In this document: positions 1-38,282 of the stretch, piece by piece
Layout of the letters: each line of letters starts with the position of its first letter
Position numbering within the stretch: position 1 is the first letter of the stretch
DNA from: an uncultured Alphaproteobacteria bacterium
Lineage (GTDB): Bacteria; Pseudomonadota; Alphaproteobacteria; HIMB59
NCBI GenBank assembly: GCA_902515765.1
Contig: CABXVZ010000010.1
Span: 1 to 38,282, forward strand
Direction: 5' to 3'
DNA length: 38,282 bases
Notes under the pieces: model-generated
What the model saw: the letters and a program-made list of their open reading frames with translations, nothing else
Told to the model about the DNA's origin: nothing
Database searches by the model: none
Made by a program: the position numbers and the translations under genes

Positions 1-321
1 AAAATTTTTATCTATTTTATCATCTTGATCCAGAAAAGTTACAAAATCTATTAGTTTCTCATTTTCTTTTAAATAGTTAATACAATAATTTCTAGACCTT
101 GTAGCGCCTCCAAAATTTTTATCAAATGTATGAAATAAAATTTTACTAAAATGATTATTATATTTATTAATTATTTGATTAAGTTCATCATTAGCATTAT
201 GTGAGCAGTCATCTATAATAAAAATGAAATCATATTTTTTCTTATGATGTATTAAATCATTTAATAATAAATCTAATGATTTAAAATTATTGTATGTTGT
301 GATAGCAAGACAGTATTTCAT
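1..321 (-). CDS. Family 2 glycosyltransferase, N-terminal part (3' end outside window)
   Basis: An open frame starts at the ATG complementary to 319-321 and runs off the left edge without a stop, giving 107 residues of the protein. It begins MKYCLAITTYNN, has the strand-turn IIDDCSHNANDE near residue 40 and FLDQDD near residue 100. This is the GT-A fold of inverting family 2 glycosyltransferases: an N-terminal nucleotide-binding strand, a first acidic pair and a DxD-like metal and nucleotide-sugar site. It probably transfers a sugar to a cell-surface glycan. The acceptor and sugar cannot be told from this part. It lies downstream of the ccdA and VTT genes on the same strand. Confidence 0.75.
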   Translation of the reverse strand, partial: MKYCLAITTYNNFKSLDLLLNDLIHHKKKYDFIFIIDDCSHNANDELNQIINKYNNHFSKILFHTFDKNFGGATRSRNYCINYLKENEKLIDFVTFLDQDDKIDKNF

Positions 322-378
322 AGATTATCAGTTATTATAAAGCTATTTATATAATTTCCGATGAAAATTAAATGATTA

Positions 379-1074
379 TCACTTAATAATTCTTTTTTTA
401 AAAATCAAGATAATTAGTAATACCATTATTAGAATTAATATTGGCGTAATAAACTCTATTTTAAGAAATAATTGAAAATTTATCGCTATATTATTTCTCA
501 TAATATCATCAAGTCCATTCCCTACACTACAGAAAATAAAAGACCATGGAGCAAATCCAATTAAGGATGTGTATATAAATTTTTTATTTTCTGCACCTAG
601 ACTTGCCAATAATAAGTTTTGTAAAAAGAAGGGTATTCCAGGAATTATTCGAATAAGTAGCATTAACTCTATATCATTCTTATTGAAATAATCTTCTATA
701 AAAGAATATTTATTGAGAATATTTTTTTTTACATAATCTAAAAAAAAGAATTTAGCTATTGTAAAAATACCATAAGCTCCCAGGGTTCCCGCTAAAATAG
801 CAATTATTGCCCCCACCCAAATACCAAACAAAAAGCCACTTACCATTGATATCAAAGAGGCGATTGGAAAATTACATAAAATTAGAAAACTATAAAAAAA
901 AGTAAATGCAATAATAGAAACCAAATAATTTTGATAAATAAAATTTTGTATTATTTCAATTTTAGAGAGAATATTATTTATTTGGAAAAAATCTTTATTG
1001 AAGAAATATATCCCCCAAAAAAGAATAAATAATAATATTATTATAAAAAAGAGCCTTTTTTTATACACTTCCAT
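379..1074 (-). CDS. TVP38/TMEM64 (VTT/DedA-like) membrane protein
   Basis: A 231-residue polytopic inner-membrane protein of the VTT (SNARE-associated, DedA-like) superfamily. Visible segments are an N-terminal anchor (about 8-26), a helix near 50-70, the glycine-rich re-entrant stretch GFLFGIWVGAIIAILAGTLGA (roughly 80-100), the family motif IRIIPGIPFFLQN near 141-153 and a C-terminal helix. Related proteins act in lipid scrambling or membrane homeostasis, but the substrate of this subfamily is unsettled. Its ATG overlaps the stop of the upstream ccdA by one base (TAATG), so the pair is very likely co-transcribed and translationally coupled. Confidence 0.8.
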   Translation of the reverse strand: MEVYKKRLFFIIILLFILFWGIYFFNKDFFQINNILSKIEIIQNFIYQNYLVSIIAFTFFYSFLILCNFPIASLISMVSGFLFGIWVGAIIAILAGTLGAYGIFTIAKFFFLDYVKKNILNKYSFIEDYFNKNDIELMLLIRIIPGIPFFLQNLLLASLGAENKKFIYTSLIGFAPWSFIFCSVGNGLDDIMRNNIAINFQLFLKIEFITPILILIMVLLIILIFKKRIIK

Positions 1075-1802
1075 TAAATAAGAAGCATCTCAAAAGAAGG
1101 AAGTATATTATTAAGTCTAAATCCTAATGATTGAATAGAGCCATTTATTATTAGTATTCCGGTGATAATTAAAACAGAACCAGTAAAAAATTGAAAATAA
1201 ACCATAAATTTATTTATATTTGAAAGATATTTAACAAAGCTACCTATCGTCATTCCAACTAACACAAAAGGAATTGCAAGACCCAAAGAATAAAAAAATA
1301 ATAGGACAATGCCATCTACATTATCATTAATGGCTATAGATAATATAGATCCTAAAATGGGACCAATGCAAGGACTCCACCCAAAAGCAAAAGCAACTCC
1401 TATAAGAAAAGGGAATAAAGAACTATTATTCCATCTTTCAAAATTTATTTTTTTTTCAAAACTCAAAGCATTAATTTTAATTAATCCAATAAAAAAAAGT
1501 CCAAGGAATATTATTAATAAACCAGATATGAAATTTAGTTGTTTTCTAAATTCAAACAAAATATCACTTAAAAAATCTATGGAGGCCCCCATAGTAATGA
1601 AAATTACTGAAAAACCTGATATGAATAATATTATTGAACGAAAATTTTTAATTTTATTTTGTTTGTTTGAATTTAATAGATCGTTATATGACTGTCCTAT
1701 AATGTACGACATAAAACCTGGTACGATTGGCAATACACATGGTGACAAAAAACTAAATACACCTGCTAAAAAGGCGATAGTAAAAGGGATTTCTGAAGCC
1801 AT
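1074..1802 (-). CDS. ccdA: Cytochrome c biogenesis protein CcdA family
   Basis: A 242-residue membrane protein of the CcdA/DsbD transmembrane family, which carries electrons from cytoplasmic thioredoxin across the membrane to periplasmic thiol proteins, including those of cytochrome c maturation. It has about six hydrophobic helices. The paired redox cysteines lie in FLSPCVLPIVPGF (C22) and GWSPCIGPILG (C145), both in the expected Pro-flanked context. Length is typical for free-standing CcdA. It is the first gene of a minus-strand pair with the VTT protein. It faces a CDP-alcohol phosphatidyltransferase across a 40-base divergent spacer. CcdA for cytochrome c and a CcdA serving other exported thiol proteins cannot be told apart here. 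Confidence 0.9.
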   Translation of the reverse strand: MASEIPFTIAFLAGVFSFLSPCVLPIVPGFMSYIIGQSYNDLLNSNKQNKIKNFRSIILFISGFSVIFITMGASIDFLSDILFEFRKQLNFISGLLIIFLGLFFIGLIKINALSFEKKINFERWNNSSLFPFLIGVAFAFGWSPCIGPILGSILSIAINDNVDGIVLLFFYSLGLAIPFVLVGMTIGSFVKYLSNINKFMVYFQFFTGSVLIITGILIINGSIQSLGFRLNNILPSFEMLLI

Positions 1803-1842
1803 ATATAAGGTATAATATAATTATATAGTTATCTAAGTACAT

Positions 1843-2457
1843 ATGTTTGATAAAGAAATTCAATATTTTTTCCAAAAGCCCTTAAATTTTTTTGGTAACT
1901 ATTTATTGAGATATTTCACTCCCAACCAAGTTACGCTTTTTAGTTTTTTATTTGGGATAATGATGTGTATATCAATTTTCTTTGAGCTTTATTACATAGC
2001 TTTATTATTTTTGATTATAAATAGATTAGGCGATGGATTAGATGGTGCAATGGCAAGACTTACATCACCGACACCATTAGGTGGTTATTTAGATATAGTT
2101 TTTGATTTTTTGATTTACTCTGGTTTTTTATTAGCATTTGGTTTAAATAATAATGATCATTTAACGTCAGCATTAATATTATTATTTTGCTATATTGGTA
2201 CCGGGACAACTTATTTAGCCAATTCTGCTCTTAGCAATAGATTAAATTTGCCTAATAATAAGTTAGGTTTTAAAAATAAAATGATTAATAAAAATATTAA
2301 ATATGCCTACGGATTAGTCGAAGGTTTTGAAACAATATTATTTATGATTTTATGTTTGTTGGCTCCAAATTTATTTAATCTTTTATCTGCAATCTTTATT
2401 ATTTTATGTCTCTGTACTTTTATAACTAGGATATATGTCAGCTATAAAGCATTTTAA
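1843..2457 (+). CDS. CDP-alcohol phosphatidyltransferase family protein
   Basis: A 204-residue membrane enzyme that would transfer a phosphatidyl or similar group from a CDP-alcohol to an alcohol acceptor. The complete family signature is present near residues 64-88: GDGLDGAMAR, then GGYLDIVFD. This gives the DxxDGxxAR-x8-GxxxDxxxD pattern whose four aspartates bind metal and catalyse transfer. About five to six hydrophobic helices surround it. The N-terminal PNQVTLFSF segment is also typical of the family. The acceptor (glycerol phosphate, inositol, choline or another) cannot be assigned. It stands alone on the plus strand, and its last four bases overlap the end of the converging Gfo/Idh/MocA gene. 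Confidence 0.85.
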   Translation: MFDKEIQYFFQKPLNFFGNYLLRYFTPNQVTLFSFLFGIMMCISIFFELYYIALLFLIINRLGDGLDGAMARLTSPTPLGGYLDIVFDFLIYSGFLLAFGLNNNDHLTSALILLFCYIGTGTTYLANSALSNRLNLPNNKLGFKNKMINKNIKYAYGLVEGFETILFMILCLLAPNLFNLLSAIFIILCLCTFITRIYVSYKAF

Positions 2458-3329
2458 ATTTTAAAATGATTTTCAATAATTTTTATAATTTTGGCACTAT
2501 TAACTGCTAATTCAAAAGTTTCATCTGATATATCTAATTTATCATTACAAATTAAATCATGAAAATTTAAAAGTAAATTTTCTAAAGGGCTTATTTTTGT
2601 AATAGACTCTTGTAAATTGAAGTTTGTTCTTAAATTTTTATTAGAAAAATTAATAATTCTTTCTTTATATTTAAAATTATTACCACTTAAAATTTTAAAG
2701 ATCTTATTTTCGTCTATGTCAGATAACTCAATATAAATATTATAGTGATAAGGATTTATATAATTTAATCTTTTAAGCTTTAAAATTTTAACATTTTTTG
2801 GCCCTCCTAAACAATAACTTACAATTCCTAAGGGGTGAGGACCCCAATCTGAGAGTGGAGAATAATCTCTTATAGGTCCTTGGTTTCCATCAATTATTTT
2901 AATCTTATAATTATTTTCATTTCTTATATTTAAAAATTTCTTTTTAAAATCATCATGATAAAAATGAAAATGATTAACTAATATTTTTGAACTATTTTTT
3001 TTAGGTATATTTAAAATTAGATTATTTATATCTTTGGATGTAGTAATTGGTTTTTCAATAATTATCGGTTTATCAAATTCACATATTTTTTTTAAAATTG
3101 AATAATTTAATTTTGGATTAGTACATAATATAAAACAGTCAGGAACTCCAAAATTAAAAATTGCTTTTTCTAGACTAGTCTCGGTATTATATAAATTATT
3201 CTTGAAATTTAAATTATTTGTAATGACACAAGTTATATTGAATTTTTCTTTTAGTTTTTTTTCTAAAAGAAAAAAATAATTCTGAGACCACTTGCCAGTC
3301 CCAAAGAAAAATATTTTAGGAACCTCCAT
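2454..3329 (-). CDS. Gfo/Idh/MocA-type NAD(P)-dependent oxidoreductase
   Basis: A 291-residue protein with an N-terminal Rossmann start (KIFFFGTGKWSQNYF), a second strand leading to an acidic region, and the family hallmark EKPIT near residue 93, where Lys-Pro lines the active site. WGPHPLGIV near residue 163 supplies the expected catalytic-region His. The family oxidises or reduces sugars and cyclitols with NAD(P). This one is a little short and divergent. Six bases separate it from the upstream epimerase, and the three minus-strand genes 5574 to 2454 run almost without gaps. A role in building a modified nucleotide-sugar is therefore a fair inference, but the substrate is unknown. Confidence 0.75.
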   Translation of the reverse strand: MEVPKIFFFGTGKWSQNYFFLLEKKLKEKFNITCVITNNLNFKNNLYNTETSLEKAIFNFGVPDCFILCTNPKLNYSILKKICEFDKPIIIEKPITTSKDINNLILNIPKKNSSKILVNHFHFYHDDFKKKFLNIRNENNYKIKIIDGNQGPIRDYSPLSDWGPHPLGIVSYCLGGPKNVKILKLKRLNYINPYHYNIYIELSDIDENKIFKILSGNNFKYKERIINFSNKNLRTNFNLQESITKISPLENLLLNFHDLICNDKLDISDETFELAVNSAKIIKIIENHFKI

Positions 3330-3335
3330 CTTATT

Positions 3336-4391
3336 TTATGTAAACTCTTTTTGACACCATGATATATATTTTTTAATTCCCTCTTCTAAACTTATTTGTG
3401 AATTAAAATCTAAATGATCACTTGCCTTACTTGTATCAGGGCATCTTCTATTTGGTTCATCCTCAGGATAACTGGAAGGATAACCGACCATTTCAATATC
3501 ATGACTCTTATTGAAAGTATCAAAAAAAAGCTTGGCTAAATCTATTATTGATATTTCTGGATTGGCATTACCTATATTGTATTGTTCTCCATCCTTGCCT
3601 AACAAAATAACTCTAAGGAATCCCTCTATGCCATCAGATATGTAACAAAAGGTTCTTGTTTGACTTCCTTTGCCATAGATTTTTAGAGGTTTATTACTGA
3701 GAAAATTATTTGCAAAATTTGACATGACACGATAATCATTTTTTTGCATTCCAGGTCCATAAATATTAAACGGCCTAATTATGTTTGTATTAACATTATG
3801 ATAATTTTGGTATATGTAACAAAGCGTTTCCCCTACTCTCTTTCCTTCGTCATAACAAGATCTGGGTCCTGTAGTGGCAACATTTCCTCTGTAAGTTTCT
3901 TTCATAGGAACAAATTCGGGTAAAGGGTCACCATATATTTCACTCGAACTGAAAAAAATATATTTTGATTGATTTCTTTTTGATAAATTTAATAAATTTT
4001 TAGATCCAGTTATTGAGACTTCAAGTGTTTCTAATGGTTTTTGCCTGTAATAGAAAGGGCTCGCGATACCCGCAGCATGAATGATATAATCAAATTTATG
4101 ATTTAAATTAAGTATGTTTTCGCTACATATATCTTCATTAATAAACTCAAATGAACCAGAGCTTGTATCATTTGAAATAAAATTTTTTGAGGATGAAACA
4201 AAGTTATCTATGAAGGTAACCTTGGTATTGATATTTTTTTTTCTTTTAATTTCTTGAAAGAACTTAGTAAAATAAAAACCTAAGAAGCCTCCACCTCCAG
4301 CTAATAAAATATTTTTATTATTAAATTTTTCTATATGGGTGTCTAAACGGCTAATAATATTAGCTATATCTTTTTCAATTATATTATTCAT
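3336..4391 (-). CDS. NAD-dependent epimerase/dehydratase, UDP-glucuronate decarboxylase-like
   Basis: A 351-residue extended short-chain dehydrogenase. The nucleotide-binding loop is GGGGFLGFYF (near 32), the catalytic serine region is FFSSSEIYGDP (near 147) and the Tyr-x3-Lys pair lies in SCYDEGKRVGE (near 178). The sequence PRSCYDEGKR followed by RPFNIYGPGM is characteristic of UDP-glucuronate decarboxylases (UXS), which form UDP-xylose, and of closely related sugar dehydratases. The first ~30 residues precede the Rossmann fold. Its start overlaps the end of the upstream C-methyltransferase by eight bases. Product: a nucleotide-sugar for surface glycan, probably then methylated and reduced by its neighbours (inference). 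Confidence 0.8.
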   Translation of the reverse strand: MNNIIEKDIANIISRLDTHIEKFNNKNILLAGGGGFLGFYFTKFFQEIKRKKNINTKVTFIDNFVSSSKNFISNDTSSGSFEFINEDICSENILNLNHKFDYIIHAAGIASPFYYRQKPLETLEVSITGSKNLLNLSKRNQSKYIFFSSSEIYGDPLPEFVPMKETYRGNVATTGPRSCYDEGKRVGETLCYIYQNYHNVNTNIIRPFNIYGPGMQKNDYRVMSNFANNFLSNKPLKIYGKGSQTRTFCYISDGIEGFLRVILLGKDGEQYNIGNANPEISIIDLAKLFFDTFNKSHDIEMVGYPSSYPEDEPNRRCPDTSKASDHLDFNSQISLEEGIKKYISWCQKEFT

Positions 4392-5574
4392 ATTTTCTCT
4401 CTAATAAGCTCAAGGGAATAGGCTTATAATGCTTTGCGGAAAACTGCTTTGTAAATTCATAAATTGATTCAAAATATTCATATGCAAAAACTATAATGAT
4501 ATCTGGCTTTATTTCTAATAAGGTTTCCCTTTTCATTATAGGAATATGCATTCCAGGGCTGAATTTTTTTTGTTTCAATGGGCTGTCATCAATTACCAAG
4601 GAGATTAGATTTTTATCAATATTTATAAAATTTGTTATTGTTGAAAATCTTGCTGGGCAGCCAAATCCAACTATTTTTTTACCTTGATTCTTATTATTAG
4701 TAAGAAATTTTTTAAAATTGTTAGCTTCTCTTAATACTTTTTCTTTAAAATTAGATTTAAAAATATTTTCAAAAAATATATTTTCGTCATTTAGTAGTTT
4801 TTCGTGAGGGTTTTTAATAGATTTTTTATTCTGTATGTAAAATCTTAATGAACCTCCATGTGGACTAATTTCTTCTATTTTATTTACATACATTCCTACT
4901 TTTTCGAACAAACTCATTATTCCTTTAATTGAGAAATAATAAGGTCTATCAAAATAAAATCTCTCAAATTCAATATTTGAGAGCAAATTTTTAATATATT
5001 CAATTTCTAAGATAAATGTTCCATCATCTCTTAAAATTTTCTTAACATTTTCTACAAATTTTTCTGAGTCTTCTACATGAGTAAAAATACTTGATGCTAC
5101 TACATAGTCAAACCTGCCATACTGTTTTATGATTTCATTAGTATTTTTTTCATCAAAGAAACCTATGATTGTTTTTAAACCTTTGTCATTTGCTATCTTT
5201 CCAACATTTTCGGAAGGGTCAATACCCAAAGCATCAACATTTCTTTTCATTAAAGGTTTAAGTAGGATGCCGTCATTTGAACCAATGTCTAATAAATTTG
5301 AACCAGATGGAATTGACTTAGCCAATTCATTAAAATGATTAACTAATTCCTTATTTACAGACGAAAGATAAAAATACTCTTCGAACATTATATCTCTAGG
5401 AGCTATAGTTTTAGTAAAAGCAGTAAAACAATTTTCACAAATTAGTATGGATAAGTTCATTATCATCTCATTTTTTTTTTGTTTTTCTGAAGGATATTTA
5501 TTAGCAAATGGTTGTTGACCAAGATCTATAAGTTCCTGAACTAGACTGCCATTACAACATTTACACTGATACAT
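4384..5574 (-). CDS. Sugar C-methyltransferase (NovU/TylC3 type)
   Basis: A 396-residue SAM-dependent methyltransferase with the three-part layout of deoxysugar C-methyltransferases. The N-terminal zinc-binding part has CKCC near residues 4-7 and CENC near 46-49. The central class I fold has motif I LLDIGSNDGILLKPL (near 94-108). The C-terminal Rossmann-like domain has KIVGFGCPAR near 300. The family methylates a ring carbon of a keto-deoxysugar nucleotide. Fifty bases separate it from the membrane-protein gene upstream. It leads a three-gene unit with the UXS-like epimerase and the Gfo/Idh/MocA oxidoreductase, suggesting a branched or methylated surface sugar. Confidence 0.85.
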   Translation of the reverse strand: MYQCKCCNGSLVQELIDLGQQPFANKYPSEKQKKNEMIMNLSILICENCFTAFTKTIAPRDIMFEEYFYLSSVNKELVNHFNELAKSIPSGSNLLDIGSNDGILLKPLMKRNVDALGIDPSENVGKIANDKGLKTIIGFFDEKNTNEIIKQYGRFDYVVASSIFTHVEDSEKFVENVKKILRDDGTFILEIEYIKNLLSNIEFERFYFDRPYYFSIKGIMSLFEKVGMYVNKIEEISPHGGSLRFYIQNKKSIKNPHEKLLNDENIFFENIFKSNFKEKVLREANNFKKFLTNNKNQGKKIVGFGCPARFSTITNFINIDKNLISLVIDDSPLKQKKFSPGMHIPIMKRETLLEIKPDIIIVFAYEYFESIYEFTKQFSAKHYKPIPLSLLERKYE

Positions 5575-5624
5575 TAGTTAATGAAGTAAACTATTTAATT
5601 TTAATTAAAAGAAAATAAAAAATT

Positions 5625-5981
5625 CTATTTAATAAAAATTAAATAAGCTTCCATACATACCTTTGCTAGAAATAATGTTATTAAAAAAAAAATTAACTTA
5701 AGAGCAATTCTTACAATTCTTCCTAATTCAAATCCAGCGTAGTATGCTTCAAAAATATTAAAGTCATTAAAAAAATAATTTACTAAAAATTTTTTAGATT
5801 GATGTAATAAGAAGGCAAGAGGTTTACAAATTAAATGATATCCTAAAATGCTAAAGATAATCACAATAATAAGGCTTATATTCATCATGAAGGACCAAAT
5901 TATTAAGGAAACAATCCAATATCCTAAGAAAGTCATTCTTTCAACTTGGTCTGGTCTTCTAAATATCTGAAAATAATTCAA
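5625..5981 (-). CDS. Small integral membrane protein of unknown function
   Basis: A 118-residue protein that I do not recognise. It has three hydrophobic segments (about 23-50, 51-60 continuing as a re-entrant stretch, and 93-115). Between them is an aromatic and basic stretch containing LLHQSKKFLVNYFF. The N-terminus MNYFQIFRRPDQVERMTFLGY is amphipathic and basic, as expected on the cytoplasmic side. Its start directly abuts the stop of the Leu/Phe/Val dehydrogenase gene, with no spacer, so it is probably the last gene of that operon. No function is proposed. Confidence 0.6.
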   Translation of the reverse strand: MNYFQIFRRPDQVERMTFLGYWIVSLIIWSFMMNISLIIVIIFSILGYHLICKPLAFLLHQSKKFLVNYFFNDFNIFEAYYAGFELGRIVRIALKLIFFLITLFLAKVCMEAYLIFIK

Positions 5982-7016
5982 TTATTGAAATCCTCTTTCA
6001 GCCAACTCATTGGATGAGATTGAAGTAATTTGTTTTTTTTCTTTTGATAATTGAAGAATTTTTTTTAGTTGTTCTTTAATTCCAATTAGTTTTTCATTGG
6101 CATCTTTGTCATTAAATTCCATATCTTCTTTTATGCTTGAGCGTAAGGCTAAAATAATAACCCCACCAGCATTTACACAATAATCTGGACAGTAAGTTAT
6201 ATCTAATTCAAATAATCTTTTTTCTATCTCACTATCAGCTAACTGATTATTAGCAGCTCCTAGAATGCAATCAACTCTAACTGAATTAGTAAAATTTAGA
6301 AAATCTTGATTTATATCACCGCCAGTTGCACACGGTGAAAAAAAATCAATATGATCAAAAGTAGTGTCAGAGTAGTGATTTAAAAATTTAAAACCATTCT
6401 GTTCTATTAAAGGTTGTTGGGATTCAAAGTCTACCACTTCAATAGTTGCTCCTGAGTTTTTACAAAAACTTGCTAGACGAGCTCCTACTTTTCCATAACC
6501 TTTAATTAAAATCTTCTTTCCCTCTAATGAACTAGAATTTTGCTTAAATTCCTGAAAGCCGATCATGGCTTTAAAAACTCCATAGGCTGTACTTTGCCCA
6601 GAGTCAGTTCCTTTAGTGCTACAAACGTGAGGAGAGAGTTTTTTTAGTTCAATTAAATCATGATCGATTATTCCAATATCACCAGCAGTTAAATAAGTTC
6701 CATCCAATACATTTAACACTTGAGAAAACAATTCATGAAAATGATCTTTGCTTACTCTGGCATTTACAGTAGCCTTACCCCCACCAAAACTTAAGTTTGC
6801 AAGAGAGTTTTTATATGTCATTGCTTTTGAGAGCTTTAGAACATCATTTAATTGATCATCATGTGAGTTGTAAGAAAAATACCGACAACCCCCCAAAGCA
6901 GGACCCCTTTTTGTATTATGAATTGCAGTAATAGAATGAAAACCAGTCTTATCTTCTTCAGCTAGCAAGACTCTTTCATAATCTGGATATTTAAGATCAG
7001 ATAATTTTAAGGTCAT
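5982..7016 (-). CDS. Leu/Phe/Val dehydrogenase (Glu/Leu/Phe/Val dehydrogenase family)
   Basis: A 344-residue NAD-dependent amino-acid dehydrogenase that interconverts a branched-chain or aromatic amino acid and its 2-oxo acid plus ammonia. The N-terminal catalytic domain has GPALGGCRYF (39-47), MTYKN (K69) and LSFGGGKA (K81). These are the substrate-binding and catalytic lysines at the positions expected for leucine dehydrogenases. The coenzyme domain opens with KILIKGYGKVGARLA near 167. CVNAGG near 281 is the conserved C-terminal segment. It overlaps the upstream mutT gene by 20 bases and abuts the downstream 118-residue membrane-protein gene. Leucine, valine and phenylalanine specificity cannot be separated by eye. 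Confidence 0.88.
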   Translation of the reverse strand: MTLKLSDLKYPDYERVLLAEEDKTGFHSITAIHNTKRGPALGGCRYFSYNSHDDQLNDVLKLSKAMTYKNSLANLSFGGGKATVNARVSKDHFHELFSQVLNVLDGTYLTAGDIGIIDHDLIELKKLSPHVCSTKGTDSGQSTAYGVFKAMIGFQEFKQNSSSLEGKKILIKGYGKVGARLASFCKNSGATIEVVDFESQQPLIEQNGFKFLNHYSDTTFDHIDFFSPCATGGDINQDFLNFTNSVRVDCILGAANNQLADSEIEKRLFELDITYCPDYCVNAGGVIILALRSSIKEDMEFNDKDANEKLIGIKEQLKKILQLSKEKKQITSISSNELAERGFQ

Positions 7017-7410
7017 TTTTTAAAATTTTTTTGATGATTTCATAATCACCTTCTAGAAAATCATAGTCAGATAATTGTTTTATTTCAATCCATTTTAATT
7101 GATTGTGAACAATGTTTGATATTTCCCCTGAATATTCCTTAATTAAGAAAAAAAATAATTTAACTTTTTTACCTAAGTCTTGGTATTCAAACATATAGTC
7201 ACATAAATAAATAGGTTGCTCGATAGTAATTTTTAGCTCTTCATTTAGTTCTCTTTTAAGAGCCTGTTGGGGCTCTTCTTGTGTTTTTACTTTACCACCT
7301 GGGAATTCCCATTTTAAAGGATGATCATTATCCAAAGATCTTTGGCAAATAAGAATTTTATTCTTCTTAACTATTAATGCACCAACCACTAATAAATGTT
7401 TATTTTTCAT
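6997..7410 (-). CDS. mutT: MutT-like NUDIX hydrolase (8-oxo-dGTP diphosphatase)
   Basis: A 137-residue NUDIX protein. The box is complete: G39-x5-E45-x7-R53-E54-L55-x-E57-E58-L59, inside WEFPGGK and LKRELNEEL. The N-terminus VVGALIVKKNKILICQRS and the WEFPGGK lead-in are typical of MutT, which removes 8-oxo-dGTP from the nucleotide pool. Length matches the family (about 130). It overlaps the upstream DMT-transporter gene by 11 bases and the downstream dehydrogenase gene by 20, so it is translated within the same operon. Another NUDIX substrate is possible, but MutT is the closest match. Confidence 0.85.
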   Translation of the reverse strand: MKNKHLLVVGALIVKKNKILICQRSLDNDHPLKWEFPGGKVKTQEEPQQALKRELNEELKITIEQPIYLCDYMFEYQDLGKKVKLFFFLIKEYSGEISNIVHNQLKWIEIKQLSDYDFLEGDYEIIKKILKNDLKII

Positions 7411-8302
7411 ATTTTTTTTGAGATATATAAATACCTATTAAAATAAGTATACTCCCTATGAATTGCACTAATGTTAATTTTTCTTGAAAAAATAAATAAC
7501 CTAATCCCGTAGCTGCAATGGGTTGGATTAGTAAACTAAGAGACGAAGTAGAAGCTGGCAGATAGGCTAAGGCGTGGGTTATAAAAGCTTGTCCCATAAA
7601 TTGACAAACAAAACCTAGTAAAAATAAAACAAGAATAGCATTTAAAGATTGTGGTATAAAGCTACTCTCAAAGAAGAGTGATACTGTTAATAAAATAATT
7701 GAAGAGATGATACCAGAGATAAACATTATCGAAGTAGTATTAAACTTTTTTCTTAACTGACTAATAGTTATAATATAACTTCCATACCAAAGAGCTGTGA
7801 GGACTCCTAACAAATCTCCTAGAAACTGTTGTTTATTAAATTTGAAGCTTTCACCTAAGAGTAAAAACATGCCGCCTAATGAAAAAATAACAGCTATAAA
7901 AAAAAACTTTGAATACTTTTCTTTTAAAAAAAAAAGAGCAAAAATAATAACAACTACTGGAGCAAGATTTGATAAAAAAGTAGCTTTAGATACTGTAGTT
8001 AGTTTGATGGACCAGTGCCAACAAATTAAATCAAGCGCAAAAAATATTCCTGACATAATAAAAACTAGATAATGATTTTTGACTGTTGGAATTTTGATCT
8101 TATCAATAGAGCTTATTGAAGAGAAAAGTAAAAAAAAAGGGAGACTTAGAAAAATTCTATAAAAGGCAGTTATTATTGGGTCAACGTCTGAAATTCTTAC
8201 GAATATTGGAGAAAAGGCTATTGAAAGTGCCCCTAAGACTAAAACAAAGAATGGGCTAATTTTAAATTTAAGCAAAAACCTCTTCAGACTTTTCTTTTTC
8301 AA
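7400..8302 (-). CDS. EamA-family (DMT superfamily) transporter
   Basis: A 300-residue inner-membrane protein with ten hydrophobic helices formed by two EamA repeats. The first includes ALSIAFSPIFVRISDVDPIITAFYR, the second GLGYLFFQEKLTLVQFIGSILILIGIY near the C-terminus. The (F/L)xEK motif at the repeat ends is typical of drug/metabolite exporters. Many members export amino acids or metabolites. The substrate here is unknown, although a gene two places downstream is an amino-acid dehydrogenase. The start overlaps the end of the upstream MFS gene by 35 bases and the stop overlaps mutT, which marks a tightly packed operon. Confidence 0.85.
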   Translation of the reverse strand: MKKKSLKRFLLKFKISPFFVLVLGALSIAFSPIFVRISDVDPIITAFYRIFLSLPFFLLFSSISSIDKIKIPTVKNHYLVFIMSGIFFALDLICWHWSIKLTTVSKATFLSNLAPVVVIIFALFFLKEKYSKFFFIAVIFSLGGMFLLLGESFKFNKQQFLGDLLGVLTALWYGSYIITISQLRKKFNTTSIMFISGIISSIILLTVSLFFESSFIPQSLNAILVLFLLGFVCQFMGQAFITHALAYLPASTSSLSLLIQPIAATGLGYLFFQEKLTLVQFIGSILILIGIYISQKKYEK

Positions 8303-9464
8303 TTATTGGAAAATGAATAATGGCAGAAAATAAAGATATTATAATTGCTAAAATCCAAGCAATATCTAATGACCCGTAAAAATCTATGACTAGACCTCCA
8401 ACAAAAGACCCAAGAAAGGCTCCTGCTTGGTGGGACACCATCACAATTCCAAAAAGTGTTGAGAGATAACGAGTTCCAAATCGATTTGCCACAATACCAG
8501 ATGTTGGTGGAACAGTAGAAAGCCATAAAAGTCCCATAACACAACTAAAAGCAATAATCATAAAATTGGTAGTAGGTAATATTAAAATAAATAATATAGC
8601 TATACTTCTTGCAAAATAGATAAACGATAAGATAAATTTTTTCTTGATAATACCTGAGACCCTACCCGATATTAAAGTACCCATCATGTTAAATATACCA
8701 ACTAGCGTAAGCCCTGTTGCGGCGATTGTAGTTTCAAGACCGTTTAACTTTGCAAAGGTTGGGAGGTAATTTGAGATTAAGGCCACATGAAGACCACACA
8801 CAAAGAAACCTAAAATTAGAAATTGGTAGCTTTTATCTTTAAATGCCTTTTTAATGACATCACTAATTTTTCGTTTAGTAAATTCTTGTTTATTTTTTTT
8901 TAAAGGCTTAGGTATAAAAAAGATAAACGATAAAGGAATCATAAATAAAAAAAAAGTTGCTGTAATTTGAAAAGAAAGGCTCCATTGAAATGTAGAGACA
9001 AGAAACTGATTTATAGGTGTAAATATGAACATTCCTGAAGCAGCTATTGACATTAAAATACCTGTAACCGTGCTCTGTGTTTTGTCATCATCGAAATATT
9101 TCGATACTCCACCTATAATAACTGGGACTGAGATAATTCCTGCTGATAAGCCCCCTATTACCCCAAATCCAAATAAAAAATGAAGAGGATCTATTGCAAA
9201 AGAGGTGAGATAAAAACTTAATGAGACACCAATAAAACCGACCGATAATGTTTTTACGTAACCTTTTTGCTCAGCAAATGCCCCAGCAATGGGAGACATG
9301 GATCCCCAAAGTAAGTTGAATATTCCATAGGTTAGACCAATTAATGATGCTCCAAAGGCAGTTGAACTTAATAAATCAGGAACATATATGCCCAAAGACA
9401 TTCTAAATCCATTACCAACACACAGGATAGACCCTGCTGTTAATATGAGAAAGAACATTTTCAT
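8268..9464 (-). CDS. Major facilitator superfamily transporter
   Basis: A 398-residue, twelve-helix secondary transporter. Between helices 2 and 3 lies GAFAEQKGYVKTL, the loop position of the MFS A-motif, and the second half has GRVSGIIKKKF in the equivalent loop. A central cytoplasmic loop around 190-210 is Lys-rich (KPLKKNKQEFTKRK). The subfamily resembles monocarboxylate/oxalate-formate type permeases, but the substrate cannot be assigned. It is the first gene of the five-gene minus-strand operon that continues with the EamA transporter, mutT, the dehydrogenase and the small membrane protein. Its promoter must lie in the 73-base spacer before the divergent small basic gene. Confidence 0.85.
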   Translation of the reverse strand: MKMFFLILTAGSILCVGNGFRMSLGIYVPDLLSSTAFGASLIGLTYGIFNLLWGSMSPIAGAFAEQKGYVKTLSVGFIGVSLSFYLTSFAIDPLHFLFGFGVIGGLSAGIISVPVIIGGVSKYFDDDKTQSTVTGILMSIAASGMFIFTPINQFLVSTFQWSLSFQITATFFLFMIPLSFIFFIPKPLKKNKQEFTKRKISDVIKKAFKDKSYQFLILGFFVCGLHVALISNYLPTFAKLNGLETTIAATGLTLVGIFNMMGTLISGRVSGIIKKKFILSFIYFARSIAILFILILPTTNFMIIAFSCVMGLLWLSTVPPTSGIVANRFGTRYLSTLFGIVMVSHQAGAFLGSFVGGLVIDFYGSLDIAWILAIIISLFSAIIHFPIIEKEKSEEVFA

Positions 9465-9500
9465 GAAAATAAAATATATGAAAGAATTTAAAAAAATATG

Positions 9501-9529
9501 TTTATTTTTATTAGTAAAATGAATATAGT
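9501..9529 (+). promoter_or_regulatory. Candidate sigma-70 promoter placing the 27-residue ORF on a near-leaderless mRNA
   Basis: TTTATT at 9501-9506 and TATAGT at 9524-9529 are 17 bases apart. The -10 element matches TATAAT in five of six positions, but the -35 is weak. Transcription would begin about 7 bases after the -10, within a base or two of the ATG at 9538. No Shine-Dalgarno sequence is visible between them, so a leaderless or nearly leaderless message fits. In AT-rich sequence such hexamers arise easily by chance. Confidence 0.35.
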
Positions 9530-9537
9530 GCCTCGCT

Positions 9538-9621
9538 ATGGGTTACCCAAAAAAGCATCGTGGACGCAGAAAAATTGGTTCACGCAAACGTCGCGCTAAA
9601 AGAAGAGCTAAAAAGAAGTAA
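9538..9621 (+). CDS. 27-residue highly basic small protein
   Basis: A small frame beginning ATG GGT TAC CCA and ending in TAA encodes MGYPKKHRGRRKIGSRKRRA and then seven more mostly basic residues. Seventeen of 27 residues are Lys or Arg. Codon use differs from the surroundings: CGT and CGC arginine codons are frequent, as in highly expressed genes, while the flanks are very AT-rich. Composition resembles tiny ribosome-associated proteins such as bTHX and the basic core of the COX24/mS38 family. I cannot claim homology to either. A role in binding rRNA or another nucleic acid is inference. It sits divergently from the MFS gene and converges on the TPR gene 25 bases downstream. Confidence 0.6.
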   Translation: MGYPKKHRGRRKIGSRKRRAKRRAKKK

Positions 9622-9645
9622 TTAGCCTAATTTAACCAATATAAT

Positions 9646-10149
9646 TTAATTAAGAAGTTTGTTGAGATCTTTGTATTCGCTACTTTTATCACCAGCAACC
9701 AATTTTATTCTATTTAATAAAACTAAGGCTTCATCTCTACGATCAGTTTCAACATATAACTCTCCTAAATATTCTAGTGCACCAATATGGTTTTTATCAA
9801 AAGAGAGTGCTTTTAAATAATAGTTTTCAGCATCTTTATAATTAGGTATTTTTTGTTTTCTTGAAGCAAAGCCCATGTAGTTATATAAATCTGCGCTTGT
9901 GTAACCAAAAGGGGTTTCTTCTTCAATAGATTTAAGAGTTTTTAAACCCTTTTCATATTTTTTTTTATAAATTAGTTTTTTTGCTCTATGGAATTCAACA
10001 TTAACATCTATAGATTTGCTAGTTCTCTCATTAGAACTGGAGCTATTAGTGCTGTTTCCACTATTAGAGCTACTTCCACTATCAGTACCTGCGGAAAATG
10101 ACAAAGAGCCGAATGAAATAAGACATAAGGACGCTAGAATTTTCAACAT
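9646..10149 (-). CDS. Exported tetratricopeptide-repeat protein
   Basis: A 167-residue protein with a signal peptide (MLKILASLCLISFGSLSFSA, cleavage likely after SFSA at residue 20) and a Ser/Asn/Gly-rich low-complexity linker (about 21-45). About three TPR-like helical pairs follow from residue 50. GYTSADLYNYMGFASRKQ, DAENYYLKALSFDKNHIGALEYLGELYVE and RDEALVLLNRIK show the alternating large and small positions of the repeat. It probably acts as a periplasmic scaffold or partner-binding protein. It is transcribed divergently from msrB with only 22 bases between the proposed starts, so the two share a very compact promoter region. Confidence 0.75.
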   Translation of the reverse strand: MLKILASLCLISFGSLSFSAGTDSGSSSNSGNSTNSSSSNERTSKSIDVNVEFHRAKKLIYKKKYEKGLKTLKSIEEETPFGYTSADLYNYMGFASRKQKIPNYKDAENYYLKALSFDKNHIGALEYLGELYVETDRRDEALVLLNRIKLVAGDKSSEYKDLNKLLN

Positions 10150-10171
10150 AACTTATTATACTTTGAATAAA

Positions 10172-10639
10172 GTGATTAGATTAAAAAGAAGATCGTTTTT
10201 ATTTTTATCTTTATTCGGTGTTCTTTCTAATATTAGACCAGTTATGTCAATGGAAAAAATAAATATGTCTGATACCGAATGGAAATCAAAACTAAATGAC
10301 CAGGAATATAATGTTTTAAGAAAACACGGTACTGAGAGACCCGGTAGCAGTATTCACAATTATGAGGAAAGAAAAGGGATATATCAATGTGTTGGTTGCG
10401 ACCTAACTTTATTCAATTCAGAGATGAAGTTTGATAGTGGAACAGGCTGGCCATCCTTTTTTGATTATCTTCCTAATGCCCTTGCTTTTAAAACAGATTT
10501 CAAATTAATATTTCCTAGAAAAGAATATCATTGCGCTCGGTGTGAAGGTCATCATGGACATGTCTTCAATGATGGTCCAGAACCCACGGGTCTAAGATAT
10601 TGCAATAATGGTATCGCTTTAAATTTTATTCCTGATTAA
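10172..10639 (+). CDS. msrB: Peptide-methionine (R)-S-oxide reductase MsrB, possibly exported
   Basis: This enzyme reduces methionine-R-sulfoxide in proteins. From the GTG at 10172 the protein has 155 residues. The zinc site is CVGC (73, 76) plus CARC (121, 124), GTGWPSF (91-96) lies in the active site, and the catalytic Cys is C144 in RYCNNGIALNF. The start is uncertain. Codons upstream of 10172 overlap the TPR gene and are unlikely to be used. GTG 10172 gives an N-terminus with KRRSFLFLSLFGVLS, which looks like a twin-arginine or uncleaved signal segment. An ATG at 10244 would give a plain cytosolic MsrB. Its stop overlaps the end of the converging bioY gene. Confidence 0.85.
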   Translation: MIRLKRRSFLFLSLFGVLSNIRPVMSMEKINMSDTEWKSKLNDQEYNVLRKHGTERPGSSIHNYEERKGIYQCVGCDLTLFNSEMKFDSGTGWPSFFDYLPNALAFKTDFKLIFPRKEYHCARCEGHHGHVFNDGPEPTGLRYCNNGIALNFIPD

Positions 10640-11184
10640 TTTTTTTTTATAAGTAAATAAGAAACTAAGATAGCTAAGGCTATTTTTAAAAACTCACTGT
10701 ATATAAAAGGATAAAGTCCAGCTGTTAGTGCTTTTTCTAAACCTATATATCCCGCAAGATGTATAATACCGCACGTAAATATTATCAAAGCCCCCAATGA
10801 AACTGCAAAAAGTAATCTAATTATTTTTTTGTTGAATAAGTTTTTAGACAGGTATGCTATGAGAAAAGAAGCTAAAATCATTCCATATAAAAAGCCAAAG
10901 GTAGGAGACATTATATAAGCTATACCTCCACCAGCAGCAAAAATAGGCAGACCCATAAGTCCTAAAGCTACATAAGATATAGTAGAGTAAAAACCAACTA
11001 TTCCCATTGAAGCTGCAATAAAATAAACAACAAATGTTTGCAATGTCATTGGAACAGGGAAGAATGGGATAGAGATTTTACTAGAAACAGATAAAAGGAT
11101 TATACCTAGTAAATAAAAAGCTATTTTGGATAAAGTACCCGATGTGTATTGGTCTAAAATTGATACATTGTTTCTAAATCTCAT
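10636..11184 (-). CDS. bioY: Biotin transporter BioY (ECF S component)
   Basis: A 182-residue, six-helix membrane protein of the BioY family, the substrate-binding S component of biotin ECF transporters. FFPVPMTLQTFVVYF near 40-54 and ALGLMGLPIFAAGGGIAYIMSPTFGFLYG near 73-100 are the conserved biotin-binding and coupling region. No ECF ATPase or EcfT gene is nearby, so it would act alone, as some BioY proteins do, or share modules encoded elsewhere. Its presence suggests reliance on external biotin, common in streamlined marine bacteria. It lies 38 bases downstream of the transaldolase gene on the same strand, probably as one transcript. Confidence 0.88.
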   Translation of the reverse strand: MRFRNNVSILDQYTSGTLSKIAFYLLGIILLSVSSKISIPFFPVPMTLQTFVVYFIAASMGIVGFYSTISYVALGLMGLPIFAAGGGIAYIMSPTFGFLYGMILASFLIAYLSKNLFNKKIIRLLFAVSLGALIIFTCGIIHLAGYIGLEKALTAGLYPFIYSEFLKIALAILVSYLLIKKN

Positions 11185-11222
11185 GAGTTATTTTTATAAT
11201 TTTGGAAGATCTTTGGCAATAA

Positions 11223-12182
11223 TTATAATTTGGACTTTATCAAATCTTTTAATTTAAGCATGTCTTTATTAAACAGGCGAATTCCCTCTCCTAGCTTAAA
11301 AGAAGCCATTTGATTCTCGTTCAAATGCCATCTAAAAGAACTTTCATTAACATTGACTCTGTCTAGCTTTGAATTACTAGCCTCCAAAGCAGTTAATTTA
11401 GGAGTTATATCTCCTTCAGTTTCACTTAAATCCTGCAATAACGCAGGACTAATTGTAAGCTTATCGCATCCTGCTAAATTAATAATTTCTTCTTTATTTC
11501 TAAATGATGCAGCCATAACTACAGTCTTAAAATTATATTGTTTAAAATAATTATAAATTTTGGCCACACTCTCAACACCAGGATCATTAGAACTATCATA
11601 CTCATGAGAAGTATTTGATTTAAACCAATCTAAAATCCTCCCCACAAAAGGAGAAATCAAAAAAGCACCTGCCTCAGCACATGCAACAGCTTGAGTGAGA
11701 GAAAAAATTAAAGTGCAATTACATGATATTCCCTCAGCCTCTAATTTTTTAACTGCCTGTATACCCTCCCAAGTACCTGCCACCTTAATTAAAATTCTAT
11801 TTTTAGGAACACTAGATTGTTCGTAACTGTTAATAATTTGTTTTGCTTTTTCAATAGTGGCATTTGTATCAAAGGATAAATTAGCATCTACTTCAGTGGA
11901 TACATAGCCTGGAACAATTTTGGTTAACTCTATGCCAAAAGCAATGGCTAACTGCTCTGATATGTAGTCAATTTGATAGGATGTATCATTGAATTTGCGA
12001 CTCTTCGAATTTGAAATTACATCTTCCACTAATTTACTATATTTATTTGATTGAACTGCCTTAAATATTAAAGATGGATTAGTTGTGCAATCATCTGGGC
12101 TAAACTTTATTATACTGTCTATATCACCAGTATCTGCTACTACTGATGAATATTTTTTTAGACTTTCTAATTGTGTTACCAT
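11223..12182 (-). CDS. tal: Transaldolase
   Basis: A 319-residue transaldolase of the TalB type. It moves a three-carbon dihydroxyacetone unit between sedoheptulose 7-phosphate and glyceraldehyde 3-phosphate in the non-oxidative pentose phosphate pathway. The Schiff-base lysine is K133 in NRILIKVAGTWEG, and the N-terminal DCTTNPSLIFKA (31-42) is the second family signature. GYVSTEVDANLSFD near 92-105 provides the catalytic Asp/Glu region. Length matches E. coli TalB (317), so this is the long TalB form, not the short fructose-6-phosphate aldolase-like form. bioY follows on the same strand. Confidence 0.95.
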   Translation of the reverse strand: MVTQLESLKKYSSVVADTGDIDSIIKFSPDDCTTNPSLIFKAVQSNKYSKLVEDVISNSKSRKFNDTSYQIDYISEQLAIAFGIELTKIVPGYVSTEVDANLSFDTNATIEKAKQIINSYEQSSVPKNRILIKVAGTWEGIQAVKKLEAEGISCNCTLIFSLTQAVACAEAGAFLISPFVGRILDWFKSNTSHEYDSSNDPGVESVAKIYNYFKQYNFKTVVMAASFRNKEEIINLAGCDKLTISPALLQDLSETEGDITPKLTALEASNSKLDRVNVNESSFRWHLNENQMASFKLGEGIRLFNKDMLKLKDLIKSKL

Positions 12183-12238
12183 GAGGATAAATAAACTTTC
12201 TTAGTAATAGTTAAACCTATATATTATTAAAATATTAC

Positions 12239-12745
12239 ATGCAAAAAAAAATTATCATATGTGGTTTAGCTGATATTCAAGATTGTGTCGATAAATATGC
12301 GCCTGATAAGATGCTAACAATTATTAACAAAAACTTCTCTCCGGATACACCACAAGGAATGGACAAAAATCGCCATTTAAAAATGTTAATAGATGATATT
12401 TCTGAACCACGAGAGGGTTTTATTTTGCCAGAAAAACATCATGCACAAAAATTATTAGACTTTACTGATGATTGGGATGTTTCAAAACCCATCCTCATTC
12501 ATTGTCATATGGGTATTAGCAGATCAACATCTACATCGCTAGGGGTTGCTGCCAAATTTGATCCTGAAAATATTGAGCTTACTATTGAAAAACTCAAAGA
12601 AATAGCACCTCATGCCAGTCCTAATAAAATTATGACTCAATACTATGATGAAATCTTAAATCTTAATAATAGGCTTTACTCATCGCTGGCTTACTTCAAT
12701 CCAGAACCAATCGAAGAAAGCAAGGTAGTAGAACTTGAATTTTAA
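12239..12745 (+). CDS. Protein tyrosine/dual-specificity phosphatase-like protein
   Basis: A 168-residue cytosolic protein with the complete Cys-based phosphatase loop HCHMGISRS (88-96). C89 is the nucleophile and R95 the phosphate-binding arginine, preceded by the usual hydrophobic strand KPILI. An upstream Asp-containing stretch (LLDFTDDWDVSKP, 72-84) may supply the general acid. It resembles the small tyrosine-phosphatase-like proteins found across Alphaproteobacteria, whose substrates are mostly unknown. An eight-base gap separates it from the 53-residue Cys-rich gene downstream, suggesting co-transcription. A short AT-rich spacer divides it from the divergent transaldolase gene. Confidence 0.82.
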   Translation: MQKKIIICGLADIQDCVDKYAPDKMLTIINKNFSPDTPQGMDKNRHLKMLIDDISEPREGFILPEKHHAQKLLDFTDDWDVSKPILIHCHMGISRSTSTSLGVAAKFDPENIELTIEKLKEIAPHASPNKIMTQYYDEILNLNNRLYSSLAYFNPEPIEESKVVELEF

Positions 12746-12753
12746 TTAAAATT

Positions 12754-12915
12754 ATGAGCGATCATCATTGCAAAATATGCAAAAAAAAAATAAACGAACC
12801 AATATATTGGGTGGATCCTAAGTTTTATAATATTTTGAAAAAGGTTTTTTTTTGTAGTGCTGAATGTTCATTAAAATACTATGAAGAAATTAAGTATTTA
12901 TTTAAAAACCCATAG
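12754..12915 (+). CDS. 53-residue Cys-rich, probably zinc-binding small protein
   Basis: The ATG at 12754 opens a 53-residue frame ending in TAG. The sequence starts MSDHHCKICKKKINEPIYWV and has two cysteine pairs, CKIC (6-9) and CSAEC (34-38), spaced like a treble-clef or zinc-ribbon knuckle. The second pair reads FFCSAECSLKYYEE, a form common in small MYND/TRASH-like metal-binding modules. I do not recognise a named family. Codon use and composition match neighbouring genes. The gene follows the phosphatase gene by eight bases and precedes the hairpin at 13007-13059, so it may end that transcript. A partner or metal-sensing role is inference. Confidence 0.6.
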   Translation: MSDHHCKICKKKINEPIYWVDPKFYNILKKVFFCSAECSLKYYEEIKYLFKNP

Positions 12916-13006
12916 TTATCTATTATTAAGCTATGCCAAATATGCACACCTCATTATTACTTTAGGCAATATAAGCTGTCTTAAAAATGTTTACAAATAA
13001 AACATT

Positions 13007-13059
13007 AAAACTAGCTCCACCTTATTCCTATCCTTACTTATTCCTCCGGAGCTAGTTTT
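13007..13059 (+). terminator. Hairpin with 12-bp stem and 29-nt pyrimidine-rich loop; terminator or small RNA
   Basis: AAAACTAGCTCC (13007-13018) pairs perfectly with GGAGCTAGTTTT (13048-13059). Two more T follow directly, then AATTTTT. This looks like the intrinsic terminator of the phosphatase/Cys-rich pair. The loop (13019-13047) is unusual: 29 bases, nearly free of G and A clusters, with repeated TTATTCCT/ATCCTTA units and ending in TCCTCC (13042-13047), complementary to a Shine-Dalgarno sequence. That suggests it could also be, or end, a regulatory RNA. No convincing promoter was found just upstream. Confidence 0.55.
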
Positions 13060-13118
13060 TTAATTTTTCCCTTTTTGTTTTTTTCAATTATATTCTTTAA
13101 AATAGTGAATATTATTTT

Positions 13119-14546
13119 ATGAGTGATCAATATATTTTTTGGGATTTAGAAACCACTGGTCGAAATGATAAATTTAATCAAATTACACAAGTTGGTGCGG
13201 TTCTTACTAATCAAAATTTTGAAGTAAAAGACAAATTAGAAATTCACTCTAAACTCCGTGAAGGAAAATGGTTTGAGCCAGGTGCACTTATTACAACAGG
13301 AGTTGATCCTATAAGCTTATATAAAAATAATTATCCAAACTATTATGAAGCTAGTGCCCAACTTTACGAGACATTTCAACAATGGTCTTCTTCTTCAACT
13401 ATCTTTATTGGTTTTAATAATATTAATTTTGATGAGCCCTTCTTAAGGCAGGCTTTATATCAAAACTTGATGCCTGAAATTTATATGACAGTGACTAATA
13501 ACAATGTTCGAATGGACGTTTTTGATATTTTAAGATTGGTATCTGTTTATAGTCCCGAACATATCAAATTTAATACCGATGATCATGGGTATCCTATTTT
13601 AAAATTAGAAGAAATAGTTAAAAAAAATAATATATCTGTTAGTTATGAAGCAGGACCGCATGATGCAGTATTTGATAGTTTAGTTACTTTAGAACTAAAT
13701 AAAATTTTATCAATACGATGTCCCCAAATATGGAATGCAGCATATGAATTTCGTTTAAGAGATACACCAAAAAAGTTTATGCTTAGTAATCCTGTATTCA
13801 CAAATACTACTTTTTGGGGAAGGAGACCAACTATAAAGGCACAAACTTTAATAGCAGGTATTCCAAGTAGAAATCATAATTACCTTGTATTTAATTTACT
13901 TTTCGACCCTAGAAAACTTAATGATTTAGATGATAAAGAATTAACTAAAAGAATGACTGATGGAACAAAGAGAATTTGTGAGGTTTTTGATGGTTCAAAA
14001 TCTAAAACACTATTAAATGAAAGTTACTGCTTTAAAGATAGTAAATTTGCTGAAATTGGTGTGAATGAATTAAGAGCGCGTGCTAATTTTATTAAAAATA
14101 ATGAAGATTTTTGTTCTCGTTTAATAAAACTCTATTTAGTCAATCAAAAAGAATGGCCAGAACCATTTCATATAGAGGATAGAATTTTTGAAAGTTTCCC
14201 ATCTCATCAAGATAAAAAGTTGATGATTGATTTTCATACATCACCTAATAATAAGAAGTATGAAATATCAAAACAATTCAAAGATGATCGCTATAAAGAA
14301 ATTGCTATTCGTATATTATATGAAATAGCACCTCAAACACTGCCTGAGCTAGAAAAAAATAATTACGAATTAGAAATAAAAGAGCGTTTCAATGATAACG
14401 ATAAAGTAAAATGGAATTCTAAAAACAAAATACTTGCTAGTCTTGAAACTGATATTGATAAAATGATATCTGATGAAAGTGAAAAAATTGAATTCAAGCA
14501 GAGAGTAATTACTTTTTTAAATACTGAGTCAGCAAAATGGGACTGA
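13119..14546 (+). CDS. sbcB: Exodeoxyribonuclease I
   Basis: A 475-residue single-strand-specific 3'-5' DNA exonuclease of the ExoI family, used in recombination and mismatch repair. The DEDDh catalytic set is visible: D9 and E11 in FWDLETTGR, an Asp in FNNINFDEPFLRQALY, and the His/Asp pair five apart in GPHDAVFDSL. The C-terminal SH3-like and helical extension characteristic of ExoI follows, including the NPVFTNTTFWGRRP stretch. Length matches E. coli ExoI (475). It is a single-gene unit on the plus strand, facing the convergent rmlA-like gene. ExoI is best known from Gammaproteobacteria, so its presence is a point for checking the lineage. Confidence 0.93.
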   Translation: MSDQYIFWDLETTGRNDKFNQITQVGAVLTNQNFEVKDKLEIHSKLREGKWFEPGALITTGVDPISLYKNNYPNYYEASAQLYETFQQWSSSSTIFIGFNNINFDEPFLRQALYQNLMPEIYMTVTNNNVRMDVFDILRLVSVYSPEHIKFNTDDHGYPILKLEEIVKKNNISVSYEAGPHDAVFDSLVTLELNKILSIRCPQIWNAAYEFRLRDTPKKFMLSNPVFTNTTFWGRRPTIKAQTLIAGIPSRNHNYLVFNLLFDPRKLNDLDDKELTKRMTDGTKRICEVFDGSKSKTLLNESYCFKDSKFAEIGVNELRARANFIKNNEDFCSRLIKLYLVNQKEWPEPFHIEDRIFESFPSHQDKKLMIDFHTSPNNKKYEISKQFKDDRYKEIAIRILYEIAPQTLPELEKNNYELEIKERFNDNDKVKWNSKNKILASLETDIDKMISDESEKIEFKQRVITFLNTESAKWD

Positions 14547-14587
14547 AATTATCAAAAGTTTTTTTCCAATAATAGTAAGTGAACTCT

Positions 14588-15469
14588 TTAGATCTTCAGC
14601 AAATAATTTTTAATTGCTTGACCATAATCTGACTTAATAAATTTATCAGCAATTTTTTCTAACTCTGAAGCAGAAATAAAACCTTTTTCAAAAGATGCAA
14701 TTTCATAAGAGCCTAGTTTTATATGATGGTCATTTTCAAATTGTCTTACTTTTTGTGAGGCACTGAGTAAAGCTTCAGCGTTTCCGGTATCGTGCCAGAC
14801 AATAGACTCATCCAATCTCTGAAGAGATAATTTTTGATAATTTAAATAAATTTTGATTAAATCTGTAATTTCTAATTCTCCTCTAGATGAGGGTTTTATG
14901 GTTTTGGTGTAATTTGATGCCATCGAGTCAAAGAAATACATGCCTGGAATAATTAAATTGCTTTTTGGTACTGATGGTTTTTCAACAATATCTATAATTT
15001 TATCATCTTTATCTAATTCAATGACTCCAAACTTTTCAGGATCGGAAACGGGTAAGCCAAAGACGCTGGCGCCCATGTTTAACATTTTATCTAAAGCAGA
15101 AGAAGCGTATTCAAAGTACTTTTTTCCTAAAAAAACATTATCACTAAGAGCTAAGACTGATGGACTGCCTTGAAGAAATTCTTCGGCTATGAAGTATGCA
15201 TCTGCAATTCCTTTTTGTATTTTTTGAATCTCATAAGAAAAATTAAGCCCTACGTGCTCACCTGAGCCAAAAGTTTTTTTAAATATAGGAAGGTCTTCCT
15301 CCTGGACAATAAATAAGATGTCTTTTATTCCAATTCTTATTAAAGTTTCTATTGGGTAATAAATCATAGGCTTGTCATACAAAGGCAATAACGGTTTTGA
15401 AGCTGGAATTGTTGCAGGCATTAATCTAGTACCTTTACCCGCAGCAAGAATTATCCCTTTAGTGTTCAT
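14588..15469 (-). CDS. Glucose-1-phosphate nucleotidyltransferase, RmlA-like
   Basis: A 293-residue sugar-nucleotidyltransferase forming NDP-glucose from glucose 1-phosphate. The N-terminal signature is GIILAAGKGTRLMPAT, with the following SKPLLPLYDKPMIYYPIETL giving the substrate lysine and the RmlA-type DKPMIYYP. LALSDNVFLG near 108-117 holds the metal-binding Asp, EKPS follows near 162, and WHDTGNAEALLSAS near 225 is the C-terminal binding segment. Length and motifs match RmlA (dTDP-glucose). GalU-type activity (UDP-glucose) is the main alternative. No rmlB, rmlC or rmlD is adjacent. Its start overlaps the stop of the upstream CBS gene by four bases. Confidence 0.82.
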   Translation of the reverse strand: MNTKGIILAAGKGTRLMPATIPASKPLLPLYDKPMIYYPIETLIRIGIKDILFIVQEEDLPIFKKTFGSGEHVGLNFSYEIQKIQKGIADAYFIAEEFLQGSPSVLALSDNVFLGKKYFEYASSALDKMLNMGASVFGLPVSDPEKFGVIELDKDDKIIDIVEKPSVPKSNLIIPGMYFFDSMASNYTKTIKPSSRGELEITDLIKIYLNYQKLSLQRLDESIVWHDTGNAEALLSASQKVRQFENDHHIKLGSYEIASFEKGFISASELEKIADKFIKSDYGQAIKNYLLKI

Positions 15470-15942
15470 AATTTATAAAATGCATTAAATAGAAAGATTG
15501 AAGGGATAATCATACAAATAAATGCAATTAAAATAATATTTAGCCTTGTACTGCTTCTAACTGAGCTAATTAAATCTCTGTGTGAAATAAAATTAATTAA
15601 CCTATTGTCTTTATCGACTACTGGCAGGTGTCTTATATTGTTCTCACCCATTATCTTAATTGCTATTTCTGCCGACGTGTTTAAATCAACAGTAATAATT
15701 TCAGTTGTCATAATATCTAATGCTGGAACTAAATCAGGATCTCTCCCATTTTTTACACATTTTCTTACAATATCTCTTTCAGAAACAACACCTTGTAAAG
15801 TATTGTCATCGTCTAGGATAGGCACAGCTCCTATATTTTTTAGAGACATACTATCTGCTATTTCACTTACGATAGAATCTGCCTTAAAGAATATGAACTC
15901 TTCATTAAATTTGATTTTTTTAATGTCTTTAATACTTGGCAT
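15466..15942 (-). CDS. CBS-domain protein with C-terminal membrane anchor
   Basis: A 158-residue protein with two tandem CBS repeats. The first is about 16-65 with GAVPILDDDNTLQGVVSERDIV, the second about 80-130 with IRHLPVVDKDNRLINFISHRDLI. A C-terminal hydrophobic helix (about 135-153) would anchor it to the inner membrane. CBS pairs bind adenine nucleotides and sense energy state. What it controls is unknown. A four-base overlap with the downstream RmlA-like gene implies co-translation, so control of, or coupling to, nucleotide-sugar supply is possible but unproven. Confidence 0.78.
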   Translation of the reverse strand: MPSIKDIKKIKFNEEFIFFKADSIVSEIADSMSLKNIGAVPILDDDNTLQGVVSERDIVRKCVKNGRDPDLVPALDIMTTEIITVDLNTSAEIAIKIMGENNIRHLPVVDKDNRLINFISHRDLISSVRSSTRLNIILIAFICMIIPSIFLFNAFYKL

Positions 15943-15984
15943 GAACTTATTATATAAGTATTATGCATCTCAAATAAATTAAGC

Positions 15985-16014
15985 GTATTGAAGCACTTTT
16001 TAGTCTTCAAATAC
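15985..16014. promoter_or_regulatory. Inverted repeat in the CBS/sbmA divergent spacer
   Basis: GTATTGAAG (15985-15993) and CTTCAAATAC (16005-16014) form an inverted repeat with one bulged A and an 11-base loop. It lies about 35 bases before the sbmA-like start and 43 bases upstream of the divergent CBS gene. It could be an operator or a leader hairpin. The AT-rich setting makes a chance origin possible. Confidence 0.3.
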
Positions 16015-16049
16015 TTTGATTTTTCTAATATTGTTGAGAAATAAATAAA

Positions 16050-17045
16050 ATGTTTAGATTTTTTAATTCAAAAAAATGGTTTTTATGGGCTTGGGCAGGA
16101 TCTGCTGCTATTTTGGCAAGTCTTTGGGTTCAGGTAGAAATTGATGTCAAGATCAATGAGTGGTTTGGTACTTTTTATGACATGATACAAAAAGCACTCG
16201 CTGAACCTAATTCTATAACTATTGAAGAGTACTGGGATGGTTTACTCTCTTTTATAGTTCTTGCAGGTATTTATGTTTTAATTGCAGTGGTTGTTAGTTT
16301 TTTCACAGCACATTTTTTGTTTAGATGGAGAACCGCCATGGTTGAATGGTACCATAGTGTTTATAACCACGCTCGCAAAATTGAAGGAGCCGCACAGCGC
16401 GTGCAAGAAGATACAATTAAATTTGGCAGAATTATGGAAGGTCTTGGTACTAGCTTAATTGAGTCTGTAATGGTCATAGTTCAATTTTTGCCAATATTAT
16501 TAGGACTAAGTGCTGGTATACCTATTTTCTTTTTTGGTGACTGGCAGTATGGACTAGTTGTTGGTGCCTTAATTTGGTCAGTGGGTGGAACCGCGTTTTT
16601 GATAGCATTGGGAATAATATTAAGGCTTGTTGGAGTTGAATACGATTTACAGAAACAAGAGGCAGCGTATCGAAAAATGCTCGTCATAGCTGAAGATGAT
16701 GAAACAGTAAGACCAAAAAGTATTGAAGAATTATTTGATGATGTTCGAAAGATTCATTTCTTGTCTTATGTAAGATATTTATATTTTAATATTGGAAGAA
16801 TTGCTTATTTACAAGCCAATGTATTAAGTGCCTACGTCTTTTTAGCCCCTGCCATTGTGGCTGGAGTGGTTACTTTAGGAGTCATGCAACAAATTATAAG
16901 AGCCTTTGGAAGAGTTGAGGGATCTATGCAATACTTATTGAAATCGTGGCCCACGATTATTGAGCTGGCTAGTGTTTATAAAAGATTGAGAGAGTTTGAG
17001 AGACAAATAAACGAGTCTAAAGATACTGCCAGGGTGTCTGAATAA
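16050..17045 (+). CDS. SbmA/BacA-family peptide transporter, short form
   Basis: A 331-residue inner-membrane protein clearly related to SbmA/BacA, proton-driven importers of peptides and other bulky substrates. Shared blocks include VFRWRTAM-like FLFRWRTAMVEWY (near 89), the near-invariant KIEGAAQRVQEDT (near 110-122), EAAYRKMLVIAEDDE (near 209) and LASVYKRLREFE near the C-terminus. E. coli SbmA has about 406 residues. This protein lacks roughly the first 70, so the first membrane helices are missing, and it begins near the helix before NEWFGTFYDMIQKAL. No ATPase domain is present. Free-standing copies may import peptides or vitamin-like nutrients. Confidence 0.85.
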   Translation: MFRFFNSKKWFLWAWAGSAAILASLWVQVEIDVKINEWFGTFYDMIQKALAEPNSITIEEYWDGLLSFIVLAGIYVLIAVVVSFFTAHFLFRWRTAMVEWYHSVYNHARKIEGAAQRVQEDTIKFGRIMEGLGTSLIESVMVIVQFLPILLGLSAGIPIFFFGDWQYGLVVGALIWSVGGTAFLIALGIILRLVGVEYDLQKQEAAYRKMLVIAEDDETVRPKSIEELFDDVRKIHFLSYVRYLYFNIGRIAYLQANVLSAYVFLAPAIVAGVVTLGVMQQIIRAFGRVEGSMQYLLKSWPTIIELASVYKRLREFERQINESKDTARVSE

Positions 17046-17154
17046 ATATTTTAGACATTACATAAATTGAACTAATAGCAATAATTATAATTACAGCCCA
17101 AACCCATCGGTTTTTACCCTCATAATTTTCACCGTTATTTTTTGGATCAGACAT
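17017..17154 (-). CDS. Possible 45-residue single-helix membrane peptide
   Basis: The ATG complementary to 17152-17154 opens a 45-residue frame ending at 17017. It starts MSDPKNNGENYEGKNRWVWA, continues with a strongly hydrophobic helix (about 18-36, rich in Ile) and ends TPWQYL. The polar N-terminus plus one helix resembles small membrane-anchored regulatory peptides. Its 3' end overlaps the last 29 bases of the sbmA-like gene on the opposite strand. No Shine-Dalgarno sequence is obvious, so existence rests on composition and on filling an otherwise empty spacer. Confidence 0.4.
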   Translation of the reverse strand: MSDPKNNGENYEGKNRWVWAVIIIIAISSIYVMSKIFIQTPWQYL

Positions 17155-17185
17155 ATTTATTAAATAATATAATTTAAGCTTTAAA

Positions 17186-17614
17186 TCAATCTGGTTTTTT
17201 TAAATATCTAGTTCTATTAATCTCTTGGTAGTTTTTAAATAATTTTTGAGCTAAAAGATTACTTTTTTCTACACCTCTAATAATCAAATCTAATTTTTGC
17301 TCTTTGGCAATTGACTCAACTTTATTAATTAGGGATCTAGCTACTCCTATTTTTCTAAAATCTGGCATCACGTATAATATGTCTAGCTCGATAATCTTTT
17401 GAAAATATGTTTCACTTATTCTAGCAACAATAATTCCCATAAATTTATCTTCGTTTTTTGCTGCAAAAGCATAGAAATCATCTTGAAATATGGATGTCCA
17501 AAATCTATCAAAATTAATCTCTTTGAATTGAAAACCATGGGAGCTAAGACCCCCCTCAATGATATCTTTCCAACTTTGAATATGAATTTCTTTTGGTTTT
17601 TCAATAGTAAACAC
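17186..17614 (-). CDS. GNAT-family N-acetyltransferase
   Basis: A 142-residue acyl-CoA-dependent acetyltransferase of the GNAT fold. The acetyl-CoA segment follows strand 4: IIELDILYVMPDFRKIGVARSLINKVESIAKEQ (about 73-105). The pyrophosphate-binding loop is the degenerate RKIGVA, in place of R/Q-x-x-G-x-G/A. The C-terminal part NLLAQKLFKNYQEINRTRYLKK is the usual final strand-helix unit. The acceptor, small molecule or protein N-terminus, is unknown. It stands alone between the small membrane peptide and the divergent cysE. Confidence 0.8.
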   Translation of the reverse strand: MFTIEKPKEIHIQSWKDIIEGGLSSHGFQFKEINFDRFWTSIFQDDFYAFAAKNEDKFMGIIVARISETYFQKIIELDILYVMPDFRKIGVARSLINKVESIAKEQKLDLIIRGVEKSNLLAQKLFKNYQEINRTRYLKKPD

Positions 17615-17703
17615 TTTTTAAGAATATCAATTAGAGCATAAAACTTAAAGTATATTCTATATTCTTACTTGATCTTGTGAATATCGTCCCTACCTTAATT
17701 AAT

Positions 17704-18294
17704 ATGTTATGGATGGAAAATTTAAAAAAATACTTTTCTTCTATTAAATCTCGTGATCCTGCAGCAACATCACTTTTATTAGTTCTTTTAACTTATCCCG
17801 GAGTTAAAGCAGTTTTTTTTCATCGTTTAGCAAGTTTTATTTGGGGTTTAAATCTTAAAATACTGGCACGAATAATATCTCAACTATCAAGATTTTTGAC
17901 TGGAATAGAAATTCATCCAGCAGCAAAAATTGGTAAAAACCTATTTATTGACCATGGGATGGGTGTAGTTATTGGAGAAACAGCTGAAGTGGGAGATAAC
18001 GTAACACTATATCATGGTGTGACTCTAGGAGGAATATCACCTGCTATAAAGTCTTCAGAGCAAGTAGGTATGAAAAGACACCCAACATTAGAAGACGATG
18101 TAATTGTTGGATCAGGCGCACAAATTCTTGGGCCTGTAATTATAAAAAGTTGTTCTAGAATAGGATCTAATGCTGTTGTGACTAAAAATGTTCCTAAAGG
18201 TGGTGTTATGGTAGGCATCCCAGCTAAAAATATTAAATTAGCTAAAGAAAAACTTGATTCCTCTTTTGCTCCCTATGCAGTAACAAAAAAATAA
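17704..18294 (+). CDS. cysE: Serine O-acetyltransferase
   Basis: This enzyme makes O-acetylserine from serine and acetyl-CoA, the committed step of cysteine synthesis. It is the short EpsC/CysE form (about 195 residues). An N-terminal helical part contains [22 protein letters not shown]. The left-handed beta-helix begins near [19 protein letters not shown]. Catalytic histidines lie in [12 protein letters not shown] and LYHGVTLGG. The start is unsure: the frame is open from GTG 17677, but ATG 17704 or ATG 17713 places the protein in register with relatives that begin just before the RDPAA segment. No strong ribosome site helps the choice. It converges on the Ldh_2 gene with a four-base gap. 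Confidence 0.92.
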
Positions 18295-18298
18295 GAAA

Positions 18299-19288
18299 TT
18301 ATATTTCATTTATTCGATTCAATAGTGCATCAGAGATTTCAATATCTTTATTTTTATTTTTTTGAAAACTTGATTGGCGTTTAGCTCCCGGAAGACGGGC
18401 ACCCTCTTGGTTTGTAATTGAGTCAATTAATAATTTGAGAGTATTTTCAAAATTAGAATTAAATTTTAGAGGATTAATTGCTATAAAAAATTGACCTGTG
18501 CTAGGTGGGCCTCCATCTTCTCCTGCAAAAGAGGAAGCTTGTGTTCCTAAATTTCCTCCAGCAATACAGGAAGTTAAAATTTCAACCATTAAACCGGTTC
18601 CAAAACCTTTATATCCACCACTAGGCGCCATTGTTCCTTTTAAGGCTTCTTTTGCATCAGTAGTAGTATTTCCTTGGGTATCAAACGCCCAACCTTCTGG
18701 AATAGATTCACCAGACTTCGCTCGAACTGATATTTCACTTTTAGCAACGACACTTGCAGATTGATCGATAATTATAGATGCGCTTCCCTTATAAGGCACT
18801 GCAATTGAAAAAGGATTTGTTCCAACTACCGCCTTTACTCCCCCAAGAGGTGCAATAGATGCTGGAGCGTTAGTGAAACCTAATCCCACAAATCCTTTTT
18901 CTGCAATTCTTTTAGTGTGAAATCCTAAAATGCCACAATTATATGAATTGTATACTGACATGGATGCAATCCCTTCTTTAGAGCACATTTCAAAAATCTC
19001 AGGAAAACCTTTATTTATAGCACTATGAGCAAAACCGTTATCTGCATCAACTTTAAGTGATGAATTGGAGATCTTTTTAAAAGATGAGGCCGCATCTCCT
19101 TTTATTTTTCCTATTTTCAAATGATTACAATAAATAGGCAAATAATGGAAACCGTGACTTTTTATCCCACAAAATTCTGCGTCCAGTATCCCCTCAATAA
19201 TTCCATAAGTATTCTCTTCGGAACAGCCTGATTTTATAAGCTTTTCTTTAGCTAGATCAAAAGCAGCTAATTTATCAAAGCTAGGCAT
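18299..19288 (-). CDS. Ldh_2-family NAD(P)-dependent oxidoreductase (malate/lactate dehydrogenase type)
   Basis: A 329-residue protein of the Ldh_2 family, unrelated in fold to classical lactate dehydrogenase. It shows KSHGFHYLPIY near 43-53 with the family His, NCGILGFHTKRIAEKGF near 111-127, the nucleotide-binding TNAPASIAPLGG near 134-145 followed by GTNPFSIAVP, and GGYKGFGTGLMVEIL near 219-233. Members reduce or oxidise 2-oxo acids, and some (DpkA type) reduce cyclic imines such as delta1-pyrroline-2-carboxylate. It is divergent from proX across 154 bases, which suggests shared control and a role with the island to the right. The actual substrate is unresolved. Confidence 0.85.
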   Translation of the reverse strand: MPSFDKLAAFDLAKEKLIKSGCSEENTYGIIEGILDAEFCGIKSHGFHYLPIYCNHLKIGKIKGDAASSFKKISNSSLKVDADNGFAHSAINKGFPEIFEMCSKEGIASMSVYNSYNCGILGFHTKRIAEKGFVGLGFTNAPASIAPLGGVKAVVGTNPFSIAVPYKGSASIIIDQSASVVAKSEISVRAKSGESIPEGWAFDTQGNTTTDAKEALKGTMAPSGGYKGFGTGLMVEILTSCIAGGNLGTQASSFAGEDGGPPSTGQFFIAINPLKFNSNFENTLKLLIDSITNQEGARLPGAKRQSSFQKNKNKDIEISDALLNRINEI

Positions 19289-19378
19289 GTCGGAATTAGA
19301 TAACTTTTTCTCAGTTAATCAAGGAAAATAAACACATTACTTAAAATTATACATATAAATAATTTGCATGACATTAAC

Positions 19379-19391
19379 GTAAATGATTTAC
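19379..19391. promoter_or_regulatory. Palindrome GTAAAT-G-ATTTAC, candidate operator
   Basis: GTAAAT and ATTTAC form a perfect 6-bp inverted repeat with one spacer base. It lies in the spacer between the divergent Ldh_2 gene and proX, 52 bases before the proX start. The position suits a regulator controlling both directions. No matching regulator gene lies adjacent. Short AT-rich palindromes are common by chance, so this is tentative. Confidence 0.35.
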
Positions 19392-19429
19392 TGATATTCT
19401 ATAGACTAATAAATATTTATTAATTATAT

Positions 19430-19434
19430 GGAGG
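19430..19434 (+). promoter_or_regulatory. Strong Shine-Dalgarno GGAGG deciding the proX start
   Basis: GGAGG at 19430-19434 stands eight bases before the ATG at 19443. It overlaps the earlier in-frame ATG at 19428, which is therefore not the true start. Strong ribosome sites are rare in this window, so this points to high expression of the binding protein. Confidence 0.75.
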
Positions 19435-19442
19435 ATAAATAT

Positions 19443-20450
19443 ATGACATATTTAAGAAACGTATTCTTCACAGCAATACTTGCTTTAGGTTTTAGTTCTT
19501 TAACAACTACTGCCTCAGCATGTTCTCTAACTGTTGCTAATATGAACTGGGCATCTGCAAACTTAATGGCAGAAGTTGATAAGTTTATTTTAGAAAATGG
19601 ATTTGGATGTGAAGTTGAACTAGTTGAAGGCGCAACTATGCCTACATTTACAAGTATGGCAGAAAAAGGTGAGCCAGACGTAGCTCCTGAATTTTGGGCC
19701 AATGCTGCTTTAGTGCCTTTACAAGCTGCTGAAGGAGAAGGAACAATAGTTACTCTTAACAAAGCCCCTATTACAGGCCTTGGTGAGGGATGGTGGATTC
19801 CACCTGCAACTCTTGAAGCTCATCCTGAGTTAACATCTGCTGAAGCTATTTTAGCAAGACCAGACTTATTCCCACATCCAGAAGATCCATCAAAAGGTGC
19901 CTTCGTAGGTTGTCCAGCTGGTTGGGGTTGTCAGTTAATCAATGCTCAACAATATATTGGTTGGGATATGGAAGCAAAAGGATGGCTTTTAGTTGACCCT
20001 GGTTCTGCTGCTGGTCTTGATGGTTCAATGGCTAAAGCTGTTGAGCGTGGAGAGAACTGGTTTGGTTATTATTGGTCACCAACTTCTTTGATAGGAAAAT
20101 ATGGAATGGTTCCTGTTGATATGGGAGATTGGGGTGGAGATGATAACTGGCACAACTGTGTAGTGAAGCCTGAGCAAGATTGTGGTGATCCAAAAGCTAC
20201 TTCTTGGATTAAATCAGAAGTCTACACAATTGCCTCAGCAAACTTTACAGAGCAAGCTGGTCAAGATGGTATATTTTATCTCAGAGAAAGAACATGGCCT
20301 GGACCTGTTATGAACTCAATGTTAGTTTACATGGCAGAAAATCAAGCTGAGGGTGCTGATGCAGCAGTTGAATTTCTTCAATCTCATGAAGACGTTTGGA
20401 AAAACTGGGTTGGCGCAGATATGAGAATAAAAATTAAGAACGCCCTTTAA
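19443..20450 (+). CDS. proX: Glycine betaine/proline-type ABC transporter substrate-binding protein
   Basis: A 335-residue periplasmic binding protein of the OpuAC/ProX family. It has a signal peptide (MTYLRNVFFTAILALGFSSLTTTASA, cleavage probably after TASA before CSLTVANMNW). The mature part is rich in Trp and acidic residues, with motifs EFWANAALVP, GEGWWIPP, NWFGYYWSPTSL and MGDWGGDDNWHNC. Tryptophans of this kind bind quaternary ammonium or sulfonium groups through cation-pi contacts. Ligands in the family include glycine betaine, proline betaine, choline and DMSP, and specificity cannot be read by eye. A strong ribosome site precedes it and a hairpin separates it from proW, consistent with more binding protein than permease. 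Confidence 0.9.
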   Translation: MTYLRNVFFTAILALGFSSLTTTASACSLTVANMNWASANLMAEVDKFILENGFGCEVELVEGATMPTFTSMAEKGEPDVAPEFWANAALVPLQAAEGEGTIVTLNKAPITGLGEGWWIPPATLEAHPELTSAEAILARPDLFPHPEDPSKGAFVGCPAGWGCQLINAQQYIGWDMEAKGWLLVDPGSAAGLDGSMAKAVERGENWFGYYWSPTSLIGKYGMVPVDMGDWGGDDNWHNCVVKPEQDCGDPKATSWIKSEVYTIASANFTEQAGQDGIFYLRERTWPGPVMNSMLVYMAENQAEGADAAVEFLQSHEDVWKNWVGADMRIKIKNAL

Positions 20451-20463
20451 TATTATTTAATCT

Positions 20464-20500
20464 TACCGAGCCCGTTCATACTTAATTATCGGGTTCGGTA
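20464..20500 (+). terminator. Intercistronic hairpin between proX and proW
   Basis: TACCGAGCCCG (20464-20474) pairs with CGGGTTCGGTA (20490-20500) in an 11-bp stem with one G-U pair and a 15-base loop, 14 bases after the proX stop. It is followed by CTTTAATTTA and lacks a clean T run. It is therefore likely a partial terminator or a 3' stabiliser of the proX message, so that proX is made in excess over proW and proV. Confidence 0.65.
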
Positions 20501-20530
20501 CTTTAATTTAGAAATATCAGTACATAAAAA

Positions 20531-21418
20531 ATGAGTTTTTTCAGTGAAATCCCAACTATGGGTAGAGAGTCTCTTCGAGACTTTAAAAAAGGTATAGACT
20601 TAAACTTTAAAGAATTTTCAAGAAACTATGGTGATGGCATAGAGGGATTTTTTGATCCCCTATTAATGTTTCTGGTTTGGCTAGAAAAATTATTAGTTAA
20701 TTCACCTTGGCCTTTAGTAATATTAGTTTTAGCGGGTTTAGCTTGGATCGGATCTAGAAATTGGAAGCTTGTTGCGGGAACAATAGTTTGTTTTATGCTG
20801 ATAGGTTATTTTGGTATGTGGAAAGATACGATGTCGACAATAGCAATTATTTCTGTTGCCACATTGGTGTGTATTAGTATTGGTATCCCTCTTGGTATTT
20901 TAATGTCAAGATCTCGAAAACTTGAGGCTGGGATTACTCCTATTTTAGATGTCATGCAAACTGTACCTAGCTTTGTTTATCTTATTCCTATTATTATGCT
21001 TTTAGGTATAGGAAAAGTTCCTGGATTAATAGCCGTTTGTATTTACGCAGTTCCCCCTATAGTTCGATTAACAAATTTAGGTATCAGAGAAGTTGACAAA
21101 GAATGTCTTGAGGCTGTTGATTCTTTTGGAGCAACTAGCTGGCAGAGATTAACCAGAGTTCAGATGCCATTAGCTTTGCCTACAATATTTGCAGGGGTAA
21201 ACCAAACAATTATGATGGCACTTGCAATGGTTGTAATAGCTTCAATGATTGGTGTTAGAGGTTTAGGAGTTCCGGTTTTAAGAGCTGTATCAAATCAGTA
21301 TTTAGCACTTGGTATGTTAAATGGCTTAGCAATCGTAGCACTAGCAATTATTTTTGATCGAGTCTCTCAGCAATATGGTAAAAGACTTCAGAAGCATAGA
21401 GAGGGAAGAAATTTATGA
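20531..21418 (+). CDS. proW: Glycine betaine/proline-type ABC transporter permease
   Basis: A 295-residue inner-membrane permease of the ProW/OpuAB family. An N-terminal amphipathic region of about 55 residues precedes helices near 60-95. The transport domain follows with IPLGILMSRSRKLE and MQTVPSFVYLIPIIMLLGIG. The cytoplasmic EAA loop is ECLEAVDSFGATSWQRLTRVQMPLALPTIFAGVNQ, which docks on the ATPase. It forms the membrane pore for the osmolyte captured by ProX. Its stop overlaps the proV start by four bases (ATGA), which couples their translation. Confidence 0.92.
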   Translation: MSFFSEIPTMGRESLRDFKKGIDLNFKEFSRNYGDGIEGFFDPLLMFLVWLEKLLVNSPWPLVILVLAGLAWIGSRNWKLVAGTIVCFMLIGYFGMWKDTMSTIAIISVATLVCISIGIPLGILMSRSRKLEAGITPILDVMQTVPSFVYLIPIIMLLGIGKVPGLIAVCIYAVPPIVRLTNLGIREVDKECLEAVDSFGATSWQRLTRVQMPLALPTIFAGVNQTIMMALAMVVIASMIGVRGLGVPVLRAVSNQYLALGMLNGLAIVALAIIFDRVSQQYGKRLQKHREGRNL

Positions 21419-22437
21419 GTGATACAAAAATAAAAATTGATTCTCTCTATAAAATTTTTGGAAATAAGCCTAAAGAGGCCCTTGAATATGTAAAGCAAGG
21501 AGTTGGAAAAGATGAGCTACTTGAAAAACACAATCATGTATTGGGCCTAAGTGATATCAACATTGATATAGAGGACAAATCTATTCAGGTTATTATGGGT
21601 TTATCTGGTTCTGGTAAATCGACTCTAATAAGACATATCAATAGACTCATCGAGCCAACAGCAGGAAATGTTTTAGTTGATGGAAGTGATGTTCTTCAAT
21701 ACGACGAGGCTACACTTAGAGATTTTAGAAGAACTAGAACTGCAATGGTATTTCAGAGATTTGCATTGATGCCCCATATGACCATTTTAAAAAATGTCAG
21801 TTTGGGTTTAGAGCTTCAGGGTAAAAAAGATGATGAAATTTTAAACAGTGCTATGAAGTGGATTGAAAAGGTAGGTCTGAACGGCTATGAAGATAGATAC
21901 CCTCAACACTTATCAGGAGGAATGCAACAAAGAGTTGGTCTCGCTAGAGCCTTGACAAATGATACTGATATCCTTCTGATGGATGAAGCATTTAGTGCTT
22001 TAGATCCTCTTATTAGAAAAGATATGCAGGACATTTTGTTAAATTTACAAGCAGAACTTCATAAGACTGTTGTATTTATTACACACGACCTTGATGAAGC
22101 CTTAAAAATTGGAGATAGAATTGCAATTCTTAAAGATGGAATTATGGATCAAGAGGGTTTACCCGTAGATATATTGCTAAGCCCCAAAACTGAGTATGTT
22201 TCAAACTTTGTTGAAGATGTTAATAGATCCAGAGTGCTCAAGGCAAAGCACATTATGGAAAAGGCAAATGGCTCTGATCTCTCTAAGGGAATGCCTGTTG
22301 ATGAAAATGATTTTATAGAATCTTTTATTGATAGAGTTGTTGCAGAAAAGCCTGAATTAATTGTAGTCCAAGATTCTGATAAAAAAAATATTGGTAGCTT
22401 AACTTCAAAAAGATTATCTGAAGTTTTAAAAAAATAG
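21415..22437 (+). CDS. proV: Glycine betaine/proline-type ABC transporter ATP-binding protein
   Basis: A 340-residue ABC ATPase of the ProV/OpuAA family. It has Walker A GLSGSGKST (near 63-71), a Q-loop in MVFQRFALMPHMT, signature LSGGMQQRVGLARAL, Walker B ILLMDEAFSALDP and the switch His in VFITHDLDEAL. It carries the family's N-terminal extension before the nucleotide domain. The C-terminus (about 270-340) is shorter than E. coli ProV (400), with room for at most one degenerate CBS-like half, so osmotic sensing by a full CBS pair is doubtful. It drives osmolyte uptake with ProX and ProW. The aldehyde dehydrogenase gene begins nine bases later. Confidence 0.92.
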   Translation: MSDTKIKIDSLYKIFGNKPKEALEYVKQGVGKDELLEKHNHVLGLSDINIDIEDKSIQVIMGLSGSGKSTLIRHINRLIEPTAGNVLVDGSDVLQYDEATLRDFRRTRTAMVFQRFALMPHMTILKNVSLGLELQGKKDDEILNSAMKWIEKVGLNGYEDRYPQHLSGGMQQRVGLARALTNDTDILLMDEAFSALDPLIRKDMQDILLNLQAELHKTVVFITHDLDEALKIGDRIAILKDGIMDQEGLPVDILLSPKTEYVSNFVEDVNRSRVLKAKHIMEKANGSDLSKGMPVDENDFIESFIDRVVAEKPELIVVQDSDKKNIGSLTSKRLSEVLKK

Positions 22438-22446
22438 TAGCTTTCT

Positions 22447-23898
22447 ATGTTTGGAAAGAAATCTAATTATATCAATAATGCCTGGGTTGAAGGAGAGGGG
22501 GAAATTAATAATATTAACCCTTCTGATACCAATGATCTTATTGATACCTACTCTAATGCTTCTTCAAGTCAATTAAATGATGCTGTTAGTTCAGCTAAAG
22601 TAGCTCAGAAAAAATGGGAAAAAGTTGGGATAGAAAAAAGAGCTAATATCTTAAATGATATTGGTAGTGAGATTATTAAGCAGTCGAAGGAAATAGGAAC
22701 TCTGCTATCTAGGGAAGAAGGGAAAACTCTTCCTGAAGGTATTGGAGAAGTAGTAAGATCTGGTCAACAGTTTCAATATTATGCGGCAAGTGCTTTAAGA
22801 CAATTTGGGGAAAATATCGCCTCTACGAGAGAAGGTGTTTCAGTTGAAATGACAAGAGAGCCTGTTGGTGTTTGTGGTATTATTTCTCCCTGGAATTTTC
22901 CAATTGCGATAGCCGCTTGGAAAGCGGCACCCGCTATGGCTTTTGGAAATGCAGTGGTTTTAAAACCTGCTTCTCAAACCCCAGCTAGTGCGATTGCCCT
23001 TACAAAAATTATAAGTGATCAAAAAGATATACCTGAGGGTTTATTCAATTTAGTTTTAGGTGGTGGGGGTACTATTGGTCATCAAATTTCAGGACATCCA
23101 GATATAGATGCTATTAGTTTTACTGGCTCAGTTAGTGTTGGGCAGACTATTTACATGGAGGCTGCAAAAACTATGAAAAAAATGCAGTTAGAGATGGGAT
23201 CTAAAAATCCGTTACTAGTTATGGATGATGCTGATTTAGATATTGCTGTTGCCTGTGCTACCAATGGGGCTTACGGAGGAACAGGTCAAAAATGTACCGC
23301 TTCATCAAGATTGATTGTCCATGAAAAAGTTTATAAAGATTTTATTCAAAGATTAATTAAAAGTATTAGCGCCCTGAAAGTTGGTCATGCTTTAAAAGAG
23401 AGATCGCAAATGGGTCCCGTTTCTAGTGAAACCCAATTACATTCAAATCTTGATTATGTTAAGAAGGGTAAAAGTGAGGCTGAACTTGCCTTTGGTGGAA
23501 ATCCTATTAGCTTGGATACGCCAGGCTATTATATGGAGCCTACTCTCTTTATTGATGGGGATAATAAATCAACAATCAATCAAGAAGAGATGTTTGGTCC
23601 AATCGCTTGCGTTATTCCAGTAAAATCATACGAAGAAGGACTTGAGGTAGCAAACGATACCATATTTGGCCTTTCGAGTGGAATAATTACCCAATCTCTC
23701 AGTAAGGCTGCTGATTTTAAGAAGAATATTAAAACGGGTGTGACCACTGTTAATCTTCCTACTGCTGGATTAGACTACCATGTACCCTTCGGAGGAAGAA
23801 AAGCCTCTTCTTTTGGTCCAAGGGAGCAAGGAACTTACGCACATGAATTCTTTACTCATGTAAAGACTACCTATGTAAGCCCTGGCAAGATTAATTGA
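22447..23898 (+). CDS. Aldehyde dehydrogenase, alpha-ketoglutaric-semialdehyde dehydrogenase-like
   Basis: A 483-residue NAD(P)-dependent aldehyde dehydrogenase. Catalytic residues are intact: N150 in ISPWNFP, K173 in VLKPASQTP, E249 in LEMGSKNP and C283 in GTGQKCTASSR. The C-terminal PFGGRKASSFGPREQGTYAHEF followed by FFTHVKTTYV is typical of the 2,5-dioxovalerate (alpha-ketoglutaric semialdehyde) dehydrogenase group. That activity ends pathways for hydroxyproline and some sugar acids by giving 2-oxoglutarate. A betaine- or butyraldehyde-type substrate is the alternative. It lies nine bases after proV, and its stop overlaps the next start by four bases, so it belongs to the uptake operon. 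Confidence 0.85.
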   Translation: MFGKKSNYINNAWVEGEGEINNINPSDTNDLIDTYSNASSSQLNDAVSSAKVAQKKWEKVGIEKRANILNDIGSEIIKQSKEIGTLLSREEGKTLPEGIGEVVRSGQQFQYYAASALRQFGENIASTREGVSVEMTREPVGVCGIISPWNFPIAIAAWKAAPAMAFGNAVVLKPASQTPASAIALTKIISDQKDIPEGLFNLVLGGGGTIGHQISGHPDIDAISFTGSVSVGQTIYMEAAKTMKKMQLEMGSKNPLLVMDDADLDIAVACATNGAYGGTGQKCTASSRLIVHEKVYKDFIQRLIKSISALKVGHALKERSQMGPVSSETQLHSNLDYVKKGKSEAELAFGGNPISLDTPGYYMEPTLFIDGDNKSTINQEEMFGPIACVIPVKSYEEGLEVANDTIFGLSSGIITQSLSKAADFKKNIKTGVTTVNLPTAGLDYHVPFGGRKASSFGPREQGTYAHEFFTHVKTTYVSPGKIN

Positions 23899-24863
23899 GC
23901 TATAAAATAGACAATTTACAATATTGTAATTGGTCTAAGGAAATCTTTGAAATTAACAATAAAGCAAACCTGGATGCTGTTCACGCTACCATCTGCTATC
24001 ACGAAGATTTTGATGAATTAAAAATCAATATTGAAAAATGGGAAGAATATTTTAGAGATTATTCCTCTTTGATATTTCAAGGATTTAATTCTCGAGATAT
24101 AGAAAAAGCTAAACAAGAAAATAAAACAGCAATATTTTTTGGGTTACAAAATTGCTCTCCTATTGAAGACAATATCGAATATGTTGAGAGATTAAAAAAT
24201 TTGGGAGTTCTTTTCATGCAACTCACATACAACAATCAATCTCTATTGGCCACTGGGTGTTATGAAAAACGAGATACTGGTATAACGAGAATGGGAAGAG
24301 AAGTTATCAAAGAAATGAATCGAGTTAAGATGATCATTGATATGTCTCACTCAGCAGAATTTTCTACTCTTGAAGCTATAGAAATTTCTGAAAAACCTAT
24401 TGTTATCAGTCATGCCAATCCTCTTTTTTGGCACAAAGGACTCCGAAACAAATCAGATGTCGTTTTAAAAGCACTAAACGATAGTGGAGGTATGATAGGT
24501 TTCTCTCTATATCCTCATCATCTTAAAAACTCTTCAGAATGCACACTTATTTCTTTTTGTGAAATGATAGCAGAGACTACTAAAAGAATTTCAATAAAAC
24601 AGATTGGTATTGGATCAGACTTGTGTATTCGCCACCCTGACAGTATTGTAGAGTGGATGCGCAATGGAACTTGGACAAAAACTAAGGATTTTGGTGAGGG
24701 CAATGCAAGTAATGCTGGCTTTCCGCCCCAACCAAATTGGTTTGAGGATGCAAGAGGTTTCATAAATTTAGAAAAAGGTCTTAAAGATGTAGGCTTTAGT
24801 GAAGAAGAGACACACGACATACTTGGGAATAATTGGTACAATTTTTACCAAAAATTTGATTAA
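23895..24863 (+). CDS. Peptidase M19 (membrane dipeptidase)-like protein with altered metal site
   Basis: A 322-residue cytosolic TIM-barrel protein of the M19 dipeptidase family, starting at TTG 23895 because no other in-frame start exists before residue 108. Retained features are IIDMSHSAE (H152), VISHANPL (H173) and IGIGSDL near the C-terminal end of the barrel. In classical M19 enzymes the first ligands are H-x-D and a bridging Glu. Here the matching places read VHAT (H30, T32) and FGLQNCSPIED (Q85), so two ligands are replaced. This suggests a different reaction, perhaps hydrolysis of a non-peptide bond. The TTG overlaps the dehydrogenase stop, and its own stop touches the next ATG. Confidence 0.8.
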   Translation: MSYKIDNLQYCNWSKEIFEINNKANLDAVHATICYHEDFDELKINIEKWEEYFRDYSSLIFQGFNSRDIEKAKQENKTAIFFGLQNCSPIEDNIEYVERLKNLGVLFMQLTYNNQSLLATGCYEKRDTGITRMGREVIKEMNRVKMIIDMSHSAEFSTLEAIEISEKPIVISHANPLFWHKGLRNKSDVVLKALNDSGGMIGFSLYPHHLKNSSECTLISFCEMIAETTKRISIKQIGIGSDLCIRHPDSIVEWMRNGTWTKTKDFGEGNASNAGFPPQPNWFEDARGFINLEKGLKDVGFSEEETHDILGNNWYNFYQKFD

Positions 24864-26518
24864 TGAAAGTAGACTTAAGAAAACCAGAATTTGTGATGAA
24901 ACTTGATCGTTTGGGATCTTTTCATCAATCTAAACTCTCTTTTTTGAGAAGTTTTATAAGAGAATTTAAAGATTGGGATTTTCAAACAAAGGAATTTAAC
25001 TTAGATAATGAGGGATATGGTTATGCAATCTACACTGTCCAAAATAGACATAAACAATATTCCCTAATTTGTTTTTCAAATTATCTAGACGACAGTGATC
25101 GATCAGATCGTGTGATTGCAACTAAATGGGATGCATCATTTGTATTATTTGATGGTGTTCCCTTAAAAAAGGATATTGAAAGACTTCAAAGTAATGTCCC
25201 ACTCCAAGAACAAGGACGAGTGAGCCAAAAAGAATTATGTTTATCTAGAGCTAACAAATCTGTTAGGATCTTCGAGCATGTTGTCAATAGTCTATCTGAA
25301 GGAAAGCAACCTGATACAAAACTACTTTATGATGTGGGCTATCTATACCGCACCACAGCTGTTTATGGGGCAGGTAAGTTTGGGTTAGCCGATCGAATAA
25401 AAATTCAAAATAGAGACGAAATAAAAGGACCTTTTAGATTAGAGATGATGTTGGTATACCTTGCTCGTCAATTTACTTTTGACATTGTAAATCACGTGGC
25501 CCACCATAGGTGCCCTGAAAAAGCAATAACATTGCATGATGACATAGCTAGGAATTTAGGAATTGGAAATTCAACAGGATTGGGAATGGCCCCCTTCATC
25601 GTTAATCATCCTGCCCTTCTCAACCAGTGGATTATAGCTAAAGAGTCAGCGCTCAAAGCTATTAGATCTATAGCTTTTATAAACGAAATTGAAAAAAATT
25701 CTTTTCAAAATTATCTAACACTCATCCAAGAAAATATTAAATATTGGAAAACAGATAGCGAATATCAAATCAAAAAGAATAATCAACTTCTCAAAGATCT
25801 AGAAAATTTTCAAAAATATTTTAATAATCTATCTTTAGGTGAGTATTTTTGGAATAGTGTTTATCAATGGGTAGAAAAAAATACGCAAGCAGAGTGTTGT
25901 GAATTTATTGTTTCTTTAATGATGGAAGTTTATCCAGAAATTGTTGAGCCTTTAAGCTACGAGATGTCTATAAATGAAGAGGAATATTTTGATATTGACA
26001 CCAGTCGACCAATTTATGAGATCTCTCAATTGATTGAAAATCAATATACGTGGCTGCTTAATATAAATTTTGACCAAAAAGATAATATTTTTAATTTTTG
26101 GTATTATTCTAAGAATAAACAAGAACCCAGATTGTCTGATCGATTTAGTGAAGAAGGTGCTGATCTTGAACTTCCTTTAGCAATAGCAAGAGACATACAA
26201 AATCTTTATCAAGAGTTAAAATTAATGGATCTTAAAGATGATTTGGGTGCTTATTTAATAAAAAGTCAACAATATCGTCATATTTTAAGACGTGTTTTAA
26301 TATGTGAAAAGCTTCCCTACTCAGAGATACAAGATAATACTATTTCAAAATCTGTTATTCCAGTCGATATGCTTCGATTAAAATTATCTTTTTTTGGAGC
26401 AACTAGGTTTGACCCACGATCTGATCGTTGGGTAAGAATAACCATGTACCAAGGCGCTCCCTTAATGAGAGAAATTAACCAATCTAACGATAGTTGGTCT
26501 TATAAAAAAATAGCCTAA
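24863..26518 (+). CDS. Uncharacterised 551-residue protein in osmolyte island
   Basis: I do not recognise a named family. The protein is soluble, without a signal peptide or clear membrane helix. The most ordered-looking part lies at about 165-265: LLYDVGYLYRTTAVYGAGKFG, MMLVYLARQFTFDIVNHVAHHRCPEKA, then DIARNLGIGNSTGLGMAPFIVNHPALLNQW. The His cluster and Gly-rich turn look like an active site or cofactor pocket. The C-terminus has ATRFDPRSDRWVRITMYQGAP, which also looks conserved. One-base overlaps (TAATG) with the genes on both sides tie it tightly to the M19-like and DUF3726-like genes, suggesting a joint complex or successive steps. Confidence 0.75.
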   Translation: MKVDLRKPEFVMKLDRLGSFHQSKLSFLRSFIREFKDWDFQTKEFNLDNEGYGYAIYTVQNRHKQYSLICFSNYLDDSDRSDRVIATKWDASFVLFDGVPLKKDIERLQSNVPLQEQGRVSQKELCLSRANKSVRIFEHVVNSLSEGKQPDTKLLYDVGYLYRTTAVYGAGKFGLADRIKIQNRDEIKGPFRLEMMLVYLARQFTFDIVNHVAHHRCPEKAITLHDDIARNLGIGNSTGLGMAPFIVNHPALLNQWIIAKESALKAIRSIAFINEIEKNSFQNYLTLIQENIKYWKTDSEYQIKKNNQLLKDLENFQKYFNNLSLGEYFWNSVYQWVEKNTQAECCEFIVSLMMEVYPEIVEPLSYEMSINEEEYFDIDTSRPIYEISQLIENQYTWLLNINFDQKDNIFNFWYYSKNKQEPRLSDRFSEEGADLELPLAIARDIQNLYQELKLMDLKDDLGAYLIKSQQYRHILRRVLICEKLPYSEIQDNTISKSVIPVDMLRLKLSFFGATRFDPRSDRWVRITMYQGAPLMREINQSNDSWSYKKIA

Positions 26519-27114
26519 TGCAATCTCTATATGAAATTGAGACTACCGTTTTAAGATCATCGCGAACACAAGGTTTGAGTTGGGGTGTTTCTGAAGAAGT
26601 AGGTAAGGCAATTAGGGTTTTAGAGCAGTCGAATTTGGCAGGGCTAGAGAGTTTTAAAAGAATTATTGATTTAGGTTTTGATAATTTAAATAAGCTCCTT
26701 GAAGTTAATCAAAAAAATACTAACAATCTATGCCCAATCCATTTTGGATTATTTTTTCTTGATCAATCTCACAAAAATAAACTTTATCAAACCCTTCATT
26801 TTGAGAGTTTAGTAGAACCGTTAGTTTCTTTACCATTCCTAATAAAAGCTGCCAAAAAAAATCTCATTTATTTTCAACTGGATTCTAAAGAATTGGTTTT
26901 AAATATTTCACCAGGGAGTCTTTTTTCCATAGATAAAAATCAAATACCTCAAATAATATCAAAGTTCTCTTTAACATTGACGACCCAAAGGGAAATCCAG
27001 TTTTCTCCAAAGACATGGGACGACCTTTATAAACTCTCTTTAGAAACCTTTGTTGATGAGTCTGAAGAGAAAAGAATTTCCGGTGCTGGCGCTGGATTGA
27101 CAGATAACGACTAA
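26518..27114 (+). CDS. Probable DUF3726 protein
   Basis: A 198-residue soluble protein of unknown function. The N-terminus SLYEIETTVLRSSRTQGLSWGVSEEVGKAIRVLE and the C-terminal end RISGAGAGLTDND match the pattern I associate with DUF3726, a family seen in Alphaproteobacteria. Its ATG overlaps the stop of the 551-residue gene by one base. The region between, with SPGSLFSI near 140, shows no known catalytic motif. Constant pairing with the larger protein would suggest a two-subunit enzyme or a maturation partner. That idea is inference. Confidence 0.65.
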   Translation: MQSLYEIETTVLRSSRTQGLSWGVSEEVGKAIRVLEQSNLAGLESFKRIIDLGFDNLNKLLEVNQKNTNNLCPIHFGLFFLDQSHKNKLYQTLHFESLVEPLVSLPFLIKAAKKNLIYFQLDSKELVLNISPGSLFSIDKNQIPQIISKFSLTLTTQREIQFSPKTWDDLYKLSLETFVDESEEKRISGAGAGLTDND

Positions 27115-27140
27115 TTTAACATTTCCAAGTATTTTGTACT

Positions 27141-27168
27141 TTGCTTTATTATCAGAATGCATTATACA
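27141..27168 (+). promoter_or_regulatory. Candidate internal promoter for dmdA
   Basis: TTGCTT (27141-27146) and TATACA (27163-27168) are separated by 16 bases, a reasonable sigma-70 arrangement. Transcription would start near 27175, just before the ATG at 27182. This lies in the 67-base gap after the DUF3726-like gene, the first real gap in the operon, so dmdA could be expressed separately. Confidence 0.4.
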
Positions 27169-27181
27169 TATGCGAAATTTA

Positions 27182-28288
27182 ATGAATTCATTTATTGCAA
27201 AAAGTGCCAGACTAAGATCTACACCCTTTACTGAGCGTATTGAAGCTTACGGTGTGGAGTCTTACACAGTCTACAATCATATGCTGCTTCCAGCTTCGTT
27301 CAAAGGAGTTGAAGAAGACTACCGTCACCTCAAAGAAAATGTTCAGTTATGGGATGTGTCGGTGGAAAGACAGGTCCAAATCAAAGGTCCTGATGCAGAT
27401 AAACTCACTCAGCTAATCACATGCAGAGACCTATCTAAAGCTAAAGATTATATATGTTATTATGCACCGATTGTAGATGATAAAGGCAAAATTTTAAATG
27501 ATCCTATAATTATGAAAGTTGCACCAGATACTTGGTGGATTTCAATTTCTGATACTGATGTTGTTTTATATGCAAAAGGGATTGCTATAGGAAAGAATTT
27601 AGATGTAGAGGTTATAGAGCCAAATGTTAACCCTCTAGCTGTTCAAGGACCTAAGTCCTTTGAATTAATGAGAAGAGTTTTTGGAGAAGAAATTTTAAAA
27701 ATGAAGTTTTTTCATTTTAAAAGATATCCCTTTGCTGGACATGATTTTTTAATAGCAAGATCAGGTTGGTCAAAACAGGGTGGATTTGAAATCTATGTTG
27801 ATGATGATGTAAAAGGACTTGAGCTCTATGATGCTTTAACCTTAGAGGGGAAAGATTTAGATGTTAGACCCGGATGCCCAAATTTAATTGAAAGAATAGA
27901 AGGTGGTTTATTATCCTATGGAAACGATATGGATATTAACGATACACCTTTAGAATGTGGTTTGGATGCCTTTGTCTCTTTTAATCCTGATATTGAATAC
28001 CTAGGTAAATCTATTTTGGAAAAACAACATGCTGAAGGAGTAAATCGCTCCTTAGTCGGTCTTAAACTCCAAATGGATAAAATATCAATAACTAAGTTTA
28101 TCCCTATTTTTCAAGGATCTAAAATGATTGGAGAACTTAGGTCAGCCTGTTTTAGCCCAAAATTTCAATGTTGTCTGGGTATCGCCATGGTCGATAAATC
28201 AGAACAAGATACTTCTCAACCTTTGCAAATTTCAATTGAGGGCAATCAAATCACTGCTGAAATAACTTCGCTCCCTTTCACAAAATAG
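27182..28288 (+). CDS. dmdA: Dimethylsulfoniopropionate demethylase
   Basis: A 368-residue GcvT-family enzyme that transfers a methyl group from DMSP to tetrahydrofolate, giving methylmercaptopropionate. Key runs match the SAR11 DmdA I remember (369 residues): RSTPFTERIE at the N-terminus, YTVYNHMLLPASFK, WDVSVERQVQIKG, TCRDLSKAK, RSGWSKQGGFEIYV and PGCPNLIERIEGGLLSYG. The start is chosen at ATG 27182 because of length and the promoter position. ATG 27170 is possible, and a TTG at 27134 lies upstream of the candidate -10 box. It follows the DUF3726-like gene and precedes an MFS transporter. Activity on another methylated osmolyte cannot be excluded. Confidence 0.88.
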   Translation: MNSFIAKSARLRSTPFTERIEAYGVESYTVYNHMLLPASFKGVEEDYRHLKENVQLWDVSVERQVQIKGPDADKLTQLITCRDLSKAKDYICYYAPIVDDKGKILNDPIIMKVAPDTWWISISDTDVVLYAKGIAIGKNLDVEVIEPNVNPLAVQGPKSFELMRRVFGEEILKMKFFHFKRYPFAGHDFLIARSGWSKQGGFEIYVDDDVKGLELYDALTLEGKDLDVRPGCPNLIERIEGGLLSYGNDMDINDTPLECGLDAFVSFNPDIEYLGKSILEKQHAEGVNRSLVGLKLQMDKISITKFIPIFQGSKMIGELRSACFSPKFQCCLGIAMVDKSEQDTSQPLQISIEGNQITAEITSLPFTK

Positions 28289-28326
28289 ATATTGCTTTCC
28301 TAATTTAAAGGTTTAAAAAAAGCGCG

Positions 28327-29592
28327 ATGTTTGGAACGATAGTAAGCTCTTGGGCACTTTTTACTGGCTTTGGTCTAATTATGCTAGCTCATGCGCTACA
28401 AGGAACTCTTCTAAATGTTAATGCTGTATTTTTTAATTTTTCAGACTTTGAAATCGGTTATGTTTTTTCTGGATATTTCATAGGATATTTATTCAGTTCA
28501 ATTCAATGTCCAAAACTAATCAAAAACGTTGGTCATATTAGAGTCTTTGCAGCGTTTGCATCTTTAGGATCTATAGCGATTTTGCTTCATTGGATTGTAA
28601 TTAATCCAATCGCCTGGTTAATTTTTCGTATGATAACAGGTTTTTCCTTTGCAGCTATTTATATTGTTTGTGAAAGTTGGTTAAATGATCGAGCTGATAA
28701 TAAATCTCGTGGACAGCTCATTGGCTTCTATATGATTGTATTGTATTTTTCTACTAGCGCTGGAGGTATGCTCGTGAATCTCCGAGCAACAACAGATGCT
28801 CATTTATTCATACTCACCTCTTTACTAATCTCTTTAGCTCTTGTTCCTATACTTCTCACAAAAAAACCTGCTCCAGATTTTTCAACTCCAAAATTTTTAT
28901 CCTTAAAGGAATTATATTCAAAATCTCCCATGGCTTTTGTGGGCTCTTTTTCCATCGGAATGGTTTATAGTGCTCTCTTTGGTTTGATGGGTGTGTTTGG
29001 CGCCAAAATTGGATTGAGCATCTTCCAAATTTCAATTTTAGTTTTTGTAAATATGTTTGTGGGTGCTATTTTTCAATATCCTGTTGGAAAAATTTCAGAT
29101 AAATATGATAGAAGAACAATTCTTTTGTCGTTAAACCTTATCGCGATAGCTTCTTTAATTTTTATATATTTATTAGGTTCTTTATCTTTTTATCTTCTAT
29201 TAGTGTTTATTGGAATTCACTCTGCTGTCTCTCTTCCCTACTACGCTGTTGTTATTTCCCATATGAATGATTTCTTAGAAAAGGATGAAATAGTTTCTGG
29301 CAGTTCTACTCTCACTCTAGTTAATGCCCTAGGGATGGTCATGGGTCCTATGCTTGCTTCAGGTTTTATGGCATATTTTGGTGCCTATGGTTATTTTTTG
29401 TATATGATAGTTATTTATTGTTTAGTAGCCCCCTATAATTTCTTTAGAATACGAGTTGGAAGGACAAGTAATATTTATGAAGAAAATACTCCTTCCATGA
29501 TCGTGCCTAGAACAGCATCTCCAGTGGGAATGCAGTTGGCAAGTGATCAAATCATAACTAAAATAGAAGACGATGAAGAAAGTAGTTCATGA
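28327..29592 (+). CDS. Major facilitator superfamily transporter (YcaD-like)
   Basis: A 421-residue, twelve-helix secondary transporter. The first half has FEIGYVFSGYFIGYLFSS and the WLNDRADNKSRGQLIGFYM loop between helices 4 and 5. The second half has PVGKISDKYDRRTILL, a good MFS A-motif. A C-terminal acidic tail (SDQIITKIEDDEESSS) is cytoplasmic. It resembles the YcaD-like MFS group, whose substrates are unclear. Its place after dmdA and its overlap of four bases with the RidA gene suggest uptake of a substrate, or export of a product, of the same pathway. Confidence 0.82.
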   Translation: MFGTIVSSWALFTGFGLIMLAHALQGTLLNVNAVFFNFSDFEIGYVFSGYFIGYLFSSIQCPKLIKNVGHIRVFAAFASLGSIAILLHWIVINPIAWLIFRMITGFSFAAIYIVCESWLNDRADNKSRGQLIGFYMIVLYFSTSAGGMLVNLRATTDAHLFILTSLLISLALVPILLTKKPAPDFSTPKFLSLKELYSKSPMAFVGSFSIGMVYSALFGLMGVFGAKIGLSIFQISILVFVNMFVGAIFQYPVGKISDKYDRRTILLSLNLIAIASLIFIYLLGSLSFYLLLVFIGIHSAVSLPYYAVVISHMNDFLEKDEIVSGSSTLTLVNALGMVMGPMLASGFMAYFGAYGYFLYMIVIYCLVAPYNFFRIRVGRTSNIYEENTPSMIVPRTASPVGMQLASDQIITKIEDDEESSS

Positions 29593-30050
29593 ATTTTGAA
29601 AATCAATTAGAGCAACTAGGCTTAATTCTTCCCAGTCCTGCCAAACCCGCTGGTAGCTATAAACCCTGTTTAATTGTTGATAATATTGCCTATATTTCGG
29701 GGCAAGGACCTTTATTAGAAGATGGGAGTTTTGCTAAAGGGGTAATAGGAAAAGACATAGATATCGAAACTGGCCAAAAACATGCTCAAAAATGTGGGCT
29801 TGCTATTTTATCAGCACTCAAGAATGAAATAGGCGATCTCAATAAAGTAGATCAACTTGTAAAAATCACGGGTTTTGTTAATTGTACGAGTGATTTTACT
29901 CAACAGCCTCTAGTAATCAATGGTTGCTCAGATCTTATGAAGGAAGTTTTTGGAGATAAGGGCGTCCACGCCCGTGCCGCTGTAGGTGTCAATTCGCTTC
30001 CCCTTGGTTTCACAGTTGAAATTGAGGCTATCTTTAAAATTCGATTATAA
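29589..30050 (+). CDS. RidA/YjgF-family protein
   Basis: A 153-residue member of the RidA family, whose archetype hydrolyses reactive 2-iminoacids and enamines to 2-oxo acids plus ammonia. It has the opening GLILPSPAKPAGSYKPC, the strand YISGQGPLLEDG, and HARAAVGVNSLPLGFTVEIEAIFKI at the C-terminus, where the Arg of HARAAVG corresponds to the conserved ligand-binding arginine. It is of the slightly longer type. It overlaps the MFS stop by four bases. A RidA next to imine-forming dehydrogenases would fit a pathway passing through an imino acid. Confidence 0.85.
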   Translation: MNFENQLEQLGLILPSPAKPAGSYKPCLIVDNIAYISGQGPLLEDGSFAKGVIGKDIDIETGQKHAQKCGLAILSALKNEIGDLNKVDQLVKITGFVNCTSDFTQQPLVINGCSDLMKEVFGDKGVHARAAVGVNSLPLGFTVEIEAIFKIRL

Positions 30051-30119
30051 TTTCTCAATTGACAAATAAATAAAAAAAGCAAAAAGTTATTTAAATAATT
30101 ATTTTTTGGGGGTAGTGCC

Positions 30120-31226
30120 ATGGAGGTACAATTTCAAAATAACTCACTCTTAGTGAGTCATCAAAATAAGACTTTTCAGTTACATCCAATTTGGTTAAGA
30201 GAACGTCTCCCAGGTGAAGATTTTTTTGATATCGATACTAATCAACGACTTTATGAGCCTTCTTCAATAAATTTAGATTTGCAAATTTCTCATGCCGAAT
30301 TATTAGATGCCCTTCTCAAAGTTGAATTTAATGATGGTATCAAAGGAACATTTAATATTGATGAACTTCTAAGAGAAATGGACAGTGACAAAAATAAACG
30401 AGGCCCTCTTCCTGAAAGAATTTTATGGAACTCAGAATTACAAAATTTTCCTGAGGCTCAATTTGAGGAGGAGATGGTAGAAAAAGAGTCAATGTATCAC
30501 TTACTTATGAATTTTTATAAATATGGATTTGTGATTATTAAAAATGTTCCAACTGAAGATAAATATCTTTTAAAATTTGTAAGTTCGATTGGACCAGTGA
30601 AAGTTACTAATTTTGGAGAGTACTTTGATGTAAAGTCAAAACCCAATCCAAATGACCTTGCCTATAAACCTATTGCTCTTCCCCCTCACACAGATAACCC
30701 TTATCGCAAACCTGCAGCTCCTGGTATCCAATTTTTACATTGCCTTAAAAATGAAGTGTCAGGAGGATTTTCCACTTTAGTAGATGGATTTGCTGTTGCA
30801 GAATATTTGAGAAATAAACACACAGAAGCATTTGAGTCTCTTACAACCACAAATCTTCGATATCAGTTTCAAGATAAAGATATAGTTTTGGAGAACTGGG
30901 GAGAGTTAATTGAGTTGGATAAAGAGGGAGACTATAAACAAGTCCGATATAGCACAAGAGTAGACTATGTACCGCCATTAGAACCTGAAAAATTAAAAAA
31001 TTTTTATCAGGCTAGAAAACTCCTTAGTGAATTATACTGCTCAGCAGAATTTGAATTAAAATTTAAACTGCAACCAGGGGATATTATGATGTTTGATAAT
31101 CATCGTTTATTACATGGTCGAACTGCCTATGATGCCAATGAAGGAATGCGACACCTACAAGGTTGTTACTTAGAGTTTGATGCTACCGACGGAAAGTTAC
31201 GTCACTTAGCTCGAAAGTTTCAGTAG
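30120..31226 (+). CDS. Gamma-butyrobetaine-hydroxylase-like 2-oxoglutarate dioxygenase (TauD superfamily)
   Basis: A 368-residue Fe(II)/2-oxoglutarate oxygenase. The facial triad is H190 and D192 in LPPHTDNPYR plus H332 in NHRLLHGRTAYD, with the 2-oxoglutarate arginine probably R344 in GMRHLQGCYLEFD. The N-terminal domain begins LHPIWLRERLP like gamma-butyrobetaine and trimethyllysine hydroxylases, but lacks the usual zinc-binding Cys cluster after it. Relatives hydroxylate trimethylammonium compounds or cleave sulfonates. GGGGG just upstream at 30108-30112 may serve as the ribosome site. An 11-base gap leads to the enolase-superfamily gene. The substrate is unknown and is likely a methylated ammonium or sulfonium acid. 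Confidence 0.85.
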   Translation: MEVQFQNNSLLVSHQNKTFQLHPIWLRERLPGEDFFDIDTNQRLYEPSSINLDLQISHAELLDALLKVEFNDGIKGTFNIDELLREMDSDKNKRGPLPERILWNSELQNFPEAQFEEEMVEKESMYHLLMNFYKYGFVIIKNVPTEDKYLLKFVSSIGPVKVTNFGEYFDVKSKPNPNDLAYKPIALPPHTDNPYRKPAAPGIQFLHCLKNEVSGGFSTLVDGFAVAEYLRNKHTEAFESLTTTNLRYQFQDKDIVLENWGELIELDKEGDYKQVRYSTRVDYVPPLEPEKLKNFYQARKLLSELYCSAEFELKFKLQPGDIMMFDNHRLLHGRTAYDANEGMRHLQGCYLEFDATDGKLRHLARKFQ

Positions 31227-31237
31227 TTTTTTTTAAG

Positions 31238-32386
31238 ATGGCTGATCTTACTATTGTATCAGCAGAAGTATTTGCATGTAAATCTGATGCACCTCAAATT
31301 ATCTGGGCAAAAGATATGTCCCCGATGTTTGAGGCAAACATTATAGTCAAACTTCAAACTCAGTCTGGCATAGAGGCTGTCGGGGGTGTCTTGATACCTA
31401 CCGAACATCACTATGATTTTTCTGTAGTTCAAGCCTGCAGAAATTTATTCCCAGAAATAATAGGCAAAAGTCTTGAGGATAGAATTTCTGTGACTGAGTT
31501 TATGCTAACAAGATGTGTTCCTCTTAATCCTCTGGCTGTTTCATCAATTGATATCGCAATGTGGGATGGATATGCTAAGCATCATCAAAAACCTCTTTGT
31601 GAAGTTCTTGGAAAGAAAAGAGATAAAATTAAATCTTATGCTTCAACTCCACTTTTTCATTCCATTGATGAATACATCGATTTTGTCAAAGATCTTCAAT
31701 CTCAAAATTTTCATACCATCAAATTTCATACATGGTGTGAATTAGAATTTGACTTGGAGATGATTAGTCAAGTATGCCCTCAATTTCCTGATATCCAATT
31801 CATGATCGATTGTGAACAGCGATACCTTCGAGATGATGCTCTCCGCTTAGGTCGAAAGCTAGATGAACTTAAATTTGTTTGGATGGAAGCACCCTTTGAT
31901 GATTATGATTGGGACAGTTACCAATGGCTTCGTGAAAAAATTGCAACCCCTGTTCTTGGTGCAGGAAACTCTCTCCTCAATCCTTTCCAAATTGACCAAT
32001 CCTTAAAAGAGAATATTTTTCATCATGCCCGTGTCGACACCACCTACGTGGGAGGAATTACACAAGCCATCAAAATTATGAAAATAGCCAAAAAATATAA
32101 TAAAAACACGGAATTACAGTCATGGTCTTATCCATTGGGTCAAGCGGCTAATCTTCATATTATGCTAAGTCATGAAAATTGTAATTATTTTGAACAAGTC
32201 GTTCCTTACAAAAACCATGAACATGCAGCAAAAAGCTTTATTCGAACGGACAATCTTGGATATGTAGGGCCTAATCCTGAACACGGTCTTGGAATAGAAG
32301 TTGATTGGGACATCGTCAGCCGGGATTGGTACTCTCATATTCGACTCGATGAAAAAGGGCTTAAATCCCAAATTCGCTCAATCTAG
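31238..32386 (+). CDS. Enolase-superfamily (mandelate racemase/muconate lactonising-like) protein with divergent active site
   Basis: A 382-residue protein with the capping domain plus barrel layout of the superfamily: VSSIDIAMWDGYAKHHQKPLCEVLG near 101-125 is characteristic. Active-site positions are unusual. The second-strand motif is K162-F-H164 in place of Lys-x-Lys. Metal ligands read D191 (MIDCEQ), E217 (WMEAP) and N244 in GAGNS, where Asp or Glu is normal. The seventh-strand region is RVDTTYVGGITQ (D267), and the last barrel strand has W296 in LQSWSYP, where His or Lys is often found. It probably isomerises or dehydrates a carboxylate, but it may have shifted chemistry. It is linked to the oxygenase by an 11-base gap. 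Confidence 0.83.
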   Translation: MADLTIVSAEVFACKSDAPQIIWAKDMSPMFEANIIVKLQTQSGIEAVGGVLIPTEHHYDFSVVQACRNLFPEIIGKSLEDRISVTEFMLTRCVPLNPLAVSSIDIAMWDGYAKHHQKPLCEVLGKKRDKIKSYASTPLFHSIDEYIDFVKDLQSQNFHTIKFHTWCELEFDLEMISQVCPQFPDIQFMIDCEQRYLRDDALRLGRKLDELKFVWMEAPFDDYDWDSYQWLREKIATPVLGAGNSLLNPFQIDQSLKENIFHHARVDTTYVGGITQAIKIMKIAKKYNKNTELQSWSYPLGQAANLHIMLSHENCNYFEQVVPYKNHEHAAKSFIRTDNLGYVGPNPEHGLGIEVDWDIVSRDWYSHIRLDEKGLKSQIRSI

Positions 32387-32412
32387 TTTTTTTAATCCTA
32401 GTATAAAAGACC

Positions 32413-32934
32413 ATGAGATCTCTTTTGACTTTCATTAGTGTCTTATTTATATCGAGTAATGTAATGGCAGATAATCTTCATAAATTTACTATTAATGATA
32501 TTGATGGCAATCTTATCAATTTAAATCAATTTAAGGGAAAACCCGTTCTTCTAATCAATACGGCTAGTCGATGTGGATTTACCAAGCAATATGCTAATCT
32601 CTCTAATCTTCATAGAGAATATTTTAAAAAAAATTTAGTTATTATTGGAACACCTTCTAATAGTTTTCGTCAAGAGTTAGATGAAGAAAAAGATGTCAAA
32701 GAATTTTGCCTTGTTAATTATGATACAAAATTCATTATTTCAGAAATTATCGATGTGAAAGGAAGTGCGGCACATCCTTTATATAAATGGATATCTGAAA
32801 CTTATGGAAAAACACCTAAGTGGAATTTTTTCAAATATTTGTTCGATGGTGAGGGAAATTTAGTAGAGAGTTGGTCTTCTATTACTAAGCCCGACAGCTC
32901 TCAAATTACTGACCAAATAGATAAAATTATTTAA
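32413..32934 (+). CDS. Exported glutathione-peroxidase-family protein
   Basis: A 173-residue thioredoxin-fold peroxidase with a signal peptide (MRSLLTFISVLFISSNVMA). The peroxidatic Cys is C54 in NTASRCGFTKQYANL and the Trp/Asn part is PKWNFFKYLFDGEG. In typical members the next motif is FPCNQFG, with the resolving Cys and the active-site Gln. Here it is TPSNSF, so both are missing. It could still reduce peroxides with another thiol donor, for example via the Cys in EFCLVN. It is the last gene of the plus-strand array, 26 bases after the enolase-like gene, and is followed by a strong terminator. Confidence 0.85.
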   Translation: MRSLLTFISVLFISSNVMADNLHKFTINDIDGNLINLNQFKGKPVLLINTASRCGFTKQYANLSNLHREYFKKNLVIIGTPSNSFRQELDEEKDVKEFCLVNYDTKFIISEIIDVKGSAAHPLYKWISETYGKTPKWNFFKYLFDGEGNLVESWSSITKPDSSQITDQIDKII

Positions 32935-32952
32935 TCCAATTTTTTTAGAAAA

Positions 32953-32977
32953 AAAAGGGCGCTAAGCGCGCCCTTTT
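32953..32977. terminator. Bidirectional intrinsic terminator
   Basis: AAAAGGGCGC (32953-32962) pairs with GCGCCCTTTT (32968-32977) around a five-base loop. On the plus strand it ends the array after the peroxidase gene. On the minus strand the run of A at 32949-32956 becomes a U tract that ends amtB. This is the strongest hairpin in the window. Confidence 0.9.
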
Positions 32978-33004
32978 GAAATTTAAACTTTAAAAGTTTA
33001 GAAT

Positions 33005-34312
33005 TTAGTTAAACTCAGGATAAGCCACAGTAGTTAACTCAGCTTTGTCTAATCCTACAGCTTCGGTTTCTTCGCTCACTCTGAGTCCAATTGTTCCTTT
33101 TAAGATAAAGAAACCAATGGCGCTGAGAGGAACAACCAATACTGCTGCCGCAACGATACCAATTATCTGAACGATAAAGTCTCCACCGCCAAAGATACCG
33201 ACTGCTAGAGTTCCCCAGATACCTGCAACTAAGTGAGCAGAGATAGCTCCTACCACATCATCAATTTTCATTTTATCAAGCATTGGGATGGCAATCGTAC
33301 AGACGATACCACCGATGGCTCCTATGATCATTGAAGTGAAGTGATTAGTTAAATCAGGACCGGCAGTAATAGCTACTAAACCTGCAATCGCTCCGTTTAA
33401 TGCAATTGATAAGTCTATTTTCTTATACATTAACTGAGATAGAATTATTGCTGCAACAACACCACCACAAGCTGCGATGTTTGTATTTACAACAACAATA
33501 GAGATTGCTACTGCATCTAAAGCACTACCTAAGGCCAACTGGGAACCACCGTTAAAGCCAAACCAACCGAACCAAAGAATAAATGTACCTAGTGCTGCTA
33601 ATGGCATATTAGCACCCGCTATTGGAGTAATTTTTCCATCTTTTCCGTATTTTCCAGCTCTTGGTCCTAAGATAAGACAACCGACAAGCGCTGCCCAACC
33701 TCCAACTGAGTGAACTATGGTAGATCCAGCGAAGTCAGAGAAACCCATTTCTGCTAACCAGCCGCCGCCCCAAGTCCATGAACCATATATAGGATAAATG
33801 ATACCTGTCATAATTGCCGCAAAAATCATAAATGGCCATACTTTAATTCTTTCAGCACAAGCACCTGATACAATAGATATTGCAGTGGCACAGAACACCA
33901 TTTGGAAGAACCAATCTGATGCTACTGAATAGCCAGTGTCAGCAATAGCTGCAACATTCTCTGCACCGTCTAAAAGAGCTAGTTCATCAGAAGAAGGATT
34001 ATAAAACATTCCCCCTAAGGAACCAATCCAACCCGATACGTCAACATACATTAAACTGTAGCCAACAAAGTAAAACATGATACCTGCGATTGAGTACAAA
34101 GCGATATTTTTTAATAGTATGGCAGATGTATTTTTCTTACGAACAAATCCTGCCTCGAGCATGGCAAAACCTAGAGCCATGAACATAACGAGAATTCCAC
34201 CAAATATGAAAAGGAATGTGTTAAAGACAAATGCTGTTTCAGCAGAAACTTCTGCACTTGCTATTCCTGATAGGAATAAAGTTGGAATAAGAAATGATAA
34301 TATTTTTTTCAT
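33005..34312 (-). CDS. amtB: Ammonium transporter
   Basis: A 435-residue Amt/Rh channel for ammonium uptake. It has a signal peptide (MKKILSFLIPTLFLSGIASA) and eleven membrane helices. The pore twin histidines lie in FAGSTIVHSVGGWAAL and GAISAHLVAGIWGTLAVG, and FVFNTFLFIFGGILVMFMALGFAMLEAG is the typical first helix region. A good ribosome site (AAGGGG) lies about nine bases before the start. glnK precedes it by nine bases, the classic pairing in which P-II blocks AmtB when nitrogen is plentiful. The C-terminal tail (EETEAVGLDKAELTTVAYPEF) would contact P-II. Confidence 0.97.
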   Translation of the reverse strand: MKKILSFLIPTLFLSGIASAEVSAETAFVFNTFLFIFGGILVMFMALGFAMLEAGFVRKKNTSAILLKNIALYSIAGIMFYFVGYSLMYVDVSGWIGSLGGMFYNPSSDELALLDGAENVAAIADTGYSVASDWFFQMVFCATAISIVSGACAERIKVWPFMIFAAIMTGIIYPIYGSWTWGGGWLAEMGFSDFAGSTIVHSVGGWAALVGCLILGPRAGKYGKDGKITPIAGANMPLAALGTFILWFGWFGFNGGSQLALGSALDAVAISIVVVNTNIAACGGVVAAIILSQLMYKKIDLSIALNGAIAGLVAITAGPDLTNHFTSMIIGAIGGIVCTIAIPMLDKMKIDDVVGAISAHLVAGIWGTLAVGIFGGGDFIVQIIGIVAAAVLVVPLSAIGFFILKGTIGLRVSEETEAVGLDKAELTTVAYPEFN

Positions 34313-34321
34313 AATGTCCCC

Positions 34322-34663
34322 TTATTTAATTGCCTCAGCGCCACGTTCGCCAGTACGAATTCGTACGACCTCTGACACTTCTGTTACGTAAATCTTGCCG
34401 TCACCAATTTTACCTGTTTTAACGGCATCAGAAATTGTTGTTATGACTTTTTCTACGTCTGCGGAGTCCACTAATACTTCCGCTCTTGATTTAGGAAGAA
34501 AGTGTACCTCATATTCTGCGCCTCGGTACAATTCAGTGTGGCCTTTCTGGCGCCCATATCCTTTAGCCTCAACGATTGTTAATCCCTGAATATCTACACC
34601 GGTTAGTGCCTGTCTCAGAGCCTCAACTTTGTCGGGCTTGATAATTGCTGTTACTAGTTTCAT
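34322..34663 (-). CDS. glnK: Nitrogen regulatory protein P-II
   Basis: A 113-residue P-II signal protein (112 is usual). It starts MKLVTAIIKPDKVEALRQAL. The T-loop includes GRQKGHTELYRGAEYEVHFLPK with the uridylylatable Y51, and the C-terminal signature is GKIGDGKIYVTEVSEVVRIRTGERG. It senses ATP/ADP and 2-oxoglutarate and here should gate AmtB, encoded nine bases downstream. A GAGG ribosome site precedes the start. Its upstream spacer (34664-34808, 145 bases) holds the promoter. No sigma-54 site (TGGCAC-N5-TTGC) was found there. GlnB and GlnK cannot be separated by sequence, and the name follows the amtB linkage. Confidence 0.96.
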   Translation of the reverse strand: MKLVTAIIKPDKVEALRQALTGVDIQGLTIVEAKGYGRQKGHTELYRGAEYEVHFLPKSRAEVLVDSADVEKVITTISDAVKTGKIGDGKIYVTEVSEVVRIRTGERGAEAIK

Positions 34664-34808
34664 TTTTACCTCACTAATTTTTTAGTAATGAATGGGTTAT
34701 AAATTCTGAATCAGAAAAAAAATAATGCTAAGAAGTAAAAGATACTATGCACTCAACGAATAGCTCAAGAATAACCAATAAAATTAGGCTTTTTTAAAGA
34801 TTTTTATA

Positions 34809-35948
34809 TTATGAGATAGCTATAGCTTTTTTAGGATCAAAGAAAGGCTTTTCAACAACAACTCCTTGTTGCTGACCAAAGTCAGTGTGTATCTCAACCA
34901 ACTGCCCTATTTCAATGAATTGAATACCTAACATAGCCAGAGCAATATTTTTTTTAAGTCTCGGGGAATAAACAGCAGAGGTAACTTTTCCCATAAATTT
35001 TCCATTTATGGATATTGGCCAGAAATTAGTATTGGGTCCCTTCAGAGAATCACATACTATTTCTAACCCAACTTGTTTTCTTTTAATTCCGTCTTGTTTA
35101 ATTTGGCGTAACGCTTCCTTACCGATAAAATTGATTTCATTATCAAGCGACACTAACCGATCCAAACCTAATTCAAAGGGATTAGTGTGGATATCTGCGT
35201 CTGCATGATAAGACAGCATTCCACCCTCAATTCGTCTAATACTAGAGGTATGCCCAGGTTGTAATCCGTATTCCTTACCTGCTGTCATTATGGCTTCCCA
35301 TAATCTATCACCCTGTGAACCATCCCTTAGAAATAATTCATAACCTAATTCGCTAGACCAACCTGTGCGAGATACCACTAATGGTATTCCCTCTAATTCA
35401 ATTTCTCTAAGCCAATAATATTTTAAATCCTTAATATTTTCTCCAAAGAGCTTTGCCATTATGTCACCTGATTTTGGTCCTTGAAGCTGAAGGGGAGAGA
35501 CATCTGGTTCTTGAATATTGACATTAAGACCTGAGTGAACAGCGACACCCTGAGCCCATAACAAAATATCGCTATCAGATAAGGATAACCAAAAATGATT
35601 TTCTGCTAATCGAAGAAGGACAGGATCATTAAGAATACCTCCTTTTTCATTAGTGATTAAAACATATTTACATTGACCCACTTCTAATTTTGATAGATCT
35701 CTGGGCGTTAGGAGTTGAATAAATTTATAGGCATCGGGACCAGTAATTTCTACCTGTCTTTCCACTGCTACATCGCAAAGAATTGCATCGTTGACTAAAT
35801 TCCAGAAGTTTTGCTCGGGATCCCCAAAATCTCTAGGAATATACATATGGTTATATACGGAAAAACCTGTTGCTCCCCATCGAACTGTTGCATCAAAGTA
35901 AGGTGATTTTCGAATTTGAGTCCCAAAACCAAAGTTTTTAGATGACAT
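34809..35948 (-). CDS. GcvT/DmdA-family aminomethyltransferase-like protein
   Basis: A 379-residue folate-dependent methyl- or aminomethyltransferase-family protein. It is clearly related to the DmdA at 27182 (YNHMYIPRDF, VAVERQVEITGPDAYKF, LTPRDLSKLE, LSDSDILLWAQG, RRIEGGMLSYHAD). It differs at places that mark DmdA: TGWSSELGYELFLRDGS for SGWSKQGGFEIYV, and GHTSSIRRIEGG for GCPNLIERIEGG. It therefore belongs to a sister group and probably demethylates another methylated amine or sulfonium compound. A good ribosome site GAGGAG precedes the start. It stands alone between the channel gene and the glnK-amtB promoter. Confidence 0.85.
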   Translation of the reverse strand: MSSKNFGFGTQIRKSPYFDATVRWGATGFSVYNHMYIPRDFGDPEQNFWNLVNDAILCDVAVERQVEITGPDAYKFIQLLTPRDLSKLEVGQCKYVLITNEKGGILNDPVLLRLAENHFWLSLSDSDILLWAQGVAVHSGLNVNIQEPDVSPLQLQGPKSGDIMAKLFGENIKDLKYYWLREIELEGIPLVVSRTGWSSELGYELFLRDGSQGDRLWEAIMTAGKEYGLQPGHTSSIRRIEGGMLSYHADADIHTNPFELGLDRLVSLDNEINFIGKEALRQIKQDGIKRKQVGLEIVCDSLKGPNTNFWPISINGKFMGKVTSAVYSPRLKKNIALAMLGIQFIEIGQLVEIHTDFGQQQGVVVEKPFFDPKKAIAIS

Positions 35949-36018
35949 CTCTACTCCTCATTAAAAGAAAAGAGACTAGACTAAAGAGGAAGAGCGAACA
36001 AGAATAGATTTTTATAAT

Positions 36019-36708
36019 CTAAAGTTTTTTCTGATTGATGACCACGTCCACCAAAACAGCGATAAGAAGATTGAGCATGGTAATGCCACAAATAATTATA
36101 AAACTAAATATATAAATCCACGCCCACCAATAAATATCTTGAAGTGGCAACATAACTTGCTCCCAAGAAGAAAGTGTTAATACCTGAAAAAGAGTTATCA
36201 TTGCTGTTCCAACATTTCCCCACCTGGCAGGGATATCCTCACTGAATAAAATGGATCCCATTGTCGCGTAGATATACAAAATAATAAATAAAAGAAGGCT
36301 CACATAAAATACACGTTTAACAGATTGAAGGAGTGCTTCAATTATCATTTTTAATTCTGGGATTACAGAGATTATTCTTAGAACTCGAAAAACCCTCAAA
36401 AGTCGAAGGAGAAGAAAACTAGAATTATTTGGTATAGGAATAAGAGATATGCAGACAATTATTGTGTCAAATATATTCCATCCATTTTTAAAAAATTGCG
36501 ATTTTTTAGGCTCACCAATAAATCGTATGGATATCTCAACTACAAAAAAAATTGTAATAGAGTAATCCAACAGACTAATAATCTGATTGGTGACATCAGA
36601 GAGTTCATATGTATTTACCCCAATTGTGAAGGCATTAAAAATAATGATTGTAATGACTAGTAATTGAAAAAATCTACTCTCTTTGAGTTTATAAAATATT
36701 TTATTCAT
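36019..36708 (-). CDS. Single-domain voltage-gated cation channel
   Basis: A 229-residue, six-helix ion channel of the bacterial Nav/ion-transporter type, which assembles as a tetramer. The voltage sensor S4 is LLRLLRVFRVLRIISVIPEL with R102, R105, R108 and R111 at every third position. The pore loop before S6 has TLFQVLTLSSWEQVMLP. Known bacterial sodium channels have TLESWAS or TLESWSM at this place. Here the acid is missing from the third position and E183 follows the Trp, so ion selectivity may differ. The C-terminus ends soon after S6, without the long coiled coil of NaChBac. Eight bases separate it from the SOUL gene. Confidence 0.85.
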   Translation of the reverse strand: MNKIFYKLKESRFFQLLVITIIIFNAFTIGVNTYELSDVTNQIISLLDYSITIFFVVEISIRFIGEPKKSQFFKNGWNIFDTIIVCISLIPIPNNSSFLLLRLLRVFRVLRIISVIPELKMIIEALLQSVKRVFYVSLLLFIILYIYATMGSILFSEDIPARWGNVGTAMITLFQVLTLSSWEQVMLPLQDIYWWAWIYIFSFIIICGITMLNLLIAVLVDVVINQKKL

Positions 36709-36716
36709 AGAGAGTT

Positions 36717-37265
36717 TTATTTATCCCAAAGAACTAAATACATTGCTTCATTTCTTCGAAGGTTAGGTAAGGTAAAAGGGCCGTCATAGGTTGCTTTTAT
36801 AGGCTGACTTGAAATATTAATATTATCTCTTTCTAAAGAAGATTTAAGAATTTGTGCATGTTTGTAAAAATTTTTATTTGAGGCAAACCCTGAATATTGA
36901 ATTACTGCAAAATATCCTGCATCTATAGTTGCTATTTCTAAGGAATTATCAGCTGGCAATGGTGCTGAAGAAGCATTAAAACGAGCGGGAAGATAAAACT
37001 GCATAACCATTTGATTATCATCCTGTAATTCAGTAACAGGGGTAGTCATTTCTATTTTTTTTCCTCCCTGATTTTGTCCCGATATATAATTAAAAAGTTT
37101 TCTAAAGCCACTATTTCCACTTTCATAGCGGGTCTGTATGACTATTCTTTCCTCGTAATAACGTATTTCAAAATTTTCACCTTTATGAACAACCTTGTAA
37201 CCTGCTTCTTCATAAGCCATAAGGTTTTGTATCATAAAACAAAATATTAATAAGTATCTAATCAA
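36717..37265 (-). CDS. SOUL-family heme-binding-like protein, exported
   Basis: A 182-residue protein with a signal peptide (MIRYLLIFCFMIQNLMA) and the SOUL/HBP fold. It shows YKVVHKGENFEIRYYEE, then FRKLFNYISGQNQGGKKIEMTTPVTE, the family signature near 55-80, and MQFYLPARF. Eukaryotic relatives bind heme or porphyrins. The bacterial proteins are poorly known, and no heme-ligating residue can be picked out with confidence. Its start overlaps the end of the SH3-type gene by eight bases, and the channel gene follows, so the three are probably one transcript. Confidence 0.85.
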   Translation of the reverse strand: MIRYLLIFCFMIQNLMAYEEAGYKVVHKGENFEIRYYEERIVIQTRYESGNSGFRKLFNYISGQNQGGKKIEMTTPVTELQDDNQMVMQFYLPARFNASSAPLPADNSLEIATIDAGYFAVIQYSGFASNKNFYKHAQILKSSLERDNINISSQPIKATYDGPFTLPNLRRNEAMYLVLWDK

Positions 37266-37788
37266 AATCTTTCTCTACCTCTTTGGGGTCATCTCCCCAA
37301 ACTCTCTCATCTCTTGGTATCCATCCTTTAATTTCATTTCGCTTTCCACTTAATATACTGATCTTAAACATTGTAGGAGTAACTTCTAGGAGATTAACTA
37401 TTTTTGGAGATAAAATCTCTCCTTTTTGAATAGTGAATAAGGAATTAGGATTAGTTGATTTTAGAGCATAAAGCTCTGTATCTTTTAGAATCAACAAAGA
37501 GCGTTTGCGGGTTAGCTGAGTGTGATAAATCCATCCCTGGATACCATTGAAAAGCTCGATGCGATACCAATCAATATAGTTACTGCCAATGCTTTGATGT
37601 TCTTCAATAACTTTAACCGCCATGCCCTTTTGAGTAAGAAAAAATTTTTCTGTTTGCTCCTTGAAATCTTGAATATCTGGGTAGTGTCTGAGCCAGGACT
37701 CGTTTTTAGATAAAGATTTATAGTAAGGGATATGGCTATCAGCCAGGCTCACCAAAGGGAACATTATTAAGATTAAATATTTAATCAT
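37258..37788 (-). CDS. Exported SH3-like domain protein
   Basis: A 176-residue protein with a signal peptide (MIKYLILIMFPLVSLADS) and two bacterial SH3-like modules. The first contains MAVKVIEEHQSIGSNYIDWYRIELFNGIQGWIYHTQLTRKR, the second KISILSGKRNEIKGWIPRDERVWGD. This is the SH3_4-type arrangement common in Alphaproteobacteria, thought to bind cell wall or partner peptides in the periplasm. It abuts the betA stop with no gap and overlaps the SOUL gene by eight bases. A specific role is not known. Confidence 0.78.
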   Translation of the reverse strand: MIKYLILIMFPLVSLADSHIPYYKSLSKNESWLRHYPDIQDFKEQTEKFFLTQKGMAVKVIEEHQSIGSNYIDWYRIELFNGIQGWIYHTQLTRKRSLLILKDTELYALKSTNPNSLFTIQKGEILSPKIVNLLEVTPTMFKISILSGKRNEIKGWIPRDERVWGDDPKEVEKDFD

Positions 37789-38282
37789 TTATCTTTGATT
37801 ATTTTGCCAGTCTGGATGAACAAAAGGTTTAAGATTTGAAGGGGTGAGCGGCGCCTTCCCTAAAATATGATCCGAAGCCTTTTCACCAGTCATGATTGAA
37901 GGAGAGTTTAGATTTCCATTGCAGATACGAGGAAAAATTGAAGAGTCAGCTAAGAAAAAATTGCTAAAACCCTTTACTTTACAATCATTTTCAACCACCG
38001 TTGTAGGGTCATCCCTTTGGCCCATCTTACAGGTGCCACAAGGATGGTAAGCACTTTCACAATTATTTCTTATAAATTCATTCAGGCCTTCATCTGATAC
38101 CACTTCGTTACCGGGTTGAATTTCACCTCCATTAAAAGGATCCATTGCCGATTGGGATAAAATCTCACGACTTAGACGCAGGGCTTTTCTAAATGTGGGG
38201 AAGTCTTCTTCATGAGACATATAATTAAATTTTATGATCGGTGCTTTTTGGGGATCTGAAGAGTTAATCTTTACATATCCTC
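37789..38282 (-). CDS. betA: Choline dehydrogenase (GMC oxidoreductase), C-terminal part
   Basis: The frame is open to the right edge of the window, so the 5' part lies outside. 164 residues are visible. They read GYVKINSSDPQKAPIIKFNYMSHEEDF at the edge, then CESAYHPCGTCKMGQ with the catalytic-region His, and GNLNSPSIMTGEKASDHILG with the conserved Asn and the FAD-binding C-terminal segment. These match BetA, the FAD enzyme that oxidises choline to betaine aldehyde and glycine betaine. An ATG at 38220 (MSHEED) is an internal methionine, not the true start. With ProXWV and the DmdA proteins it gives the window a strong osmolyte theme. Confidence 0.9.
   Translation of the reverse strand, partial: GYVKINSSDPQKAPIIKFNYMSHEEDFPTFRKALRLSREILSQSAMDPFNGGEIQPGNEVVSDEGLNEFIRNNCESAYHPCGTCKMGQRDDPTTVVENDCKVKGFSNFFLADSSIFPRICNGNLNSPSIMTGEKASDHILGKAPLTPSNLKPFVHPDWQNNQR

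What the first reader, a model, noticed from the sequence alone, without database searches (positions are those of the whole stretch)
9501..9621. Near-leaderless gene for a 27-residue, two-thirds basic protein
ATG at 9538 lies eight bases after a TATAGT -10-like box with no ribosome site, and the frame MGYPKKHRGRR...KKK has Lys/Arg at most positions. CGT/CGC codons stand out against the AT-rich flanks, as in highly expressed genes. It may be an overlooked tiny ribosomal or RNA-binding protein similar in character to bTHX or the COX24/mS38 core.
Basis: partly seen in the sequence, partly recalled or inferred. Interest (0 to 1): 0.65.

Follow-up and report, generated by a model that had tools for sequence, protein, structure and literature searches.

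The report
Overlooked 27-residue basic protein gene
A previously unnamed 27-amino-acid, extremely basic protein is encoded in nearly every genome of two of the ocean's most abundant bacterial groups, hardly changes in sequence, and is also carried by viruses of bacteria, which points to a tiny ribosomal or RNA-binding part that annotation has missed.

Summary
Window 9538-9621(+) encodes MGYPKKHRGRRKIGSRKRRAKRRAKKK (16 of 27 Lys/Arg), eight bases after TATAGT. The gene is real: matches in 126 of 162 genomes of the window's order and 20 of 20 that are >=90% complete, and in 202 of 248 Pelagibacterales (SAR11) genomes. Within the window's family, 0 of 26 second codon positions vary while 22 of 26 third positions do. 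SAR11 copies carry a Shine-Dalgarno-like motif in 92 of 102 distinct upstream regions, against 21 of 183 other genes there. Twenty-six IMG/VR viral contigs and a few Gemmatimonadota encode 28-40-residue versions with the motif M[GSAP]YP[KR]KHRGRRKxGS. No Pfam, NCBIfam, PHROGs or PDB match was found. It is not bTHX, bS22/COX24, eL41 or bL37 by sequence: similarity to each is no better than shuffled. Best explanation, inferred only: an accessory ribosomal (rRNA-binding) microprotein, core in SAR11 and the HIMB59-like order, that viruses carry much as they carry bS21. No expression or ribosome data were available.

The parts
9538..9621 (+). 27-codon gene (ATG to TAA), MGYPKKHRGRRKIGSRKRRAKRRAKKK
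   Evidence: same frame in 41 of 52 family and 126 of 162 order genomes, purifying selection
9524..9529 (+). TATAGT, -10-like box, 8 bases before ATG; TATAGT/TATTAT-like with the same spacing in the relatives' upstream regions
   Evidence: 24 distinct upstream regions of the family; inference from consensus, no transcript data
9501..9506 (+). weak -35-like TTTATT, 17 bases before the -10-like box, in a conserved T-rich block
   Evidence: weak inference. The relatives in family f2 have a clear TTGACT in the matching place
8268..9464 (-). divergently oriented MFS transporter (PF07690), context; homologues lie near the 27-aa gene in other lineages too
9646..10149 (-). convergent TPR protein, the downstream neighbour (context only)

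Best explanation
The frame is a real gene for a 27-residue microprotein of a so far unnamed family (motif M[GSAP]YP[KR]KHRGRRKxGS, then a Lys/Arg-rich tail). Most likely the peptide binds ribosomal RNA as an accessory ribosomal protein, in the manner of bTHX, bS22/mS38 or eL41: an invariant N-terminal half (Tyr3, Pro4, His7, Gly9, Gly14, Ser15 with Lys/Arg) fits one rRNA pocket and the basic tail neutralises nearby phosphates. Viruses carry longer-tailed copies, by analogy with virus-borne bS21, to modify or supply host ribosomes. Shown: gene, conservation, distribution, viral copies, translation signals in SAR11. Inferred: ribosome binding, site and effect.
For: Core gene: 20 of 20 order genomes at >=90% completeness; 126 of 150 such genomes of Pelagibacterales, where the 20 misses that were listed (of 46) are 18 genomes of one sister family (f218) and two f84 genomes, and those two also lack the adjacent mnmA gene, so the locus is probably not assembled. 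Near-invariance of non-basic residues: 13 invariant columns in 18 diverse sequences, 39 of 41 family proteins identical, pN/pS 0.07-0.10: a precise binding surface rather than only charge. Translation and codon signals: SD-like motif in 92 of 102 SAR11 upstream regions against 21 of 183 other genes; CGY Arg codons; TTGACT...TATA promoter-like block in f2. One copy per genome, own promoter-like region, different gene neighbourhoods. 26 viral contigs in at least five gene contexts. Viral ribosomal proteins, bS21 above all, are common in aquatic viruses (PMC6375957, passages), and pelagimyophages carry bS21 (PMC7029224, passages; HTVC008M annotation). THX and COX24_C do not match above cut-off in the 12 HIMB59-like/SAR11 genomes tested, so those sites may be free. 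AlphaFold2 gives one helix, residues 5-34, mean pLDDT 83, for a 35-aa viral homologue, compatible with an eL41-type helix but not diagnostic.
Against: No direct evidence of expression, ribosome association or rRNA binding. No profile or sequence link to any known ribosomal protein. No consistent linkage to translation genes (mnmA beside it in SAR11 is a tRNA-modification gene, but convergent). Absent from a sister family of SAR11 (f218: 18 listed genomes without a match; no short basic frame of this kind beside mnmA in the nine loci read), so it is dispensable to a related ribosome. A DNA- or RNA-binding role of another kind would show the same composition.
Confidence: 0.6

Rival explanations
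1. A nucleoid- or RNA-condensing peptide (protamine-like or RNA chaperone) that binds nucleic acid by charge; the viral copies help to package or protect the phage genome.
For: 59% Lys/Arg, no acidic residue; viral copies have longer, freely varying basic tails; one viral group has it between head-region genes next to GroES, the portal and the major head protein.
Against: Charge-driven condensing proteins need not keep Y, P, H, G, G, S fixed; here 13 columns are invariant between SAR11, the HIMB59-like order, Gemmatimonadota and viruses. Another viral group has it among early DNA-metabolism genes, others beside dCMP deaminase or DUF3310-type genes, so it is not a fixed virion gene. The stretches read from relatives HTVC023P, HTVC027P and 023Pt_psg01 lack the motif.
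Confidence: 0.15
2. A regulator of another universal machine (RNA polymerase, translation factor, RNase) that phages also use to take over the host.
For: Viral carriage in several unrelated contexts and strict conservation of the N-terminal half fit a partner that is conserved across phyla.
Against: Only basic and a few neutral residues; no hydrophobic face for protein docking; no linkage to genes of such a machine.
Confidence: 0.15
3. A virus-derived gene fixed in SAR11 and the HIMB59-like order, now selfish or defensive (for instance against superinfecting phages or as an antimicrobial peptide).
For: Patchy in Gemmatimonadota (5 credible of 249); viral copies L203/L210/L212 share residues 1-25 with the f2 family protein; the gene lies at different loci in the three lineages. 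bS22 and bL37 of Cutibacterium acnes inhibit some bacteria when applied to cells (PMC10085706, passages).
Against: Defence genes usually vary and are lost often; this one is near-universal in the window's order and in Pelagibacteraceae and almost invariant. No signal peptide is seen. DNA identity between the viral and host copies compared is at most 62 of 75 bases, so no recent transfer was seen.
Confidence: 0.07
4. Not a protein gene: a chance frame or a small RNA.
For: Very short; no expression data.
Against: No variable second codon position among 24 distinct DNA sequences of the family against 22 of 26 variable third positions; no RNA structure beyond shuffles (z = +0.86); no Rfam match; SD placement in SAR11.
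Confidence: 0.01

Closest known systems
bTHX (30S ribosomal protein Thx, PF17070)
   Same: 27 residues including Met in Thermus, starts MG, highly basic, small-subunit ribosomal peptide
   Different: No match of PF17070 in seven HIMB59-like genomes, including the window's own, and only hits below the cut-off in four of five SAR11 genomes; alignment no better than shuffled copies; a Gemmatimonadales genome encodes both
bS22 / mS38 / AURKAIP1-COX24_C (PF08213)
   Same: 33-residue helical basic peptide in actinobacterial 30S subunits; about the same composition
   Different: No match over the cut-off in 18 genomes; alignment no better than shuffled; lacks the motif of this family
eL41 (eS32)
   Same: 25-residue basic single helix bound to the small subunit near h27/h44/h45 (PMC7005279, passages)
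   Different: No PDB sequence hit of the profile or the peptide at E <= 10; shuffle test not significant locally for 6 of 6 variants (one global P = 0.04 among the 72 tests)
bL37 (actinobacteria)
   Same: 24-residue basic ribosomal peptide recognised through structures
   Different: Large-subunit site (PMC10085706, passages); shuffle test not significant
virus-encoded bS21
   Same: small basic ribosomal protein carried by aquatic phages as well as hosts (PMC6375957, passages; HTVC008M)
   Different: Different sequence family; the bacteria have their own bS21 in addition (17 of 18 genomes)

Membership tests
bTHX (PF17070) | scores above the family cut-off | tested here: not met
   no HIMB59-like or SAR11 genome over the cut-off; the window genome has no match at E <= 10; no Pfam family for the peptide
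bTHX (PF17070) | MGKGDxxTxRGKxxRGTYGKxRP core | tested here: not met
   (core as read there) and 66: scores within the shuffled range
bTHX (PF17070) | bound in the 30S head (recalled) | not testable with these tools
   needs ribosome structure or mass spectrometry
bS22/mS38 (PF08213, COX24_C) | scores above the family cut-off | tested here: not met
   0 of 18 genomes over the cut-off
bS22/mS38 (PF08213, COX24_C) | sequence similarity beyond composition to solved bS22 chains | tested here: not met
   P 0.22-0.86 against shuffles
eL41/eS32 | sequence similarity to solved chains | tested here: not met
eL41/eS32 | single basic helix | tested here: inconclusive
   helix 5-34 predicted for a 35-aa viral homologue; many Lys/Arg-rich peptides may give this
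bL37 | sequence similarity to solved chains | tested here: not met
ribosomal protein (any) | present in purified ribosomes | not testable with these tools
   no proteomics; a full tryptic digest would leave nothing longer than MGYPK

The most novel reading that the evidence does not exclude
A new ribosomal protein of bacteria, among the smallest known, is a core ribosome part in SAR11 and the HIMB59-like order and is carried by viruses, of these and of other bacteria, as a translation-takeover gene; it was missed because it is too short to annotate and yields no usable tryptic peptide. Its presence in Pelagibacteraceae and the HIMB59-like order, but not in SAR11 family f218 or in the other Alphaproteobacteria sampled, also makes it a shared mark, inherited or transferred by phage, in the disputed link between HIMB59 and SAR11.
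Probability: 0.45. Interest if true: 0.88.

Novelty: new variant of a known kind. Interest (0 to 1): 0.72.

Why it matters
[quoted passage not shown] A near-invariant core protein in them without any family record is a gap in a well-studied reduced gene set. If ribosomal, it would add a component to bacterial ribosomes and a virus-borne ribosomal protein to the known list, and it can be tested at once in cultured SAR11. The family also bears on whether HIMB59 belongs with SAR11 (controversy stated in PMC10308909 and PMC3815206, passages).

Tried and rejected
Membership in bTHX, bS22/COX24, eL41, bL37: tested and rejected by sequence. Phage records in INPHARED: tblastn of a 33-aa viral version found nothing at E <= 10, but BLAST's low-complexity filter may hide so basic a peptide, so this is not counted as absence; relatives of the viral neighbours were found instead and five regions read, none with the motif; two more searches with L210 neighbours gave no close relative. 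A looser viral pattern gave 4 more contigs, none a member. Structured RNA: rejected. A special leaderless status: rejected as distinguishing, since SD-like motifs are rare in general; -10-like boxes close to start codons were counted too, but the related contexts are not independent and I draw no conclusion. Weak class-level matches at E 0.02-1 were judged noise; 19 were inspected in the locus orientation given, so some were read on the wrong strand; the judgement rests mainly on their E-values and partial matches. G1120 (E = 0.0076) and G784 (E = 0.0016, 572-aa frame) were also set aside as noise. Literature: searches for the motif string (none) and for small proteins or ribosomal proteins of this kind listed no report of it; only openly licensed papers are held.

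Full report
What is there. The window (38,282 bp, contig 10 of an incomplete 0.96-Mb genome) holds at 9538-9621(+) an ATG frame of 27 codons, MGYPKKHRGRRKIGSRKRRAKRRAKKK, between a divergent MFS transporter gene and a convergent TPR-protein gene. TATAGT stands eight bases before the ATG. The peptide has 16 Lys/Arg and one His, pI about 12. It is the only frame of its kind in the window and none arose in 60 resampled windows.

Whose genome. The relative G001 is one contig of 1,410,127 bp, which I recall as the size of the strain HIMB59 genome (recalled, not from a call; the genome paper was not held). I therefore read the order as HIMB59/AEGEAN-169, with two families here called f1 (the window's) and f2. 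Family f84 is read as Pelagibacteraceae (SAR11): upstream sequences equal those of named Pelagibacteraceae loci, for instance L035 and L082.

It is a gene. The frame matches in 41 of 52 genomes of the family (39 identical, 2 with one change), 126 of 162 of the order and 20 of 20 at >=90% completeness. In Pelagibacterales 202 of 248 genomes (>=80% complete) match; of the 46 misses 20 are listed, 18 of them in family f218 and two in f84. Those two f84 genomes also lack a match to mnmA, which lies next to the frame in SAR11, so their locus is probably not assembled. Nine of ten f218 genomes tested do have mnmA, with no frame of this kind beside it in the nine loci: f218 appears truly to lack it at that place. 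Among 387 class genomes drawn evenly, 11 matches are unmistakable (six in the own order, five in f84; E <= 2.2e-5) and the genomes behind the other 51 (E >= 0.026) look like noise. Among 398 genomes of the phylum only the window's own and one f84 genome match well.

Selection acts on the protein. Distinct sequences by codon position, variable 1st/2nd/3rd positions of 26 codons: f1 8/0/22 (24 DNA variants), f2 7/2/20 (21), f84 12/9/25 (115). pN/pS is 0.075, 0.070 and 0.098 (pN is inflated by paths between the AGR and CGN codons of Arg). The transcript shows no structure beyond shuffles and there is no Rfam family.

Expression signals. In f2 the upstream region has TTGACT, about 16 bases, TATA and then the ATG about 11 bases on; in f1 the -10-like box is eight bases from the ATG; SD-like 4-mers occur in 0 of 24 (f1) and 0 of 16 (f2) distinct upstream regions. 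But SD-like motifs are rare for all genes there: 7 of 104 (f1 loci), 13 of 82 (f2), 21 of 183 (SAR11) (the contexts are related, so these are not independent). SAR11 copies are an exception: 92 of 102 distinct upstream regions have one. Arg codons are CGY-rich in the window copy (5 of 8 against 16%, P = 0.004).

Family and distribution. In IMG/VR it gave 26 contigs, all with a short frame that starts with ATG or GTG and then [GSAP]YPKKHRGRRK. By neighbours and sequence I sort them into a group of 12 (read in L199 and L221: portal, major head protein, GroES; relatives of Pelagibacter phages HTVC023P and HTVC027P at about 52% portal identity), a group of 9 (read in five: PD-(D/E)XK exonuclease, HNH endonuclease) and five single contexts, among them one near a DUF3310-type gene whose best relative is HTVC008M and one in a 96.9-kb contig beside dCMP deaminase. 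The stretches read from the named relatives lack the motif. In Gemmatimonadota 5 of 249 genomes have credible copies (a sixth match is noise), in ordinary chromosomal surroundings in L091 and L131. Thirteen columns are invariant in 18 diverse sequences. No Pfam, NCBIfam, PHROGs or PDB match.

Known families. bTHX: PF17070 finds no true THX in the HIMB59-like or SAR11 genomes tested, whereas Gemmatimonadales genome G543 has a clear THX (E = 1.2e-8; [24 protein letters not shown]...) besides this protein. COX24_C: none over the cut-off in 18 genomes. bS21 is present in 17 of 18, the miss being the 64%-complete window genome. Local and global alignment to THX, bS22, eL41 and bL37 does not exceed shuffled copies; one of 72 comparisons has P < 0.05. 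AlphaFold2 predicts one helix, residues 5-34, for a 35-aa viral homologue.

How it most likely works. The fixed neutral residues (Tyr3, Pro4, Gly9, Gly14, Ser15) among invariant Lys/Arg/His argue for a shape-specific RNA pocket; the same half is kept in SAR11, the HIMB59-like order, Gemmatimonadota and viruses, so the partner should be conserved across phyla; the tail varies in length as a charge-neutralising extension would. rRNA fits best, and tiny basic peptides of this kind sit in ribosomes elsewhere: bS22 (33 aa) and bL37 (24 aa) in actinobacteria and eL41 in archaea and eukaryotes, with the eL41 site described as vacant in bacteria apart from bS22 (PMC7005279 and PMC10085706, passages). 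Viral carriage resembles that of bS21 (PMC6375957 and PMC7029224, passages). Ribosome binding itself is not shown. The absence from f218 shows that it is not universally needed.

Origin. The gene lies at different places in f1, f2 and f84, each time as a single gene. MFS transporters lie one to three genes away in the f1 loci, in four of the five f2 loci and in two of the four f84 loci listed; the five compared are 34-43% identical between lineages, a hint of a common ancestral locus or of chance. Common descent, phage-borne transfer, or both remain open.

Noticed in passing
upstream regions of genes in the window and in HIMB59-like and SAR11 loci: Shine-Dalgarno-like motifs are rare in all three lineages, so translation there seems mostly SD-independent; the 27-aa gene of SAR11 is an exception.
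   Followed up: partly
window 8268-9464 and loci L225, L228, L231, L233: MFS transporters of one subfamily (34-43% identical between lineages) lie within a few genes of the 27-aa gene in f1, f2 and part of f84.
   Followed up: partly
window 13119-14546: Protein with an exonuclease I C-terminal domain (PF08411, E = 1.6e-13), which I recall as a mainly gammaproteobacterial gene (sbcB), here in an alphaproteobacterium.
   Followed up: no
G543, G559, G745 (Gemmatimonadota): Each of the three genomes has two bS21 matches over the cut-off.
   Followed up: no
L203, L210, L212 (IMG/VR contigs): Viral copies share the first 25 residues with the f2 family protein, though DNA identity is at most 62 of 75 bases, which hints at a HIMB59/AEGEAN-169-type host.
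   Followed up: partly

Follow-up and report, generated by a model that had tools for sequence, protein, structure and literature searches.

A mosaic osmolyte-catabolism island in HIMB59-group Alphaproteobacteria carries a candidate homarine operon

Gene organization of the island

The window, the whole 38,282-nt stretch of DNA analysed here, comes from an uncultured alphaproteobacterium of the HIMB59 lineage and holds an island of 14 genes. Thirteen lie on the forward strand and one Ldh_2-family gene diverges from them; all 14 were located, tightly spaced, where a preliminary description had put them. The divergent gene, ldh2 (18299-19288, reverse strand), encodes an NAD(P)-dependent reductase of the imine/enamine or 2-oxo acid type (PF02615, 300.7 bits). 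On the forward strand, a betaine-type ABC importer common to the locus comprises the substrate-binding protein ProX (19428-20450; PF04069, 150.9 bits), the permease ProW (20531-21418; choline/betaine ABC permease models) and the ATPase ProV (21415-22437; proV subfamily model TIGR01186, 343.6 bits against a cut-off of 326.6). The next four genes, which together with ldh2 we call module 1, encode a KGSADH-like aldehyde dehydrogenase (ALDH, 22447-23898), an M19-like amidohydrolase with an altered metal site (23895-24863; PF01244), a 551-amino-acid protein that matches no family (U551, 24863-26518) and a DUF3726 protein (26518-27114; Pfam PF12525, 46.8 bits, cut-off 22.1).

These are followed by DmdA, a predicted GcvT-type dimethylsulfoniopropionate (DMSP) demethylase (27134-28288), and by the genes of module 2: an MFS transporter (28327-29592; PF07690), a RidA-type protein of the Rid family (29589-30050; PF14588 type), an Fe(II)/2-oxoglutarate oxygenase resembling TmpA and GBBH (30120-31226) and an enolase-superfamily protein (31238-32386; PF13378/PF02746). 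The last gene, gpx (32413-32934; PF00255, 100 bits), encodes a glutathione peroxidase-like protein that is probably exported, its N-terminus reading as hydrophobic. Overlaps of 1-4 nt join proW/proV, ALDH/M19, M19/U551, U551/DUF3726 and MFS/RidA, and the remaining intergenic gaps in the island are 9-80 nt. The single terminator noted at the island end corresponds to a terminator-like hairpin (32953-32977) of 10 pairs, including 6 G-C, in the gap where gpx and amt converge. None of the 14 island proteins is a Rieske demethylase, as had been noted, and the window contains no RNA families or tRNAs.

The same island is found in 15 HIMB59-group relatives, to the extent of their contigs, with U551 identities of 77-81%, so the gene order is not due to chance. 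ProX of the window is approximately 40% identical to that of most of these relatives, but 93% identical to that of one (L012).

Natural deletions and distant loci divide the island

Four genomes of the same genus that lack U551 (G004, G005, G017 and G018; 85-94% complete) carry the locus without ldh2, ALDH, M19-like, U551 and DUF3726, while retaining proVXW, dmdA, MFS, RidA, the TmpA-like oxygenase and GPx. This natural deletion offers a clean way to divide the island into modules. The M19-like, ALDH, ldh2 and U551 genes are absent from these four genomes altogether and present in four others (G000, G022, G029 and G030), and ldh2 co-varies genome-wide with its three partners across these eight genus members despite its divergent orientation.

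U551 is carried by 57 of 387 sampled genomes of the class, and the module also occurs in two streamlined single-contig genomes (G232 and G307). Among 39 distant U551 loci, DUF3726 is a neighbour in 37, in each case immediately 3′ of U551; an M19-like gene is nearby in 27, ALDH in 15 and Ldh_2 in 7. The oxygenase, enolase, MFS, window-type RidA and GPx genes are near U551 in none of the 39. The order LysR-ALDH-M19-(BCCT)-U551-DUF3726-Ldh_2 is seen in Ruegeria TM1040, Aliiroseovarius, Phaeobacter porticola and Alisedimentitalea and, accompanied by proXWV, in Aminobacter. The window Ldh_2 is 45-46% identical to the Ldh_2 adjoining U551 in Ruegeria TM1040 and Aminobacter, and the window ALDH is 51-56% identical to that of Roseobacter and Aminobacter U551 operons. 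A PurU-type gene beside U551, suspected from gene length, was discarded: the genes in G232 and G307 encode amino-acid/drug transporters, and the one in the sister family has no match.

On the combined evidence of the same-genus empty sites and the distant neighbourhoods, ldh2-aldh-m19-u551-duf3726 is a single travelling module, gained and lost together, that is found again in unrelated bacteria alongside a betaine importer. The island as a whole is a mosaic whose modules are independent. The preliminary description had instead proposed one route for all 13-14 genes: after import, a betaine or sulfonium acid would lose methyl groups to folate-dependent enzymes of the GcvT (DmdA) type, undergo hydroxylation by the 2-oxoglutarate oxygenase and end up as 2-oxoglutarate. 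The shared strand, the one terminator and the conservation of the island in a subset of the genus fit such a route. However, linkage recurs within module 1 and not between the two halves, which segregate independently both in the four sister genomes and at the 39 distant loci. We consider an integrated pathway ruled out by these two comparisons, or at best extremely unlikely. Its broader premise, that the island serves the catabolism of methylated osmolytes and includes a betaine-type importer, was borne out in our assessment.

DmdA and module 2 are separate from module 1

DmdA passes the DMSP demethylase equivalog NF009133 (512.6 bits, cut-off 410) and matches the DmdA structure 3tfh over its full length (E=1.9e-134). 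Its open reading frame, listed from a TTG, more likely starts at the ATG of position 27170 or 27182. A Phaeobacter genome has a DmdA family member with dmdBCD beside its module 1 unit, and in a divergent relative a DddP-like gene adjoins it. A folate-dependent betaine demethylation by DmdA, as previously suggested and as the integrated route would require, finds no support; on its sequence, DmdA is an ordinary DMSP demethylase, separate from module 1. The downstream dmdBCD genes are missing from the island.

The MFS transporter, Rid protein, TmpA-like oxygenase and enolase-family protein form a separate module, in which the TmpA-like oxygenase is partnered by an HD-domain oxygenase or, as in the window, by the enolase-family protein; the enolase gene sits where most genus members examined have that oxygenase. 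The TmpA-like oxygenase matches 6npb (E=1.8e-49), retains the HTD motif and distal His, and misses the TmpA equivalog cut-off (NF049936, 342.7 bits versus 400). In many genus members it is followed by the HD oxygenase, as in the TmpA/TmpB pathway for 2-trimethylaminoethylphosphonate; the window differs in its below-cut-off score and in having an enolase-family protein in place of the HD partner. In the sister family, the neighbours of the TmpA-like oxygenase are sugar and inositol genes, which give no lead to its substrate.

The betaine importer, enolase-superfamily protein and KGSADH-like ALDH are shared with hydroxyproline and proline betaine pathways (HpbD). However, the 14 island proteins include no Rieske demethylase, FAD hydroxyproline dehydrogenase or DapA-type deaminase, and the enolase-family protein is nearest to 4jhm (E=3.5e-76). 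The ALDH does match the KGSADH equivalogs NF042993 (490.6 bits of 770) and NF052305 (492.6 of 750) and falls below both cut-offs, so that only the resemblance in the earlier KGSADH-type label holds. The proposed funnelling to 2-oxoglutarate relied on that label; gene linkage indicates N-methylglutamate instead.

Proteins of module 1

The M19-like protein matches PF01244, and its nearest solved structure is 2i5g, described as an amidohydrolase (E=5.5e-52). With the M19 ligand positions taken from renal dipeptidase, as HxD, Glu and two His of a binuclear zinc site, the HxD and Glu ligands are replaced throughout the clade and the two later His are retained. The M19-like label thus stands as to family, with three classical metal ligands lost.

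The U551 family has no match in NCBIfam, in Pfam (34 members scanned) or among PDB sequences. Its AlphaFold model (pLDDT 85) finds no convincing PDB match, with a best Foldseek E of 1.0 and a best VIA match (Z 6.2) confined to 86 helical residues; this is not proof of a new fold. For DUF3726, on which we found no papers, the AlphaFold model (pLDDT 87.6) matches 15 Ldh_2 entries at Z 8.2-10.4, the next unrelated row scoring 4.2; the best Foldseek E is 9.5e-3, and hhalign against Ldh_2 aligns only 21 columns (probability 2). DUF3726 is accordingly predicted, from its model, to have an Ldh_2 fold without the inserted NAD-binding (nucleotide-binding) domain. Its C-terminal tail is conserved as GAGAGLxDND.

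Linkage to genes of the N-methylglutamate dehydrogenase type

A soxBDAG set of the N-methylglutamate dehydrogenase (Mgd) type adjoins the core of the module in three Roseobacters and in the sister family. In that family a second SoxA is present in 17 of 18 U551-positive genomes and in 0 of 5 U551-negative ones, mostly from one genus, so that these genomes are not independent. In SoxA trees, a split with 100/100 support separates the U551-linked SoxA, together with that of the mgsABC-sox-tmm-tdm cluster, from the other SoxA paralogues; branches are long, and the two U551-linked clades join with only 89-95 support. The genome from which the window comes carries its Mgd-type cluster on another contig (C4), unlinked to module 1, and nearby Sox genes are absent at most distant U551 loci. 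Betaine import recurs beside the module, through ProXWV in the window and Aminobacter and through BCCT in many Roseobacters, the ligand being putative.

Because of the linkage of the module to Mgd-type genes, N-methylglutamate may be the pathway product. In another explanation, hydrolytic ring opening would give a 2-(methylamino)muconate-type intermediate and release methylamine, and the Mgd linkage would reflect methylamine use via N-methylglutamate. 2-Aminomuconate deaminases are Rid-family proteins, Phaeobacter, Sulfitobacter, Vibrio and Caballeronia have a short RidA close to the core, and the genus carries an mgsABC-like, tmm, tdm cluster. Yet only soxBDAG, and no synthase genes (gmaS/mgsABC), lies beside the core in the Roseobacters and sister family, and the window Rid protein, from a different subfamily, is by its linkage part of module 2; we judge methylamine release very unlikely.

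The substrate of module 1 might also be some other ring betaine with an N-methyl group, or an N-methyl amino acid, along the lines of proline betaine, trigonelline or N-methylpipecolate; the pathway would then yield an N-methyl amino acid to be taken over by a Sox-type dehydrogenase. Any N-methyl betaine would suit the Sox linkage and the betaine importers, piperideine-2-carboxylate and N-methyl amino acid reductases are known among Ldh_2 proteins, and a Sinorhizobium U551 paralogue on pSymB adjoins a different gene set. Against this, the module has no Rieske demethylase or DapA-type deaminase. Trigonelline, considered as the substrate of the paralogue, was rejected because S. meliloti without pSymA does not grow on it (PMC4207669). 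Mgd, moreover, has been linked specifically to homarine. A substrate other than homarine therefore seems rather unlikely.

A candidate homarine operon

Marine phytoplankton contain homarine (N-methylpicolinate) as one of their abundant nitrogenous osmolytes, and bacteria of the HIMB59 type are planktonic with small genomes. We think it probable that module 1, served by ProXWV, constitutes a catabolic operon for this betaine, with DmdA and the oxygenase module separate. ProXWV would import homarine; U551 and DUF3726 would attack and open the pyridinium ring, a role assigned by elimination; ALDH would oxidize the resulting semialdehyde; Ldh_2 would reduce the remaining enamine or imine; and the M19-like enzyme would cut the N-formyl (amide) bond. 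The N-methylglutamate so formed would yield glutamate and a C1 unit through the Mgd encoded on contig C4.

This scheme is modelled, by analogy, on trigonelline degradation by trgABCDE of Acinetobacter baylyi, in which an N-methylpyridinium carboxylate is converted to an N-formyl semialdehyde that is then processed by an ALDH and a hydrolase. There the ring is opened by a flavin two-component monooxygenase, of which module 1 has none. Tentatively, U551 and DUF3726 could form an unrecognized pyridinium ring-opening enzyme, in which a large subunit with a fold unmatched in the PDB is paired with an Ldh_2-derived partner that lost its NAD-binding domain and gives its GAGAGLxDND tail to the active site.

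The 2026 homarine pathway is said to involve an operon of five genes plus a regulator. A role for Mgd in the breakdown of homarine is reported in PMC13390433, which cites a conserved pathway in environmental bacteria (Ferrer-Gonzalez et al. 2026, Nat Microbiol 11:1531), and rapid drawdown of homarine is documented for R. pomeroyi, a marine Roseobacter (PMC12817926). The use of Mgd by the pathway parallels the Mgd-type linkage and betaine importers of our module; the window genome differs in that its Mgd is unlinked and its importer is ProXWV, in contrast to the BCCT of many Roseobacters, and the likeness is drawn through the Mgd link, not gene by gene.

If true, a homarine function would mean that hard-to-culture organisms, including HIMB59, G232, G307 and the other U551 carriers among the sampled class genomes, handle a substantial nitrogen flux. 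The U551/DUF3726 pair, as the presumed carrier of ring opening, is a concrete target.

The island combines separate gene sets

The layout of the island (18299–32934) given in the preliminary description was confirmed throughout: all 14 genes and their overlaps are present, and a terminator-like hairpin at 32953–32977 ends the run. The source assembly of the window (contig C10) is 0.96 Mb and 64% complete; uncultured Alphaproteobacteria represented by single-cell genomes and MAGs are the closest relatives, one of them bearing the name alpha proteobacterium HIMB59. G+C content rises from approximately 23–33% over the first 15 kb to 31–37% across the island. Beyond it, the minus strand (33005–35948) encodes a marine-type ammonium transporter and a P-II protein, as well as a second GcvT protein resembling DmdA (375.9 bits, under the DmdA cut-off of 410). 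At 36019–37265, a 229-aa Ion_trans channel protein adjoins a SOUL haem-binding protein.

The proposal that the island encodes a single pathway fails, because module 1 (ldh2, aldh, m19, u551 and duf3726) is absent at the same locus from four relatives (G004, G005, G017 and G018). Between bacA-gnat-cysE and gpx-amt-glnK, these relatives carry proV-proX-proW and a YeiH-type gene, together with dmdA, mfs, rid and the oxygenase, then an HD-domain gene and gpx; none of the five module 1 genes is there. Whole-genome search found m19, aldh, ldh2 and u551 nowhere in these four genomes, and all of them in G000, G022, G029 and G030; the Ldh_2 gene, though divergent, is therefore a true member of module 1. 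U551 occurs in 31 of the 60 relatives searched, and the TmpA-like oxygenase of module 2 in many U551-negative members of the genus.

The window importer ProXWV (19428–22437) shares 92–95% identity with that of one relative (locus L012). Against the other relatives, its ProX reaches only about 40% identity, whereas U551 is 77–81% identical throughout, so the importer seems, on these identities, to have been exchanged.

By its equivalog score, DmdA of the island is a DMSP demethylase. The TmpA-like oxygenase retains its iron ligands and scores under the TmpA cut-off. Many genus members encode a PhnZ/TmpB-like HD protein after this oxygenase; the window and some others carry an enolase-superfamily gene (31238–32386) at exactly that place, and the near relatives L015 and L016 have HD and enolase, respectively. 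Loci with this swap include L002:17628–18299, L098, L099, L100, L106 and L107. A Pseudomonas aeruginosa plasmid (L063:8932–14889) carries a TmpA-like/HD pair, its HD protein at 49% to that of HIMB59, accompanied by choline-binding, choline dehydrogenase and aldehyde dehydrogenase genes.

Module 1 recurs as a travelling unit

The five-gene unit ldh2-aldh-m19-u551-duf3726 travels between genomes. DUF3726 directly follows U551 in 37 of 39 distant loci, which also have M19-like (27), ALDH (15), LysR (13), Ldh_2 (7), BCCT (6) and dmdA (1) genes nearby, and no gbbh, HD, enolase, mfs, window-type rid or gpx (0/39), as counted with hand-set identity thresholds and some short contigs. Another 20 U551 loci from genomes of the class have M19-like (19/20), DUF3726 (18/20) and Ldh_2 (6/20) genes. 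Annotated plasmids of Ruegeria TM1040, Aliiroseovarius, Phaeobacter porticola and Alisedimentitalea share the order LysR / ALDH-M19-(BCCT)-U551-DUF3726-Ldh_2, with BCCT varying in place; on those of Aminobacter, proXWV accompanies the unit.

Other arrangements were also seen. Two complete genomes of 1.2–1.3 Mb from a different family of the class (G232 and G307; L110 and L111) have a three-gene run of M19-like, U551 (57–60%) and DUF3726 only, without ALDH. On a Pseudomonas sp. MPC6 plasmid (L061:880–10125), a BCCT transporter gene and two enolase-superfamily genes, one 36% identical to that of the window, lie at a distance of approximately 3–5 kb from genes for a U551-like hypothetical protein and DUF3726. 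Sinorhizobium/Ensifer (L052:11223–23169; L056) encode a U551 paralogue that is distant (24%) and has as neighbours IclR, a hypothetical protein, an M19-like protein, an ABC importer, a class III aminotransferase, an SSADH and a pair of RidA genes; trigonelline is probably not the substrate of this locus.

U551 had no family match in profile databases, and structural search gave no convincing one. For the predicted DUF3726 structure (pLDDT 87.6), all 15 Ldh_2 entries among the matches scored Z 8.2–10.4, the next match scoring 4.2, with approximately 155 aligned residues spread over about 270 of the targets. The model suggests an Ldh_2 fold minus the inserted nucleotide-binding domain, a relationship not evident from sequence comparison. 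Viewed by eye from the N-terminal register, the family has no conserved His at the Ldh_2 SHG position; its C-terminal end carries a conserved GAGAGLxDND. The usual metal site is altered in the M19-like enzyme, which has lost HxD and Glu.

Association with putative N-methylglutamate dehydrogenase genes

soxBDAG genes adjoin the U551 unit in TM1040, Aliiroseovarius and P. porticola, and also in the sister family, where a second SoxA-type gene occurs in 17 of 18 U551-positive versus 0 of 5 U551-negative genomes; the eighteenth has only cut copies, and these genomes are not independent, since most belong to one genus. SoxA trees split at 100/100 support into one group uniting U551-linked copies with SoxA from this genus’s mgsABC-sox-tmm-tdm cluster, and another of other SoxA paralogues. 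Because this cluster in G030 includes Tmm (816; cut-off 675), Tdm (1163; cut-off 1100) and amidotransferase-like and glutamate-synthase-like neighbours, we name its Sox set N-methylglutamate dehydrogenase (Mgd). Contig C4 of the window’s genome has the same set, its neighbours matching in length and order. In the sister family (L097:10070–11245; L087; L095), a below-cut-off DoeA-like gene of the ectoine hydrolase family lies between DUF3726 and the sox genes, joined in G047 by a DmdA above the equivalog cut-off.

Mgd participates in homarine catabolism, according to a report (PMC13390433) that refers for this to a conserved pathway in bacteria, published in Nature Microbiology in 2026, and R. 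pomeroyi rapidly consumes homarine (PMC12817926). By analogy with the trigonelline pathway, and from the enzyme families, we propose these steps for a probable homarine route: U551/DUF3726 would open the ring between C5 and C6, the semialdehyde would then be oxidized, Ldh_2 would perform a reduction and the M19-like enzyme a deformylation, and N-methylglutamate would be handed to Mgd.

Follow-up and report, generated by a model that had tools for sequence, protein, structure and literature searches.

An unnamed protein family and its DUF3726 partner as a probable complex with a possible role in N-methylated betaine catabolism

Two adjacent genes of an uncultured HIMB59 alphaproteobacterium encode a 551-residue protein of unnamed family (P551) and a smaller DUF3726 protein, and the locus raises the question of what the two do together. 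A sequence-only reading had proposed a two-part enzyme. The pairing and the lack of a known family for the large protein have stood, a His-rich catalytic site has not, and that reading had missed the near-constant M19 gene, the aldehyde dehydrogenase (ALDH), Ldh and betaine importer genes, the kinship of DUF3726 with Ldh and the candidate substrate class of N-methylated betaines. The window is the whole stretch analyzed (38,282 nucleotides, contig CABXVZ010000010.1), and its relevant features are:

18299..19288, minus strand: Ldh_2 (malate/L-lactate dehydrogenase family) oxidoreductase, same module as P551
19428..20450, plus strand: ProX-like substrate-binding protein (OpuAC) of a glycine-betaine-type importer
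20531..21418, plus strand: ProW-like permease, named from sequence reading and synteny
21415..22437, plus strand: ProV-like ATP-binding protein, named from sequence reading and synteny
22447..23898, plus strand: ALDH, from family profile searches
23895..24863, plus strand: M19-family hydrolase of a subfamily in which Gln replaces the presumed bridging metal-ligand Glu; one-base overlap with P551
24863..26518, plus strand: P551, 551 aa, unnamed family; predicted model pLDDT 85.2, pTM 0.89
25487..25525, plus strand: 'His-rich' stretch VNHVAHHRCPEKA of P551, residues 209-221; no conserved site
25559..25612, plus strand: Gly-rich block of P551, residues 233-250, conserved
26518..27114, plus strand: DUF3726 partner, 198 aa; predicted type-2 malate/lactate dehydrogenase fold lacking the NAD-binding part; model pLDDT 87.2
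27082..27111, plus strand: C-terminal tail GAGAGLTDND of DUF3726, residues 189-198
29589..30050, plus strand: Rid-family protein (imine/enamine hydrolase type); further P551 loci also have Rid genes nearby

The one-base TAATG overlaps proposed between the M19, P551 and DUF3726 genes are present in both the ORF coordinates and the junction sequences (TTAATG at 24863, CTAATG at 26518). The ALDH and M19 genes overlap too (ATTGA, with a TTG start of M19 at 23895), and the Ldh gene is transcribed divergently. Scans of the window for tRNAs and Rfam families gave no match. The earlier label of an 'island' is unnecessary, since other loci of the HIMB59 clade have an identical gene order.

The association of the two genes proved constant. 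P551 is present in 53 of 385 sampled alphaproteobacterial genomes; in this sample DUF3726 lay directly downstream of P551 in 43/43 matches, as it did in 29/29 matches from 398 genomes of the phylum. No DUF3726 without P551 occurred among the 43 and 29 matches of the two samples, and the constant co-occurrence put forward from the sequence was thus tested and not refuted. The pair is also found in Gammaproteobacteria, and P551 has an Ldh_2-like partner in one haloarchaeon. Diverged partner genes lie beside P551 in L089, L090 and L160 and, judged by eye, in L088, while L087 encodes a natural fusion of P551 and partner (its C-terminal part judged by eye), which, as does the adjacency, points to the two acting together. 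Purifying selection seems to act on both genes, judging from five pairs with synonymous sites near saturation (P551, pN 0.13-0.16 versus pS 0.65-0.73; DUF3726, 0.20-0.30 versus 0.65-0.81). On these sequence data, P551 and DUF3726 very probably form an obligate complex.

P551 itself had been described as belonging to no familiar family, and searches of Pfam, NCBIfam, PHROGs and PDB sequences indeed matched it to nothing; 35 homologues gave only six weak Pfam matches, each in one member. With the whole-protein model as the query (domains were not folded singly), Foldseek returned no solved chain with E < 0.001 (best 1.2), the best VIA structural score was a Z of 4.7 over 105 residues, and viral folds gave no match. 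A relationship to Ldh_2 was rejected (hhalign E 0.69). Invariant positions, many of them charged or aromatic, number 130 in 35 proteins and 24 in a set of 47, 12 members of which share no more than 23-44% identity with the window protein, and because of these positions P551 resembles a protein with an active or ligand site. The Gly-rich block noticed earlier is real and conserved, with G233, G235, N236, G241 and P250 invariant in the 47 proteins. The stretch VNHVAHHRCPEKA, which had been read as a catalytic or cofactor site, is in contrast a local feature: H211 is invariant in the 35 closer proteins, but the 47-protein set has no invariant or near-invariant His in the stretch, the only His remaining nearby being H249 (45/47), and the stretch was therefore rejected as a catalytic site. 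P551 has neither a conserved His cluster nor a known cofactor motif to back an oxygenase. From residue conservation and gene neighbours, we infer that the pair is an enzyme.

The smaller protein is DUF3726-like, as first read (PF12525, 46.8 bits, cutoff 22.1). Its predicted model superposes on solved Ldh_2-family entries (top 15: Z 8.1-10.4, 152-179 residues aligned), and the window protein gave no profile match to PF02615 (Ldh_2). Direct comparison of the DUF3726 and Ldh_2 profiles was weak (probability 15%, E 0.0017, 42 columns); diverged P551 partners reached 53% and E 1.4e-4, and the archaeal partner from Natrinema matched PF02615 at 7.4e-9 (35.6 bits, just short of the cutoff of 38.8). 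The case for kinship thus draws on the shared fold and the diverged intermediates. DUF3726 proteins are 191-247 aa long versus 328-405 aa for Ldh_2, and the SHG motif, found in 18/18 Ldh_2 rows, occurs in 1/30 DUF3726 rows, where by eye it is shifted in place. The C-terminus had looked constant, and GAG-x(1-5)-D-x-D indeed closes 80 of the 98 DUF3726 proteins in the loci retrieved, a count that takes in close relatives; this tail is predicted to be disordered, yet is the best conserved part of the protein. A literature search on DUF3726 found no paper.

Gene neighbours were counted in 49 P551 stretches and 17 control stretches, after 13 of 62 P551 stretches had been dropped for short flanks; eight near-identical HIMB59 loci had been removed ahead of locus clustering. 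An M19 gene was present in 45/49 P551 neighbourhoods, ALDH in 21/49, Ldh_2 in 20/49 and a BCCT or ProW importer in 15/49, each versus 0/17 controls. More than half of the 49 neighbourhoods lack ALDH, and the same holds for Ldh and for the importer.

The window M19 protein matches PF01244 (227.3 bits), and the closest solved relative of the module M19 proteins is the amidohydrolase 2i5g (5.5e-52), which we take to be PA5396 of the Pseudomonas dimethylglycine cluster. Position 85 is Gln in 49/49 module M19 proteins, and HxD is absent among their conserved N-terminal positions; going by renal dipeptidase, a canonical M19 dipeptidase would have the bridging metal-ligand Glu and an N-terminal HxD. 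For the window ALDH, the top NCBIfam scores were to 2,5-dioxovalerate and alpha-ketoglutaric semialdehyde dehydrogenases, under cutoff. The operon Ldh has piperideine-2-carboxylate reductase 1wtj as its best PDB match (2.2e-93; next 1.7e-62) and is, by sequence, closest to the piperideine-2-carboxylate/N-methyl-amino-acid reductase DpkA, an enzyme that produces N-methyl amino acids and whose native reaction is the reduction of piperideine-2-carboxylate (PMC6110843). Sarcosine-oxidase-type alpha subunits, a stand-in for N-methylglutamate dehydrogenase, occurred in 9/9 P551 genomes and 7/15 P551-negative genomes and showed no enrichment near P551 (3/62 stretches versus 1/17 controls); as they do not discriminate, they were rejected as support for a pathway.

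Our main reading, with a probability of about 0.45 for the whole scheme, is that P551 and DUF3726 form an obligate complex that acts in the breakdown of an N-methylated betaine, that M19 regularly joins them as a third pathway member, and that homarine (N-methylpyridinium-2-carboxylate) is the likeliest substrate of the canonical operon. A betaine-type substrate is likely and homarine an even bet, while the assignment of the ring step to P551-DUF3726 is tentative. The substrate would enter via the betaine importer. P551 would carry the active site for the first, ring-attacking step, scaffolded by DUF3726 as a putative dehydrogenase remnant without the NAD-binding part and catalytic Ser-His, and the invariant DUF3726 tail would dock into P551. 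Homarine has six carbons plus the N-methyl and N-methylglutamate five plus the N-methyl, therefore ring carbon 6 must leave. By carbon counting, cleavage between C5 and C6 would leave a semialdehyde with an N-acyl (formyl) group. Oxidation of the aldehyde would fall to ALDH and hydrolysis of the N-acyl bond to M19, and the DpkA-like Ldh would reduce the resulting N-methyl imine to N-methylglutamate, the presumed substrate of N-methylglutamate dehydrogenase in the final step. Where no Ldh is seen, as at the Vibrio P551 locus, Rid would hydrolyse the N-methyl imine to 2-oxoglutarate and methylamine. DmdA-like, TmpA/gamma-butyrobetaine-hydroxylase-like dioxygenase and enolase-superfamily genes, also encoded in the window, are left unused by this scheme.

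The choice of homarine is based on the carbon count, on what the Ldh is related to, on the importer genes and on the name homABCDER, which the homarine operon is said to bear. A 2026 paper (Nat Microbiol 11:1531) reportedly described a homarine catabolism pathway, and part of the P551/homarine findings may already be in print there. Published work gives Mgd a role in the catabolism of homarine (PMC13390433) and does not expect TgnA/TgnB to open homarine (PMC8269262), and therefore a different enzyme would be needed; for Ruegeria pomeroyi and homarine, the reports conflict.

Loci in other organisms bear on the choice of substrate. The Roseobacter and Aminobacter operon comprises LysR, ALDH, M19, a betaine importer, P551, DUF3726 and an Ldh oxidoreductase; annotated BCCT or glycine-betaine ABC genes lie in or beside the P551 operon of Phaeobacter inhibens, Ruegeria TM1040 and Aminobacter, and the haloarchaeon Natrinema has P551, the Ldh_2-like partner, BCCT and ALDH together. 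The relevant locus tags are PGA1_RS18825-18850 in P. inhibens DSM 17395 and TM1040_RS02315-02345 in Ruegeria TM1040. It is quite possible, if on the doubtful side, that the complex and the type of pathway are as above but that the substrate is a different betaine, N-methylated or cyclic, or varies with the lineage; hydroxyproline betaine, pipecolate betaine, trigonelline and open-chain betaines are candidates. Diverged P551 units do stand in other settings: in Sinorhizobium/Ensifer with IclR, the partner, M19, a PotD-type ABC importer, an aminotransferase, succinate-semialdehyde dehydrogenase and Rid, in Alloyangia alongside gabT and SSADH, and in Mesorhizobium ciceri within another, different cluster. 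The enolase-superfamily and TmpA-like genes of the window also fit such a substrate, as does DpkA, which acts in lysine and proline routes too, according to reference titles in PMC6110843. However, the canonical gene set recurs from HIMB59 to Vibrio, which argues for a single common substrate there, and the canonical Ldh is best matched by a reductase of six-ring 2-carboxylates.

A bolder extension of the main reading, rather unlikely as a whole, would make P551 a new-fold enzyme that attacks N-methylated heteroaromatic betaine rings in bacteria and a haloarchaeon (homarine in the canonical case, trigonelline, for example, in the Sinorhizobium type), with no recognisable cofactor site. Its obligate partner DUF3726 would be a dead dehydrogenase, and the constant tail of DUF3726 would complete the P551 active site or form a cap over it. 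Trigonelline is a guess here; a literature search found no link for the Sinorhizobium-type cluster.

Decidedly unlikely is a role of P551-DUF3726 not as the first enzyme but as an accessory (maturation factor, chaperone or sensor) of M19 or of a methyl-transfer system. The loss from DUF3726 of the NAD part and, by sequence, of the Ser-His pair would suit it, as would M19 being the most constant other neighbour, but the many invariant charged or aromatic positions of P551 speak against it, and the pair stands without an M19 match in the fetched parts of three gammaproteobacterial loci (L019, L022, L024). In favour of it, the predicted dipeptidase gene beside dgcAB in the dimethylglycine cluster of Vibrio likewise has an uncharacterised protein for a neighbour (PMC12093977). 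That DUF3726 is an ordinary short Ldh enzyme beside an unrelated P551 is very improbable, for it shares the Ldh_2 fold but lacks the NAD-binding part and SHG at the expected place, and none of the 43 and 29 matches occurred without P551.

If the main reading is true, a widespread pair supplies a step so far missing from the route by which a major N-methylated osmolyte of the sea is degraded, P551 and DUF3726 gain a functional frame, and a dehydrogenase fold has been cut down and given new use as a subunit that docks by its tail; both proteins would then be markers for following this flow of carbon and nitrogen through ocean genomes. Compared with the operon name homABCDER, the canonical unit, with its LysR regulator and five enzymes or subunits, would fit in number. 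A literature search on PA5396, PA5397 and dgcA found no paper; the module M19 is closest to 2i5g and so resembles the dipeptidase adjacent to dgcAB in the glycine betaine/dimethylglycine cluster of Pseudomonas and Vibrio, but the companions differ, being P551 and DUF3726 here and a hypothetical protein with DgcAB there. The trigonelline pathway likewise begins with ring opening of an N-methylpyridinium carboxylate, yet TgnA/TgnB are described as an oxygenase system (PMC8269262), whereas P551 matches no oxygenase family. Finally, DUF3726 shares its fold with Ldh_2 (PF02615; YiaK, AllD, DpkA), to which the archaeal and diverged partners form a bridge, but differs in the loss of ~110 residues including the NAD-binding part, in the absence of SHG there and in its added constant tail.

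P551, a protein of 551 residues, and the smaller protein of the pair, assigned to DUF3726 (PF12525) by a Pfam match, are encoded by two open reading frames, and one-base TAATG overlaps join the P551 gene both to the DUF3726 gene and to the preceding M19 hydrolase gene, as the sequence-only reading had described. The genes of the window considered here are:

18299-19288, minus strand, type-2 malate/L-lactate dehydrogenase family protein (Ldh_2, PF02615)
22447-23898, plus strand, aldehyde dehydrogenase (ALDH)
23895-24863, plus strand, M19 hydrolase
24863-26518, plus strand, P551
26518-27114, plus strand, DUF3726 protein
27134-28288, DmdA/GcvT-like protein near the unit
30120-31226, dioxygenase
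31238-32386, enolase-superfamily gene, after the dioxygenase gene
34809-35948, second DmdA/GcvT-like protein near the unit

The genome containing the window is alphaproteobacterial (964,858 bases), and the nearest loci in named records, one of them HIMB59, encode P551 proteins that are 77-81% identical.

The P551-DUF3726 pair is real, obligate in everything that could be examined, and of wide range. A simple sequence search recovered the DUF3726 gene in 43 of 45 related loci from public genomes; in the other two the sequence stops within or shortly after P551. Among 385 genomes sampled from the class, P551 was found in 53 and DUF3726 in 43, all 43 DUF3726 matches following P551 in the same orientation, with 8-118 bases between the two model matches. 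In a phylum sample (398 genomes, some shared with the class sample), P551 occurred in 29 and DUF3726 in 27, and here too every DUF3726 match (29/29) adjoins P551. All ten class genomes with P551 but no Pfam-level DUF3726 were inspected: four loci (L090, L091, L092, L097) show a profile match, weak or clear, at the expected place, L087 encodes a P551 fusion whose C-terminal part is DUF3726-like by eye, a diverged partner was recognized by eye in L088 (after the M19 gene) and L089, and L095, L096 and L098, with contig edges or a broken gene, were left unscored. Both phylum genomes lacking a Pfam match still have a partner, seen by eye (L160) or by profile (L161). Two genomes, G154 (L094/L100) and G252 (L093/L099), carry two pairs each, one of the canonical HIMB59-to-Vibrio type and one more diverged; the diverged pair in L093 has no adjoining M19 gene. 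The P551 gene is broken or split in L096 and L040, which suggests either that certain lineages are losing it or that the assemblies are faulty there.

For neighbourhood counts, 62 P551 stretches from the sampled genomes and 17 control stretches from other places in some of those genomes were scored with profiles built from the P551 loci themselves, and counting was limited to the 49 P551 stretches flanked by 6 kb or more on either side. The partner (46/49), M19 (45/49; Fisher p 2e-12), ALDH (21/49; p 0.0006), Ldh_2 (20/49; p 0.001) and a BCCT or ProW importer (15/49; p 0.007) were all absent from the controls (0/17 each); with related genomes and with profiles derived from such loci, the p-values are no more than a guide. 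Phaeobacter inhibens 2.10, DSM 17395 and Ruegeria TM1040 have an annotated operon of LysR, ALDH, membrane dipeptidase, BCCT transporter, P551 (hypothetical protein) and DUF3726, with an Ldh oxidoreductase annotated in P. inhibens 2.10 and TM1040. Aminobacter NyZ550 has the same operon, but with a glycine betaine ABC importer. A Vibrio locus and one similar encode a Rid-like protein (by eye), ALDH, M19, BCCT, P551 and the partner, with no Ldh match within the stretch read, and the haloarchaeon Natrinema versiforme has P551, partner and BCCT genes with ALDH nearby. Sarcosine-oxidase-type genes stand beside the P. inhibens and TM1040 operons; as pathway support they were unhelpful, being present in 9/9 P551 genomes and also in 7/15 others, with no enrichment next to P551. 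In Rhizobiaceae-group loci (L031-L036, L040) the unit lies near a fatty-acid-desaturase-family protein and a sarcosine-oxidase-like FAD protein, in some also near a dimethylglycine-dehydrogenase-like protein.

The P551 model (pLDDT 85.2, pTM 0.89), compared as a whole chain, matched no solved or viral fold, and profile searches of Pfam and NCBIfam gave no family, in keeping with the earlier reading, which had recognized none. Residues invariant in 47 proteins include W38, R83, D90, Q149, Y160, R163, R202, N236, W413, Y414, S416 and R423; of the two-component enzyme envisaged earlier, the pairing stands, obligate wherever examinable, and the His-rich site in P551 does not. The DUF3726 model (pLDDT 87.2) scored well only with type-2 malate/lactate dehydrogenases (the 15 best entries reach Z 8.1-10.4, after which Z falls to 4.8). 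About 159 model residues align across about 270 enzyme residues, so the middle part, where the NAD-binding domain of these enzymes sits, is missing from DUF3726. Direct sequence support for a relationship to Ldh_2 is weak and improves via an archaeal partner (PF02615, 7.4e-9); DUF3726 lacks the Ldh_2 SHG motif at the corresponding place. In the alignment, conservation is indeed highest in the C-terminus proposed to be constant (the top residue has a mean frequency of 0.89 in the last ten residues vs 0.32 for residues 56-175). These ten residues are predicted to be disordered yet are nearly invariant, which suggests that the tail becomes folded against another protein, P551 being the simplest candidate. 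Among the papers searched, none dealt with DUF3726.

Ordinary dipeptidases carry a bridging Glu and an N-terminal HxD. The 49 module M19 proteins compared have neither, and their nearest solved relative is the amidohydrolase 2i5g. ALDH scored highest with 2-oxoglutarate-semialdehyde-type models, all under their cutoffs. For 18 aligned module Ldh proteins, Delta1-piperideine-2-carboxylate reductase (1wtj) was by far the best solved member. DpkA is reported to reduce piperideine-2-carboxylate natively and to use keto acids plus methylamine to form N-methyl amino acids (PMC6110843). Degradation of a cyclic, N-methylated betaine fits this set of functions: betaine importers, a reductase of N-methyl imines or six-ring 2-carboxylates, an amidohydrolase, a semialdehyde-type dehydrogenase and Rid genes.

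The 27134-28288 product scores 512.6 bits against the 410-bit cutoff of the DMSP demethylase model and, by this score, may be a true DMSP demethylase. In nine HIMB59-type loci (L001-L003, L005, L006, L009, L010, L014, L015) an insert of about 1.4-1.6 kb separates DUF3726 from the DmdA-like gene; of the two inserts scanned, that of L010 encodes a Cons_hypoth698 protein and that of L003 a TPR protein, both absent from the window. The dioxygenase, preceded by a Rid gene and followed by the enolase-superfamily gene, is nearest to TmpA (2-trimethylaminoethylphosphonate dioxygenase) and gamma-butyrobetaine dioxygenase, under both cutoffs, and with its neighbours could form a separate betaine route.

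Plasmids of Sinorhizobium meliloti, Ensifer and Alloyangia carry P551 relatives with 23-31% identity to canonical P551, in the order IclR, P551 relative, partner, M19 and PotD-type ABC importer. An alignment of six diverged partners matched DUF3726 with 97% hhalign probability over most of its length, and a P-x-S/T-x-x-SR tail is common to five of these six. Near the units of L150 (S. meliloti), L154 (Ensifer) and L152 (Alloyangia) lie an aminotransferase or GABA transaminase, succinate-semialdehyde dehydrogenase and Rid. This branch probably handles a different compound, for which trigonelline is a guess. On Mesorhizobium ciceri pMc1192 (L155), the ABC importer cluster that encloses P551 and its partner also contains a carboxymuconolactone decarboxylase gene and one of the 'amino acid synthesis family'; the annotation of this stretch lists no dipeptidase.

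The pair most likely acts as an enzyme complex on an N-methylated betaine, with homarine, which fits best by carbon count, as first candidate. The analysis shows adjacency, module membership and folds; substrate, cofactor and step order of the pathway we infer. TgnA/TgnB are argued to be unlikely to open homarine (PMC8269262); given this and the betaine fit, we propose that P551-DUF3726 would make the first attack on the homarine ring. Published accounts of Ruegeria pomeroyi disagree, describing its growth on homarine as less effective than on trigonelline (PMC8269262) and its homarine drawdown as fast (PMC12817926). N-methylglutamate dehydrogenase is stated to act in homarine catabolism, with 2026 work cited for this (PMC13390433). 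Given that 2026 publication, part of what is described here may already be known. The operon of that study is reportedly named homABCDER, and its gene number would equal that of the operon here.
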